Source: Labia minor
Lineage: Eukaryota; Arthropoda; Insecta; Dermaptera; Spongiphoridae
NCBI GenBank assembly: GCA_963082975.1
Contig: OY720345.1
Span: 15,650,491 to 15,714,490, forward strand
Length of the DNA: 64,000 nt
Direction: 5' to 3'
The notes under the pieces were generated by a model. It worked only from the letters and a program-made list of their open reading frames with translations, was not told where the DNA came from and did not search any database. Numbering within the stretch: the stretch's first letter is position 1; the number at the start of each line of letters is the position of its first letter. Made by a program: the position numbers and the translations under genes. Of the stretch, positions 1 through 64,000 are shown piece after piece.

Positions 1-107
1 CAAGAAAGGCAAGGAATACTACTATCTCTTGACTATTAATAAGTTTTCTATTTGATAGATATTCTGGTGTGCTAGTATAATTTTAATTTCAATCTCTTAA
101 TCTATCT

Positions 108-144
108 ATCTATCTCTGTGGCTCTACGGAACTTGAAAGTTCTT
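108..144 (+). repeat. 37-bp direct repeat, copy 1
   Basis: This stretch (…TGTGGCTCTACGGAACTTGAAAG…) recurs with one mismatch at 496-532. The second copy is the left edge of a GC-richer repeat-derived segment. The first copy is followed by a different GC-richer stretch (about 145-235). The pair may be ends of one dispersed element or a duplicated boundary. The rest of 1-495 is AT-rich with no recognised feature. Confidence 0.6.
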
Positions 145-495
145 CAGATGCTCTGAAAAGCCATCGGGCCAAAGTGCCACATTCTGTAGGGTGATTTGAA
201 AGCCAAACGCTAAATTCATCAATAGTGGGACCTCCTCTTGACTCAGTCTAAAAATTTGAATGAAAATTTAATTAGAATTTTTATAATGTGATCAATCTAA
301 CCATATAATTAAATATATAAAAATATTCATAATAGATATATATAATCTTTTAAATTCTAACTCTAAACATTAATTTAAACATTAATTTAAATATACTAGA
401 ATTTATATTTTTAATACATTTGTTCTTTTTAAAAATATATAGAGTATTCAAAATTATATTTAATAAAAATAGATGAAATTTAATAAAAAATGAAT

Positions 496-860
496 ATCTA
501 TCTCTGTGGCTCTACGGAACTCGAAAGTTCTTGGCTGCAGCAACCACACTTCTCCAAGTATACCTATTCTGAGCCACAACCCTCCAATCCCTACCCTCTC
601 CCATCTCTCATCACGTCTCTTTCTACATTATCCACCTACCGACGTCCTTGTCCTTCCAAGCGGGCGTTTCCCACTCGGTCTCCCCACCAATATATTTTTC
701 GCCATTCTTTCCTCTCCCATTCTAGCCACGTGCCCTGCCCATCGCAGCTTTCTCGATTTTATAATTCTAACTATACCTGGAGATGCATAGAGGTGATGCA
801 ATTCCTTGTTATGCAGTCTCCGCCATTCCCCGGTGTACTCATAAATCTCTTAAGGGATTA
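496..860 (+). repeat. GC-richer repeat-derived segment, non-LTR-like in flavour
   Basis: This pyrimidine-rich segment stands out from AT-rich flanks. Overlapping frames are open, and one (506-790) reads PILSHNPPIPTLSHLS early and LPTNIFFAILSSPILATCPAH later. From memory, similar phrases (…SPIRATCPAHLILLDFI…) recur in hypothetical proteins of many animal genomes and derive from dispersed repeats, not genes. The same DNA gives another plausible-looking frame (490-960), as expected for low-complexity C/T-rich DNA. I do not call a gene. The parent element is not identified. Confidence 0.4.
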
Positions 861-960
861 TATTATATATATAATCTTATTTAATTATTTAAATGATTCT
901 TCCAATAATTCCTATAAAAAAATATACCGCCACTTACATTTGAAGAATTTTAAGAAATAA

Positions 961-1860
961 AATTATATGCTCGATTACAATAGGATTTATAAAAAAATAA
1001 ATTAATAATATACTATCAATCATATTTTAGTCTGAAATACACACATAAATAAATAGTCTGTATAGTATAGAACACATTAAAAAAAAAAAAAATTAATTAA
1101 TAGTTTGTTTTTTTTTAATATTTTTAAAAAATGAAATTATATTGTCGTACATTTTTTAATAAAATTTATTTATTTATTTATTTTGTTTATTTTATCATCC
1201 TTCTCTTCTTCTATTCTCACCACCCACCCTTTGAAGTATTTAATTAAAAAAAAAATTAAATTTAAAATAATCATTATTTTTTCTCTCTCTCGAACTTTGG
1301 GTCGTAAAATTAAAATTTAATTAGAATTTTAAAATTAAGTTTTTTCGTTTTTTTCGTTTCTTTTATTTTTTCAACTTTTTTCTAGTCATTCTTCTATTTA
1401 ATTGATATTAAATATTCTTTTAATGTTATATACAACATCTCGCAACTTAATAGAATATGAACAATTTCAATATATTTTTCTATAGACTGGGTTCAATGCC
1501 ACAAGAGTGAAGAAATATATATGTATAGAATATATATATATTTTTATTCAGCCGCTGCATCGCGCTCATCTTGGTAGAGGTCAGGTTCAGGCTATAAAAT
1601 GCCCCACGTCAAGCGTAGGTGATTTTTTTCCCTCATAAAAGTTCAACTCTATTACAAATATCTATGCCGAAACTTTCTCTCACCATTTCCGTCAATATTC
1701 TAATTAAAAAAAATAATAAAATATAAAAATGAGTAGAGTTCATTATATACATATTCATATAAATAGTTTTTTTTTATAATTATTATTTTAAAAGATAATT
1801 ATAGGAGGAGGAAGAGAGGGAGAGAGCATTCATCCCCTCTTTGTAGGGTTTTATTGTTTT
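961..1860. other. AT-rich stretch without a gene
   Basis: Mostly A/T runs and short TTTA and CT tracts. A small GC-richer patch at about 1553-1625 (CGCTGCATCGCGCTCATC…) is not recognised. Confidence 0.6.
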
Positions 1861-2486
1861 TTACTATCTGCCAAAGATAGTATTGCGATCACGAAAATTT
1901 TCAATGTCGAGATTTTGATGTTTTTATACGTTGTGAAGGTCCCTGAGTCATTTTCACTAAGGCTGAGGAAAAATGTCTGTGTAGAAAAGATTACGCAAAA
2001 ACGGTTTTAGCTAGAATAATGAAATTTGGTACACGGGCATTATTAAAAATTTGTATTTTTCTATCAACTTTTGAGAAATGTAGCTCATCCGGAAGAGGGT
2101 CATTACCTACAAAGTTTTGATTTTTTTTCCTCTAAAGTGACCGTAAAAATAAAGATATATGTTTGATAGTTTTTCACATGATTAAAAATTGTATAAAAAT
2201 GCTATATATAGAATTTCAGTTTGATTGAATCCTTGAAAGTACCGGAATTAATTTTTTAAATTTTGACTTAAAAATGAAGGTAAAGGTTTTAAATTTAAAT
2301 TTAATAAATGTTAATTAAATAATTTAATTAAATAACAATATTATTTACTGTAAATTTAAATTTTTGATTAATTAATTTGTTAATCCAATTCAATTATTCT
2401 TACTTAATAATTTAATTTAAATATAATACTTATATGTTAATTAATCCAATTCAAATTTGCGAGATAGTCGAATGGAGACACTCCAG
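1861..2486 (-). mobile_element. Family A (HINE-like) copy, subtype A2
   Basis: Read on the minus strand this copy runs from the 5' hairpin (CTGGAGTGTCTCC) and ACTATCTCGC at 2486 to the terminal stem-loop near 1861. The centre holds the A2 block (…AAATTTAAAACCTTTACCTTC…) instead of the A1 block with CACGTCACGTG. The microsatellite is nearly absent. The terminal stem-loop is degenerate (ACTATCTGCCAAAGATAGT). No coding capacity. Helentron-associated classification is an inference from architecture. Confidence 0.75.
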
Positions 2487-3599
2487 ATTATTTTTAATGG
2501 CATCTTCTTAACAAATTTACAGTCTATTCAAACGAGCATTATACAATTGCAATTTGAACATTTATCATCCCTGATTATTTATAATCCAATAAATTTGACA
2601 AAATACTCATTTATGAATGCCCTTTATATTGATTTTTTTTTTTACAATGTCATTTGAATATTAATTTTCAAAATAATTTCCATTTTATTCAAGTAAAATT
2701 TACTTGGTGTATAAATTTAATTTTAATAGGAAACAATTTCAATCGAATTTCGTATTTGATTTATATTATGATATAATAGCTGGCTGGACCTCCTACCTCG
2801 CATCCCAAAACACCTCCTAATACTATTAGTCAACTATTGTTTAATAACACAGGTTGAGAGTTTAAATCTTCTGAACGGATGGAGGGCTCCCTGTGGAGGG
2901 AATTGTGAGTTATGGCGTAGAGGGGCAAGTCTCTTATCCCACTCAATCACAGATTAAATCCAACCACTGAATTATGTTCGGATTAGACATCGCTTCCCAG
3001 CCGCATAATATAATTAGCATCTCTCACTTGGCATTAAATGGCATAGAGAAGAGAGTTAACTCTTATATATATATTGAACATTTATTTATGCCCTTGTATT
3101 GGTGAGTGGACGAGCAAGACGGTTTCACTTCGCAAGCCAAATAAACTACACAAATTTAATGATTATTTCTCTTTCCTACACAACTATTAAAGATTTACTA
3201 ATCATATAGAAAAATGAAATAAAAAACCTTGAAATTCTTTTTTCTCCATATTTACAAATCATTTTGAACAAATAAACAAATGAAAACACATCTATTACAA
3301 AAAAATAAGAATAATTTGTTGTTATTTACATCTTATTAGAAAATTTTAATTTAATAAAGAAGATTTTATTTATAAGAAAATTAATTAATTGTTTATTTTA
3401 TGAAATTTTTTTTTTCTTTGAAATAATAAGTAATTTATTTTAAAAAAAAGTTTTTTGAATTTTTGTTAAGCCTATTTTTTTATCAATTTTTGGAATTATG
3501 TCTTCCTTAACCATTTCCAGCTTATTCAATCCCTTTTGTTTTTAGCATTTGCCATTGAATGATTAGGGGGTTATTAGTTATGAAACCTCACTTTGGTTA
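2487..3599. other. AT-rich stretch with one unassigned GC-richer patch
   Basis: The interval 2780-3060 is clearly less AT-rich (…GGACCTCCTACCTCGCATCC…). It could be a degenerate SINE or other repeat, but I see no convincing A/B boxes. The rest is A/T low complexity. Confidence 0.5.
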
Positions 3600-3635
3600 G
3601 ACGGGTTGATGATTTTAATAATTAAAGGCTTGCTT

Positions 3636-3692
3636 GAGCTTCCCCAAAGTGGACCTATCTCTATCTGGATCATAGACTCCGCTACTCCTATA
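3636..3692 (-). repeat. Fragment of the short repeat found at 43722-44043
   Basis: This shares GTGGACCT, CTCTATCTGGATCATAGA and CCGCTACTCCTAT with 43990-44043, in the same orientation. It appears to be only the head of that element. Upstream similarity (GGCTTGC.TGAG) continues weakly to about 3627. Confidence 0.6.
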
Positions 3693-3783
3693 ATATAATA
3701 TATAATATATTTAATATTAAATACAATAATAGAATTATATTCATTTATTTATTATTTTTAAAGTAATAACTAATAATAATCAA

Positions 3784-4050
3784 GCGCCACAGGGTGAGAG
3801 GCTAGCGTCGCTGACTCACATTCTCGTGGTCCCGGGTTCAAGTCCCGGGCCTGGCAAGGGAATTTCTCTCGCCGGGGTCTATGGGACGGAGTCAACCCAG
3901 CATCCGGGATCAACATTGGGAAAAAGCTACTTGATAGCGCCTCCGATCAAGAAAATCAAGGTAAAGGTTGATAGGACCAGTTCTACTGATCATAATTGAT
4001 ATAACCGACTTGATAGGCGTTGTTCTTGTGTAGGACGTACAAAAGTCGAG
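3784..4050 (+). repeat. tRNA-derived SINE, family S1, copy 1
   Basis: The head starts GCGCCACAGGGTGAGAGG and contains the B-box-like GGTTCAAGTCC inside a T-arm-like stem (CCCGGGTTCAAGTCCCGGG), the signature of an internal RNA polymerase III promoter. An unrelated body follows (…CTACTTGATAGCG, ACCGACTTGATAGGCGTTG…). A second copy lies at 20311-20575 with the same body. There is no open frame of note. Mobilisation by a LINE partner is family knowledge; no partner is seen in the window. Confidence 0.75.
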
Positions 4051-4227
4051 TTGATGTTGAGATTTTGGTGCCATCAACAAAGAGCCAAACATGCGTTGGT
4101 TCAATAAATATTATTTATTAATTTTAATTTATAATTTAATTATTTTAATTTAATTTAAATTAATATATGTTATTTAATTCAATTCAAATTTGCGAGATAG
4201 TCGAGTAGAGACACTCCAGATTTTTTT
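4051..4227 (-). mobile_element. Family A copy with large internal deletion
   Basis: On the minus strand the 5' end is complete (CTGGAG…, ACTATCTCGC) through the AT spacer and GCATGTTTGGCTCTTTGTTG. It then jumps straight to a 3' piece (CAAAATCTCAACATC). The microsatellite and terminal stem-loop are missing. It abuts the SINE at 3784-4050. Confidence 0.65.
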
Positions 4228-5198
4228 TTCTATGTTATTCAGAGGGGAATCCCCAAAATATACTATATACTCGCCCCTCTTTGTATACCCACAAACCTGC
4301 CTCTATTCGTTTTTAATAATTCTAACTATATTTGATGATGTATACTTTTTAAATAAATATTTACTTTTATTTAATATTAAAATTATTACATACATTTTGT
4401 TCATAAATAAAACTATACTGATAGAAAATAAAGAATATTTACTTTTTCTATTTATTTTACTTTTTATCTACATCACTTTGAAAATTAATCAAGAAGAAGA
4501 AAACTAGGAAGTAATTACTATTTACTTGGAGTGTGTGTAAATTAAACCTTCCCCCTCTTCTCTCTCTCACTCTCTTTCATGTATAATATTTATATTCTAC
4601 AGGTAAAATTTCAAATGGTATTTAAATATATATTATTATTAACAATTCATTAAAGAAGAAGATTCAAATTACGCAGCTCGTATGTTGTAGGTAACAAAGT
4701 TGCGCTCTTACGTTCTCAGTTCTCGCCAATTATCGTTACGGCAACTCAATTTATCGCCAGCCGCCCTCTCCTGGGGTTCTCTCTCCAATACGAAAGAGAA
4801 AGAATGAGAGAGTTCACTTTTCCCTACCTTACAATAAATTCAGTTAGTTTATAGTTAAGTACATTCGTACATACATCGAACAGCTGATAAGTTATTCATT
4901 TTTATTAAATATTAAATCAATTAATAAATTAGAAAACTATAATGTTTTTGTTTCATTTTATTGATAATTTATTGATATACTAAAATAAATAACTCTTTTC
5001 TTTATATAAATTGATTATTATTACAATAATTATAATAGTTTATTGAAAAAATGCGAGAAATGTTTAAAATAAATAATGATCATAAATTAAAATTAATTTA
5101 CTTATTCTTTTACATCTGAAATAGATTTATGTACATTCAAAGTTAGGACTTTTAATTTTTCATAAGAGTGTAGGTTTCAATTGCTTTATACTTTCTTA
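4228..5198. other. Non-coding stretch with a GC-richer patch
   Basis: The interval 4670-4870 is GC-richer and not obviously repetitive (…GTTGCGCTCTTACG…CGCCAGCCGCCCTCTCC…). It carries a CTCF-like site (separate entry) and an AGAGAGAA tract. The rest is AT-rich. The frame open from 4190 to 4507 has low-complexity composition and starts inside the family A fragment, so I do not call it. Confidence 0.5.
4760..4774 (-). promoter_or_regulatory. CTCF-like motif
   Basis: On the minus strand the sequence is CCAGGAGAGGGCGGC. It matches the bilaterian CTCF core CCASYAGRKGGCRSY at 14 of 15 positions. It lies in the only GC-rich patch of 4.2-5.2 kb. A single motif match is weak evidence of occupancy. 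Confidence 0.3.
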
Positions 5199-5200
5199 TA

Positions 5201-6082
5201 CTAGGTCTGTTCAAAAGAAAAGGTGAATTTTGAATTTTCGCGGGCTGTGTACCTTGAATTATCAAAATTTTTTTGTTATGTTGGTACACATATGTTTTTC
5301 ATATGTTTAAATTATCAGTCATTTTGGATTAGTAGTTTGTTTTTGACAACTGAAACAGTTAGTCACGTTTTTGTGTGTTCTTCGATTTTTACTTAAAAAT
5401 AAATGGATCAAAGAATCTGTATTATATTTTGTGTTAAAAATGAAATAAATTGCTTCTACGCACTTAAAATGTTAACATTCGACGTGTCTACTTTGTCTCA
5501 AAAAAATGTTTATAAGTGGCCCCGAAAAAAGCACTCAAGAATCAAATGTGAAGGTTTTTCTCACTGTTTTCTTCGATTACAATGGCGTGGTGCATCATGG
5601 GTTCTTTCCAACAGATTGTACTGTTAATAAGGAATACTACTACTATTTAACAAAGAAGTTATGCAAGGTTTTCGCGAAGCATTACGGCTCAAACGATCAG
5701 AATTGTGGAAAAACAAATCATGGATTCTGCAGCAGCTCACACATCATGTTCGTGATTTTTTGGCCAAAAACAACACCATAATCATGTCTCAACCACCATA
5801 TTTACCAGATTTGGCTCCCTGCGACTTTTTCCCATTTCCAAAAGACCAATGAAAGGAAAGCGTTTTGCCACAATTGATAAGATGAAGTCGGAATCGAAGG
5901 ACGAACAGATGACCATACCGAAAAGCGCATTTCAGAAGTGCTTCGGCGATTGGAAGAAGCGCTGGCATAAGTGCATTATATCTGAGTGGAATTACTTTGA
6001 AGGGGACAAAATGGATATTGATGAATAAAAAAATATTTTTCGAAATAATTCAAAATTCATCTTTTTTCTTGAACAAACCTCG
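5201..6082 (+). mobile_element. mariner element M1, internally deleted relic
   Basis: Inverted termini read GGTCTGTTCAAAAGAAAAGG on the left and, reversed, CGAGGTTTGTTCAAG on the right, with TA at 5199-5200 and 6083-6084. At 882 bp it is short of the usual 1.2-1.3 kb. Transposase pieces are recognisable in several frames: an N-terminal start at 5403, then FFDYNGVVHHGFFPTDCTVN (from about 5560), DFLAKNN, QPPYLPDLAPCDFFPFPK (about 5788-5850), and a C-terminal part up to about 6026 (SAFQKCFGDWKKRWHKCII). The helix-turn-helix region is largely missing and frames shift, so it cannot make a full transposase. It belongs to the DD34D mariner group. Confidence 0.85.
5403..6028 (+). pseudogene. mariner transposase remnant
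   Basis: Discontinuous DD34D transposase. The second catalytic region (DYNGVVHH) and the third (SPDLAPCDFF-like, here LPDLAPCDFFPFP) are readable, as is the C-terminal WKKRWHKCII…YFEGDK segment. The N-terminal DNA-binding half is deleted apart from about 35 residues. The reading frame changes at least twice. Two further relics of the same family lie at 36566-37014 and 62383-62885. Confidence 0.8.
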
Positions 6083-6084
6083 TA

Positions 6085-6427
6085 TGTAACAGCTTTGGAA
6101 AATTTATTTAGAATTTATATACCTGATTCAGTGTAAAGCCTAAAATGGCTGAATACATGACCAGCAGGCTTCATTTACTGCTCAAGGTGTGACTATATAC
6201 AAGTTTTTAGTTAAAAAATATGAATATAATAAACGATTAACCAATATCATAATAATCAACTCATATATAATTATTATAAACATCTTAATACAGTTATTTT
6301 TATTATATATATATATATATATATATATTAATAATATGATCAATTCTAATGCTTATCTATTATATATATTTTATCATTTACGATTCGTCTTTTGATTATT
6401 AATGCAATAAAAATAATTATAATAAAG

Positions 6428-6498
<71 letters not shown>

Positions 6499-8258
6499 TT
6501 GAGTATATACACTTGCACATTTATATATATAATATTAATTTGTATATACCAAAATATTATTATTATTATTATTATTATTATTATGAAAGGATGTAATGAA
6601 AATGTTTATTTAATTGACATTCCATATTTAATTTAGCGTGATATAATAAATCTTGTGCTTACTTAATTAGAATCAACATTTTATTGGTAAATTTTATAAT
6701 TATAAACACAATGCATTAGATATTATATACATGTATAGATTGAGGAGCAGTAGTAGCCAATTTTTAAATGAAGAAGGATATATATATATATGTGTGTGTA
6801 TTGATGTATGAATATAGTTATTTGTATATATGTGTGTATGTGTGTATGTGTATGTAAAAATTCCACACATCTTAATTAAGAAAGACTGCCTACTTTTATG
6901 TTTCTGTCATTGTTATTATTAGTATACATAACTATAGGTAGAGATATAACTACCAACTTCAGGTTAAATAATAAATATTTTTATTTATTATTTGATTCGT
7001 CAATTTTAGCATATGAATTTATTTAATTATATTTAATTTAAATAGTATTCTTATTGCGCATTATTCACTTCAAATATTAACTAAAATTTTTATTAATAAC
7101 ATTTAATATTCCAAATTCAATGTTTGTACAATATATTTTTCAAAATTCATTAAATAATCAAATTTAGGTTGTTTAATTTAATATGTTATAATTTAACAGT
7201 AATCAGGCATACTTTTCTTAACCATTTTTTTTTATTAACCATTTTTTTTTCAAAATATTTTTAAATGATTTTTTGCAATAAATATTACATTTTCTCTACT
7301 CTAGTTTTAACATAAAATTAATTTACAATTTACAGTAGAATGATTCTTATTCGAAAATAATCTGCTGATATTCATAAACATACTGTTTCATTCTTAGAAT
7401 TTAATACCAATGATGTTTAATCAAAAGGAAACCTTTAAATAAATTATAATATTATAGAATATAATCATTTGGTTTTTAAAACAAATTTAAAAAATTTACC
7501 CAATTTTAAAAAGACAAAAATTTAAAACAACATTTTTATATCATTTATTTAAAATATTTTAATATTTATATAATCAATAAATCATTTTTGTACTTAAAAT
7601 ATAGTAGTAATTAATAATTGAGTAATTAAATTAAAAACAAAAACAAAGTAATGGAATTAGTGATTTTAGAATTTTGACTTCATAAAACACACTAAATCTA
7701 ATAATTTCTGTATTGTTTTATTAGACATAAACAAAATTTATACCTTTCACTTTTAAATAAAAAAGAAGAAATATTCAAATAAAATAAGAATAATTTAAAA
7801 AAAAAATAATTATTTAAGAAACATATAGTCTAGATATTTAATTAAATTCCTTAAAATGAGAACTAATAGAAAAAAAATATTTAATTGAAATGATTTAGAA
7901 TAATCATCCTTTGTATGGAAATTGGTATAATTATTAATTTTATATTCACTATCGGAAATCAATCGACTTCTTCAGAGGCTCTGTATGAACAACATGGAGC
8001 ATTATATAGATTTTTAAAAATTAATTTCTATGGTTATTGAATAGATATTGATAAAAATTATAGCCTATGTTCAAATACAGGTATATAAGAATATTGTGAT
8101 GTATTTTCATAGTAATCGGTTCAGCCAATTTTGAGTGTATAATATTACAATTTTCCGGACAGATTTGAAAAATTCTAGTCACTTTTATGTTCAAGAGGTC
8201 ATGAAACGTGAAGATATGCAATTTTTTTTTAAATTCTGAGCAATACGCAGATGAAAAT

Positions 8259-8297
<39 letters not shown>

Positions 8298-9150
8298 AGA
8301 TTAATTAATGAATACAAATATAAAAATAATATAATATTGTTTCTAGTTCACTCTAATTATTTTCTTTATATATATATCAATGGACCTAATTATTATTATA
8401 ATTATTATATTTTAAAACTAGATAATATAAGTTTTCACTTCTTTAGTTCACAATTTTTTTGTTTATATTATTATAATATTTACTAACATCACGGAGGGTG
8501 TACATTCATAGTCAGTTCGATTTCTCTGTCTGCATATCACCATCTTAGCAATATTTGTTGAGCGTTTTTCCTTAGCAGGACTTACAAGACAACAAGGTGA
8601 CATTTTTATTTTTACATATTACTTCCTACAATTCCTATGTTTAATCACTTGTTTTTTATTTTCAAATTTTAAATATTATTTTAAAAATATTAAGAATTTA
8701 TTATATATTTTTTTTTATTAACAAAAGTGCGGTTTTTAGGTGGACAAAAAGAGTTAAAACGAACAATATTTTATACAAGGTAGAAAAATTAATTATTGCG
8801 TGGATTTTTCTTTTCAAAAAAATTAATCAGAATGCAATAGGAATTAAAAATATGTTAATAACACAATAATACCAAAGGAACTTTTCATAGAATAATTTTT
8901 GCAAAATGTTTCGTTTTTATTAATTTTTCTATTTTTGAATAAAATTATAAGTTGAATTAAGAGAGTATTTTTTAAAAATTTTTGTTCATTTTAAAAATAA
9001 GTCATTGAATAAAAGATATTTTTTTTATTTATTTGTAATATTTCAATTATATAGAAATTAATATTCTGACAAAATAGGATATACAGGCAATATTTTGATT
9101 AGATCATTGTTTTTATGGATCGTAACTCTATCGGGCAGTAGAAGATATTG
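6085..9150. other. Long AT desert
   Basis: No gene is supported. It contains a long (TA)n array (about 6427-6495), a (TTA)n run (6558-6582) and GTGTAT tracts (6790-6855). A degenerate repeat at about 7913-8050 shares TATGGAAATT and AATTATTAATTTTATATT and an ACATGGAGC block with 35102-35190. A further (TA)n lies at 8263-8290. Short frames here are A/T low complexity. Confidence 0.6.
7913..8050 (+). repeat. Unclassified dispersed repeat (family H), copy 1
   Basis: Similarity to 35102-35190 is limited but extends through two separated blocks. A downstream part (about 8104-8150) reads TTTTCATAGTAATCGGTTCAG, recalling the 'TTTCATCAAAATCGGTT' motif of family B. Class unknown; Helitron-like is only a guess. 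Confidence 0.3.
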
Positions 9151-9329
9151 TACGAGGAGAGGTCAATAAGTCCGTGACTTTTTGAATGAAACTCAGGTTT
9201 TTGGAGAAAAAATTATTTTATTTTTCAATGTGGTCTCCTTTGAGCGTTATACACTTCGTCCAACGTTTCTCCAATTTTTTTATCTCTTCCAAAAATAAGA
9301 TTTGTCGAGGACATCCTTGGTGTTGATTC

Positions 9330-9337
9330 TCCTAGAG
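9330..9337. repeat. Target-site duplication of the hAT element, left
   Basis: TCCTAGAG, identical to 12635-12642 on the other side of the element. Eight bases is the hAT hallmark length. Confidence 0.9.
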
Positions 9338-10082
9338 CAGTGGTTCTTAAACTGTGGTCCGCGGACCCCTGGGGGTCCGCGAAGCCTTTACTGGGGGTCC
9401 GCGGTCCTCGGAAAAAAATCATCGTAAAAATATATACATATATAAATATTTAAAGTTCATTGTTTAACTATATCCTCCTAGAGAATTACGGCTATAATTT
9501 AATACTATTAATAATACTATTTTATTTTATTAAATTGATAATTATGTCAATTAATTTTTTGTGAATAAATAAACATATATAAAAAACTATATATAAAATT
9601 TGAATTTTCATCCATTCATTCATTTAAAATCATTTTTCGATTGTTCCTTTAAAATAACCCCTCTTAGGGGCTCGGAAGGGGAGGCATATAAGGGAATTTT
9701 CTTTCACTTTGTTATTGGGGAAAACCAGGGGAGGGGACAGTCTTACCCGGAAAAACCCAAATTGTCAGCGTCCACTCTGGGGTTTTAAACAGTTTTAAAG
9801 CAAATGTTAATTATAAGTTCATTTCTCAACGAGTTGTATCTTTAAATTATTTTTATTAATGTTAATTATAAGTTCATTTCTCAACGAGTTGTATCTTTAA
9901 ATTATTTTTATTAATTTAATTAATTATAATTAAATTATAGCTAATAATAGTTTATTATAGCTAATAATTTTTTTTAATTTTTAGTGTAATTTGCATGATC
10001 ATTATTTTATAAAAACACTAAACACATTTTGCAATTTCCCAGAAAGGCTGTTTTTGAGAGTAAGTATAAGTTAGTTTTATGA

Positions 10083-10172
10083 ATAAAAAATATTTATTTT
10101 AATAATATTTTAGAATCAAATTACGAAATTAATAATATTTTAGAATCAAATTACGAAATATATTTATTATAT
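10083..10172 (+). repeat. Family F-like fragment, tandemly repeated, inside the hAT element
   Basis: AATAATATTTTAGAATCAAA followed by TTACGAAATATATTT occurs here, partly in two tandem copies. It closely matches 16300-16335 and, in part, 50505-50530, both in family F copies. It may be an old insertion carried by the hAT element or chance AT-rich similarity. Confidence 0.4.
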
Positions 10173-10388
10173 AAATTAATATTCATTTAAAATGATATTA
10201 AATCATTTATTTAAAATGATTTAAAACATTTATTAAAATGATTTAAAACATTCATTTAAAATGATATTAAAACATTCATTTAAAATCATATTAAAACATA
10301 GCTAGTAAATAATAATTCGTTATATTTATATTATATTTATATTATATTTATATTATTGTAGTTCAATGTTAATAAATTACTCCATAAA

Positions 10389-12248
10389 ATGGATCGTTGG
10401 CTACAAACTGGTTCAACACAGAAACGGAAAGAATCAGATGATGAGGCATCAACAGCAAACTCTACCAAGAAACGCAAAACTAGAAAATATTCGGATGATT
10501 ATTTATCATTTGGATTTTCTTATATTTGCAACAATGATGTGGAAAGACCAGTCTGCGTTCTATGTCAGGAAAGTTTATCCAATGAAAGTATGAAACCTGC
10601 TAATCTCAGACGTCATTTACAAACAAAGCACAGCGAGCATGTTAGTAAGTCTATCGAATTTTTTAAAATGAAAAAAGAAGAACTTAATTCAAGTCAGAAA
10701 TTGATGGTAAAGACGGGATCTGGTGGTATGAGTAAGAAAGCAGTAATGGCATCATATGAAGTAGCTCTACTTATTGCTAAAGCAGGAAAGCCGCATAATA
10801 TAGCAGAGCAATTAATTCTTCCTGCTACAAAAGTAATTACAAATATAATGTTAGGAACTAAAGCAGCAAACGATATAAATTTGATTTCATTATCAAATGA
10901 TACGGTTAAGAATAGGATTGAAGACATGTCATGTAATATAAAAGAAGAATTAATATCGAGAGTGCGCAAAAGTCACTATTACTCATTACAATTGGATGAA
11001 AGTACTGATGTCACTAATAATGCCAATTTGTTAGCTTTCATTAGATATGAGTTTGAAAATCAAATACAAGAAGATGTATTGTTTTGTGATTCACTACCTT
11101 CACGAACGACAGCTAATGACATATTTAACAGTTTGAATAATTTTATAACCGAAAATGAAATAGAGTGGCCAAAATGTGTTGGAATTTGCACTGATGGTGC
11201 TCGTGCAATGTCAGGTACAAGAACTGGATTGATTGCTCTTATTAAAAATGTTGCGCCTCAGGTTGTTTGGAATCATTGCTGCATTCACAGAGAATCATTA
11301 GCAGCCAAAAATATGTCACCAGATTTGAAAAGAACATTAGACGAAGTAGTTAAAATTGTCAATTTCATTAAGGCTCGTCCACTTAATTCCAGAGTTTTTA
11401 AAATTTTGTGTGAGGAAATGGGTAGTCAACATACACATTTATTATTACATACAGATGTACGTTGGTTGTCCCGCGGGAAAGTACTCATTCGCCTTTTTGA
11501 GCTTCGAGATGAAATACGATTGTTTTTAATAGATGCGCATTTTGAACTGACCGAATGTTTCAATGGTTTTATCTGGTTAGCTAAGGTGGCTTACTTGACT
11601 GATATTTTTACAAAATTGAACGAACTTAATTTGAGCCTGCAAGGTACTGTTGTAAATATATTTAAAGTTGAAGATAAAATAGAAGCAATGATTAAAAAAA
11701 TCGACTTGTGGTCGAAACGCATCCAGAACGGTGTATATGAGTCTTTTCCAACTCTCAATGATTTCATAGAAAGCTCCTGTGAAAAATTGCTTAATCAAAC
11801 GCGTCAATTATTTGTTGAACATTTAATTACTTTGAAAAGCAACTTCAGGAAGTATTTTTCTACTCCTGATCCTTGCAATAACTGGATCAGAGATCCATTT
11901 AATATGGAAATTACAAATGCTAAACATTTATCTGCACCTGAACAAGATATTCTCGTGGAATTATCATGTGATACAACTTATAAACTAAAATTTAACAAAA
12001 CTGAATTGAGCAACTTTTGGTTACTTCTCAGGTCAGATTATCCTGCGCTTGCAAATAAAGCACTTCAACACTTGATTCCATTCTGCACAACATATTTATG
12101 CGAACAAGCTTTTTCGGTACTATTTTATATTAAGTCTAAATATAGAAACAAATTAAATGTAGAGCCGGATCTTAGATTAAAAGTTTCCAATATTAAGCCA
12201 GATATTGAGATTCTTGTTTCAAGAAAACAACTGCATACATCTCATTAA
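10389..12248 (+). CDS. hAT transposase, BED zinc finger, ZBED5/SCAND3-like
   Basis: This 619-residue protein would bind the element ends and cut and paste the hAT transposon in the nucleus. The N-terminus is basic and low-complexity. A BED-type finger follows (C56, C59, H76, H81 in CVLCQESLSNES…LRRHLQTKH). The RNase H-like core shows LQLDESTD (D203), GICTDGARAMSG (D269), an NHCCIHRESLAAK motif at about 295-307 and DVRWLSRGK at 356. The C-terminal dimerisation region (about 545-595) includes TTYLCEQAFS with the likely third acidic residue E572, then SKYRNKLNVEPDLR. Order and length match animal hAT transposases and the domesticated ZBED5/SCAND3/FAM200 proteins, which end similarly. The start at 10389 has a fair context (AAAATGG) and begins the family-typical MDRWL. 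The frame is entire with no intron. Inverted termini and TSD show that it is still part of a transposon, so a host role is unlikely. Confidence 0.93.
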   Translation: MDRWLQTGSTQKRKESDDEASTANSTKKRKTRKYSDDYLSFGFSYICNNDVERPVCVLCQESLSNESMKPANLRRHLQTKHSEHVSKSIEFFKMKKEELNSSQKLMVKTGSGGMSKKAVMASYEVALLIAKAGKPHNIAEQLILPATKVITNIMLGTKAANDINLISLSNDTVKNRIEDMSCNIKEELISRVRKSHYYSLQLDESTDVTNNANLLAFIRYEFENQIQEDVLFCDSLPSRTTANDIFNSLNNFITENEIEWPKCVGICTDGARAMSGTRTGLIALIKNVAPQVVWNHCCIHRESLAAKNMSPDLKRTLDEVVKIVNFIKARPLNSRVFKILCEEMGSQHTHLLLHTDVRWLSRGKVLIRLFELRDEIRLFLIDAHFELTECFNGFIWLAKVAYLTDIFTKLNELNLSLQGTVVNIFKVEDKIEAMIKKIDLWSKRIQNGVYESFPTLNDFIESSCEKLLNQTRQLFVEHLITLKSNFRKYFSTPDPCNNWIRDPFNMEITNAKHLSAPEQDILVELSCDTTYKLKFNKTELSNFWLLLRSDYPALANKALQHLIPFCTTYLCEQAFSVLFYIKSKYRNKLNVEPDLRLKVSNIKPDIEILVSRKQLHTSH

Positions 12249-12634
12249 ATATGTAAGTTATATTTAATGAGATAAATGCAGTTATTTTTTAAAATATTTC
12301 TTATTTAATATTTTCTGAAAAAAATTATAAAATATTTATATGAATTTAATGTAAGTACCCATTATAATTTGTGAGATTTGTTGCTATGACAATGTTTGTA
12401 TTTTCTTTCTTCAATATTATAATTTCTAATAAAATGTGTTCTACAATATGCAAAAAAATCGTTATTCACCAATCACTGTTAGAAATATTCATCATATATC
12501 CTTGTCCTTATGAGATCGTAAGCCAGAAATTAATTAATAAAATGACGTAAAGTACCTAAAGTTGTGATGGGGGTCCGTCAAAAAAATTTTTTTCAAGTGG
12601 GGGTCCGTGGAGTACATAAGTTTAAGAACCTATG

Positions 12635-12642
12635 TCCTAGAG
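12635..12642. repeat. Target-site duplication of the hAT element, right
   Basis: TCCTAGAG, identical to 9330-9337. Confidence 0.9.
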
Positions 12643-12946
12643 AAACCCATGATGGATCCACGTTTCATCCACGGTTACGAAACGGCCTCAAAAACTCGGT
12701 TTCAGTGATGTTTATTTTCCGCAACAAATAATGCTTCATGAGCACACGAAATTCACTTTTTTCTATTTTCTTCACAAATCACGAGGTAGTCTGCTATTAA
12801 TGGATGTTAAACAAAAACTAAAAGACCCAGCTGGTTCCAATTTCGACAGGATTCAGCTGATAGTTTCCTTCTGACAGGAGCAGTGTTGTCATTTCATTTA
12901 AGAGAGGAAATTCAAAAAGTCACGGACTTATTGACTTGCCCTCGTA

Positions 12947-13792
12947 TGCGTATATGCGTCATACCTATAAAGCAAGCAAAATAAGGGCTTACAGGTTCAC
13001 TATCAGGTGAGTGTTAAGAAAGTGGTTAAAAAATATAATTAGAAAAATTTAAATTCATATTAAAGATGTTTTTTAACTTAAAAAGAAGACAACTTTTAAA
13101 AGGCATTATTAAAAAGATATGTAGATTTCTATTAAGAGAATATAGTTTTGCATATCATGACAACTAAAGAAGATATTGAAATCAACAAATTAAAAATAAA
13201 ATTTAGATACTTTTTTAAGTTGTTTTCTTTATATTTATTATTATTATTATTATTATTATAGATATCTTAAGAAACTATACAATATTATGTTGAAAATTTG
13301 CAAAGTTTGTAATGGGATAGAGGGATGAAATGAAGAAGAGAGAGAGAGATGAAAATAGAAGGAAAGAAAGAAAGAGAGAAAGAGAATGAAAATATTTGCA
13401 TAAAAAAAGATAAAATAATTTATTGAACGATTCGTAGACTCTCGTCGTTTTGTTTAGGATGTTATTGGCCCGAGGTCAAAGGACATCAGCACCACTGGCA
13501 AAGACAAAAAAAAAGGAGCGGAGAATAAAATTAACTAACAATATTAATGGCTAGAAATAGAATGAAATTTCCTAAGGAAAAAAAAAATATATAGGAAACT
13601 TAATTCCTACTCACTTTAACCAAAACTAAGTATTTAGAATTTTTTTTTTTTGCATTTTTTAATATATTAAATATACATTTCAAATAAATAAATTTATTTA
13701 TAGACTAGCTATAGCTGTAATTAATTCATTTTTTTATTTAGAGTATGTCCTACAATTTTTAAACTACATATTTGATTCCATAAATAGGAAGA
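12947..13792. other. AT-rich stretch with one unassigned patch
   Basis: Purine-rich AGAGAGA and GAAAGAAAG tracts lie at 13330-13390. A GC-richer block at about 13430-13530 (…GGCCCGAGGTCAAAGGACAT…) is not recognised. No gene supported. Confidence 0.5.
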
Positions 13793-15085
13793 AATAAGTT
13801 GACCTGTGGCCAGGTCCGAACCGACCGACGGTTTGAAGTAAATTAATTTTCAGCTACAGAAACAATTTCAAATAATTTTAATATATCTATTAATGTAATA
13901 AAAAACAGATATGAATATAACATAAATATTTTTAATTTTATTTTATTTATAATATATATGTAAGACCAGGCTGTGACGTCATGAATGGCTGGATGACTTC
14001 ATATAATTTTAAATCAAGAAAAAACTAATAAATATGATTTTCCCGAGGATAAAACCAATACAAAGTGTATGATTCGTGGTGATATATAAAAAAATCTCAT
14101 GTGAAATTTGGTGTGAAAATAACCCTTTCCTTCCTATCGTCGATCGCTAATACTACCACTTCCGGTTTCCGGATATACACCAAAAGTTGATCAATTCATC
14201 CCACTGATGCATTAAGTAAATATACCAAATTTCATCAAAATCGGTTGAGCCGTTCAGGCTGTACACATCTATACGGACGGACGGACAGACATGCTAAAAA
14301 TACTTTTTTACCGACCGACGATAGTAAGGGAGGTATTGTTTTCACACCAAATTTCACATGTGGAGATTTTTACATATCTCCACGAATCATGCATTTTCTA
14401 AACAGAAAAAAGTATTTTTAGCATGATGTCAGTCTGTCCGTCTGTCCGTCTGTCCGTCCGTCCGTCCGTCTGTCCGTCCGTCCGTCCGTATAGATGTGTA
14501 CAGCCTGAACGGCTCAACCGATTTTGATGAAATTTGGTATATTTACTTAATGCATCAGTGGGATGAATTGATCAACTTTTGGTGCAAATCCGTGAACCGG
14601 AAGTGGTAGTATTAGCGATCGACGATAGGAAGGGAAAGGTTATTTTCACACCAAATTTCACATGAGGAGATTTTTTTATATATCACCACGAATCATGCAC
14701 TTTGTATTGGTTTTATCCTCGGGAAAATCATATTTATTAGTTTTTTCTTGATTTAAAATTATATGACGTCATCCAGCCATTCATGACGTCACAGCCTGGT
14801 CTTACATATAAATATATACATATATTATAAATAAAATAAAATTAAAAATATTTATGTTATATGCCTATATGTTTTTTATTACATTAATAGATATATTAAA
14901 ATTATTTGAAATTGTTTCTATAGCTGGAAATTAATTTACTTCAAACCGTCGGTCGGTTCGGACCTGGCCACAGGTCAACTTATTCTGTTAAGAAAATGCA
15001 TGATTCGTGGAGATATGTAAAAATCTCCACATGTGAAATTTGGTGTGAAAACAATACCTCCCTTACTATCATCGGTCGGTAAAAA
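13793..15085 (+). mobile_element. Family B (HINE-like) copy B1, interrupted by inverted copy B2
   Basis: The left part (13793-about 14305) carries the 5' end (AATAAGTTGACC), the hairpin GACCTG-TGGC-CAGGTC, ACCGACCGACG, the body and the ACGG microsatellite. It stops in ATACTTTTTT. The right part resumes at about 14984 with TTCTGTTAAG and ends GGTCGGTAAAAA. The inserted DNA is a second, nearly complete B copy in opposite orientation, giving a long palindromic block. No coding capacity. Confidence 0.8.
14305..14983 (-). mobile_element. Family B copy B2, nested in B1 in inverted orientation
   Basis: On the minus strand it runs from AATAAGTTGACC at 14983 to the terminal CGTCGGTCGGTAAAAA at about 14305. 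The tetranucleotide array (CCGT/CTGT on the plus strand, 14436-14490) is longer than in B1. Exact borders are blurred because both element end and target are A/T runs. Confidence 0.8.
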
Positions 15086-15322
15086 GTTACAAATAATATT
15101 AGAAATTAATAGAGAATATATTTTCTTATTTATTATTTAAAAAAGAAGTAGCCGAAAAATAATAAATAAAAACATTAAACATTAAACATAAGGAAGTATT
15201 AAAAGTGTTTTTTAATACATTGTAAAGTTTAAATTAGTTTCTCTAAAATGCGGCTCCTGTAGCATTGCTCCTAATCAAAGAGGCCCATGGAGTCATTTGG
15301 GTTGGCCAGGCATGAGCTATTC
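15086..15322. other. AT-rich DNA ending in an unassigned GC-richer patch
   Basis: The interval 15248-15320 (…GCGGCTCCTGTAGCATTGCT…) is open in one frame (CGSCSIAPNQRGPWSHLGWP) up to the MITE border. No start or splice site is convincing, so I leave it uncalled. Confidence 0.35.
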
Positions 15323-15324
15323 TA

Positions 15325-15912
15325 AAGCCTAGTCTACACGGGCTTAGTACTTGTCATTAGTTCAGGGGTGGGCAAATACTTTAAAGCAGCGGTCGCCAAA
15401 CTTTTTGACCTCACGGACCAGTTAATTCATAATTTAAATCCCACGGACCACTAATAGGATTTTTTAAGTGTTAAATATATTTATAAATAAAAATTGTGAT
15501 CAAAGAACACATAAAATGTACCTAGTTAATAAAATGAAACTATTAATAGTATTGTTATGAATTGAATCATGTTTTAATGCATCTTAAAACATAACTTAAC
15601 ATGATGAGTAAGTGTATTCCACATTTTTCTGCGGACCAGCGAAATTTTCTCGCGGACCACCACTTTGGCAACCGCCGCTTTAAAGCGTGGGCCAAAATGA
15701 AATTTTCAAAATGTCTTCCGGGCCGGAGGACCATATTTCGAAAACACTAATAAAAAAAATTTATCTTTTTTTTAAGAGACATATTGAACAAAAAAATCAA
15801 AATAAGAGCTAACTTTTTCAACGAGCAGGCGGGCGTTCAAAAAGCCCGCATTTAAAATTATTAGCCCACCCCTGAACTAATGACAAGTACTAAGCCCGTG
15901 TAAACTAGGCTT
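15325..15912. mobile_element. TA-flanked MITE with about 48-bp inverted termini
   Basis: The left end (AAGCCTAGTCTACACGGGCT…, continuing through GTACTTGTCATTAGTT and CAGGGGTGGGC to 15373) is repeated inverted at 15864-15912 with one mismatch (C/T). TA lies at 15323-15324 and 15913-15914, as for Tc1/mariner-type insertions. The inner part of the inverted repeat, CAGGGGTGGGC, looks like a hAT terminus but has no direct 8-bp duplication beside it. A second MITE (15387-15677) is nested inside. No coding capacity. Confidence 0.8.
15387..15677. mobile_element. hAT-type MITE nested in the TA-flanked MITE
   Basis: 291 bp. Termini are CAGCGGTCGCCAAA and, inverted, TTTGGCAACCGCCG. The perfect 8-bp duplication CTTTAAAG flanks it at 15379-15386 and 15678-15685. 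The subterminal GACCTCACGGACCA / GCGGACCACC phrases are typical of hAT ends. Non-autonomous; no open frame. Confidence 0.88.
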
Positions 15913-16025
15913 TAAGGTCTTTGAAAGGTATATGTAAGATAAAGATGAAAACTATAGTAATAACTAGCAATATTGTTTCACTCAAAATAACATTATATAT
16001 TGTATATTTACATATTTATATATCT

Positions 16026-16430
16026 TATCTTAATATACTAGCAAAAATTGTATATATATTTTGTATATTTTTGAGATATTAAACCGCTTTAAGAATTTTT
16101 TTGAAATTCACACAATAGACAAATTCCACAAAAAATTGACCTGTATTGGTTACACGCTCGGGAAAAATAATCTTTGTTAGTTTTTTTTTATTAAAAAATA
16201 GGAATTTTAATAATAAAAAAAAATGGCTTCGGGCAACTCCGAACAGCGCTTCCTTATATACAAAATATTATAAATAAAATAAAATTAAAAATATTTATTT
16301 TAATAATATTTTGTAATCAAATTACGCGAAATATATTTTATGTTATATCCACAGGCCATACTTTTCTGTCTTTCGTTGCATTAATACGACGGTTAAGGGC
16401 TGTACGTTTTATAACTATTTTTTTTTAATT
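16026..16430 (-). repeat. Family F dispersed repeat, copy 1
   Basis: The block runs from TATACTAGCAAAAATTGTAT through AACCGCTTTAAGAATTTTT, CACGCTCGGGAAAAA and CCATACTTTTCTGTCTTTC. It corresponds to 50262-50600 throughout and partly to 29975-30215 (inverted). Its middle (CTCGGGAAAA…TTAGTTTTTT…TTAAAAT) resembles the reverse of family B, so F may be a B relative. Class not established. Confidence 0.55.
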
Positions 16431-17053
16431 TATGTTCTTTTCAATTATTTGAAATTGTGTGTTTCATATATTTTGTCGTTTATTTATTTTAAATAATAAT
16501 TCTATTCTTAAATATATGAATACTTCATAAGAAATAATTTTTTTAAAGTACTAAGAAGAGCCGCGGCTCGGTTAACCAAGTAATTATTAAAATAGCATAA
16601 ATGGATAAATAAAACACTAGCAAAACAATGAAATCAGAAATTAATCAAAAATTGTAAGAATAAATAATAAATGTGTGTAGAACATACAATTGTCTTGATA
16701 GAATGGATAATTCATTAGTGAATGAATCTAAAATTGATTCTTTTGATTTATTATTGCTATTATTTATTATTATTATTACTCTATTGATTCAGTGATTTTA
16801 AAGTAGTTTTTATTTTCTTATGAAATTTGCTTTCTACCGAAATCTTTGATAAAGCTAATTTTGATTTTGATTTTTTCTAAATTATGTATTATTAAATAAA
16901 TATATTTATCTATTACAACATTGTAATGTTTTCACGAGACTTATCATTTATCATATGAATTATATTTTATAGTATAATATAAATTTAATATTTATACTTA
17001 TATATAAATATTTATATATCTACAATATATATGATATTAATTTTAAATAATTA

Positions 17054-17091
<38 letters not shown>

Positions 17092-18226
17092 CTATTCTTT
17101 GTTTCATAAATGAATATTCATTAATATATGAAAATGTTAATAAAATTAAATAGAAACATTAACATCTTATTTCTAACTAAAATATTTAATAAACATATTA
17201 TTCTAATGAATTTATTAAAATTAATTAAATATGTTTTAGAATAAATGAATGTAGAAGATATGGGATGGTTAGTTGAGAGATTAATTATTTGAAAAAATAT
17301 ATGTTTGTCGTTTATCAGTGAACCAGGTATTTTAGATTTCGATCAGGAAAATATAAAAATTGATGGAAAGTGATTGGTCGCAGAAGATATAGAATAGAAA
17401 TGAATTTTAAAGTTTTAAAATGCCATCGAGAATGAGAATTAGAAAATAGACATATGAGAGATATAAGATAATAATTATATTAAGAATACAAATCAATACT
17501 TATGATATTTTTAACCATCACTTTATTTATAAATTTATTTGTTGTTTTATAGAGGTATTAGATTCAAATTAACCTACCTATGTAGGTAAATATCCAAGAT
17601 TATCTTGATCTCAATCTAATATTGAATAATACATTTTTTATGTGATCAGTATTAAATTTATCAATAATCTTTTGTTTACACATAAATAAATACATTTCAC
17701 ATTTTGAACGTTTTAATGATTTTTATACTAAATATTTTTGAATGAATTAATGAAAATAATAGGATTGAAATATTATGTACCATTTCTAATTTTGAATGAA
17801 TATTAATATCGTTAATTTTATAATATAAGAAAGCAAGATAGATAGTAACGATTGAAGGAATCTGGTTTATTTATTTACTTATTAGAATTTTGATACATCT
17901 TTAGAAAGTATAACTTGAATGATAGAAAAAACTCGGTAATCAAGTATGGATTAACCAGTAAATTTTAAAAATATAATAATAATTAAATATAATTTATAGA
18001 AAAAATGTTAATAACTTTTCATTACTTTTTTAAATTCTATTCAAGTACTTATATTCTTGAATTGGTTCTTCTGGGAAAAAAAAACTCAATATATATAATA
18101 ATATTTATAATAAACATAAGTATATCTTTCTGTCCTTTTGGATATTAATAAAAAAAAACCTATAATTAAATAAAATAAATTAAAATTAAACAATCATTCT
18201 TTACAAATATATTTAAATAATCAAAG
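16431..18226. other. AT-rich stretch without a gene
   Basis: Contains a (TA)n array (17056-17088) and a dispersed repeat at 17098-17240 (separate entry). A palindromic GAGCCGCGGCTC lies at 16559-16570. No frame or RNA gene supported. Confidence 0.6.
17098..17240 (+). repeat. Dispersed repeat (family G), copy 1
   Basis: GAAACATTAACATCTTATTT followed by AACTAAAATATTTAATAAAC recurs at 53282-53335 in the same orientation, with weaker similarity on both sides. Origin unknown. Confidence 0.55.
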
Positions 18227-18228
18227 TA

Positions 18229-19477
18229 CGACGGCAGGCCCGTAACTTTTGAAATTTCTTGTCTCTTAAATAAAATGGCAACACTTCTCCTGTCAGCAGG
18301 TAACTATCAGTTGACTCCTGTTGAAATTGGAACCAGTTGGGTCTTTTAGTTATTGTTTGATATCTATTAATAGCAGACTACCACGTGATTTGAGAAGAAA
18401 ATGGAATTAGCTGGAGTGTCTCCACTCGACTATCTCGCAATTTGAATTGGATTAAATAACATAATATATTATATTTAAATTAAATTTAATTAATTATAAA
18501 TTATAAATAATAAATATTAAACCAGCGCATGTTTGGCTTTTTATTGATGGCACCACGTCACGTGTTGGCGCGTGAGATTTGCAGTGTTAAAAAATTAATT
18601 TTGGTAATTTCAGCGAATCAATCAAGCTGAAATTCTATATATAGCAGTTTTATACAATTATTAATCATGTGAAAAATTATCAAACATATATCTTTATTTT
18701 TACGGTCACCTTAGAGGAAAAAAAATCAAAACGTTGTAGGTAATGACTCCCTTTTGATTGAGCTACATTTCTCAAAAGTTGATAGAAAACTATGAATTTT
18801 GAATAATGTCCATGTACCAAATTTCATCATTCTAGCTCAAACCGTTTTTGAGTAATCTTGTCTACATACATACACACACACATACACACATACACACACA
18901 CACACACACAGACATTTTTCTCAACCTTAGTGAAAATGATTCAGGAACCTTCAAAACGTATAAAAACATCAAAATCTCAACATCGAAAATTTTCGTGATC
19001 GCAATACTATCTCTGGCGAGATAGTAAAAAAGTGAATTTTTCGTGTGCTCATTAAGCATTATTTGTTGCGGAAAATAAACATCACTGAAACCGAGTTTTT
19101 GAGGCCGTTTCGTAACCGTGGATGAAACGTGGATCCACCAAAAAGTGAATTTCCATGAAAATACATGGATTGGGATACGAATTGGTCCTTCATCCGTCCT
19201 ATTCTCCGGATTTAGCCCTGAGTGACTATTTCTTATTTCCAAACCTGAAGAAATGGCTTGGCGTAAAGACATTTGACTCCAACTATGAAATCATCTCACA
19301 AATAAATCTATTTTCATATCCTCGACAAATCTTATTTTTTGGAATGGATAAAATAATTGGAGGAACGTTGGACGAAGTGTATAGAGCTCAAAGGAGACTA
19401 TGTTGAAAAATAAAATAATTCTTTATCCAAAAACCTGTGTTTCATTAAAAAAAGTCACGGACTTATTGATCTACCTT
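18229..19477 (+). mobile_element. mariner M2 copy, interrupted by a family A element
   Basis: The same family as 9153-12944, here in plus orientation. The right end reads AAAAAGTCACGGACTTATTG before TA at 19478-19479. The left end is degenerate (TA at 18227-18228). Transposase remains follow the A insertion: about 19115-19260 includes HPSYSPDLALSDYFLFPNLK, the DD34D third-aspartate region. The segment from 19350 gives the shifted C-terminus. Without the A insert about 630 bp of mariner remains, so it is a deleted, inactive copy. Confidence 0.85.
18407..19027 (+). mobile_element. Family A copy, subtype A1, complete, nested in mariner
   Basis: Starts TTAGCTGGAGTGTCTCC, then ACTATCTCGC. It contains the A1 block (GCATGTTTGGCT…GGCACCACGTCACGTGTTGG), the conserved body (…TTTATTTTTACGGTCAC…), a CA microsatellite (18868-18909) and the 3' stem-loop ACTATCTC-TGGC-GAGATAGT (19007-19025). 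The uninterrupted mariner sequence at 12740-12775 gives the empty site: an A6 run (T6 at 12757-12762) into which this element went without a clear duplication. The long minus-strand frame here is microsatellite-driven. Confidence 0.85.
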
Positions 19478-19479
19478 TA

Positions 19480-20310
19480 TAAAATAATAGATAGAGATAA
19501 AAAGAGTGATGGTAATAAGGAAAAAAATCTGCTTTAGAGGTAAATATGTCTGTTGGTTAGGGATGCAATTAATACTTAAGAGAGTCAGCCACCAAATATA
19601 ACAATTCTAAACACTTTTATGTTTATGACAAACATTAAAAGTTAAAACAAAAAAATGTAGTTTAATGAAAATACCATGACAAACAATTCAATTTCTTCTA
19701 TGCTATTGTATTTATGTTTCCGGGTTACCATTACAATATATTCAACCACTTGTAATCATCCTCAGGCTATCATTGACCTAAAAATTATTTATTATTATAT
19801 TGACACACCTTTAAGAAATTTTCACACTTGTTTTGTTGGAAGATATTCATTTATTACATTTTCTTATAAAAAAATTCATATAAATATATTAGTGAATGTA
19901 ATATTAATCTCTCTCTTTTACTTTAAATTTATATTATTATATGAAATCCTATTTTATGAAACTCAACAAGCGATTAACTTTTTATTATTATTATTATATG
20001 AATTTAATAATAATTAAATTATATTTATTTTAATTAACTTATTATTATTATTAATATTTTTTTCCCATTTTTGTTTTTGTAAAATAATTACCTTCTTCTA
20101 TAAAAATCATTAATTAATAAATTAATTAAAAAAGATTAAAAAAAAATAAATAATTTATTTGAATTCATTACTGAAACATATCTGTCCTGTCCTATGTGTG
20201 GATATTAATAAATTGGTTAATTAGGTATACATTTTCACCATTCTCTTACTTCTCCTATAGAATTTATAATAATAATAATAATTTTCATACATATAATTAT
20301 TCATAAAAAG
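19480..20310. other. AT-rich stretch, nothing recognised
   Basis: The frame at 19676-20017 is A/T-driven, with no domain or codon bias that I can see. TTA and TAA runs are frequent. Confidence 0.5.
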
Positions 20311-20575
20311 GCGCCACAGGGTGAGAGGTTAACGGAGTTGTCTCATATTCTCGTGGTCCCGGGTCTGGCAAGGGAAATACTTTAGCTGGGGCCTTTGGGA
20401 CGGAGTCAACCCAGCCTCCGGGATCAAAATTGGGAAAGCTACTTGATAGCGTCTCCGATCAAAGAAATCAAGGTAAAGGATGATAGGACCCGTTCTACTG
20501 TTCATAGGACACCTCATTGATATAACCGACTTGATAGGCGTTGTCCTTGCGTAGAATGTTCAAAGTCAGAGGTTG
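20311..20575 (+). repeat. tRNA-derived SINE, family S1, copy 2
   Basis: The same head and body as 3784-4050 (GCGCCACAGGGTGAGAGG, TCTCGTGGTCCCGGG, CTACTTGATAGCGTCTCCGA, ATATAACCGACTTGATAGGC). About 15 bp around the B box are missing, so the internal promoter is broken. Confidence 0.75.
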
Positions 20576-21686
20576 TTTATAAATATGAATATATTTATTG
20601 GCACTAATTATTACATATAATTTCGTCAATTAAGAAAAAACCCAATTAAATTATTTTTCCTGTAAATGAGACATATATGGATCAATCACATCTAAAAAAC
20701 ATCCCTGATATGTGAATCCTATAACAATTTTTATATTCTGAAATATATATACATATATGAATATGGTTAAATGTATAATATAAAATTCTAAATATTATGT
20801 TTTATATAAAATTGAGAAAAATATAAAATGTGTGAATGAAAATGAAGAATATAGTGTAGAAATAGAGAGGGGGTAAGTCATCCATCTTGGTTAGACATCC
20901 GTAAAGTAAGCAAAGCTAGACACAGTAGGCAGGTAGGCCTGCTTGCCTGTTGGTTATCAGTTCAAGCATCTCGGGGGTAGGAGGTAAGGTGGGAGGGTGG
21001 AGGGTGGGGGACTGACTTGGGTTAGGCAGAGATTGCGATCAACATCCAACATCGTTGCATGGGAAACTCCACTCGACACCGGTGACAGCCACACAGATAA
21101 TTACCAATTAATTCGTTTAATCTTGCCAGTCGTTAAGTGTGGTGCCAGAAAGCTTCATAAATTCTATCCATTTTTCCAATATCCTTTTGGAAATATTCTC
21201 CAAGCACGAATTAACAACAAAAAAAATAAAAAACTACCGTATCTAGGAATCTATTAGATGGACTCTTTTCAATAGAGATATCCCAACATTTCTATAAAAA
21301 ATTATCAGCTTTTAGATGATTTTATTTTCATTTTTTGAAATATAAACAAAATTATGAAATTTTATGCAAATTTATTTTATATTTTGAAAATATAAATTAT
21401 ATAAGTAATTAGCAATCATCTTTTTTTATATAATTTTATATTTTCTCCAATATAAAAAAAAAAATAATTTTTTACATTTTGCTATCCTAAGCATCAAGTC
21501 TCTCGGATGATATATTATCTGGGATCAAATTCAAAAACTTGAGAAGATAAATTCTTGACAATCGAGGGGTAGTAGTGATTTTGAGTAGCTAAAACATTAT
21601 TTCCTTAAAATTAATATTAACCCAAATTCTCATATATATTTAAATATATATATATAATACTCTAACATTCAGTGAAACGTGAGAAC
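20576..21686. other. Non-coding stretch with GC-richer unique-looking patch
   Basis: The interval 20875-21160 is GC-richer, with G-rich tracts (GGGAGGGTGGAGGGTGGGGG at about 20991-21010) and GGTAGGCCTGCTTGCCTG. The 86-codon frame from 20997 overlaps it but has no recognisable domain. It could be regulatory or exonic DNA; I do not call it. Confidence 0.4.
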
Positions 21687-21745
21687 AGCGATTCTCAACT
21701 TGTGGGACGCGTCCCCCTCGGGGATTCCAGCAGACTAGAGGGGGA
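21687..21745 (+). mobile_element. Likely left end of a hAT-type element
   Basis: CAGCGATTCTCAACTTGTGG followed by GACGCGTCCCCCTCGGGG has the classic look of a hAT terminus (CAGTGGTTCTCAACCTGTGG-GTCGCGACCCC type). I could not find the matching right end, so it is a partial copy. Confidence 0.55.
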
Positions 21746-21881
21746 AAGAGGGCACGAGAATATCCAAGAGAAAATATTAATTAAATACAATTGATTAACT
21801 GACTGAAAGGAAAGCATACATAGACTTAGAAAAATTCTTGTTTTGTTAGTTAAAAAAACAAACAAAATACTCAATATTTGG

Positions 21882-22279
21882 TAGGGTAAAGCAGTACAGT
21901 TGTTGGCCCCCTTAAGCAATTCCTAGCAGTCTTTAATGCATATCTGAGCAAATTGCAAAACAATCTGTGTCAAATTAGGTTTGCAGAACATAGATACTAT
22001 GAGCATTTTGATGATTAAAAAAATAAAAAAAATTCTCTCATGACATTTTCAATAAACAGTTTTTTTAAAAAAAATCCTAAAAAATACAGTTATTGGCCCC
22101 CTGTTATAGTTATTGACCTAAGTATTCTATAGTGATTATACAACCAAACAACATACAACAAACGATTACATAACCATAGTTAATATCGCAATTTTTAAAA
22201 TAAAAATCTCTTATTATTTGTGTTTTAGTGATAGGGGACCAATGACTGCCTTGGGGCCAACGACTGTATACTTTACCCT
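21882..22279. mobile_element. TA-flanked MITE with GGGTAAAG termini (family C)
   Basis: The ends read TAGGGTAAAG…TACAGTTGTTGGCCCC and, inverted, TAGGGTAAAGTATACAGTCG plus TTGGCCCC. Each end carries a TA that fits a target duplication. The phrase ACAGTTATTGGCCCCC is repeated internally at about 22086. About 400 bp, no coding capacity. Tc1/mariner-type by TSD only. Confidence 0.75.
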
Positions 22280-22439
22280 ACATTCATGTTGTATACATTT
22301 TTATTGTATATAAAAATTATGAATGAAAAATGATAAGCAAATACAGAATGGTTGAGAAAAGCTAATTTAATTATTTGGCTGACTTTCAATAAATCCATCA
22401 ATATCTTAAATTAATTAAGGAATTAAATTACACTGATTA

Positions 22440-22959
22440 GAGAATTGTTTATAGAACGGGAAGCTTCAGAGATTTGGATGAAACTTTGACAGTGGATTCC
22501 TTTATTAATTCCATAGAAACATTCCTTATACGGCATTCCTTATCGTACACAATATTTATCGGTCTCTTCTAGTTTACTAGATAAAATTTTAAAATTTGCA
22601 TATAAATCCATTAACATACAATTTAGCTACCATGTCTTATTATTTGACCAGCAGAGGGTTTAACTAATTTTCGGGTTATTTTAGTACGGTTTAGATATAT
22701 GAAAATTAAAAAATTAATTAATTAAATAATCGAAAACACCGAAATTAAGAATAAATGAATAATTAGTGTGAATTAGCCAATAAAATAAATGGCTGCTCAT
22801 TCATAACTAATTTAACTGTCAAATTTTAATAATTTTTATCTCGTAAACTAGAAGAGACTAGAAATATTACATAAGGAAAGTTCTTTGGAATTAATAAAGG
22901 AATCCACTGGCAAAGTTTCATTCAAATCCCTCAAACTTCCCGTTTTGTAAACAATTACT
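22440..22959. mobile_element. hAT-type MITE, family D, copy 1
   Basis: Long inverted termini: AATTGTTTATAGAACGGGAA + GCTTCAGAGATTTGGATGAAACTT at the left, and the inverse ending AACTTCCCGTTTTGTAAACA at the right. The interior has CTAGTTTACTAGATAAAATTT and a related inverted block. Other copies lie at 45457-45984, 59368-59787 and 27045-28120. The target duplication is not clear in this copy. Confidence 0.78.
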
Positions 22960-23499
22960 GAAAACTAATATCAAATCTTCATATTACTTTATTTACTTAC
23001 TTTAAAAATATAATTTCTATTTAAATGACCAGTCAATATATCATAGGTATCATTGGTACTAATACATTCAAAAGTTATTATCCTTTTTAATTCAATATCA
23101 TATCATTTTTTTTTTGCATTTCTTCACTCTTTCACCATTTAATAGCTTAGTAAATTTAGTAAACCTCCTCAGTTATCTTTCTTAATACAAGTTAATCCTT
23201 TCGAATTTATTATTATTATGACCAAATATTCATATTTGTAATGAAAGTGATTTCATTTATTTTTAAGCAGACATTTTTATATATTTTTTTTATTTTCTTA
23301 TAGAAATGTTTATTCTCATTCATTTATTGTCAATATAATTCTCATTTATTTAATTATTATTAGGTAATCTTGAACTTATGAAGTAAAAAAAAGAATCCCA
23401 AGCTTGGAAGAGGTATTTCAATAATATAGAAAAAATATCATTTAAATAACAATTCAAAAGGATTAACTTTATAATATTTACTTTATATATATATATATA

Positions 23500-23554
<55 letters not shown>

Positions 23555-23690
23555 ATATTAATAAGCGAGAGAGAATCATTAAAGTTTTTAATATTTATAT
23601 AAATTTATTTTAAAAGATAACTACTTAATTTTTTTTTTTTTTGTGATAGCTCGGTTTATATGTTAACTTTAATGTATTTTTGTTGTTCTA
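22960..23690. other. AT-rich stretch, microsatellites
   Basis: Holds (TA)n at 23485-23502 and a long (TTA)n run at 23505-23552. A T-rich tract at 23620-23642 lies ahead of the candidate exon. Confidence 0.6.
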
Positions 23691-23691
23691 G

Positions 23692-23796
23692 GCGGAATTA
23701 ATGAGCGCTTATTGTGCGGGCCCTCAGGCGGGTTTGTCTTGCCAGAGTGAGGTCACGCCAAGTGTTTGTGAAAAAAACATATGCCGTTGTCAATGA
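23692..23796 (+). CDS. Candidate terminal exon, cysteine-rich (EB/EGF-like spacing)
   Basis: A pyrimidine-rich stretch and TTGTTGTTCTAG (AG at 23690-23691) resemble a splice acceptor. The next 105 bases are markedly GC-rich and read AELMSAYCAGPQAGLSCQSE, then VTPSVCEKNICRCQ and a TGA stop (23794-23796). The five cysteines are spaced C-x8-C-x8-C-x4-C-x-C. The end CEKNICRCQ recalls EB or EGF-like repeats of secreted invertebrate proteins. An AATAAA lies about 110 bp downstream (23905-23910). No upstream exon is identified in the window, so the parent gene and the reading phase are unproven. It could also be a chance frame in a conserved non-coding island. Confidence 0.4.
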   Translation, partial: AELMSAYCAGPQAGLSCQSEVTPSVCEKNICRCQ

Positions 23797-24016
23797 TCTT
23801 TAAATTGTTCATCTCAGTGGACAGTTAAAAAACACTTCAATTGAAATATTATTATATATTTTTAGAATATATTCTATAGTTATATATATATATATATTTT
23901 ATAAAATAAAATTTCTTTTGATATTTAAGAAAGGAAAATATACGTAGAGAGAGGAAGGAAGAGAATACTACGTATACTATAAAGTTTATTTTAAATAGTG
24001 TCCTGAGTAAAAAAAA

Positions 24017-24634
24017 TCTGGAGAGTCTCCTCTCGACTATCTCGCAAATATAATTAATTTAATTAAAATTTAAAAAAAATAATTAAACTGGATTAATTGA
24101 TTAATTATTTTTAAAAAAATTAAATTTATAGTATTTTTATTTAATTCAATTAATTAATTAACAAATATTAAATTTAAATTTAAAACCTTTAATTTCATTT
24201 TTAAGTCAAAATTAAAAAAAATTTGAAAAATTGATTCCGTTACTTTCAGCGATTCAATCAAGCTGAAATTCTATATAAAGTAGTTTTCTACAATTTTTAA
24301 TCACCTGGAAAACTATCAAACATTTATCTTTATTTTTAAGGTCAGTTTAGAGGGAAAAAAAATGAAAACGTGGTAGGTAATGGTCCTCGTCCGAATGAGC
24401 TAGATTTCTCAAAAGTTGATAGAAAACTACGAATTTTGAATAATGCCCGTGTACCAAATTTCATTATTCTAGTTCAAACTGTTTTTGCTTAATCTTGTCT
24501 ACATACACATACACACTGACATTTTTCTGAACCTTAGTGAAAATGATTCAGGAACCTTCAAAACGTATAAAAACATCAAAATCTCGACATCGAAAATTTT
24601 CGTGATGGCAATACTATCTCTGGCGAGATAGTAA
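24017..24634 (+). mobile_element. Family A copy, subtype A2
   Basis: Starts TCTGGAGAGTCTCCTCTCG, ACTATCTCGC, and ends with the intact stem-loop ACTATCTC-TGGC-GAGATAGT. It has the A2 centre (AAATTTAAAACCTTTAATTTC). The CA microsatellite is reduced to about ten bases. Confidence 0.8.
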
Positions 24635-25150
24635 TAGCAATAATCAAAGGGTTTATAAATTTATAAATTAAACAACAAATTGTTTAACAATAGTCGTTTC
24701 TGGATACCGAAACACATTTAAATATTTTCATAATTTTGATTACTTTCACTTATTCATGTATGTAAGTTGAATTGTTACAATCAGTCAAAAATTTAATTTC
24801 AAACTTTCAACTGAAATAGACGTTTTAAAAACATATTCCTGTAAAAATATTTATCTATCTATATATTATAACAAAAAGATAATGAAATCTGAAATTCTGT
24901 ATTTAATATTTGATGTTTATACCTGGAAATACCTTCTTTAAAATCGGAGGATTGCAAATACCACTTGACATTATTCATTTTTTACACTTTTTTGCAATTT
25001 TTTTAAAAATAAAACGATTTCGATTAAACTCGCTTTATCAATAGCACACTTGAAATTATCTTTAATATTCAAAATTTTATTCTATTAAAATCACTTGAAA
25101 AGGACTAAATCGCGAATTTTCATAATAATTCGCTAAAAAGTACCATTATT
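24635..25150. other. AT-rich stretch, nothing recognised
   Basis: No repeat, frame or RNA signature identified between two family A copies. Confidence 0.5.
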
Positions 25151-25653
25151 TTTACTATCACGAAAATTTTCGATGTCAAGATTTTGATCTTTTTATACGT
25201 TTTGAATGTTCCTGAGTCATTTTCACTAAGGTTGAGAAAAATGCCTGTGTGTGTGTGTGTGTGTATGTAGACAAGATTACGCAAAAACTGTTTGAGCTAG
25301 AATAATGAAATTGGTTCACAGGCATTATTCAAAATTCGTAGTTTTCAATCAACTTTTAAGAAATAGTTTAATAGTTTTTCACATGATTAAAAATTGTATA
25401 AAACTGCTATATATAGAATTTCTGCTCTATTGAATCGCTGAAAGTACAGGAATTAATTTTTTAACACTGCAAATCACTCGCCAGCACGTGACGTGGAGCC
25501 ATCAACAAAGAGCCAAACATGCGCTGGTTAAATAAATATTATTTATTAATTGTAATTTATAATTTAATTAATTAAATTTAATTTAAATACAATATAATAT
25601 GTTATTTAATCAAATTCAAATTTGCGAGATAGTCGAGTGGAGACACTCCAGCT
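25151..25653 (-). mobile_element. Family A copy, subtype A1, with altered 3' end
   Basis: On the minus strand the 5' end (AGCTGGAGTGTCTCC, ACTATCTCGC) and A1 block are present. The body lacks about 75 bp around the GGTAATGACC segment, and the terminal stem-loop has collapsed to GATAGTAAA. A GT/CA microsatellite lies at 25247-25264. Confidence 0.78.
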
Positions 25654-26240
25654 TATTTATTATTATTATGCTATGCTTCATAAACAAAGTAAGTATACCA
25701 CGAAAAAAATTAAATAATCTAAATCCCATAATATCACAGTAATTTCAATTAAAATTTCCTATAATAATGTAAATAATCCAAAATATATATAAAAATGAGA
25801 TACGAGTATTTATGCCAAAATTTGTTTGTATTTTTCAACCAATGACCAAAAAAATTCAAATTGATTTATTTTTTAAATGTTTCTTTCTAAAGGGAACAAA
25901 TTAAGGTTTAAGTTGTTTTGTTTAATTTATTTTATTTTTTTTTTGTTATTTTGTTCTTCGCCAAAGCATTATCATTGGCCATCAATGGCTAACGGCAATT
26001 TAATATAATTAGATGTGAATCATTGAAAGAGTTGAAGTGGTAGAATGATACTGATACTCAGCTTGGGAACATGGAAGAGATTGATGGCTTTGGATACTAT
26101 CTCGTCTCTCTCCGTGGGGATTTCAATCACAAGTGATTCTTTTCAAGACTTTCTCGGACTAATCTTGAACCGTCAATGTTTTAAACTCGTTAACAACACA
26201 TCTCGCAATTATTTTCTTTATAAAAAAATATAATATAATA
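25654..26240. other. Non-coding stretch with a GC-richer patch
   Basis: The interval 25965-26215 is less AT-rich (…GGCCATCAATGGCTAACGGC…). GGGGATTTCAATCACAAG at 26115 loosely resembles a B box, but I see no A box. The 62-codon frame at 26045 is not recognised. Confidence 0.4.
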
Positions 26241-26712
26241 ACCTGGAGTGTCTTCTCTCGATTATCTCGCAATTTGAATTGGATTAAATAACATAATATA
26301 TTATATTTAAATTAAATTTAATTAATTATAAATTATAAATTAAAATTAATAAATAATATTTATTTAGCGAGTGTTTGGCTCTTTGTTGATGGCACCACGT
26401 CACGTGTTGGCGTGTTGAAGTGTTAAAAAATTAATTCTGGTACTTTGAGCGATTCAATCAAGCTAAAATTCTATATATATCAGTTTTATACAATTTTTAA
26501 TCATGTGAAAAATTATCAAACATATATCTTTATTTTTACGGTCACTTTAGAGGAAAAAAAATCAAAAAACTATGAATTTTGAATAATGCCCGTATACCAA
26601 ATTTCATGATACTAGCTCAAACCGTTTTTGCGTAATCTTGTCTACATACACACATACACACATACAGACATTTTTCTCAACCTTAGTGAAAATGACCCAG
26701 TGACCTTCAAAC
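26241..26712 (+). mobile_element. Family A copy, subtype A1, 3'-truncated
   Basis: Starts ACCTGGAGTGTCTTCTCTCG. It contains the A1 block (GCACCACGTCACGTGTTGGC) and CA repeats, then stops after CAGTGACCTTCAAACG, losing the last ~75 bp with the stem-loop. Confidence 0.78.
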
Positions 26713-27044
26713 GTCCCCTCTTAATACACCACTGCTAAATAATATGCACTTAGTTAAAGAAAATTAAATTATTATGCTTATTGTATAGTGGCGGAAAAAA
26801 ATAAACGCCAGTGTAGCACTGTTATCGAGCAAACAACCCTTTGTGTAGGCGCATTGCCATTGCCACAAATTATTTTATAATTAAATATATTTTGAACACA
26901 TAACTTTTTAATTTTACATTTATATTTTTTTAATTTGTGTCTTATACGTAAGTACTCTTATATTAGATATTTTTTTTAAATTATTATTAAGATAAATAAG
27001 CATTTTTATTTTATTCCTCAATATCAAAGATACAAAATGATTAT
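26713..27044. other. Short non-coding stretch
   Basis: Contains GTGGCGGAAAAAAATAAACG at about 26790, similar in feel to Tc1 termini (CAGTGGCGGAAAAA), and TGGCG…CGCCA that can pair. No partner end found. Confidence 0.35.
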
Positions 27045-28120
27045 GGATAATTGTTCAGTCTAACTTATGTATGATGGATCTTGGTATAAGTTCACCAGTA
27101 GATTACTTTTTTTATTAAAAACAAACTTTCCATAAGAAGTATGTGACGGTCGCTTCTAGTTTACAAGATAAAAATTATTAAAATTTGCATATAAATCCAT
27201 TGATATTTTATTTAGCTACCATGTTTTATTATTTGACCACCAGACCCTTCACTAATTTTCGGATTTTTAATTAATTAATTCTTTAATTTTTCTATATCCA
27301 AACCGAACTTATAAAAACCGAAAATTAGTGAAAAAGTGAATAATTAGTGAATTAGTCAATAAAACATTATTAAATTGTCAGCGACCGCCACATACTTCTT
27401 AAGGAAAGTTTGTTTTTAATCAAATAAGTTAACCTGTGTGGCCAGGTCCGAACCGACCGACGATTTGAAATAAATTAATTTCCAGCTACAGAAACAATTT
27501 CAAATAATTTTAATATATCTATTAATGTAATAAAAAACAGATATGGATACATAAATAATAAATATAAACATTTTTAATTTTATTTTATTTATAATATATA
27601 TGTAAGACCAGGCTGTGACTTCATCAATGGCTGGATGACGTCATATAATTTTAAATTAAGAAAAAAACTAATAAAGATGAATTTTCTCGAGAATAAAACC
27701 ACTACAAGGTGCATGATTCGTGGTGATATGTAAAAAATCTCCTTATGTGAAATTTGGTGCGAAAATAACCCTTCCCTTCCCATCGTCGATCGATAATACT
27801 ACTACTTCCGGTTTCCGGATTTGCACCAAAAGTTGATCAATTCATTCCACTGATGCATTAAGTAAATATACCAAATTTCATCAAAATCCGTTGAGCCGTT
27901 CAGGCTGTACACATCTATACGGACGGACGGACAGACATCATGCTAAAAATACTTTTTTCTGTTAAGAAAATGCATGATTCGTGGAGATATGTAAAAATCT
28001 CCACATGTGAAATTTGGTGTGAAAACAATACCTCCCTTACTATCGTCGGTCGGTAAAAAGGAATCGTCTGGTAAAGTTTTATTTATATCCATCCTACATA
28101 AGTTAGACTGAAGAATTATC
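27045..28120. mobile_element. hAT-type MITE, divergent family D copy, holding a family B element
   Basis: The ends are inverted (ATTGTTCAGTCTAACTTATG at the left; CATAAGTTAGACTGAAGAAT at the right, with CATCCTA before it). The interior shares CTTCTAGTTTACAAGATAAA, GCTACCATGTTTTATTATTT and the inverted repeat of the other D copies. A complete family B element (27423-28059) interrupts the right arm. Confidence 0.7.
27423..28059 (+). mobile_element. Family B copy B3, complete
   Basis: Starts AATAAGTTAACCTGTGTGGC, then ACCGACCGACGA. It contains the conserved body (GTCATATAATTTTAAATTAA, CCACTTCCGGTTTCC-like) and a short ACGG array at 27920-27935, and ends CGTCGGTCGGTAAAAA. Nested in a family D MITE. 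Confidence 0.82.
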
Positions 28121-29970
28121 AAAATATTATATTATTATATTCTTCCTTCTATTTATTCGTTTTAATTATTTTCAAAGTGAAATTCCCCCAACTGTGTGAA
28201 AAATAAGAAACTTTTTTTTGGGACCATTTAATAATTTAGTTAATTATATTATAAGGTTATACTTTCCAGTTTATCTATATTTCACTAATATATATTAGAA
28301 ATAAATATAATTGATTGTAGATATGTAGACGACAAAGGGCCGTCACTTATTAAATAAATACTTTTATGCTGATAGACCTACAGACCCTTAAAGTGATATA
28401 GTGACGGACAGAGTTGCTGAATGTCATTAGACAAAGTCGTAAAGTGCCCAACCTTGGGTTTATATACTTACAGTGACATCAACTTCGACCTGAAAAAATG
28501 GCACCTGACGCTTTAATTTTAAGATAATTAATTAATGAATTCAGCAGGTGATTTAAGAAGAATACTCTTAAAGAGACTTAATCAATGGTAAGTTGATGAT
28601 GAAGATGATGATGATGATTATTATTATTATTATTAGACGGAAAAATCATAGTAAATATCATTTAAATATAAATTCTATAAAAAGATATATAATATATTTA
28701 TCTATAAATATATGAATATATTTTATTGCAACAAACTTCTTAAACAACGAAGAAAGTACTGATCATTGATTAGTTATAGAACAGTAATCCAATACTCAAT
28801 TATTCAATGACATATAAAACATTAGTGGTGATTTCAACTACTATTACCATCCAAGATTGGTAGCAAAGATGCCACATCCATGACTTTTATTACGTCGTAA
28901 AAACAAGAATCTAAAACTCTTGTCTTACCTGCCCTTCAAATAATTTTGATCTCTTGTTATTTTCAAAATTAATTATTTTCCCTTATTATTATTATTATTA
29001 TTATTAATCTTACATTTAAAGACAATCATTAAATGCTAATCTAATAAAATAAATAAATATAAATGAAAGAATGGATATCGAATAAATTCCCCACCTGGCA
29101 TTTATCCAAAAGAATGAGTAGAGAGTGGGGGGGGGGGGGGAATTAATTCTGGGAAAGACAAGTTTTTTGTTTCTAAATATATCACCATCGCTGGCTGATA
29201 TTCGGCAATGGATTGAATTACTCGAAGTATAAAAATTTAGAAACAGGGAGTATTTTGGAATATATTAATGGAAGATAAACTAATGAAATTACTTCTAACA
29301 GAACGATTAACGACATAATAAACAAACAAACACTAAGGGCGGTCGAAAAAGAATGTAATAGTCTGTAGACTAAAGTGGGAAAAGAGTAAAAGAGGTATGT
29401 GAGGATGAGGTAAGGGTAGAAGGAATTAAAGAGAGAGATGAAAAAAAAAAATTATTTATATTATTATTATTATTATTATGCTCTTTTTAAGATTATTTCA
29501 CTATTAAAATTGAGTAAATTTTAATTTGTTTCATATTATTAATAGGAAATAAATTATTTTCTTAAGTATAATCTATTTGAATAAATATTTAGTACCGGGA
29601 CCCCGAGCCTCGGCTCGGTACTTAAGTTAAAAAAAATAATTCATTATTATTGGGTTTGGCTGATAATATTAATACTTGGGACACCGAGCTGAAATAAAAT
29701 TCTTTAATTATTTATTACAATTATTAAATGTTGCATCAATGCATCAATCTGAATAAAATGAATGGAACTTGGTGTCCTCAATAATACATAAATATGTATT
29801 ATTAGGTATGTTTCTAAGTGAATGAATATTTTTTTTTATTGGAAGAATGATAAATATATATCGTAATTTATAATTATAAAATATTATTAAAATATATATT
29901 TTTAATTTTATTTCGAAATTAAATTAAAAATTTTAAAATATTTTAAATATAAAAAAATATTAATATAATA
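28121..29970. other. Non-coding stretch, unassigned patches and microsatellites
   Basis: GC-richer DNA at 28335-28500 contains CCGTCACT and its inverse AGTGACGG about 60 bp apart. (GATGAT)n/(TTA)n lies at 28597-28635, a G13-14 run at 29129, and TTA runs at 28981 and 29461. At 29593-29624 a palindromic GTACCGGGACCCCGAG…CTCGGTAC can fold. Nearby, TTGGGACACCGAG (29672) and its approximate inverse CTTGGTGTCCTCAA (29767) bracket about 110 bp. None is classified. Confidence 0.45.
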
Positions 29971-29974
29971 ACCT

Positions 29975-30215
29975 TTAAAAAAAGGCGGCAGTCAAATTTC
30001 AATATGGATGCCATTTTTGACGTCTCCATATATAATTTTAAATTAAGAAATAAATAATTAAGATGTATTTTTCCTGAGTTGTGATCAATAAAAATCAATT
30101 TTTCTTTATAAATACTATATCTAGTGTGAATTTGAAAAAAATCGCTAGAGCGGTTTTTGAGAACCCATGGCTATATATATATATAATTTTAGCTAGCATA
30201 ATAAGATAAGATAAT
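29975..30215 (+). repeat. Family F dispersed repeat, partial copy
   Basis: Inverted relative to 16026-16430 and 50262-50640. Shared phrases are ATAATTTTAAATTAAGAAAT, GCTAGAGCGGTTTTTGAG and a GCTAGCATAATAAGATAAGA end. The CAAATTTCAATATGGATGCC head is not seen in the other two copies. Confidence 0.45.
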
Positions 30216-31850
30216 TATAACGTTTTTATCAACTTCGCTTCATGTCTATCTGTCTGTTGGCTCTTATGACAAATTGAAATCTAATTTTAATCTACTTTAA
30301 ATTGAGTTAGACTTTTGAAAATTTTTATAGATATTTCAATGGATCCCTAGAAGGTATGGAAAAAATATAAGTAAATTATAATTTATTAATTGTAATGTAA
30401 TTAGCGATCAATTGCCTTTAGTATTTGGATTTTTATTCACGCCATCTGACGGATAAATATTGAGTTGATTTTCATTTTGAAAATAATTCAAAATAATTTA
30501 TAACATTAAGAGAGGAATTTTTAATTAATATGATAATTATATTAAATATATTTAAAAAAAAAATACTCTAATAATATAATTTACTTAATATAATTTTAAT
30601 CATTTTTGAAGATTAATATTTTCTTTTTGTTTTATTCTAATATTTGCTAATTCTCTTATAACATCATCTTTATCTATTTCTCATCTCAAATTCTTTCTAT
30701 GAATAATTTTATTTTATCGAATTAAAATCGCACTAAAAAGAATAAAATAAAATAAATATAAGAAAATTTGATAAAATAACGTATTTTTCATTGACAAAAA
30801 AAAGAATAAAATAATTTTTCTTTAAGTCTGACAAAGTGAATGGATGAATTGCTTCATATTCAACGAAAAACGTTGGACGCATTTAGTTTTATTTATATGA
30901 AACATCAAGTCAAATTTTTGTAATAATAAAAATGTTATTAAACACATAAACTAACATAATCATCAATAAACTTTGTCAGGCTTATTTTATTCTTTTTAGT
31001 CCATGAAAAGAAAACGTTATTTTACATTTTATATATATATATTCATATATATAAAAATTTTTATATTTGTATTATTATTTTTTATGAATATAGAAATGAT
31101 ACAAATTTAGAGTTACAACTGGAAAAATATAATCTGTATTTGATATAATGGAGTTAGTTTGATGATAGCCTGCCTGCAACTTAAAATTGTGATTTTTGGC
31201 GATTAAAATATTTTATATTTTTTTAAGTATATGCATCATATATGTAGGTATATAGTTGTAAATTAAAAAAATTATTTTGTAATCATTTAAAATAAATTAA
31301 TAAGGTAATGAATGATAAAAGAATATTGAAAAAAAAATCTTCTTTTAATTAATATCAGAAAATTGGATAAGGTTAGGATTTGAATGAATATAAAGAGAAT
31401 AAATATGGATGTAGAAATGTTGTTGCTGAGGTCAAGAACGTTCAAATTCAGTAGCGTCATTGACATAACTAGATATACGCCTTAAATCCAAATCAATTTT
31501 TGTTCTTATATTAAGTTTAAATAAATAAATAGATATAAATATATCAAATTACAAATATTTATTTAAATTTATTATTGGATAAATATAAGTTATTATTTAT
31601 TTTATTTTATTTTATTTTTTTTTTAATGGAAAGAAATGAAAATGGATTCTCTATTAACTTTGATATTTCTAAATAACCAGTCTTATATTTCCTCTTTATT
31701 CCATTACATTCACAAACATTTACATCACTCTGACTATTTGGAAATCCATCAAGTGTTTTTCAAGTGAATGTGTTCACTTAATTTACTTTAAACTAACAAA
31801 TAATTCTAGATTCTTCATTAGAAATAGGAATACCTACATATATTCATGTC

Positions 31851-31885
<35 letters not shown>

Positions 31886-32515
31886 ACTTTTAACAGTTAG
31901 AAATATTTATTTATATGCGTATATATTGAAATCACTTGAAATTGAGTAAATATTGAAAATACTATTAAGAGTGTCGAGGAATAAGTTTCATAATCAGGAT
32001 GATATCATTAGAAAGATGAAAATAAATTATGTCTACTAATAATTTCCTTACATTAGAATTAATTTATATTCAACTATATAAAAGAGACATATCTCTTTAA
32101 CAGATAGATAGACAAGCAAAAAAAAAATAATAATAATTCATTTAACATTTACAAATATATTTCTTAATAAATTTTTTTTTTCTTCTTCTTTTTTTTTTTT
32201 TTTTTTGTTTTTTTTAGATAATTTCAAGAGATTAAGTGAATCATTAATAAATAAACTCTTCACCCCAATTGGAATTATTCAATGTATAATAAAATATAAT
32301 GAAAAAAAAAATTACGATGAAATTTAAATGAAATATTCATATCAAAAATGTCGAAAGACAAAGTACTTAATAACAAGCTTTTTTTTATAATGTATGCAAG
32401 ATTTATCTATCAATATGTTTCATAGATAAAATCCAGTCAATAAATCTTATATTTTTACAAAGATGTTTAAAGAAGAAAAATAATTTCCTTTTTTATGTAG
32501 AATTGATATAAAACA
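30216..32515. other. AT desert
   Basis: Apart from CTTCATGTCTATCTGTCTGT (30239), a T-run of about 30 (31853-31882), and a second T-rich run at 32170-32215, I see nothing. No frame or RNA gene supported. Confidence 0.55.
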
Positions 32516-32708
32516 AAAATGGAAAAATATCATTCATATCTATCAATTACATCTCTAATCTTATTATGTGAACTGAAATTAGAAAATATGTTTATATAAA
32601 TATATATATATATATATATACACTTATATGTTATATATATATACTTATATGTTTTTCTCAATGATACTATAAGAACTTAAAAAATTTATAGGATAAAATT
32701 AATTAATA
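32516..32708 (+). repeat. Long direct repeat, left copy, abutting family B
   Basis: AATGGAAAAATATCATTCAT through TAGGATAAAATTAATTAATA is repeated, a few substitutions aside, at 33311-33475. The left copy carries an expanded TA tract. Its end coincides with the first base of the B element. Confidence 0.8.
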
Positions 32709-33310
32709 AATAAGTTGACCAGTGGCCAGGCACAGAACCGACCGATGGTTAAAAAATAAATTAATTTCCAGCTACAGAAACAATTTCAAATAATTTAAAT
32801 GTACCTATTAATGCATAAAAAACAGATATGGATATAGCATAAATGTTTTTAATTTTATTTTATTTATAATATATAAGGAGGGGACGTCATATAATTTCAA
32901 ATTAAGAAAAAACTAATGAAGATGATTTTTCTCGAGGATAAAACCAATACAAAGTGCATGATTCGTGGAGATATGTAAAAAATCTGCTCATGTGAAATTT
33001 GGTGTGAAAATAACCCTTCCCTGCCTATCGTCGATATGTAATACTGCCCCTTCCGGTTTCCGGATATACACCAAAAGTTGATCAATTCATCATACTGATG
33101 CATTAAGTAAATATACCAAATTTTATCAAAATCCGTTAAGCCGTTCAAGCTTTACACATCTATACGGACGGATGGACAGACGGACAGACATCATGTTAAA
33201 AATACTTTTTTCTGTTAACAAAATGCATGATTCGTGGAGATATGTAAAAATCTTCACATGTGAAATTTGGTGTGAAAACAATACCTCCCTTACTATCATC
33301 GGTCGGTAAA
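32709..33310 (+). mobile_element. Family B copy B4, between long direct repeats
   Basis: Starts AATAAGTTGACCAGTGGCC and ends GGTCGGTAAAAA. About 45 bp around the TGTAAGACCAGGCTGTGACG segment are deleted (…ATATAAGGAGGGGACGTCAT…). The ACCGACCGATGG 5' motif has changes. The array is ACGG/ACAG at 33173-33188. Confidence 0.82.
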
Positions 33311-33475
33311 AATGGAAAAATATTATTCATATCTATCAATTACATCTCCAATCTTATTAAATGAACTGAAACTAGAAAATATGTTTATATATATAGTTAT
33401 ATGTTTTTCTCATTTTAAAAACTACATAGATACTATAAGAATTTAAACAATTTATAGGATAAAATTAATTAATAA
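33311..33475 (+). repeat. Long direct repeat, right copy, abutting family B
   Basis: Matches 32516-32708 from the base after the B end. It ends TAGGATAAAATTAATTAATA, at the same point as the left copy. It lacks the TA expansion and has an extra ATTTTAAAAACTACAT segment. Confidence 0.8.
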
Positions 33476-35101
33476 AATACTACAAAACTATTTACTAATA
33501 AATATTTACATGTATACTTAGGTAAATATGTATATTCAAAACTTTGCATTAATTTTACGAACATTTAAAAACATTTTCAAATTTTCCTATTTCATATGAA
33601 TTTATATAAATTCTATGGAATTGAGAGTTAAAGTTACAATATTAGGCTTGACGCTTTCCGGTTTGCCTATTTACAGGGACTCTAAGGGAGTGCGCGTCAA
33701 CATAAAAAGATAATTTCTAACTAATTTTTAATTTTTAATATTTTTTTGTAATATTTAAAATTTAATAAGTATTAATGATTTTCATTCGTATTTATTAAGT
33801 TGATTTATTAACACTTTTACAATATTATTTTATAAATATAATATATGTATAAATGAACATCTATTGAAATCAGCTGCTTTACCTAACCACCTTGGCACTA
33901 AAACTAATAATAAATAAAATAAATTAAAAAATCCTAGAAAATTATTGAAATAAAACCCTTAATAAGCATTCATATAAGGCTCCATGTTATTTAAACAAAT
34001 ATAATAATTTTAACATTTCTTAGAACATATACGAGTATACTACTGTAATTTAATTTTTAAACAGATATAATTTTATTATTTAATTTATCTTTATTTATAT
34101 TATATATGAAGATTAAATTTTATAAAATTAAAAATTTTATTTCTTATTTTGAAAGATACTTATATTAATAGTATAAAAATTTTACTAATTACAACCAAGC
34201 AAGAATTATTACTTATATTATTTATTCAATTCGTTTCAAATGATTAATTTTATTATTTTAGTCTTTTATAAACCATTTTCTTTTTTTTAGGATCCATATA
34301 TACATATTTTATCAAAAATTCCTATTTTTTAAAAAATTTTTTTTACTTTTAATTAGTTACTAGTTTCTCAGAGTTCTGCCCCTGTACCCCTCATATAATA
34401 CTTAGTAATTTGTTGAAAGTCTGTATGCGAAAGATTTTAATTCATTTTAATTCAATCAGTATATAAAATATTAATATCCTTGGTGTTGTTCAGTGTATAT
34501 AATTCTTTTATTGATCAATTTTGAGTAGCATATCTTCTTTTTATGACTTTTAAATTGTTTATATACCATATTAATAATGACAATTTTATGAAATTTCTAT
34601 ATAGATGTCCTCAGAAAAATTAACATGGTTTAATAAACCAATGTTTGAATTATATCATCATAGGACATCTTTGCTAAAAAAAATATTTAATAAAAATAAA
34701 TAAAATGGGCTACGTTATAAATTTTTACTACTACTTTTTAGAGATATTTACAATAAATACAAATACTAAATATATCAAGAAATAAATAATTCTATAAAGA
34801 AAATATCAATTCAATATCAACAAAAATATACAGACTCATTTGACTTTATTTCCGAGATAACCATCGTGCACTTCTTTCTTTAGTCAACCGATGTTTTCTC
34901 TCATTAAGATCTTCAATTTCATTCAAATTTGCAAATTACACAATTTTTTAAAATATAAATTTAAATATGAAAAATATTACTTTGTTTTATAAAATTTTAA
35001 TCAATTAGGAGTAATATTCAATATAATTGAATTTAATTTTATTTTTAATATTATAGAATATTAGAACTTTTAATAAAAATTTAAATATTATAAACATTCT
35101 T
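33476..35101. other. AT desert
   Basis: One GC-richer spot at 33649-33706 is bracketed by TTGACGC and GCGTCAA and could fold. Otherwise nothing is recognised. Confidence 0.55.
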
Positions 35102-35360
35102 TCTATGGAAATTTCTAGAATTATTAATTTTATATTGAGTTTCAACTTCTTAACTTAGCCACCAGAGGAGCCACATGGAGCGTTGTTTATTTGGGTTGGG
35201 TCGGTTTTTGCTCATAACTTTGGAACGGATCATTTTTTTGAAATTTTCAACCTTATACCTTATCCGTGTGTCATGACGGTTCTAATAATACTCGCACCAT
35301 TAAGATCTATGAGGCCGTTTAGAAAGAGTTTAGGATTACGTAGTCGTTTAATAATATAGA
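35102..35360 (+). repeat. Unclassified dispersed repeat (family H), copy 2
   Basis: The first 90 bp relate to 7913-8010. The rest (GCTCATAACTTTGGAACGGA…, …GAGGCCGTTTAG…) has the wording of non-autonomous Helitrons in invertebrate genomes as I remember them. No termini can be fixed. Confidence 0.35.
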
Positions 35361-35483
35361 TAATGATATCTATGTATTGGGTGGACATTAAATTAAAATT
35401 AAAATTAAAATTAAATTAAATTAGTGCAAATAACTGAAAACAAAATTTTCAGATAAGTAAAGCATTCATTCTTTAAGTTAAAA

Positions 35484-36140
35484 TTAGCTGGAGTGTCTCC
35501 ACTCGACTATCTCGCAATTTGAATTGGATTAAATAACATAATATATTATATCTAAATTAAATTTAATTAATTATAAATTATAAATAATAAATAATAAATA
35601 TTAAACCAGCGCATGTTTGGCTTTTTGTTGATGGCACCACGTCACGTGTTGGCGCGTGAGATTTGCAGTGTTAAAAAATTAATTCTGGTAATTTCAGCGA
35701 ATCAATCAAGCTGAAATTCTATATATAGCAGTTTTATACAATGTTTAATCATGTGAAAAATTATCAAACATATATCTTTATTTTTACGGTCACTTTAGAG
35801 GAAAAAAAATCAAAACGTTGTAGGTAATGACCCTCTTCCGGTTGAGCTACATTTCTCAAAAGTTGATAGAAAACTATGAATTTTGAATAATGTCCATGTA
35901 CCAAATTTCATCATTCTAGCTCAAACCGTTTTTGCGTAATCTTGCCTACATACATACACACACACACATACACACATACACACATACACACACACATACA
36001 CACACACATACACACACACACACAGACATTTTTCTCAACCTTAGTGAAAATGATTCAGGAACCTTCAAAACGTATAAAAACATCAAAATCTCAACATCGA
36101 AAATTTTCGTGATCGCAATACTATCTCTGGCGAGATAGTA
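35484..36140 (+). mobile_element. Family A copy, subtype A1, complete
   Basis: Starts TTAGCTGGAGTGTCTCC, ACTATCTCGC. It has the A1 block and the longest CA/TACACA array of the family (35950-36025), and ends ACTATCTC-TGGC-GAGATAGT (36120-36139). It is the closest relative of the 18407-19027 copy by eye. Frames on both strands (35932-36138, 35946-36173) are microsatellite artefacts. Confidence 0.85.
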
Positions 36141-36565
36141 ATATGATAAATCATAAAATTGAAAAAAAAACAATTATAATTAATTTTTAAATATTGATAT
36201 AATATTATTTTATAAGAAGGGAGATAATAAATTGAATGTTTTTGGCTTTGGCTATGGCTATGGACCAATCATTTATTCATTTATCTAATTTATTAAATAA
36301 CATTAAACATACTTAATAAATAACAGAAATTATAAATTTAATACAAAATTAAAAAAATTAAATATTTGAAGACAATTTAGAAAATTAATTCTATAAAATG
36401 AATTATATATATACATGTATTATCTAAAGAAGAGGTACTTACCAGAATTAAAAAAATATGTTATTTTGTGTCAATATATAAAAGTATTGTACTTTTTACT
36501 GAAAAATTCCCATTGGTTGATTAAGGAGTTAATTAACGTTTTAATTTTTGGGTGAATGAATGATA

Positions 36566-37014
36566 CGAGGTCTGTTCAAAAGAAAAAGTGAATTTTAAAT
36601 TATTTCGGAAAGTATTTATTTATTCATCAATATCCATTTTGTCTCCTTCAAAGTAATTCCCCTCAGATATAATGGCATTTATTCCAGCGCTTCTTCCAAT
36701 CGTCAAAGCACTTCTGAAATGCGCTTTTCGGTACTCGCTGAATGCCACAGTCAACATTTTAAGTGCGTTGGAGCACTTGATTCTATTTTTAATTCAAAAT
36801 TTAATACATATTCTTTGATCCATTTTTTTTAAGTAAAAAATCGAACACTCAAAATCGTTTCAGTTGTCAAAAACAAACTACTAATCCAAAATGACTGATA
36901 ATGTCAATATATAAGAATATTATGTGTACCAACATAACAAAAAAAAAATTTCGCAATTGAAGCTACACAGCCCGCGAAAATTCAAAATTCACCTTTTCTT
37001 TTGGACAGACCTCG
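36566..37014 (-). mobile_element. mariner M1 copy, short deletion derivative
   Basis: The ends read CGAGGTCTGTTCAAAAGAAA and, inverted, CGAGGTCTGTCCAAAAGAAA. TA is at 36564-36565; the right TA has changed to TG. On the minus strand it keeps the 5' untranslated part, the first transposase codons (MDQR… from about 36822) and the 3' end (about 36590-36750, SAFQKCF…). The middle is gone. 449 bp, inactive. Confidence 0.85.
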
Positions 37015-37529
37015 TGTGTGTGTGTGTGTGTATGAGGATTAAATATTCTCATAAATATCCAATCAAAATATACTCTCTATGAGTGTTTTTCTATTATCTT
37101 TTCTTAAGAAGATAGACAATCATATAATTATTCATCTTTCTGACAATCCTCTGTGGATATACTATAATATTATCCCTCTTCCTCCTACATAATTCTCCTT
37201 CTGTCTCTCTCCCTCTCTCTCTTGTTTTGGTATGAAGACTATTTATTTTTTACATAAACTAATATCACTCATGTAATGATTGTTAAAATTGTACGATGTT
37301 ATCTACCAACTCAAATATAAACTTCACATAATTTCTCATTTTCATTTTTAAAATGGTATCTCAATTTTATAGGTTTACCATAATTAGTTATCTTATTTCC
37401 TCTCCCTTTCTCTCTTTAATTCTTTGTCCTTATATTTATTAACTACGCTTTCACGTATATGTATTATTTTATTTACTGACTATGAATGGAAATCATCTTT
37501 CCTACCGAATTAGATCTTAGTTCATTATA

Positions 37530-37588
<59 letters not shown>

Positions 37589-39089
37589 TAATTCATTATA
37601 AAATATACCTCTACTCGATTTTATATTCATTTAAATTTCAAATTAGGAAATTATATATCATTCATTCTTCTTCCAATCAGAGATATATTTTTTAATTTTT
37701 AATTTATTTATTACACGTTAATTATAATATTTATTATAATATTATATATATAAAGGACTAACAACCAAAAAAACATTCTCCATATCATTTCGACCATTTT
37801 AATTTATAACTTAATATAATATAATATATGAATTTATAAAAAAAATTAAATTTACATACTTGATTATTTGTTTTTTTTTGTTTTTTTATATTTTGAAATT
37901 TATAAATTCTAAAACGAGAGTATATTGTAGATGAAGGAATTTCGTGGGTGAGAAGAAAAGGCTTAGATATTATAACTAGTATATAATAGTATTTATTTTA
38001 ATTAGAATTGATTCAATTATTTATAATTCTGGTTCAGCGTAGTAAACATTATCACATTATTTTAGATAATTCTTATAAAAATATTGATATTTTCAAAAAT
38101 ATAAAAGTACGTATAAATCTATTTATTATTTCTAATAATAAATAAATTTTAATTATATGGATATATGTATGCAGATATTAACTCTCTATATATAATATAT
38201 ATCAAAAATAATGTAAATATAGAAAGAATGACGATGAAAAATTCTTTCTTCTCTAATTTGAATTCTTATATAAATTTTTTTGATTTATTATTACACTTAT
38301 TATTTTGCATGAAAAGAGAAAATAATTCTGTTAAAACACAAGCGAGAAAGAAAGAAAGAGAGAGTATTTTCAAACAAATATTCTCTCTAGGTACAAATTA
38401 TTTTTGAAATAAAAAAATGACTGTCAAAATAGAATAAATTATTATTTATTGAAAAACCGTTATAATAGTACTCACACGTACTATAATATATATATAGTAG
38501 AAATTAATTACGAGCATTTAAATCGATTTCTGTTTTGTTTTTATCCTATTGAAATCACTATGCCCAATGATAAATAGAAAGCAAAATGATTATGTTAATT
38601 AAAGCAATTTTATTAATTTATTGACACCTGTTCTAATAGTATTTTCCTAAATAAATTAATAGCAATATTAAAAGAAATAATTAATTAGTTATAAAATTAT
38701 AATTAAAAAAAAAGAATAATAATAAAAGACAATTTCTATACAGTCTGATAAATAAATTTCTGGAAAGTTTTTGATATCAAAATTACATAAAAAAGAAATT
38801 CCCACAGAAATCTCAAATTTAAATTTATCATTCTTATTTTTTTTTCTATATTCTTTTTTCTTTTATCAGAACTCAATTTTGAATTTTTATTCACAACACA
38901 GTTTAATCGATTTAAATTAGTAAATTATTGACATTTTTTTAAATCAATTTATAATAAAATAATATAATAAGCTTAAACTCAAACCCTTGTGTATTTTTTT
39001 AATTAAATTCATTATTTATTTTATCCATGTCAAATGAAATAAATTATCATTAATTTTAAGATATTATAAATTTGTATTATTTTATAAGG
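37015..39089. other. AT desert with microsatellites
   Basis: (GT)n at 37017-37031, CT-rich tracts at 37200-37224 and 37396-37420, and long (TA)n at 37531-37582. The frame at 38165-38407 is A/T-driven and not called. Confidence 0.55.
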
Positions 39090-39097
39090 ACTTAATT

Positions 39098-40001
39098 CAG
39101 TGGTCTCCAACCTGTGGGGAGCGCCCCCCCCCCTAGGGGAGGGGGTGAGGCTGTTGTAAAGAGGGGCTCGAATGTATTATGGCAATTATCGTTTTTTTCT
39201 AAAATCAATAATATGTTATTATTTAATTTAGTGTGTGTGGGTGTGAGTTATTTTGTAGCTCATTAAATAAATTACTATATTATATGAGTATTTATGAAAT
39301 TAGATTATTAAAAAAATTAAGGGTGGCGCAAGAATATTTTTTAAAATAAGTTGACCTGTGGCCAGGTCCGAACCGACCGACGGTTTGAAATAAATTAATT
39401 TCCAGCTACAGAAACAATTTCAAATAATTTTAATATATCTATTAATGTAATAAAAAACAGATATGGATATAACATAAATATTTTTAATTTTATTTTATTT
39501 ATAATATATATGTAAGACCAGGCTGTGACGTCATGAATGGCTGGATGACGTCATATAATTTTAATTAAGAAAAAACTAATAAAGATGATTTTTCTCGAGT
39601 ATAAAACCAATGCAAAGTGAATGATTCGTGATGATATGTAAAAAATCTCCTCATGTGAAATTTGGTGTGAAAATAACCCTTCCCTTCCTATCGTCGATCG
39701 CTAATACTACCACTTCCGGTTTCCGGATTTGCACCAAAGTTGATCAAATCATCCCACTGATGCATTAAGTAAATATACCAAATTTCATCAAAATCCGTTC
39801 AGCCGTTCAGGCTGTACACATCTATACGGACAGACGGACGGACGGACGGACGGACAGACATCATGCTAAAAATACTTTTTTCTGTTAAGAAAATGTATGA
39901 TTCGTGGAGATATGTAAAAAACTCCACCTGTGAAATTTGGTGTGAAAACAATACCTCCCTTACTATCGTCTGTCGGTAAAAAGTCGAGTTTGACACCCCT
40001 G
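39098..40001. mobile_element. hAT-type MITE interrupted by family B
   Basis: The left end is CAGTGGTCTCCAACCTGTGG then GGAGCGCCCC. The right end, inverted, is CAGGGGTGTCAAACTCG. Flanking ACTTAATT (39090-39097) and ACTTAAAT (40002-40009) form an 8-bp duplication with one difference. Without the nested B element (39345-39982) only about 265 bp remain, a non-autonomous element. Confidence 0.75.
39345..39982 (+). mobile_element. Family B copy B5, complete
   Basis: Starts AATAAGTTGACCTGTGGCC with the perfect GACCTG/CAGGTC hairpin, then ACCGACCGACGG. It has an (ACGG)n array at 39833-39856 and ends CGTCTGTCGGTAAAAA. Nested in the hAT-type MITE. Confidence 0.85.
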
Positions 40002-40009
40002 ACTTAAAT

Positions 40010-40372
40010 GGTTACTTTGCGAAATGACTTCTTCAAAAAGTATTTTTATTTTTGAAGTGAAAACTTCTTTAGCGGCGTTGAGCACTTTTGCGGATGGGGC
40101 AAAAATATAGATTTCGCGTGAGATTCCAAAACGACACCGACCCGACCGATATACGCATGCGCAATACGCCAGAATGTTAGACACTAAACTTCTGATACAT
40201 TCTTTACAAAATTTTACATATTTGCCATATTAAATATTATTATTTATATTTACATTAATAATCAGTATTACTAAATTATGTATATATAAAATAAAATATT
40301 TTAATATATTATTATGTGTTAAATTATATTAAATTAATTTCTAATATATTTATATAATTTAAAATTAATTTC

Positions 40373-40413
<41 letters not shown>

Positions 40414-40490
40414 TTATATACTATATATAATATATTATATAATATATATTTTAATAAATTAATTTTTAAATATGTGTGTGTGTGTGTGTG
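40010..40490. other. Unassigned GC-richer patch followed by TA/GT microsatellites
   Basis: The interval 40013-40195 (…TTTTGAAGTGAAAACTTCTT…TAGCGGCGTTGAGCAC…CGCATGCGC…) looks like a fragment of a dispersed repeat, but I cannot name it. (TA)n is at 40377-40408 and (GT)n at 40473-40490. Confidence 0.4.
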
Positions 40491-40668
40491 TGACCGTAAA
40501 AATAAAGATATATGTTTGATAATTTTTCACAGGATTAATAATTGTATAAAACTGCTATATATAGAATTTGAGCTTGATAGAATCGCTGAAAGTACCAGAA
40601 TTAATTTTTTAACACTGGAAATCTCACGCGCCAACACGTGACGTGGTGCCATCAACAAAGAGCCAAAC
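40491..40668 (-). mobile_element. Family A fragment (A1), middle part
   Basis: From TGACCGTAAAAATAAAGATA to CAACAAAGAGCCAAACAC in the minus sense. It lacks both termini and directly follows a GT microsatellite. Confidence 0.7.
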
Positions 40669-40674
40669 ACACCA

Positions 40675-41292
40675 CTATCCACTCGACTATCTCGCAAATT
40701 TGAATTTGATTAAATAATATTTATTAATTTAAATTAAATTAAATTAATTAAATTATAATTTAATAAATATTATTTCTTCTTCTCTTCGTTGTCGATAACT
40801 TCCTAGCGGAAGTGTCGTGGCCCTAATAACTCCACAGGAGTCATAGGGTGTTCATGGGAAAATTTGACCGAAGTGGTTTCCCCTTGCCTTCTTCGGTGGG
40901 GCAGCCGATGTTAAATTGAATTAGATTTTTATATTTATTAATTTATTAATTAAATAAATATATAATCTTGAGTTCTATGCTGGGATTCGAACTCAGGCTT
41001 CCTGTGTAGAAGTCTAGTACTCTACCCACTCAGCCATGCTGCCCCTATTATTATTTATAACATCAAAAACATCAAAATCTCAACATCGAAAATTGAATTG
41101 CTGAAAGTACCAGAATTAATTTTTTTAACACTGGAAATCTCACGCGCCAACATGTGACGTGGTGCCATCAAAAAAGAGCCAAACTTTCGCTGGTTTAATA
41201 AATATTATTTATTAATTTTAATTTATAATTGAATTAATTTAATTTAATTTAAATTAATATATGTTATTTAATCCAATTCAAATTTGCGAGAT
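40675..41292. mobile_element. Rearranged family A fragments, interrupted by a SINE
   Basis: 40675-40780 is the 5' part in plus sense (TCCACTCGACTATCTCGC and AT spacer). 41058-41292 is minus sense: a 3' piece (CATCAAAATCTCAACATCG) joined to the middle and 5' part, ending TTTGCGAGATA. The opposed fragments and the A fragment at 40491-40668 suggest repeated insertion or rearrangement. Confidence 0.65.
40783..41048 (-). repeat. tRNA-derived SINE, family S2
   Basis: On the minus strand the head reads GGGGCAGCATGGCTGAGTGG then GTAGAGTACTAGACTTC… and AGTTCGAATCCCAGCA: clear A box (TGGCTGAGTGG) and B box (GTTCGAATCC), about 77 bp tRNA-like. After an AT linker the body (CGAAGAAGGCAAGGGGAAAC, CACTTCGGTC…TTTTCCCATGAACACCCTATG) is reminiscent of RTE-type LINE tails seen in Bov-tA-like SINEs. 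It ends in a GAAGAGAAGAAA tail and is flanked by TATTATT-like sequence. It could be scored as a tRNA gene by software, but the body shows a SINE. Confidence 0.75.
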
Positions 41293-41640
41293 ATGCTGAA
41301 TATGCTTTTAAATAAAAAAAAATTTCAAGAAAGTAATTGGAATTATTAATATTAAGAATCAATAAATAAATTTATTAAATATACATTAAAACATGTAAAT
41401 TAATCTATATATAAATTTAATAAATATTCAAACAATAATTGAAACAATATAAATAAAACGATTCAATATTTTACTTACATTGTGATTTATATTTTTATTT
41501 TTATTACAACTATTATTATGGGTATGTTATTTTTGGCAGTTTAAAAAAAATTAAAAATATTAATAAAATTTATCAAAATAATAAGTTGAAAAGATTTCCA
41601 ATTATTTTTATTTATTTATTGTAAATTTTTCAATGTAACC
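41293..41640. other. AT-rich stretch, nothing recognised
   Basis: A/T low complexity only. Confidence 0.5.
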
Positions 41641-41699
41641 ATGGTAACCATAAATAGACTTTTACCAAAATATTACTAATTAAATTAATTTTGGATAAA

Positions 41700-41835
41700 T
41701 TAATTTTGGATTTAACTACACTAAAACCTTCCCTGGGACGCCCACAACAATCCCTGAAAGTTTCATCGCAATCGGACGGGTAGTTTTTGAGTATTTGACA
41801 GACACACACACAGACAGACAGACAGACAGACAGAC
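41700..41835 (+). repeat. Fragment of another microsatellite-bearing dispersed element (family E)
   Basis: CTGAAAGTTTCATCGCAATC then GGACGGGTAGTTTTTGAG and an ACAC/(ACAG)n array (41802-41836) echo the order seen in families A and B: 'TTTCATC…(C/A)GG…GTTTTTG' then microsatellite. The two overlapping minus-strand frames (41630-42042) are array-driven. Boundaries unknown. Confidence 0.45.
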
Positions 41836-42042
41836 ATATATATATATATTCATACACATCGTATTTTTAATATTTTTGTAATAATAATCAGTTTGCTGAA
41901 AAAAATAATTATGAATTTTATATATATATATATATACGTATATAAATTTCATTTTTCTCGTGAAGCTGGTGCGCATTCCGTCTGCTTTCAAATTTCTTAC
42001 GCACAAGTTTTCACTTCTGTCGGCCAGTCCCACGACTGCCAA

Positions 42043-42560
42043 TTTTTTATATTTTAAATTTCACAAAGTATTAAAAGATATAATTAATGAAATAATAATT
42101 GAGAAAAAATTGTACAAAAATTAGTGTCTATCTTGAAACTAAATGTAAAAAAATAATCATTAATTATGAAATTAGAAAAATATTAATTATCATTAGAATA
42201 TTAATACATATAGATAGATAATTTATGAATAAATTTTATTTAACACGAATATATGATCATAATGTATTGTGTCAGAATTATTCGTGAAGATTCAATATAA
42301 ATTTTATGATCATTTCATCAGAACTATAGTCATTTTTTTTCTTTTTTTGTTTTTTTTAAATGAAGATACTAAATTCGTTTACAGATATACACGAACAACC
42401 TTTTCAAATTTCATTCGTTTCACTCATAAACATTGCCTTTAATATGTGTTTTATTTTCTTACACATTCTCTGTTGATTTTAATTCACCGAAAAGGAATAT
42501 CAACTTTTTATCAAAATTAAATTACTAATCAATATTCAAATACTTCAAAAAGTACTTAAT
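42043..42560. other. AT-rich stretch, nothing recognised
   Basis: A/T low complexity. The preceding GC-richer spot at 41955-42040 (GTGAAGCTGGTGCGCATTCC…) is not identified. Confidence 0.45.
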
Positions 42561-42654
42561 ATTTTTAAAAGGAGAGACTGGTATTCTGTGTTCCTTTTTT
42601 TAATTCTTTCTCTCTCCTCTTTTTATATCTATAGATATATTTTATTAATTTCAG

Positions 42655-42710
42655 AGATTCTTTCGGAGTTCCTATTTTGACAACAAAAGAATCCCCATAA
42701 ACCCGTCGAG
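42655..42710 (+). CDS. Candidate 56-bp internal exon
   Basis: TTATTAATTTCAG (AG 42653-42654) and GAG|GTAAGC (GT at 42711) are good acceptor and donor matches. One frame is open throughout: RFFRSSYFDNKRIPINPSR. The minus strand also has an open frame across this patch (42565-42804, including GEVTVGTCLPRRVYGDSFVV and KIGTPKESLK), so the direction is uncertain. The patch 42640-42805 is clearly GC-richer than its surroundings and also holds ACCTAA-AATA-TTAGGT, which can fold. No neighbour exon found. Confidence 0.28.
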
Positions 42711-42810
42711 GTAAGCATGTGCCAACGGTGACTTCACCTAAAATATTAGGTGTCTTAGCTGACCCGGTGGTCTTTGTCACCAGCTCATGACAACCACTAA
42801 ACATGACACA

Positions 42811-43258
42811 AAATTTTTACCACCACTATTTAAAAATATTCAATCAAAATTATATTTTATTATACACTCTATATGGATAAAGATATTATTTATTAAAGAA
42901 GAATTTTTTCATAGAAAAAATTTTTTTTTATATCAAATACAACTATAAATTATAAGTATACTATATTTATAATAATTCATGAATAATATATATATATACG
43001 AGTATGGATATTAATTAGTATCGATAAAAATATCTAAAATCGAGATTAATTTCTAAACAACATTATTGGTATATATACATACAATCTTTATATATAAAGT
43101 ATCAAAAAAAAAAATATTTTTAAAACTTGAATTAAAATGACTAAATTATATTATCTTGGTTTTTATTTTTAGTTTAATTACTCAATTATTAATTAATACT
43201 ATATTTTAAGTCAAATATTTTCCGACAATGAATATAAAATTAATACTTTGTAAATTAC
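42811..43258. other. AT-rich stretch, nothing recognised
   Basis: A/T low complexity with short TA runs. Confidence 0.5.
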
Positions 43259-43497
43259 GACTTACGGTTTCCGAATGGAATACACCAAAAGTTGATGAAT
43301 TCATACTACTGATGAATTAAGTAACCAAATTTTATCAAAATCCGTTGAGCAGTTCAAGAAATACACTTCTATACGGACACACAATGAACAGATGGACAGA
43401 CGGAGAGACATCATGCTAAAAATACTTTTTTCTGTTAATAAAATGCATGATTCGTGAAGATATGTAAAAATCTCCACATGTGAAATTCGGTGTAAAA
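43259..43497 (+). mobile_element. Family B fragment (3' half)
   Basis: From CTTACGGTTTCCGAATGGAA through CCAAATTTTATCAAAATCCG, an eroded GGACACACAATG…GGACAGACGG array and TCTGTTAATAAAATGCATGA to GTGAAATTCGGTGTAAAAAA. The terminal CGTCGGTCGGT is missing. Confidence 0.75.
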
Positions 43498-43721
43498 AAA
43501 AAATTAAAAAAAGAAGATAATAAAAAATTTTCCAAATAACAAAATCATACGTCTTCATCTCGTTTTTGATTTATTTTATTAATCAATTAATATCTTATAA
43601 GTAAATCATTCAAATTAAAAAAAACAATTAAGCGTCCATGGAAATTTATTTATTATATCTTTCTCTTTCTTTTTGAATACTGAATTTTGCATTCTAAATT
43701 ATCAATTATTCAATTGATTTT

Positions 43722-44043
43722 TTATTAATTCTTATTCTTATTCTTCTTCTTCCTAGCATGTTTCTCTTGCTGGGTCTGTTACTTTGGACATCCTCCTCTA
43801 TTTGAAGGAATCTGTCCATCTGTGATGCGAACTCGAAGAAAACCTCCAGCCGAGTGTGGGGAGGGGCATGATATGTTAAAATGATATATTGAATTGAAGG
43901 GATTTGGGATTTAATTAGGATTTGGGACACGACTTTCTCAATGGAAGACAAGAAAAAGTCGTGGCTTGCGTGAGCAGGGTTGCATCCCTGAAGTGGACCT
44001 TTCTCTATCTGGATCATAGAGAGGGTCCACCCGCTACTCCTAT
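43722..44043 (-). repeat. SINE-like short repeat (family S4)
   Basis: On the minus strand it begins ATAGGAGTAGCGGGTGGACC, passes CAGGGATGCAACCCTGCTCA, and ends in an AAGAAGAAGAATAAGAATAA simple tail, the usual 3' end of a SINE. The head recurs at 3636-3692. No convincing A/B boxes. The 103-codon frame inside is not recognised. Confidence 0.5.
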
Positions 44044-45062
44044 TTATTTATTATTTTATTTTTTTAATTTTCCATATAAAATTTTTATTTGAGTCTCATT
44101 AAAAAGAATATTGTATTATATAATAAATTAATTTATGTTATAAATCAAAGTCATTCATATGGCGTTGAACTATTTTTCAAAATTAAATCATTAATCTTAA
44201 TTTCTTTTGAATCTTTAATTATTTGATTTTATCAATGAATAATTTCTCGCTTTAATTGTATTTAATGAACTATTTTTTTATATCTTCAAATTGTGCGAAT
44301 GATGTGTAGAATGTTGCAATCTTGATCACAAATTATTATTAAATTACTTACAATAAGATATTCAAAAATAGATATATATATCTTGACAGTTCAATTTTTT
44401 CGATTCTTATTATTGAAATAATATACAATATAATAATATAATATGTAAATATGTGAAAAAATAAATTTATTATATTTCCAAAGTCATTTAAATAAGACAT
44501 TCGACTCATCAGTGATATGTTTTTATTTTAATATTCTTTGACTTCTATTAACTGTCATCTGTTGATTAAATTGAAAAAAAAAAAAAATTAAAAAATAAAA
44601 TCATTTTGTAATTAGAATAAAATTTGAATAAAAAGTTGAAAAAAATATAAGACGCCAATTTGATATAGGGGAAATACATAATACATAATTATTGTTATTC
44701 ATGTAGATATAAAATTAAACTTAAAGTGTTTCATGTTAATTTTTCATTTTATGTCCTTGAAAATAAACTACTAAAAGAAGGGCGCTTCATGTGACAAGTG
44801 CAACAAGTGAAATTGCATTTTTTTTAAGTATTATGTACACAATAAATATATAAATTAAGAGACCTTGAAAATTTTACATATATTTAAATAAAATGATACT
44901 TTATTCATCATTCATGAGCTCAAAATTAAAAAAAAACAAAATCCTTACATTCACGCATATTATATTTTACTATTAACTTATAAACATTAAAAGAAAAGTT
45001 AAATATATATTATAACGTGAGATAATATATAATTTTAATATCTAAAAATATCTATCTATCTA

Positions 45063-45095
<33 letters not shown>

Positions 45096-45180
45096 CTACA
45101 AACATAATGATGAATATCTCACATTGGATGATTGTTTTTTTATCTTTTCTATCTATCTATTTATTCATCTATGTATCTAT
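44044..45180. other. AT desert
   Basis: No feature apart from a (TA)n array at 45066-45093 and TATC tracts on both sides of it (45051-45065, 45147-45178). Confidence 0.55.
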
Positions 45181-45183
45181 TTC

Positions 45184-45300
45184 GCTACTGAACTCAGGTG
45201 CTTGAGTCGGGGAAGCGTACGGTACTTGATAACAACTGCAGAATAAGCAGTCGAAACGTTGTACATTTATTTAACTAAATAAATAAATTATACAAATATA
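45184..45300 (+). repeat. Penelope-like 3' terminal fragment with hammerhead-like core
   Basis: ACTGAACTCAGGTGCTTGAG, then CTTGATAACA, a hairpin ACTGC-AGAATAA-GCAGT (45235-45251) and CGAAACGTTGTACATTT. The arrangement CTGANGA-stem-GAAAC and the phrase CGAAACGTTGT resemble the hammerhead motifs reported in Penelope-like retroelement repeats. Here the first core box is degenerate (TTGATAA), so catalysis is doubtful. Confidence 0.4.
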
Positions 45301-45456
45301 TGGTGTTACACTTACTTACACCCACCTTATCTTTTATAATAATTTAATAATAAATATTAAATGATTTATTAAGATTCTGGTCAAATACACCTATATATAA
45401 ATTTTGTTTTTTCAGTTTCTAAAGAATTGATACGATATGACCATAAAAGATGTGAT

Positions 45457-45984
45457 GGTAATTGTTTACAAAACAGGAAGCTTCAGAGATTTGGATGAAA
45501 CTTTGCCAAAGGATTCCTTGTTTAATGCCAGAAAAAATTTTTTTATGCAATATTTCTTAGTCACTTCTAGTTTACGAGATAAAAATTGTTAAAATTTGCC
45601 TATATTGTAAATCCATTTATATTCTATTAGCTACCATATTTTATTCATTTGGCCAGCAGAGGGCTCCACTAATTTTCTTAGTTTTTTTTTCAGTTCGGTT
45701 TAGATATATGAAAATTAAAAAAATAATTAATTAAATAACCGAAAATAAACGAAAATAACCGAAATAGAAATAAATGAATAATTAGTGAATTAGCCAATAA
45801 CAAATTATTAAATATAGCTGCACATTCATAACTAGTTTATCTGTCAAACTAATAATTTTTATCTCGTAAACTAGAAGTGACCGATAAATATTGCATAAGA
45901 AGAGTTTTTCTGGAATTAAACAAGGAATCCTTTGGCAAAGTTTCATTCAAATCTCTGAAGCTTTCTGTTTTGTAAACAATTACC
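45457..45984. mobile_element. hAT-type MITE, family D, copy 2
   Basis: Ends GGTAATTGTTTACAAAACAG and, inverted, GGTAATTGTTTACAAAACAG; the inverted repeat continues for about 75 bp (GAAGCTTCAGAGATTTG…, …CAAAGGATTCCTTG). Flanks GATGTGAT (45449-45456) and GATGTGTT (45985-45992) make an 8-bp duplication with one change, which places the family in hAT. No coding capacity. Confidence 0.85.
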
Positions 45985-46224
45985 GATGTGTTATTTGTTT
46001 ATTCTGAGAGAGAGATTTAATGGTATAATGATTCTCTATCATTCTACAATAAAAAAAAAAGTATTTGTGATTTCACATTTATACCACTGATTTGAAATAA
46101 ATATTATTAATTATAATTTAATGAAAAAATATCTACTTTTAAATATTATCAGATTATTAAAAAATTAAATATTTATTATTTTATATATTGCAAATGTACT
46201 TTTGTTGATGTTGTGTTGTTGAAG

Positions 46225-46510
46225 TGTCTGAATTTGCCCGGGCGGACATGGGGCAGTGCAAATACGCCAAGGTGGCTCTCGTAGGCTCATAGGGGCCTGT
46301 AGCCACATGCCCGCACGTAGCAAGCCAAGAGAGTTGAAGGCACGTCTCTCGCTATTGGAAAGCGCAGAGACCCGAAGACCCCCGGGTCCCGAACCCGGGT
46401 CATCCGTCCCGCCCGCGCACCGATCACCTTACCCGGACCGGCTTTGATCTCTCGATTCTCCCCTCCCTTTCCCCCTCCTCCTACCACCACTATAACCACT
46501 CAGCCCTCCT
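46225..46510 (-). repeat. GC-rich SINE-like element (family S3)
   Basis: The most GC-rich DNA of the window. On the minus strand an A-box-like GGCTGAGTGGTTATAGTGG (about 46503-46485) precedes a T-arm-like CCGGGTTCGGGACCCGG (B box) near 46395. The A-B distance is larger than in a tRNA. The body runs to TTCAACAACACAACATCAAC near 46215. Frames on both strands here (46256-46447, 46287-46499) are GC artefacts. It could instead be a CpG-rich promoter island. Confidence 0.45.
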
Positions 46511-46996
46511 TTTATTCTAAAAAATTTGGTCAATAAATATTAAGAAATGGACGATTGAACGATTCGATTCTCTCTCCTTTCTATTTCTACTCTTTCAAAA
46601 AGAAAATTATCTGGAAAGAATGCTTATAAGTGAATGATAGAGATCGGATTTTTAGAAACAGTTATTCATATATAATCAATAAAAATAGAATAAAATTAAA
46701 AACAATTTTGTGTTTAATTTCTAATTTAACGATTTTTAAGGACTTTTTATAATATATTAACTTATCCTATATTATACAATATTATAATTATGATTAAAAG
46801 GAAAACCACTATAATATTCATTAAGACGTATTAATTATATAATATTTAAAAATAAATAAAAACAAAACGATTCCATAGTCATCTTGATTTTTTTTTCCTT
46901 CATGATTTTTATTAACTGATCAATATTATTATATAATATAATTAATAGTTGTGTTTAAGAAAAAAAAATTATTATTAAGTATTTTTATAAAAAGGC
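46511..46996. other. AT-rich stretch, nothing recognised
   Basis: No repeat or frame identified. Confidence 0.5.
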
Positions 46997-47044
46997 ACCT
47001 GTCATTTTCACTAAGGTTGAGAAAAATATTTCTGTATATGTATG

Positions 47045-47087
<43 letters not shown>

Positions 47088-47544
47088 ATGTAGACGAGAT
47101 TACGCAAAAACGGTTTGAGATAGAATAATGAAATTTTGTACAAGGGCATTATTCAAAATTCGTAGTTTTCTATCAACTTTTGAAAATGTAGCTCATTCGG
47201 GGGGAAGAGAACCATTTTTTTCCTCTAAACCGTAAAAATAAAGATATATGTTTGATAGCTTTTCACATGATTAAAAATTGTATAAAACTGATATATATAT
47301 AGAATTTCAGCTTGATTGGATCCCTGAAAGTGCCGGAATTCATTTTTTAACACTTTGACTGCAAATTACGCGCCAGCACGTGACTTAGTGTTATCAACAA
47401 AGATCCAAACACGCGCTGCTTTAATAAATATTATTTATTAATTTTAATTTATAATTTTGAATTAATTATATTTAATTTAAATATAATATAATATATTATT
47501 TAATCCAATTCAAATTTGTGACATGTCGAGTGGAGACACTCCAG
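46997..47544 (-). mobile_element. Family A copy, subtype A1, 3'-truncated
   Basis: On the minus strand the 5' end is CTGGAGTGTCTCCACTCGAC (with ATGTCACAAA instead of TATCTCGCAAA). The A1 block and body follow, then a TA/GT microsatellite (47041-47092). It breaks off at TTTTCACTAAGGTTGAG's inverse, without a stem-loop. It is joined through 47545-47820 to the next A copy. Confidence 0.8.
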
Positions 47545-47820
47545 CTTATTTTTAAATATTGTAATATTCACAATTTATACAAAAGAAATAATAAAGTGAT
47601 AATTATGATATTATATGTCTTTTAAATTTGGAAACACTGTCCTTTAGATTTATTTACTTTGTATTTTATTTCTTGATTTTTTTTTTTATTATTACCCTTA
47701 AAAGTTATACGTATATTTATAAATTCTATCAAATGTAAAATTAAACATAAATTAGCATATTGAGAGGCTTATTAATAATTAAATATTTATAATAAAGTAT
47801 TTATATTATATTTCGTATAT
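47545..47820 (-). repeat. Spacer shared, in permuted order, with the flanks of the A copy at 61110-61732
   Basis: On the minus strand 47820-47581 matches 61733-61968 (right flank there), and 47580-47545 (GTATAAATTGTGAATATTAC…AAAAATAAG) matches 61074-61109 (left flank there). Here the two pieces are fused and separate two A copies. Confidence 0.8.
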
Positions 47821-48410
47821 TTACTATTTTGCCAGATATAATATTGCGATCACTAAAATTTTCGATGTCGAGATTTTGATGTTTTTATAAGTTTTAAAGG
47901 TTCTTGAGTCATTATTTTTACTAAGGTTGAGAAAAGTGTCTATGTAAATGTAGACAAGATTACGGTTTGAGCTTGAATAATGAAATTTGGTATACAGGCA
48001 TTATTCACAATTTGTAGTTTTCTATCAACTTTTAAGAAATATATTGCTCAACCGGAAGGGGGCCATTACCTACCACGTTTTGATTTTTTTTCCTCTAAAG
48101 TGACCGTAATATTAAAGATATATGTTTGATAGTTTTCACATGATTTTAAATTGTATAAAACTGCTATATATAGAATTTCAGCTTGATTGAATCGCTAAAA
48201 GTACCGGAATTAATATTTTAACACGTTGACTGCAAATCACGCACCAGCACGTGATGTGGTGCCATCAACAAAGAGCCAAACACGTGCTGGTTTAATAAAT
48301 ATTATTTATTAATTTTTATTTATAATTTAATTAATTATATTTAATTTAAATATAATATATGTTATTTAATCCAATTCAAAATGCGAGATAGTCGAGTAGA
48401 GACACTCCAG
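47821..48410 (-). mobile_element. Family A copy, subtype A1
   Basis: On the minus strand it starts CTGGAGTGTCTCTACTCG, ACTATCTCGC. The A1 block is present, the microsatellite is nearly absent, and the end is degenerate (TATATCTGGCAAAATAGTAA). The same degenerate end is found in the copy ending at 61732, so the two share a recent ancestor. Confidence 0.82.
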
Positions 48411-48620
48411 ATTTTTTTTTTGTTCAAAGATTCAATATTTATAATTTTAGTTTAGATTATTTATTTTTTTAATCTGTATTCAATTAATATAAAAATATTA
48501 TAAAAATTAAATATTTTATTAAATAAATTGAGGTGATTGTTCTGTTTCAGAAGTCAGTTTAAAATTAAATTTCTACATATCTTTTTCAAATTATTGAAGG
48601 CAGTTAATATAATATAATCA

Positions 48621-48957
48621 TTACCTAAAACGTTTTGATTTTTTTTCCTTTAAAGTGACCGTAAAAATAAAGATATATGTTTGATAGTTTTTCACATAAT
48701 TAAAAATTGTATAAAACTGATATATATAGAATTTCAGCTTGATTAAATCACTGAAAGTACCGGAATAAATTTTTTAATGTATGATAATATATATAATACT
48801 ATATCTAATATATGATAATTAATTATTTTAATTGAATAATAATACTATCCTGTAAATTTATATCTTTTAATTAATTAATCCAATTCAATTATACTTAATT
48901 TATAATTTAATTAATTCAATTAAAATTTGCGAGATAGTCGAGTGGAGAAACTCCAGA
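48621..48957 (-). mobile_element. Family A copy, 3'-deleted
   Basis: On the minus strand: CTGGAGTTTCTCCACTCG, ACTATCTCGC, AT-rich A2-like centre, CAGCTTGATT…TATATAGAATTTC region, ending at CATTACC's inverse. It lacks microsatellite and stem-loop. Confidence 0.75.
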
Positions 48958-49460
48958 TTTTTTTATATCTTTTTTTTATTTTTTTATATTTATATCTTTA
49001 TTGATTTTTTTAAAAAAATCTCTAAGAGAGAGAGAGGCAAACACATTCTTTAAGAAACAAAAATAAAAATAAAATAAGGTAGCCTTGATTTATGACCCAC
49101 GTGTAGGTACTGATTGTCCTTTGACTTGTCACCCTTGTTATGCCCCCATACGGGGTGCAAGTTCAACTATTTCAATTCACCTAACATATCTTTTTTTACC
49201 CTAGTGTAAATTTTTCTTTTGATATTTGATAAAGTTTAGATAAGAAAAAAGGGAGGAGAGAGTGTGGGGACAGGAATAGTAGTTTTTATAAAATGCATTC
49301 AATAAGATAAAATTTTGGTTTAATGTTATTTAAACAGGGACTAGTAATTAATACGAATTTTATATTTTTTATTTATATTTTATATAAAAATATCGATGAA
49401 TAACTAATAATTTTTTTTTTGATGATCCAAACATTCAATTTTTAATCCAATAATAAAAAA
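48958..49460. other. Non-coding stretch with a GC-richer patch
   Basis: The interval 49078-49190 (…TGACCCACGTGTAGGTACTG…, GCCCCCATACGGGGTGC) is GC-richer; CCCC-ATAC-GGGG can fold. Not recognised. Confidence 0.4.
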
Positions 49461-50087
49461 TCTGGAGTGTCTCCACTCGACTATCTCGCAATTTGAATTT
49501 TATTAAATAACATATTATATTGTATTTAAATTAAATAAATTAATTAACTTATAAATTAAAATTAATAAATAATATTTATTAAACCAGCGCATGTTTGACT
49601 CTTTGTTGATGGCACCACGTCACGTGTTGGCGCGTGATATTTGCAGTGTTAAAAATTTAATTCTGGTACTTTCAGCGATTCAATCAAGCTGAAATTCTAT
49701 ATATAGCAGTTTTATACAATTATTAATCATGTGAAAAATTATCAAACATATATCTTTATTTTTACGGTCACTTTAGAAGAAAAAAAATCAAAACGTTGTA
49801 GGTAATGACCCTCTTCCGATTGAGCTACATTTCTCAAAAGTTTATAGAAAACTACGAATTTTGAATAATGCCCATGTACCAACTTTCATCATTCTAGCTC
49901 AAGCCCTTTTTGCGTAAACTTGGTTACATACATACATACACACACACATACATTTTTCTCAACCTTAATGAAAATGACATATTAATAATATATATTAATT
50001 TAAATTAATAATAAAAACGTATAAAAACATCAAAATCTCAACATCGAAAATTTTCGTGATCGCAATATTATCTCTGGCGAGATAGTA
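49461..50087 (+). mobile_element. Family A copy, subtype A1, complete
   Basis: Starts TCTGGAGTGTCTCCACTCG, ACTATCTCGC. A1 block, short (TACA)n/(CA)n array (49926-49951), end TATCTC-TGGC-GAGATAGT with one base of the stem altered. About 45 bp of AATAATATATATTAATTTAA-like sequence replace the CAGGAACCTTC segment. Confidence 0.82.
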
Positions 50088-50261
50088 AAAAAGCAAATTT
50101 ATAAAAGTTATATTCCTATTATATAATTAATTATAATATTATAAGTATTATTTAATTTAATAAGATAATATGAATATTCTTAATCTTTCTCTGATATAGG
50201 TATTTATTTAACATTTAAAAAATTAAACGATATTTTAAATAAAAACAATAATTTATTATTT

Positions 50262-50640
50262 CTTATCTTATTATACTAGCAAAAATTGTATATCTATATT
50301 TGTATTTTTGAAATATTAAATCGCTAGAAGGATTTTTATGAAATTCACACCATAGATAATTTTTATAAAGAAAAATCGATCTGTATTGGTTTCAGCCTCG
50401 GGAAAAATCTATATTAGTTTTTTCTTAATTTAAAATAGGAAATTTAAATGACGTCAGCAACTACTTCAGACGGTGCTTCCTTAAATACAAATAAAATATA
50501 AATCAAATCAAATTACGAAATATATTTTCTGTTATAACCACAGACCATACTTTTCTGTCTTTCACTGCATTAATATGTACGTTTAAGGGTTATATGTTTT
50601 ATGACTATTTTTGTTTTAAATTAAATTGAAATTACCAGCC
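50262..50640 (-). repeat. Family F dispersed repeat, copy 3
   Basis: Colinear with 16026-16430: TTATACTAGCAAAAATTGTA, AAATCGCTAGAAGGATTTTT, GCCTCGGGAAAAATC, GACGTCAGCAAC, CCATACTTTTCTGTCTTTCA. Its centre has the B-like TTAGTTTTTTCTTAATTTAA and a GACGTCA. Confidence 0.55.
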
Positions 50641-50858
50641 ACACAAACCCGATAACAAGAAATAATTGTTTTTTAATGATGAACCAGATACTATTATATT
50701 ATATGCATAACTCATATTAAATAATTAATTAATATATGATTGTCAATTTGATCTATTATATCACTGTATTTATAAATTATATTTTTGAAAATTTTACTTA
50801 TTTACCCTTTAAAAGAATATTAATATTCTATTAGCTAATCGCTAAATTGGAAAATTAG

Positions 50859-50899
<41 letters not shown>

Positions 50900-51419
50900 T
50901 GTATATATATTTACTATATTATGACTCAGTGAGGGCTATCCCATATATATAATGTCCCTAGATGAAATATGAAACGTGTTTTTGTAGAAATTATAGATTA
51001 TCGTAAGAGGATGGTTAAGAAATAGATATATTATGAAAACCTATTCAAAATATTGGATAATTAAGAATGTATCTAAACTGTTTAACATAAGAATATCTAC
51101 CTATCTATGAAGTGGGAATGCTTGGATATTTTTTGAGTTTTAATTTATGATAGGCTGAATGACCGCCCAGCGGTTTAGTAGAGGCAATTCTTTCTTTTTC
51201 TCTCTCGCTCGCTTACTTCGTCTTGAAATTAATTTCTTGAAAAAGCACACCGGAATAATTAAGGGTTTGACGGAACAAGACAAACAGGATTTTCTAAGAT
51301 TTCACCGGGATCTCACACCTATTTAATTATTTTCCAACATTCGACTCTAAGAGAGAATTTAAGCGGTTTTCCAAGAATATATTTCAAATTAATTTATTGT
51401 AATTGAACGAGGTTTTAGA

Positions 51420-51463
<44 letters not shown>

Positions 51464-52255
51464 AAGAGTCTGTGTGTGAAATATGGATTAAATTTAATCA
51501 AACGTCATTCAAAAAATATAATTGCACAATATATATATAAAGATTTAAGATATGGCACAGTGAATTTGAAATTGATTTAATACTAACACAGTACGGACAT
51601 TAATTCTATTTCTTTTTTTTTTTGACAAAAGAAACGATGTCGAAGAGCGGGGGGGGGGGGGAGTGAAGAGGGAGTGCTAAGAAATAATAATGAAAATTAG
51701 CGTAACACATCTGCCAAAATGTGATTTCAAGAAAATATATATATATATATATATAAAATAAATAACTTTTGATGGTTATCATTGTGCTTTTGTGTACAAA
51801 AACATATGCGCCATCACATAACTTTTCAAACTAGTTGAGATTGCTTATCAATAAGGACAAACGGTTTTTCAGAAAAAAGAATTGCATTATTTGTTGAGAT
51901 GTTGCTTGTTTGTTTGTTAGTTTGCTTGTTTAACATCCAGGAAACTTTGTTCTCAATCATTTTTCACAAAAATAGATAAATTTAGTTTTTATATATATAT
52001 ATTTGAAAAGAAATCACCATTTTTGTAAATCTAAGGATTTTTTTTACAAATCTATATATCTAATCTGATTATGATCTGATCTGAATTGTATAGTGACATT
52101 TTTGTATATTCCACCTAAGTAAGTAATTATATTGTTTTGTCTTTTAATTTTTGAAAATATTCCTTAGAATTTAATAAAATTTGCATATATATTAGGGGAT
52201 TAAAGAATCAAGATTTTTGTTTTGTTTTAATTTTTTAATTATTAATTTTAAAAAA
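50641..52255. other. Non-coding stretch, microsatellites and one patch
   Basis: (TA)n at 50863-50895 and 51424-51461, and a G14 run at 51648-51661. The interval 51150-51330 (…GACCGCCCAGCGGTTTAG…, …TCACCGGGATCTCACACC…) is GC-richer and not identified. Confidence 0.5.
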
Positions 52256-53086
52256 TCTGGAATGTCTCCACTCAAAATTGAATTAGAACAATTAAATTAT
52301 AAATTAAGTATAATTAAATTGTGGATTAATTAATTAATTATTAATTAAAAAATAAATAAATGTACAGTATAGTATTGTGATTCAATTAAATTAACTAATT
52401 AACACATATACTTATTAAATTTAAATTTAAAACCTTTACCTTTATTTTTAAGTCAAAATTCAAAAAAATAATTCCGCTACTTAATAAAGCTGAAATTCAA
52501 TATATAGCAGTTTTATACAATTTTTAAATATCAAACATATACCTATCTTTATTTTTACGGTCACTTTAGAGCATAGGTTCCCAACCTTTTTTTTAGACCC
52601 CTTGCCATGTTTTTCGGTTTTGGTTAGACCTCATAAATTGATTTTGATTTTTTATAAAATAATTTTACCCTTTTTTTTAGAGCCTTATTGAAAATTCAAT
52701 AATGTTTTAAGAGCCCCATGTCGGAAAAGAATTTACCTTTTTTAGAGCCGGGAAAACACGTAGACCCCCATAGACCCCCATTTCCATTTCAAGGACCCCT
52801 AAATTTGTTTTTCGCTGCCATGCACCCCTTGGAGGTTGAAATAGACCGCCAGGAGTTTATATAGACCACTTTGGGAACCTATGGTTTAGAGGAAAAAAAA
52901 TGAAAACGTGGTAGGTAATGGTCCTCTACCGAATGAACAACATTTCTCAAAAGTTGAGGGAAAATTACGAATTTTAAATAATATCCTTGTACCAAATTTC
53001 TCAATCTTATTGAAAATGACTCAGGGACCTTCAAAACGTATAAAAACATAAAAATCTCGATATCGAAAATTTTCGTGAGATAGTAA
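52256..53086 (+). mobile_element. Family A copy, subtype A2, interrupted by a hAT-type MITE
   Basis: Starts TCTGGAATGTCTCCACTC; the ACTATCTCGC block is lost. A2 centre (TTTAAAACCTTTACCTTTAT). The ACGGTCACTTTAGAG segment is split by the MITE at 52572-52883. The end is GTGAGATAGTAA with the stem-loop reduced and no CA array. Confidence 0.78.
52572..52883. mobile_element. hAT-type MITE nested in family A
   Basis: 312 bp. Ends CATAGGTTCCCAACC and, inverted, CATAGGTTCCCAAAG. Flanking duplication CTTTAGAG (52564-52571) / GTTTAGAG (52884-52891). Repeated GACCCCC phrases inside. Its termini resemble the right end of the intact hAT at 12634 (CATAGGTTC), so that transposase or a relative might have moved it. 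Confidence 0.85.
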
Positions 53087-53231
53087 AACTAATTAATATC
53101 AAATGAAATGATACACTGTAACAAAAATTTTAGATTTTGAAAAACATATTATATATATCATAAAAATGAATATTAAAAATTAAAAATATTATTAAATTAT
53201 ATATATATATAGGATGTGTGCTCTTTGAACA

Positions 53232-53440
53232 ATAATCTCTTTATATTTCTTTAATGAATATTCATTTGTGTTAATAATAATTAAACAGAAACATTAACAT
53301 CTTATTTCAAACTAAAATATTTAATAAACATATAATTCTAATAATTTCATTAAAATTAATTATAATGATTATACTTACTTTAAGAATAAATAAATGAATA
53401 TAAATTTGTAAATGATATTGAATGATTAGCTAGAAATTAT
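53232..53440 (+). repeat. Dispersed repeat (family G), copy 2
   Basis: Colinear with 17098-17240, best in GAAACATTAACATCTTATTT. Origin unknown. Confidence 0.55.
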
Positions 53441-53822
53441 ATAAAAATTCATAACTACTTATATTTTAATAATTCTTTGAAATTGTTAGAATTATACTCG
53501 AATTATTCTGTTTTGTCGGACGAGTTCAAATAGTTTCTTTGAACCGAGATAGAGACATCAAATGAAATATACCAATTGTATATATGCATACTTATACCTA
53601 TATTTAAAGTACCGAGAGACTTAATTAAACAGATACTGGTAAATTATAAATTATAAAATGTTAAATTAAATATTATGAAGTATATTATTATAATTAAAAA
53701 TATTTATTTTCATTATAATGAAATGTTTTATAAAAATATTATAATAATTTTTAAATTTAATTATTTAAATATCTAAATAAGTTTTCCACATATATAAAAA
53801 GTGTTTTGGTAAATTTATATTT

Positions 53823-53853
<31 letters not shown>

Positions 53854-53878
53854 ATCCATAATCACTGTGTCTTTAACC

Positions 53879-53950
53879 CAGTGATTCTCAACCACTGTGC
53901 CGCGGCACTTTTGTGTACCGCGAGATTTTCAAAATGTTCTGCCAAATTTT
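53879..53950 (+). mobile_element. Left end of a hAT-type element
   Basis: CAGTGATTCTCAACCACTGT then GCCGCGGCACTTTTGTGTAC is the familiar hAT terminus form (…TGTGCCGCGGCACAC…). I could not find a matching right end, so the extent is unknown. The 69-codon frame across it is not meaningful. Confidence 0.6.
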
Positions 53951-54239
53951 ACAAATGTAAAGATCAAATTAACAAAAAGTACTTATTTATTTTATATGTA
54001 TGTAAAAAAAGATAAAATGTTTTTGCGATAAGGCTCTTAAACATTTCCGACTTTTTTCTAAATAGCACCAAGTGTTATTGATTATTGAAAAATGATTTTG
54101 AAATAAACAGTGTTTTTACATAATTTATTGTCAAATTCATTGAATCGAAATTATAGAAATTTTAGAGAAGATATAAGAGCTGGCAGATGGGTGCAAAACT
54201 AGTTGGGCTCCCCAGGAAATGGTCCTTACGTTTTCAAAG

Positions 54240-54430
54240 TAAATGGACCATAAGTGCCAACAATTTCAAAATAAAAATTAAAGAAAACTCCACTCAAGGC
54301 AGATTACTAAAAAATGATCATTGGTATACGAAAAATATTGTTTTCAAAGAACTATTTAATTAATTGCTGGACCGATTCTTATGAAATTTTTTATGCATAT
54401 TCAGTAGGTATTTTATTATCAAACCGCTAA
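54240..54430 (+). pseudogene. Helitron C-terminal and 3' UTR-like fragment
   Basis: TKNIVFKELFN followed by a stop (about 54328-54363) matches the end of Helitron helicases as I remember it (…KTKNIVYKEVL). Downstream, GCTGGACCGATTCTTATGAA + ATTTTT (about 54367-54392) recalls the usual post-coding sequence of insect Helitrons. Only a fragment; no complete gene. Confidence 0.45.
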
Positions 54431-54899
54431 TTGGTAAGGTGTGTCGAAGGGGGGGGGGTATTTTTTAAGTATTATATATTTTTTTTACAAATTTATTAAT
54501 TTTTATTATTTTAATATTTTATTAAATTATTTTATTTTATTTTATTAAATTAAATTGTATTAAATTATTTTATTTTATTAAATTAAATTGTATTAAATTA
54601 TTTTATTTTATTAAATTAATAATTATGTCAATTAATTTTTTGTGCATAAAGAAACATATATAAAAAACTATATATAAAATTTGAATTTTCATTCATTCAT
54701 TCATATAAAGCAAATTGGCCGTTAAAAGGATATGTTAGCCTGTGAGATCATATAAATAATTCATCTAAATTTACAAATTATATAAAAATATATAATTAAA
54801 AAATTGTGTAAATTTCAGTGAATAGAAAGAAATTTAATATGATATGTTCAAAGAAAATATGTAAAAAAAATTTCATTACAATCATTACTGTTAATAGCA

Positions 54900-55268
54900 T
54901 TTTGTAATAATCTATTTTCAAATAAATATGTCACATACAACATTATTCTTTTCATCTAGACATGCAAATTCCAAAACTACAAAGAAAAAATTATAAAATT
55001 TTCAGTTAAGTGAAAAATTATTTATTTGGAGATAAGACCAACATTTCAGCAATTTTCTGAATTCGTAATTTGAACCCGCCATGGCTGTGCAACGGAGCGC
55101 GATTAGTCATTAAAAATTTTTTGAAAAACTTTATCGAAGCAACCTTTTTAAATGGCAAGTGTCGATGTGAAAAGATATCAATACCACGAATAACTATTAT
55201 ACCCACTAGAAATTCTCTAGAAATTATTTACATGGCAAAACAACGTTTTGCCGGGTCAGCTATAATAA
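54900..55268 (+). mobile_element. Canonical Helitron relic: helicase fragment fused to 3' terminus
   Basis: From about 55068 one frame reads MNPPWLCNGARLVIKNFLKN then FIEATFLNGKCRCEKISIPR and ITIIPT, a good match to the Pif1-like helicase C-terminal part of Helitron Rep-helicase proteins (…NPPKLCNGTRL…IEATILTGK…IPRIPLIP). Shortly after comes the perfect stem-loop GGCAAAAC-AAC-GTTTTGCC (55231-55251), followed by GGGTCAGCTAT, close to the CTRR Helitron 3' end. Rep domain and most of the helicase are absent, so it is a non-autonomous or decayed copy. Confidence 0.7.
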
Positions 55269-55389
55269 TATATAATTAATTTACTGATTAAATTAAAATA
55301 TATTTTACAAGAAACCAAATAAATGTCTTATCTACTTATACTGATTGATACAAAATGGATGAAAACCTTTTACATACACACTTTTTACC

Positions 55390-55548
55390 AAAAACTATGT
55401 ATCACTCGGGGGTACAGGGGGCGGAGGTGTTGAGAGCCCCGAAGGCGCTCGGAGCAGCTAGTTGTTATATAAAATTCTTTAAATTTGGCAACCCGGAAAA
55501 TTTTTCTCGAGTCCCCTCTGGGAGACGCGACCCACGGGTTGCGCACCA
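55390..55548. mobile_element. Right end of a hAT-type element
   Basis: GACGCGACCCACGGGTTGCG followed by CACCACTCG is an inverted hAT terminus (CGAGTGGTGCGCAACCCGTG…). The preceding GC-rich block from 55390 (CGGGGGTACAGGGGGCGGAG…) probably belongs to it. The left partner is not identified; 53879 differs in its subterminal motif. Confidence 0.5.
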
Positions 55549-55559
55549 CTCGTCTAGTC

Positions 55560-57155
55560 TATTAATAGTTATAAAAATAACTTTATATTATTTTCACTGT
55601 CCTATTTATTTAATAATCTAATACAGTTAAAATAAATTCAATCCAATCCAATTAAAATGGGAATTATTCATATTTTAGTCATAATCCTTTTTGAAAAAAT
55701 AATCTTCATATTTCTTTTTCTTTTCTTTTATCAACTTAAAGTTATATGAAGATATTTTCTTCCATCACCTTTTCAATGTCTTAACTAATTGGACAAGATT
55801 CTTTTAAAGATTAATTTATTAAAATAAATGAAAAATTGAAGCTATTTTAAAATGCAAATTCTTTTGACTGTGAATATAATATACTATATATTAATTTATA
55901 TATAAAAAAAAAAAAAAAAAAAAAAATTAACTGAAAGAAATAAATTCAAAATAAATCATTCTTTGACAGAATAGTTAAAAGAGAAATGGATTTTTTTTTT
56001 GTTTTTGTATTAGTTCACATAAATTTTTAATTTTGATAATAATTTTCAAATTTCTAATTTAAGTATTCGTAGTTGGAGATAAGAAAATTAATAATTCCTT
56101 TACATCCACACACACAGACACACACACTTCATTTTCAACTAAATTGAAATGAATAGACTGAATACGTTATAAGTGTTAAAATAAATAAACATTTGAAATG
56201 CATTAGTCATTTACGGTTGTTCTTGTGTCTCATAAATAATCCCTTTAAAACAATTACATCAGAACTAAACAATTTTACACCTGGCTTAAGGTAAATAAAT
56301 AAAACACAGCGAGAATGAACCTTCCATTCTCTACCCCCTCCCCCCTCCCCCCCCCCCCTCCTCCCCTAAATAAGAAATTGACAGGTTTTTCGTTCTTAAC
56401 CGCACACACGACTATCCAACCGACCGGCCAATAATTAACAACCTAACACAGTACTCGCTCGTGACATAAGCCCTCCATTCATCACCAGTTGATGATAATT
56501 TCATACTTAAATAATGATAAGGCAGAAATTATCTTATTAGCAACGATATTTGTTTTATTTTCTTTAAAAAAATCCAAGATTTAAAATCTTAATTAACAAA
56601 TAAAAATAATTGTAGATAATTTTTTTTTTTTTTTTTTTTTTTAATAGTAACGATTAATGGCCTTGCAGAGAAGGACATTAAGTGATATTATATATATATA
56701 TATATCCATCTCTTAAAATGGACATCTCATTCAAATAATATGAAAAGAGAGAGACCTAAAGGCGTTGAGAGAAGGAGGCGGGGGGGGGAGGGGGGTGAGT
56801 GTGAGGAAGCTGGGAACTTGGACCCGAGACGCTCTCACAATGAAAAATAACGGAGATTTGCAACAAGAAGCAGAAAATAACGTCAATATCGTTCAATTTT
56901 CGAAATGTTCTCACAAATGCTCGTTTAAAAGAAATTAAAAAGTTTGGTGTCAGATAAAATGATTGAAAAAAAAAAAAAAACTAAACAAAATCGTTTCAGT
57001 GACATTTTATCCATTAAGATTAGATTTCTTCAAAAACAACGGACCATTAGTCAAAAAATATTCATTTATTAACATCGTTCACTCATTTTTTTTTCTCTTT
57101 TAAAGTATCATAATAATAAAGTATATTTAAGTCTGAATTTAAAAATATTATTAAA
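55560..57155. other. Non-coding stretch with homopolymer and purine tracts
   Basis: A-run of about 20 (55907-55927), (CA)n at 56107-56128, C-rich tract 56335-56366, T-run 56622-56642, and G-rich 56777-56800. A modest GC-richer interval at 56395-56480 (CGACTATCCAACCGACCGGC…) is not identified. Confidence 0.5.
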
Positions 57156-57990
57156 AAATCTGTTGTGTCTCCACTCGAGTATCTCGCAAATTTGAATTGG
57201 ATAATCAAGCTTTTTTTCTATATTTGAAAATTAATTAAAATTTTATTCTATCCGATCATAGGATTTAAGATTTTTAATATAATTTTCACTGATAACATTT
57301 CATTGAAATAAAAAGGCAATCAAATAATATCAACATTGTTTTGATTTTTTTCAACGTAAATAAAATACGGTTGTGACGTGGTAAATCATAGTCTAACCTA
57401 AGCTAAAGATAGATCTTAATATTAAAATTAATTTAATTAAAATTAAAATTAATTTAATTAAAATTAAAATTAAAATTAATTTAATTAAAATTAAAATTAA
57501 AATTAATTTAATTAAAATTAAAATTAATTTAATTAAAATTAAAATTAAAATTAATTTAATTAAAATTAAAATTAATTTAATTAAAATTAAAATTAATTTA
57601 ATTAAATTTAATTAAAATTTATGCTAAATTTAAAACCTTACCTTCATATTTAAATTAAAATTTAAAAATTAATTAACTTTCAATAGTGATTCAATTGAAG
57701 TTGAGATTCTATATATAGCAGTATTATACAATTTTTAATCATGTGAAAAACTATCAAACATACCGTATATCTTTATTTTTACGTTTAGGGGGGAAAAATG
57801 AAAACCTGGTAGGTAATGGTCCTCTTCCGGTTGAGCTAAATTTCTCAAAAGTTGATAGAAAACTACGAATTTTGAATAATGCTCGTGTACTAAATTTCAT
57901 TATTCTAGCTCAAACCGTTTTTGCGTAATCTTGACTACACACGCACACACACAGAGGGAGAGAGAGAGAGAGATTTTTTCAGAGATAGTA
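57156..57990 (+). mobile_element. Family A copy, subtype A2, with AT minisatellite
   Basis: Starts TCTGTTGTGTCTCCACTCGA, GTATCTCGC, and ends CAGAGATAGTAA. Unrelated or heavily diverged DNA follows the first 45 bp. The AT spacer has expanded into a tandem array (57415-57625). The microsatellite is CA then (GA)n (57930-57972). A2-type centre. Confidence 0.75.
57415..57625 (+). repeat. AT minisatellite (AATTTAATTAAAATTAAAATT units)
   Basis: About ten tandem units of 15-27 bases that differ by the number of AAAATT steps (AATTTAATTAAAATTAAAAT and variants). It lies inside the family A spacer. Confidence 0.85.
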
Positions 57991-58491
57991 AAAATCAAAT
58001 TATATTATTGGAACAAAAAAAATTTTGAGCTCAAATTTAATAAACCTTTACCTTGATTTTCTTAAACGGAGACGCTACTTTTTTTATCAAGAAGCTTCAC
58101 TATCGTATAGGATTACAGAATTGACAAGAGTTTTGGTCGTACGTTCCTTTGATCCTCCTTATTCTGAGGGGGATCTCCTTTTAAATTAAATATTAAACTG
58201 GAATAATAGCAAAGACACTTTAATTATATTTCTTATTTTTTTTCCTTTCGATGATAATCAAACTGTGAACAGAGGAGAGTAGAAAGAAAGAAAAAATTCT
58301 CACAGAAGACATAATTTGAACATTTTTATCTATTTATAATGGAACAAGATAAAAAGAGAGAAAGAGACAGAGAGAGTAACAACTCTCATTTAAGATAGCA
58401 TTAGGATTAAATTCATAGACATTAATTAATGGAAGATGTCAATATTTTTCTGACTTTTTTTTTTGTCGGCCTAAACTCTTAAGTTTGAAAT
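57991..58491. other. Non-coding stretch, nothing recognised
   Basis: Includes GAAAGAAAGAAAAA and AGAGAGAAAGAGACAGAGAG purine tracts and a moderately GC-richer part at 58060-58180. No gene supported. Confidence 0.45.
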
Positions 58492-58509
58492 TTGTTCATC
58501 AGACAAATT

Positions 58510-58692
58510 AAATATATAAATCACCACCAAATGGCATGTATCTTGCGGGCATTCGATTCGATTAGCAACGGTAGGCAGTCGTTCCTCGGCACGGAGAACG
58601 ATTTCCCGCCTCGTTGGCCACGGCTATTAATGGCGAAGACAACGCCAGTAACACCCGGGCCCCTCTTGTTTCCTTCCAAATTTATATATTGA
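58510..58692. other. GC-rich island, possible exon or conserved element
   Basis: Open on both strands. Plus: MACILRAFDSISNGRQSFLG, then TENDFPPRWPRLLMAKTTPV…, ending at 58692. Minus: GPGVTGVVFAINSRGQRGGK, then SFSVPRNDCLPLLIESNARK…, ending at 58509. No repeat partner in the window. A donor-like ACG|GTAGGC is at 58569. Neither product is recognised, and GC-rich DNA stays open by chance, so I do not assign a gene. Confidence 0.3.
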
Positions 58693-59036
58693 TGTTGTCA
58701 CTTGGGACTATGTTTCTCTCTTTCACTCCCACTTCTCTTTTCTTCTTCTTCTTCCTCTTCTTCTTCAATGGCATTTCAGGAATTTTAAATAAAACTACTA
58801 ATCGACAAAATTCATTTTTTAAATTATATTTTATTATTATGGATTAAAATGTAAGGGGATAAGAGAAAGACATAGTAGACAAACATGGAGAAATCAGAAA
58901 TTGTGAAAACCCCTTTGTTAATCAGTAATATCTTTTGAAATTTTAGTAAAATTAATAATAATGATTAAAAAAATATTATAAATTTTGAATTATTTTGATT
59001 TAAATATATTTATGTTTATATACACGCACACACGAG

Positions 59037-59345
59037 GGTTATTTTTCAACATGATCACCCTCTACAGTTATTTTCTTTTTCCCACCTTTCTTGCAGCTTC
59101 CTAAGCTGACCCCGTCATAAGCTTAAAAAATTGGGTTGGGAGATCTTACTTCATCCTGCCTACAGCCCGGACCTCGCCCCATCTGATTTTTACCTATTTG
59201 GACCACTCAAAGACGCCCTACGTAGAAAAATATTTGCTAACAATATTTTTACACACTAACAATGACGAAGTTAAGGAAGAGGTGTAAAAGTGGTTTCGAA
59301 AGATTTCTTCGCCAAAGAAATTAGGAAGCTGCAAAAAATCAATTA
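59037..59345. pseudogene. mariner M3 relic in foldback arrangement
   Basis: Plus strand from about 59133: LGWEILLHPAYSPDLAPSDF then YLFGPLKDALRRKIF, the third catalytic region of a DD34D mariner, later EIRKLQK (59317-59339). The adjacent 59037-59108 is the same protein's C-terminus on the minus strand (RKLQERWEK…, GDHVEK-like). The copy is thus partly inverted on itself and lacks its N-terminal two thirds. A different mariner family from M1 and M2. Confidence 0.72.
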
Positions 59346-59367
59346 ATTATATATTGGGACTTCATTT

Positions 59368-59787
59368 GATAATTGTTTACAAAACGGGAAGCTTCAGGTA
59401 TTTGGATGAAACTTTGCCAGTGGATTCTTTTGTTATTTCGAAAGAAACTTTCCTTATTCAATATTTCTATTATATATCTCTTCTAGTTTAGGGGATAAAA
59501 ATTATTAAAATTTGCATATAAATCCATTGATATTCTATTTAGCTACCATGTTACATTCGTTTGCAGCAGAGGGCACCACTAGTTTTGTTTTGTTTTTTTT
59601 TTCGGTTCGGTTTGGATATATGGAACCGAAAATTTGTGAATAAGTGAATAATTAGTGAATTAATCAATAAAACATTAAATAATGGGTGCACATTTCGACG
59701 TTCATAAGTAGCTAATCTGTCAAATAGGAATCCTCTGGGAAAGTTTCATTCAAATCCCTGAAGCTTCCCGTTTTGTAAACAATTACC
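59368..59787. mobile_element. hAT-type MITE, family D, copy 3
   Basis: Ends GATAATTGTTTACAAAACGG and, inverted, GGTAATTGTTTACAAAACGG. Flanks CTTCATTT (59360-59367) / TTTCATTT (59788-59795) are an 8-bp duplication with one change. The inner arm on the right is partly deleted relative to 45457-45984. Confidence 0.85.
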
Positions 59788-61073
59788 TTTCATTTTAATT
59801 TTTGAATATATTTTATTCAATGAAACGATATTTAATTTTAATTTATATAAACTTAGTCAAATTCTTAATTTCTATAGCGATTTGTTATTTTTTTAACATA
59901 TTTAGTGATATAATATAATTAATTACTATTTTGATTAAATATTTATTATAATTGTTAGAAGGTGTATTTATTTTTTCACATCGTATGGTTCTTGAAAAAA
60001 ACATTTCCCACCACTCTTTAACTGATTTATTAGATAATCTATGCACTACATTATAAAATATTATATACTTAATTATTCAAAGTAGAGTTGTTAGCTAATA
60101 TGTCTCATAATGGAGATATAAGTATATAGATTTCTATATTATCTAATTTGAAAAATCAAAATTTTTATTATTATAATTATTATTACATTCATAATAATTC
60201 TTCTGTTATTAATATTATTTTTAAAATTCAGTTTAAATAATAAAATGTGTCTTGTGTCAAATTTTTTTTTCAATAAGAAAAATTGTAAATCTCATAAATA
60301 TCCAAAATGCAAAATTCTCTTGATAATATATGGAATGACATTGACAAAAGAAAAAAAAAGGCAACGGTGTTTCAATTTATGTCCCTATGACAATATCCAA
60401 ATAAGCATTTCTACTTTATGTTCTCGTAAATTATATGGATGGGTTTAGTCTCACCGTTCGAGTTGTGGTGTTCCTTAGAATTTCCATCAACGAAATAAAT
60501 TTATATTCTATTCCGTATGTTGTAATATACACACGAATGGTAAAATATGATAGTAATCATCGATTAATTACTACTCAAGACTCATTATGTATAAATATAA
60601 ATATGATTATAAAACATTTATAATTATAGTATACGTTAAGAAAATTAATTATATAAAATAAAAAAAAATTAAATAATAATAATAATTATTATTATTAAAA
60701 TTGAGTATAGGAACATAATTTAATTATTTATGGTAAAATGTTTATAAAAACAATTTTGATTTGGGTAATTTGCAAGATATGTAGAAATTTTTTTTTTTTA
60801 ACTTTTTAACTTTATTTATTTTATCAATTACAATTTTAATCAATTTTATGCTATTTACAAAAAGTTACTATTTTGCAAAAGAATACTTATTTTTCTACAT
60901 TTTATTATTTAAGTCTAAAAAGTTCATTTTTTGTTATTTAAATTTATAGTATAAAGTTTTACTATTTATAATTAATTTTTATAAAATTGTATATAAAATT
61001 TATAAAATACTATTTCGATAGAGGAGGCATTAGATAAATTAAAAAAAATGCTTTTTTGTTTATTTGATCAATT
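59788..61073. other. AT desert
   Basis: The frames at 60245-60448 and 60435-60623 show no recognisable domain and are A/T-driven. No RNA gene seen. Confidence 0.5.
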
Positions 61074-61109
61074 GTATAAATTGTGAATATTACACTATTT
61101 AAAAATAAG
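61074..61109 (+). repeat. Left flank block L, shared with 47545-47580
   Basis: GTATAAATTGTGAATATTAC…AAAAATAAG, one mismatch to the inverted copy at 47580-47545, up to the first base of the family A element in both places. Confidence 0.8.
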
Positions 61110-61732
61110 CCGGAGTGTCTCCTCTCGACTATCTCGCAAATTTGTATTGGATTAAATAACATATTTTATATTATATTTAAATTAAATATAATTAATTAAA
61201 TTATATTTTAAAATTAATAAATAATATTTATTAATCCAGCGCGTGTTTGGCTCTTTGTTGATGGCACTACGTAACGTGCTGGCGCGTGATTTGCAGTCAA
61301 CTTGTTAAAAAATTAATTCCGGTACTTTTAGCGATTCAATCAAGCTGAAATTCTATATATAGCAGTTTTATACAATTTAAAATCATGTGAAAAACTATCA
61401 AACATATATCTTTAATATTACGGTCACTTTAGAGGAAAAAAAATCAAAACGTGGTAGGTAATGACCCTCTTCCGGTTGAGCTACATTTCTTAAAAGTTGA
61501 TAGAAAACTACAAATTGTGAATAATGCCTGTATACCAAATTTCATTATTCAAGCTCAAATCGTTTTTGCGTACTCTTGTCTACATACATACCCACAAACA
61601 AATATACACACACAGAGACATTTTTCTCAATCTTAGTGAAAATGACTCAGGAACCTTCAAAACTTATAAAAACATCAAAATCTCGACATCGAAAATTTTC
61701 GAGATCACAATACTATATCTGGCAAAATAGTA
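61110..61732 (+). mobile_element. Family A copy, subtype A1
   Basis: Starts CCGGAGTGTCTCCTCTCG, ACTATCTCGC. A1 block with altered CACTACGTAACGTGCTGG, body, short microsatellite (61582-61618), degenerate end TATATCTGGCAAAATAGTAA as in 47821-48410. The overlapping short frames at 61451-61767 come from this element, not a gene. Confidence 0.83.
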
Positions 61733-61968
61733 AATATACGAAATATATTATAAATACTTTATTATAAGTATTTAATTATTAATAATATGCTAATTTATGT
61801 TTAATTTTACCTTTGATAGAATTTCTAAATATACGTATAATTGTATTTAAACTTTAAAGGGTGATAATAAAAAAAAAAGAAATAAAATACAAAGTAAATA
61901 AATCTAAAGGACAGTGTTTCCAAATATAAAAGATATAATATCATAATTATCACTTTATTATTTCTTTT
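61733..61968 (+). repeat. Right flank block R, shared with 47581-47820
   Basis: AATATACGAAATATA… through AGGACAGTGTTTCCAAAT to CTTTATTATTTCTTTT. It matches the inverted copy at 47820-47581 with small indels and stops abruptly at TTTCTTTT. Confidence 0.8.
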
Positions 61969-62382
61969 ATTCCTTAAAAGGAAAATTTATTGAAAATTTT
62001 AATAATGAAAAAAAAAAACAATTGTATATTTTACTTTCAAAACTTTGCAAAAATTTTTCTATATATTAGAAAAACGTTATAAAAAAAATAACGATGATAT
62101 TTTAGTAATCATTCATGTTTTAAGGTCAAAACAATTAATTTTTGAATTTTTTATGATGATGCCTGTTGATTATTTTTATATATATATATATAAAAAAGAT
62201 TGAATGATGATTTTTTAAAAATTTTGTTCAATAAAATTCAATTCATTGTTTTAGATGAGATCACTTTGACAAAATCAAACTCTCGGATTCTTAATAGGCA
62301 ACATAATTTATTGAAATTCATATATCAGAGTGAGAAGGTCTAAAAAAAAACAAGTTAGAATTTACGAGATATTTTCAAAATA
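61969..62382. other. AT-rich stretch, nothing recognised
   Basis: No repeat partner or frame identified. Confidence 0.5.
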
Positions 62383-62885
62383 AAAGTGAATTTTGAATTA
62401 TTTCGAAAAGTATTTATTTATTCATCAATATCCATTTTGTCCCCTTCAAAGTAATTTCTCTCAGATATAAAGCACTTATCCAATCGTCATTAAGACCATA
62501 AGCTCGTTCTTCGATTCCGACTTTATCTCATCAATGGTGGCAAAACGCATTGCTTTCATTGGTCTCTTCAGTTTTGGGAAAAGGAAAAAGTCGCATGGAG
62601 CCAAATCTGGCGAATACGATGGTTGAGGTATGATTACAGTGTTTTTTTGGCCAAAAAATCACGGACAAGCAATGATGTGTGAGCTGCTGCAGAATCCATG
62701 ATTTGTTTTTCTACAATTTTGATCGTTTGAGCCGTATTGCTTCACACAAATGTTGCATAACCCTTGTAGAATTCCTTAGTAACAGAACTACTGATGCTCC
62801 ACGCCATATTATTCTAAGAACATAGTGAGCAAAACCCTCACATTTGATTGATCTTGGCGTGATTTTTCGGGACGCTTACCACCTA
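62383..62885 (-). mobile_element. mariner M1 copy, 5'-truncated
   Basis: On the minus strand: region with VSVPKNHAKI-like start, CEGFAHYVL…, CSSSHIIACP…FLAKKTL, TSLSPDLAPCDFF-like, TKRPMKAMRFATIDEIKSES, end near TGGATATTGATGAATAAATA. The right terminal repeat reads only AAAGTGAATTTTGAATTATT and lacks the outer CGAGGTCTGTT. Multiple frame changes; inactive. Confidence 0.78.
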
Positions 62886-63374
62886 ATAAGTAATATGATT
62901 ATAGTCTTCTTAATATTTTTTTTAAATACCCACCACCCACCTCGGTGTAGCAGTTCTTTCTTATTAAAGAATATTAATATATTATATTATTTATTTATTT
63001 TTATTTTTTGAATCTTAACATTTTCCCCTACCCTACCATTTTAATATATGTACTCGTATATAATATTGCATTAATGGTATATTACATTTTATACCCATTT
63101 CCACTTATAAACATATGTCTAACTATCTCAATAAATATATAATACCAATTCTAAGGAATGGATGGTTAATTATTCCCACTTGTTGAGTTTTATACCCCAT
63201 AAATATTTTTTTTATTTATTATTATTATTATTACTATTTAAAAATTCATAGAATTTATAAAGATATTAAAAATAATATATTACATTAAAAAACAATAGAT
63301 TTGTTCTTATTGTAATTATTAGAGGATAACTACATAGTTATTTATTTTTTATTTTTATGAAAAATTAAAAAAAA
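62886..63374. other. AT-rich stretch, nothing recognised
   Basis: A short C-rich spot at 62929-62945. No frame or RNA gene. Confidence 0.5.
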
Positions 63375-64000
63375 AATAAGTTGACCTGTGGCCAGGTACC
63401 AACCGACCGACGGTTTGAAGTAAATTAATTTCCAGCTACAGAAACAATTTCAAATAATTTTAATATATCTATTAATGTAATAAAAAACAGATATGGATAC
63501 ATAAATAATAAATATAAACATTTTTAATTTTATTTTATTTATAATATATATGCAAGACCAGGCTGTGACGTCATGAATGGCTGGATTACGTCATATAATT
63601 TTAAATCAAGAAAAAACTAATAAATATGATTTTTCTCGAGGATAAAATCAATACAAAGTGCATGATTCGTGGTGATATATAAAAAAATCTCCTCATGTGA
63701 AATTTGGTGTGAAAATAACCCTTCCCTTCCTATCGTCGATCGCTAATACTACCACTTCCGGTTTCCGGATTTGCACCAAAAGTTGATCAATTCCCACTGA
63801 TGCATTAAGTAAATATACCAAATTTCATCAAAATCGGTTGAGCCGTTCAGGCTGTACACATCTATACGGACGGACGGACAGACGGACAGACTTCATGCTA
63901 AAAATACTTTTTTCTGTTAAGAAAATGCATGATTCGTGGAGATATGTAAAAATCTCCACATGTGAAATTTGATGTGAAAACAATACCTCCTTTACTATCG
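63375..64000 (+). mobile_element. Family B copy B6, cut by the window end
   Basis: Starts AATAAGTTGACCTGTGGCC, with ACCGACCGACGG. Body, (ACGG/ACAG) array at 63868-63890, TCTGTTAAGAAAATGCATGA, and up to CCTTTACTATCG, where the window ends about a dozen bases before the expected CGGTCGGTAAAAA. Confidence 0.85.

Follow-up and report, generated by a model that had tools for sequence, protein, structure and literature searches.

How the two flanks of one dispersed element came to lie fused to each other beside other copies of it is the question raised by two loci in a 64,000-nucleotide stretch of the Labia minor genome (the window). The loci lie 13 kb apart and carry mutually inverted copies of a repeat family, A. 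At locus 61 (plus strand, 61072–61968) the block order is L-A-R. It comprises a 38-bp left flank, L (61072–61109, including a TT common to the end of R), a full-length copy, A61 (61110–61734, aligned with 59 other genome copies), and a right flank, R (61735–61968). At locus 48 (minus strand, 48410–47001) the order is A1-R-L-A2: A1 (47820–48410), a duplicate of R (47581–47819), a duplicate of L (47545–47582) and A2 (47001–47544), which is truncated at its 3′ end and is without its last ~90 bp. A further partial copy, A3 (48618–48968, minus strand), has the same orientation, so locus 48 is a cluster of A copies. Both orders, and the direct fusion of R to L between two A copies, had been described in the initial annotation; alignment recovers them with refined coordinates. 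The fusion reads ..TTTCTTTTGTATAA.. and contains a 2-bp overlap, R terminating in TTTT and L opening with TT. Aligned over 223 sites, the copies of R show 7 differences plus four gap runs; those of L differ at one site in 38, the last ~9 of which form the AAAAATAAG edge common across family A. The L|A and A|R junctions are identical at both loci. Three joints are novel: U|L (61071/61072) and R|V (61968/61969), where U and V are the outer flanks of locus 61, and R|L (47582/47581). The two around A61 lie 38 bp beyond one of its ends and 234 bp beyond the other, and none of the three falls at an A terminus.

The rotated order is real and local, because R was found at these two places only and no other clear L was found. 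A search of the 604-Mb genome with R returned two candidates, both within the window; R is single-copy DNA apart from this duplicate. A query spanning the R|L joint matched only the joint itself and the locus 61 copies of R and L. L is too short to be searched alone, and longer L-plus-A queries were used. Among the best 40 candidates scored per query, the two L copies are reciprocal best matches and all remaining matches cover part of L at most. Four such partial edges (L074–L077), judged by eye only, show AT-rich similarity, and no further clear copy of L was found in the genome searches. U and V gave self-matches and weak matches only, and no paralogous empty site for locus 61 was found with them. 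Dispersed repeats were considered as the source of R and L and rejected, with R at two places genome-wide and the R|L joint at one. Since none of these searches reveals dispersed repeats, and the permutation is real, the circular or tandem [A+R+L] intermediate suggested in the initial annotation stands as a candidate; its rolling-circle read-through component is unsupported, there being no novel joint at an A terminus. That A inserted twice independently at one L site, or that L is similar by chance, would suit the shortness of L and the near family-level divergence of the A2 and A61 bodies. This is very improbable: 37 of 38 positions match immediately beside the A edge, L is contiguous with R at one locus, and R is clearly a duplicate.

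Family A is a very abundant dispersed element that resembles HINE/DINE-1 elements, non-autonomous Helentrons (PMC4067079), in its subterminal inverted repeats, putative end palindrome, internal microsatellite, T-rich target and lack of target-site duplication, the last two judged from one empty site. On the reverse strand, ACTATCTCGCCAGAGATAGT lies a few bases inside one end and GCGAGATAGT recurs ~20–30 bp from the other. The repeats are ~10 bp long, and one of them, near the probable 5′ end, forms a palindrome (fold z −3.2). The GAGTGGAGACACTC palindrome near the other, probable 3′ end is visible in the alignment; a single-strand fold there is no better than those of shuffles (z −0.95, 36/200). 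The empty site belongs to an A copy at 18406–19033 (plus strand), which interrupts a repeat; a relative of this repeat without the insertion lies at 12650–12925. The empty site is an A-run (12752–12761; T-run on the other strand), and no target-site duplication was seen at this one site. Unlike the mite HINE families described in PMC4067079, in which repeats of 12–15 bp lie 38–60 bp from the 3′ end, A has ~10-bp repeats that are nearer to it.

This identity bears on whether transposition itself made the rearrangement. Both A copies that adjoin R carry the same degenerate stem-loop, as the initial annotation reported, with shared changes at 61717, 61724 and 61726. Folded as single-stranded DNA, the family consensus reaches −8.6 kcal/mol, A61 −4.7 and A1 −0.3. 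The structure had been taken for a 3′ feature that could have failed to stop replication. In the published HINE layout the 5′ end is followed after 2–4 nt by the subterminal repeat, and a palindrome occurs close to the 3′ end (PMC4067079). By that layout the 3′ end of A would fall on the L side, and the degenerate stem-loop probably marks the 5′ end of the element. A model in which A moved by rolling-circle transposition, replication passing a degenerate 3′ stem-loop and a circular intermediate forming, draws on the HINE-like structure of A and on rolling-circle movement being offered as a possible cause of HINE clusters and gene duplicates (PMC4067079). Helitron-type Rep genes are present in the genome, 103 of 104 matches exceeding the family cut-off. 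In the two Helitron loci read (L078, L079) no autonomous partner sharing A's ends was found; nearby A copies lie at differing distances from the Helitron and look like separate insertions. Read-through is hardly credible here, because the novel joints all lie away from the A termini and the stem-loop is probably 5′. Integration of a read-through circle would moreover be expected to yield A-R-L, not L-A-R, and the 5′ parts of A61 and A1 differ. Measured against the HINE description (PMC4067079), the rearrangement is not accounted for as a product of transposition.

The ancestry of the A copies is mosaic (5′ and 3′ parts are given below in A61 coordinates). A1 resembles A61 in its 3′ two-thirds only. 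Between 61329 and 61734 the two differ at 16 of 368 sites, and within 61329–61440 at none of 111. Downstream of a switch at ~61311–61379 they have eight rare states in common, against 0–2 for the 59 other copies compared with A61, and their 3′ parts group with tree support of 100/99. Upstream they differ at 18 of 222 sites and have one rare state in common, which is present in A2 too. On these counts A61 and A1 share one descent downstream of the switch. The 5′ parts are separated by 8.1% (A61–A1), 9.3% (A61–A2) and 10.4% (A1–A2), the median of other pairs being 8.2%. Separate residence of A1 and A2 would produce such near family-level divergence. A1 and A2 as a single duplicated unit are unsupported by these distances, and plain decay of a tandem array, the second explanation in the initial annotation, does not fit alone, the three 5′ parts being unlike copies of one unit. 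The 59 comparison copies are the A-spanning ones among top-scoring matches, not a random sample. Microsatellite columns (61588–61616) were omitted from distance and rare-state counts. A2, whose homology ends at 61646, was omitted from the 3′ tree, and row L020_458, which is the L048_3038 copy again, was excluded from the trees and kept in the 59-copy counts.

The body of A2 is mostly distant from A61, with a trace of closer kinship. Within 61101–61328 the two share three rare states, where A61 and any of the 59 others share 0–1; among 1711 other pairs, 2 have as many. With L in the query, each is the other's best non-self match among the best 40 candidates scored. Because of these rare states and reciprocal matches, part of A2's 5′ body may be derived from A61. 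The 5′ part of A2 differs from A61 at 21 of 225 sites, where ~4% would be expected were it wholly A61-derived (Fisher p 0.005 versus 23/591). Neither A1 nor A2 comes as close to the 5′ part of A61 as the ~4% seen for R and for the 3′ part of A. The best 40 of thousands of candidates, scored for each query, included no close donor for gene conversion of the 5′ part of A61 or A2, the best other matches reaching 92% (A61 query) and 90% (A2 query). The window likewise contains no close 5′ donor: A61's nearest is A1 (8.1%), and A1 is closest to a partial copy (4066–4228; 6.2%). A subfamily origin for A2's odd segment was not seen in the fetched loci.

The reading preferred here, at a probability of roughly 0.45, is that A1-R-L-A2 arose by break repair copied from A61 out into its flanks and completed by end joining. 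Two A copies of one orientation would already have occupied the 48-kb locus when a double-strand break or gap opened within or between them, and both broken ends would have taken the same ectopic template, the inverted A61 13 kb away. The end in the A1 precursor would enter A61 between 61311 and 61379, copy rightward and run into R; the other, at the A2 edge, would copy outward across the left edge of A61 into L. Released without homology, the ends could then be joined through the 2-bp TT microhomology, and the former spacer would be lost. The break, the use of A61 as donor, both invasions and the disappearance of the spacer are inferred. Such a process would be homologous recombination with a non-canonical, end-joining termination. 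It is favoured because R, U, V and the joint between R and L were found nowhere else beyond weak matches, because A61 and A1 have one descent downstream and near family-level divergence upstream, because the same signature occurs one-sidedly at two further loci (below), and because microhomology joining after non-canonical termination of homologous recombination is documented (PMC5104497). Several results count against it. These are the three rare states of A61 and A2, two rare states common to A1 and A2 in the 3′ part (61468 and 61658, put down to poor alignment there), a breakpoint test for A61/A1 with p 0.066 after correction, and 5′-part tree tests that reject nothing (p-AU 0.26–0.43). The exit joint has microhomology, the TT at R|L; 2 bp is weak evidence in an AT-rich genome.

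Circular DNA offers another route to the rotation. L-A61-R (~0.9 kb) may have circularized through the TT microhomology and entered the 48-kb A copies by homology, or, in reverse, a circle from recombination between A1 and A2 may have been opened at its R|L boundary on reaching 61 kb. Taken together the two directions are unlikely. The permutation is of exact unit length with a 2-bp overlap, and the three rare states common to A61 and A2 fit. Change of order with microhomology joints is also the sign used for human circular-DNA-mediated segmental duplications, and a 2-bp microhomology at a cattle circle joint is quoted in the same source (PMC7450558). A single crossover, however, predicts an A2 5′ part ~4% from A61, and 9.3% is observed. 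One descent across the whole unit, our own mark of circular-DNA-mediated duplication, is not seen; an ancestry switch inside the homologous repeat, running on into donor flank, is. A circle serving as template would give the same product as copying from A61. The third route, a tandem duplication of L-A-R at 61 kb (again with the TT joint) followed by recombination moving the inner A-R-L to the inverted 48-kb A, leads to the same end product and is rather doubtful. The A copies are inverted and 13 kb apart, and on paper two successive inversions between inverted copies convert P-A0(-)-I-LARLAR-V into the observed order. Three events are required, however, the same ~4% is predicted for the A2 5′ part, against 9.3%, and no tandem remnant is present at 61 kb.

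Evidence from elsewhere in the genome came from 64 fetched loci, the top matches to three A queries, some of them overlapping (L020, L048) and with nine in-window loci excluded. Twenty of the 64 contain self-matches, 31 in total, and each of these was checked. In two loci only, L056 and L018, do both copies adjoin the same end of two A copies. At L056 two A copies have a common 3′ flank (98.7%). Only the last part of A is shared (2/118 mismatches and eight rare states, a rare state here being one present in ≤4 of the 59 copies, the L056 pair included); upstream there are 55 mismatches in 450 and no rare states, a sharper switch than in A1/A61. A row of A-R-L-A-R type is also present, as the tandem route would allow. 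L018 has a 165-bp 5′ flank (97.6%) common to one A copy and a second, which is partial and diverged. The flanks were found in their own pairs only, except for one weak 77% match for L056. These one-sided versions are not expected products of circle integration. At another locus, L058, two inverted pieces surround one A fragment, part of a different repeat that is present in L037 too.

The arrangement has recognizable parallels. As in homologous recombination with end-joining termination, where long-tract gene conversion is closed by microhomology (PMC5104497), homology would start the copying, the tract would pass beyond homology and joining would use short microhomology. That system is mammalian reporter cells, whereas the event here is old, lies between dispersed transposon copies and leaves both flanks of one donor copy joined. 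Human circular-DNA-mediated duplications, and the cattle colour-sidedness translocations quoted with them, also show rotated block order between duplicated loci (an A-B/C-D to B-A/D-C change, here L-A-R versus A-R-L-A) and a 2-bp microhomology where the block ends join (PMC7450558). They differ in unit size (>20 kb versus ~0.9 kb) and in having joints with microhomology or short indels only, where here a homologous repeat marks the entry point and the A sides are homologous.

Around a rolling-circle-type element, rotated flanks look as though a circular transposition intermediate had left them; the joints and the mosaic here point to repeat-templated repair. The rearrangement is most likely a repair scar of an already known kind, transposon replication being a less likely source. 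It is conceivable, if on the unlikely side, that HINE-like family A copies are frequent homology landing pads for repair running out of another copy. Were this so, L-A-R and A1-R-L-A2 would make up the two-sided case, and L056 and L018 (2/64 fetched loci) the one-sided cases. Single-copy flank pieces of 100–250 bp would be repeatedly duplicated and the pairing of flanks with element ends rewired, and flank capture would mimic transposon read-through without any transposition. A mosaic element with a duplicated flank provides a simple criterion separating repair scars from read-through. Should such events be frequent where genomes are dense in repeats, some of the 'flank capture' attributed to Helitron-like read-through may consist of repair scars.

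The flanks L and R of A61, a copy of the dispersed HINE-like element family A, occur twice in the window (26% GC), in rotated order. At 61 kb, on the plus strand, the outer flank U is followed by L (61072–61109), A61 (61110–61734), R (61735–61968) and the outer flank V. At 48 kb, on the minus strand, the row is A1 (48410–47820), duplicate R (47819–47581), duplicate L (47582–47545) and A2 (47544–47001). These alignment coordinates bear out the block orders of the initial annotation. The two R sequences differ by seven substitutions in 223 sites plus four gap runs, and the two L sequences by one mismatch in 38. At the R–L joint, the same two bases are the last TT of R and the first TT of L. The rotated order is real and beyond chance. 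R and L are no dispersed repeats, as had been considered: in searches of the 604-Mb genome, an R query has two candidates, both within the window, and a query across the R–L joint matches the joint itself, R61 and L61. U finds itself and six weak matches (71–82%), and V itself and one other match. No paralogous empty site for the 61-kb locus was found in these U and V searches, so the direction of copying is unreadable from the flanks. The window also holds a 135-nt inverted repeat (45457–45591 and 45850–45984; 93% complementary, arms 258 nt apart) and a 114-nt direct repeat (43388–43501 and 63870–63983; 91% identical, separated by 20 kb).

Family A is abundant. At the initial stage of the genome search, queries containing most of A have 8,738 to 12,590 candidates, of which 40 were scored per query. 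Alignment of A61, A1 and A2 with 59 other copies gives the ends as ..AAAAATAAGCTGGAGTGTCTCCACTCGACTATCTCGC and ..AATACTATCTCTGGCGAGATAGTAAAAA. These ends are fixed by a paralogous empty site: the copy at 18406–19033 is inserted in a repeat (18240–19140) whose relative at 12650–12925 lacks it. The target there is a run of A bases (T on the opposite strand), and no target-site duplication is present at this copy. Family A resembles the HINEs described in PMC4067079: it has a microsatellite at its centre, inverted repeats in subterminal position and another short palindrome. Its inverted repeats are shorter, however, and its L-side palindrome folds no better than shuffles. By that published layout the 3' end of A probably lies on the L side, reversing the orientation first proposed. 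Helitron-type Rep genes give 104 matches in the genome, 103 above cut-off, some with neighbours in frame, and no autonomous partner with A's ends appeared at the two Helitron loci read. At G000:C5:46739897-46792979, equally scoring Rep fragments recur at intervals of 9.8 kb and 5.7 kb in a cluster that looks like a tandem array. Two other features of the window are a 619-aa open frame (10389–12248, plus strand) with a weak hAT dimerization-domain match (19.5 bits against a cut-off of 21.4), and an AT-only minisatellite-like array (57427–57617; steps of about 21–27 nt) adjoining a partial A copy.

Rolling-circle read-through past a degenerate 3' stem-loop, initially offered as one cause of the rotation, is disfavoured. 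One of its outer joints should coincide with a terminus of A, but the novel joints (U–L, R–V and R–L) are all external to A, and the joints at A's own termini, L–A and A–R, occur at both loci. The stem-loop beside R is indeed weakened (consensus −8.6, A61 −4.7, A1 −0.3 kcal/mol); common descent accounts for this, and the structure probably sits at A's 5' end.

The A bodies are mosaic. In A61 coordinates, the mismatches between A61 and A1 come to 18/222 sites over the 5' part (61101–61328) and 16/368 over the 3' part (61329–61734), where differences number 0/111 (61329–61440), 7/139 (61441–61587) and 9/118 (61617–61734); medians of other A pairs are 8.2% and 9.4%. Rare states, here bases shared by A61 and A1 and present in at most three other copies, number one in the 5' part (A2 has the same) and eight in the 3' part, against 0–2 in the 3' part between A61 and each of the 59 other copies. 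Only two of 1711 other pairs reach eight: a single copy that was counted twice, and the pair at locus L056. A61 and A1 are joined in the 3' tree (support 100/99); the 5' tree places A1 beside the copy at locus L054 (97/81). The best breakpoint falls between 61311 and 61379, with shared derived sites at 1/16 to the left and 13/28 to the right (permutation p = 0.066 after correction).

The position of A2 is less clear-cut. In the 5' part it differs from A61 at 21/225 sites, a higher rate than the 23/591 counted over A's 3' part and R together (Fisher p = 0.005). Counter-evidence to this divergence comes from three rare shared states there, a number reached by two of 1711 other pairs (0–1 between A61 and any of the 59), and from searches including L, in which A61 and A2 are mutual best matches among the 40 candidates scored per query. 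An A61 + A2 grouping has support of 43 in one 5' consensus tree, whereas the careful tree lacks it; topology tests reject neither it (p-AU 0.43) nor A61 + A1 (p-AU 0.41). A1 and A2 differ at 23/221 sites and share two rare states in A2's poorly aligned 3' part. On the simplest reading, A1 and A2 were two different residents of an A cluster at 48 kb that includes A3, just upstream; A61 supplied R and L as well as the 3' part of A1 and an edge of A2, and perhaps also some of A2's 5' part.

Such a product would arise by copy-out repair. Two ends at 48 kb, each inside an A copy, would both be templated on A61. One would copy rightward through A61's 3' part and on into R, the other outward past A61's left edge into L, and the released ends would be joined at TT. 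This route requires a single repair event plus one illegitimate joint, and would leave 61 kb unchanged. For mammalian cells, PMC5104497 documents homologous repair that overruns homology and is terminated through microhomology, and it also refers to Drosophila work.

Other loci offer partial parallels. The comparison covered 64 loci outside the window (226 kb in all), chosen as the best matches to A queries and hence non-random. Comparing these loci with themselves after masking A yields 31 matches, spread over 20 loci. At two of the 64, a pair of A copies carries one and the same flank at the corresponding end. At L056 (706–2269; C10:63632.1–63633.7 kb) the row is A-R-L-A-R: copies at 706–1280 and 1497–2085 have a common, single-copy 3' flank (155 bp, 98.7%). 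Their bodies show 2/118 mismatches and eight rare shared states in the last part of A, and 55/450 and none upstream. At L018 (C10:67464–67466 kb), one A copy and a second that is partial and diverged (1388–2144 and 2861–3343) have a common, single-copy 165-bp 5' flank (97.6%). Genome searches place the L018 flank at two places and the L056 flank at two plus one weak 77% match. The paired copies at these loci are about 0.8 and 1.2 kb apart; both pairs being local, ordinary local duplication is also possible for each. A 634-nt repeat (94.6%) abutting an A fragment at L037 (715–1338) and L058 (2686–3314) is probably another dispersed repeat holding or adjoining A pieces.

The product of copy-out repair would also result if a circle of L-A61-R served as the template, and PMC7450558 recognizes circle-mediated duplications by a rotated block order with microhomology at the joints. 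The one-sided L056 and L018 cases agree with copy-out repair; circle integration is not expected to produce them. As derived on paper, a tandem duplication and then two inversions, each between A copies in inverted orientation, would yield the rotated product as well. Direction and intermediates are invisible in one genome, so the circle and tandem routes are possible alternatives. A limited literature search found no paper describing repair-type flank rotation in HINEs. The rotation is most likely due to repair between transposon copies, in an event of a kind already known.
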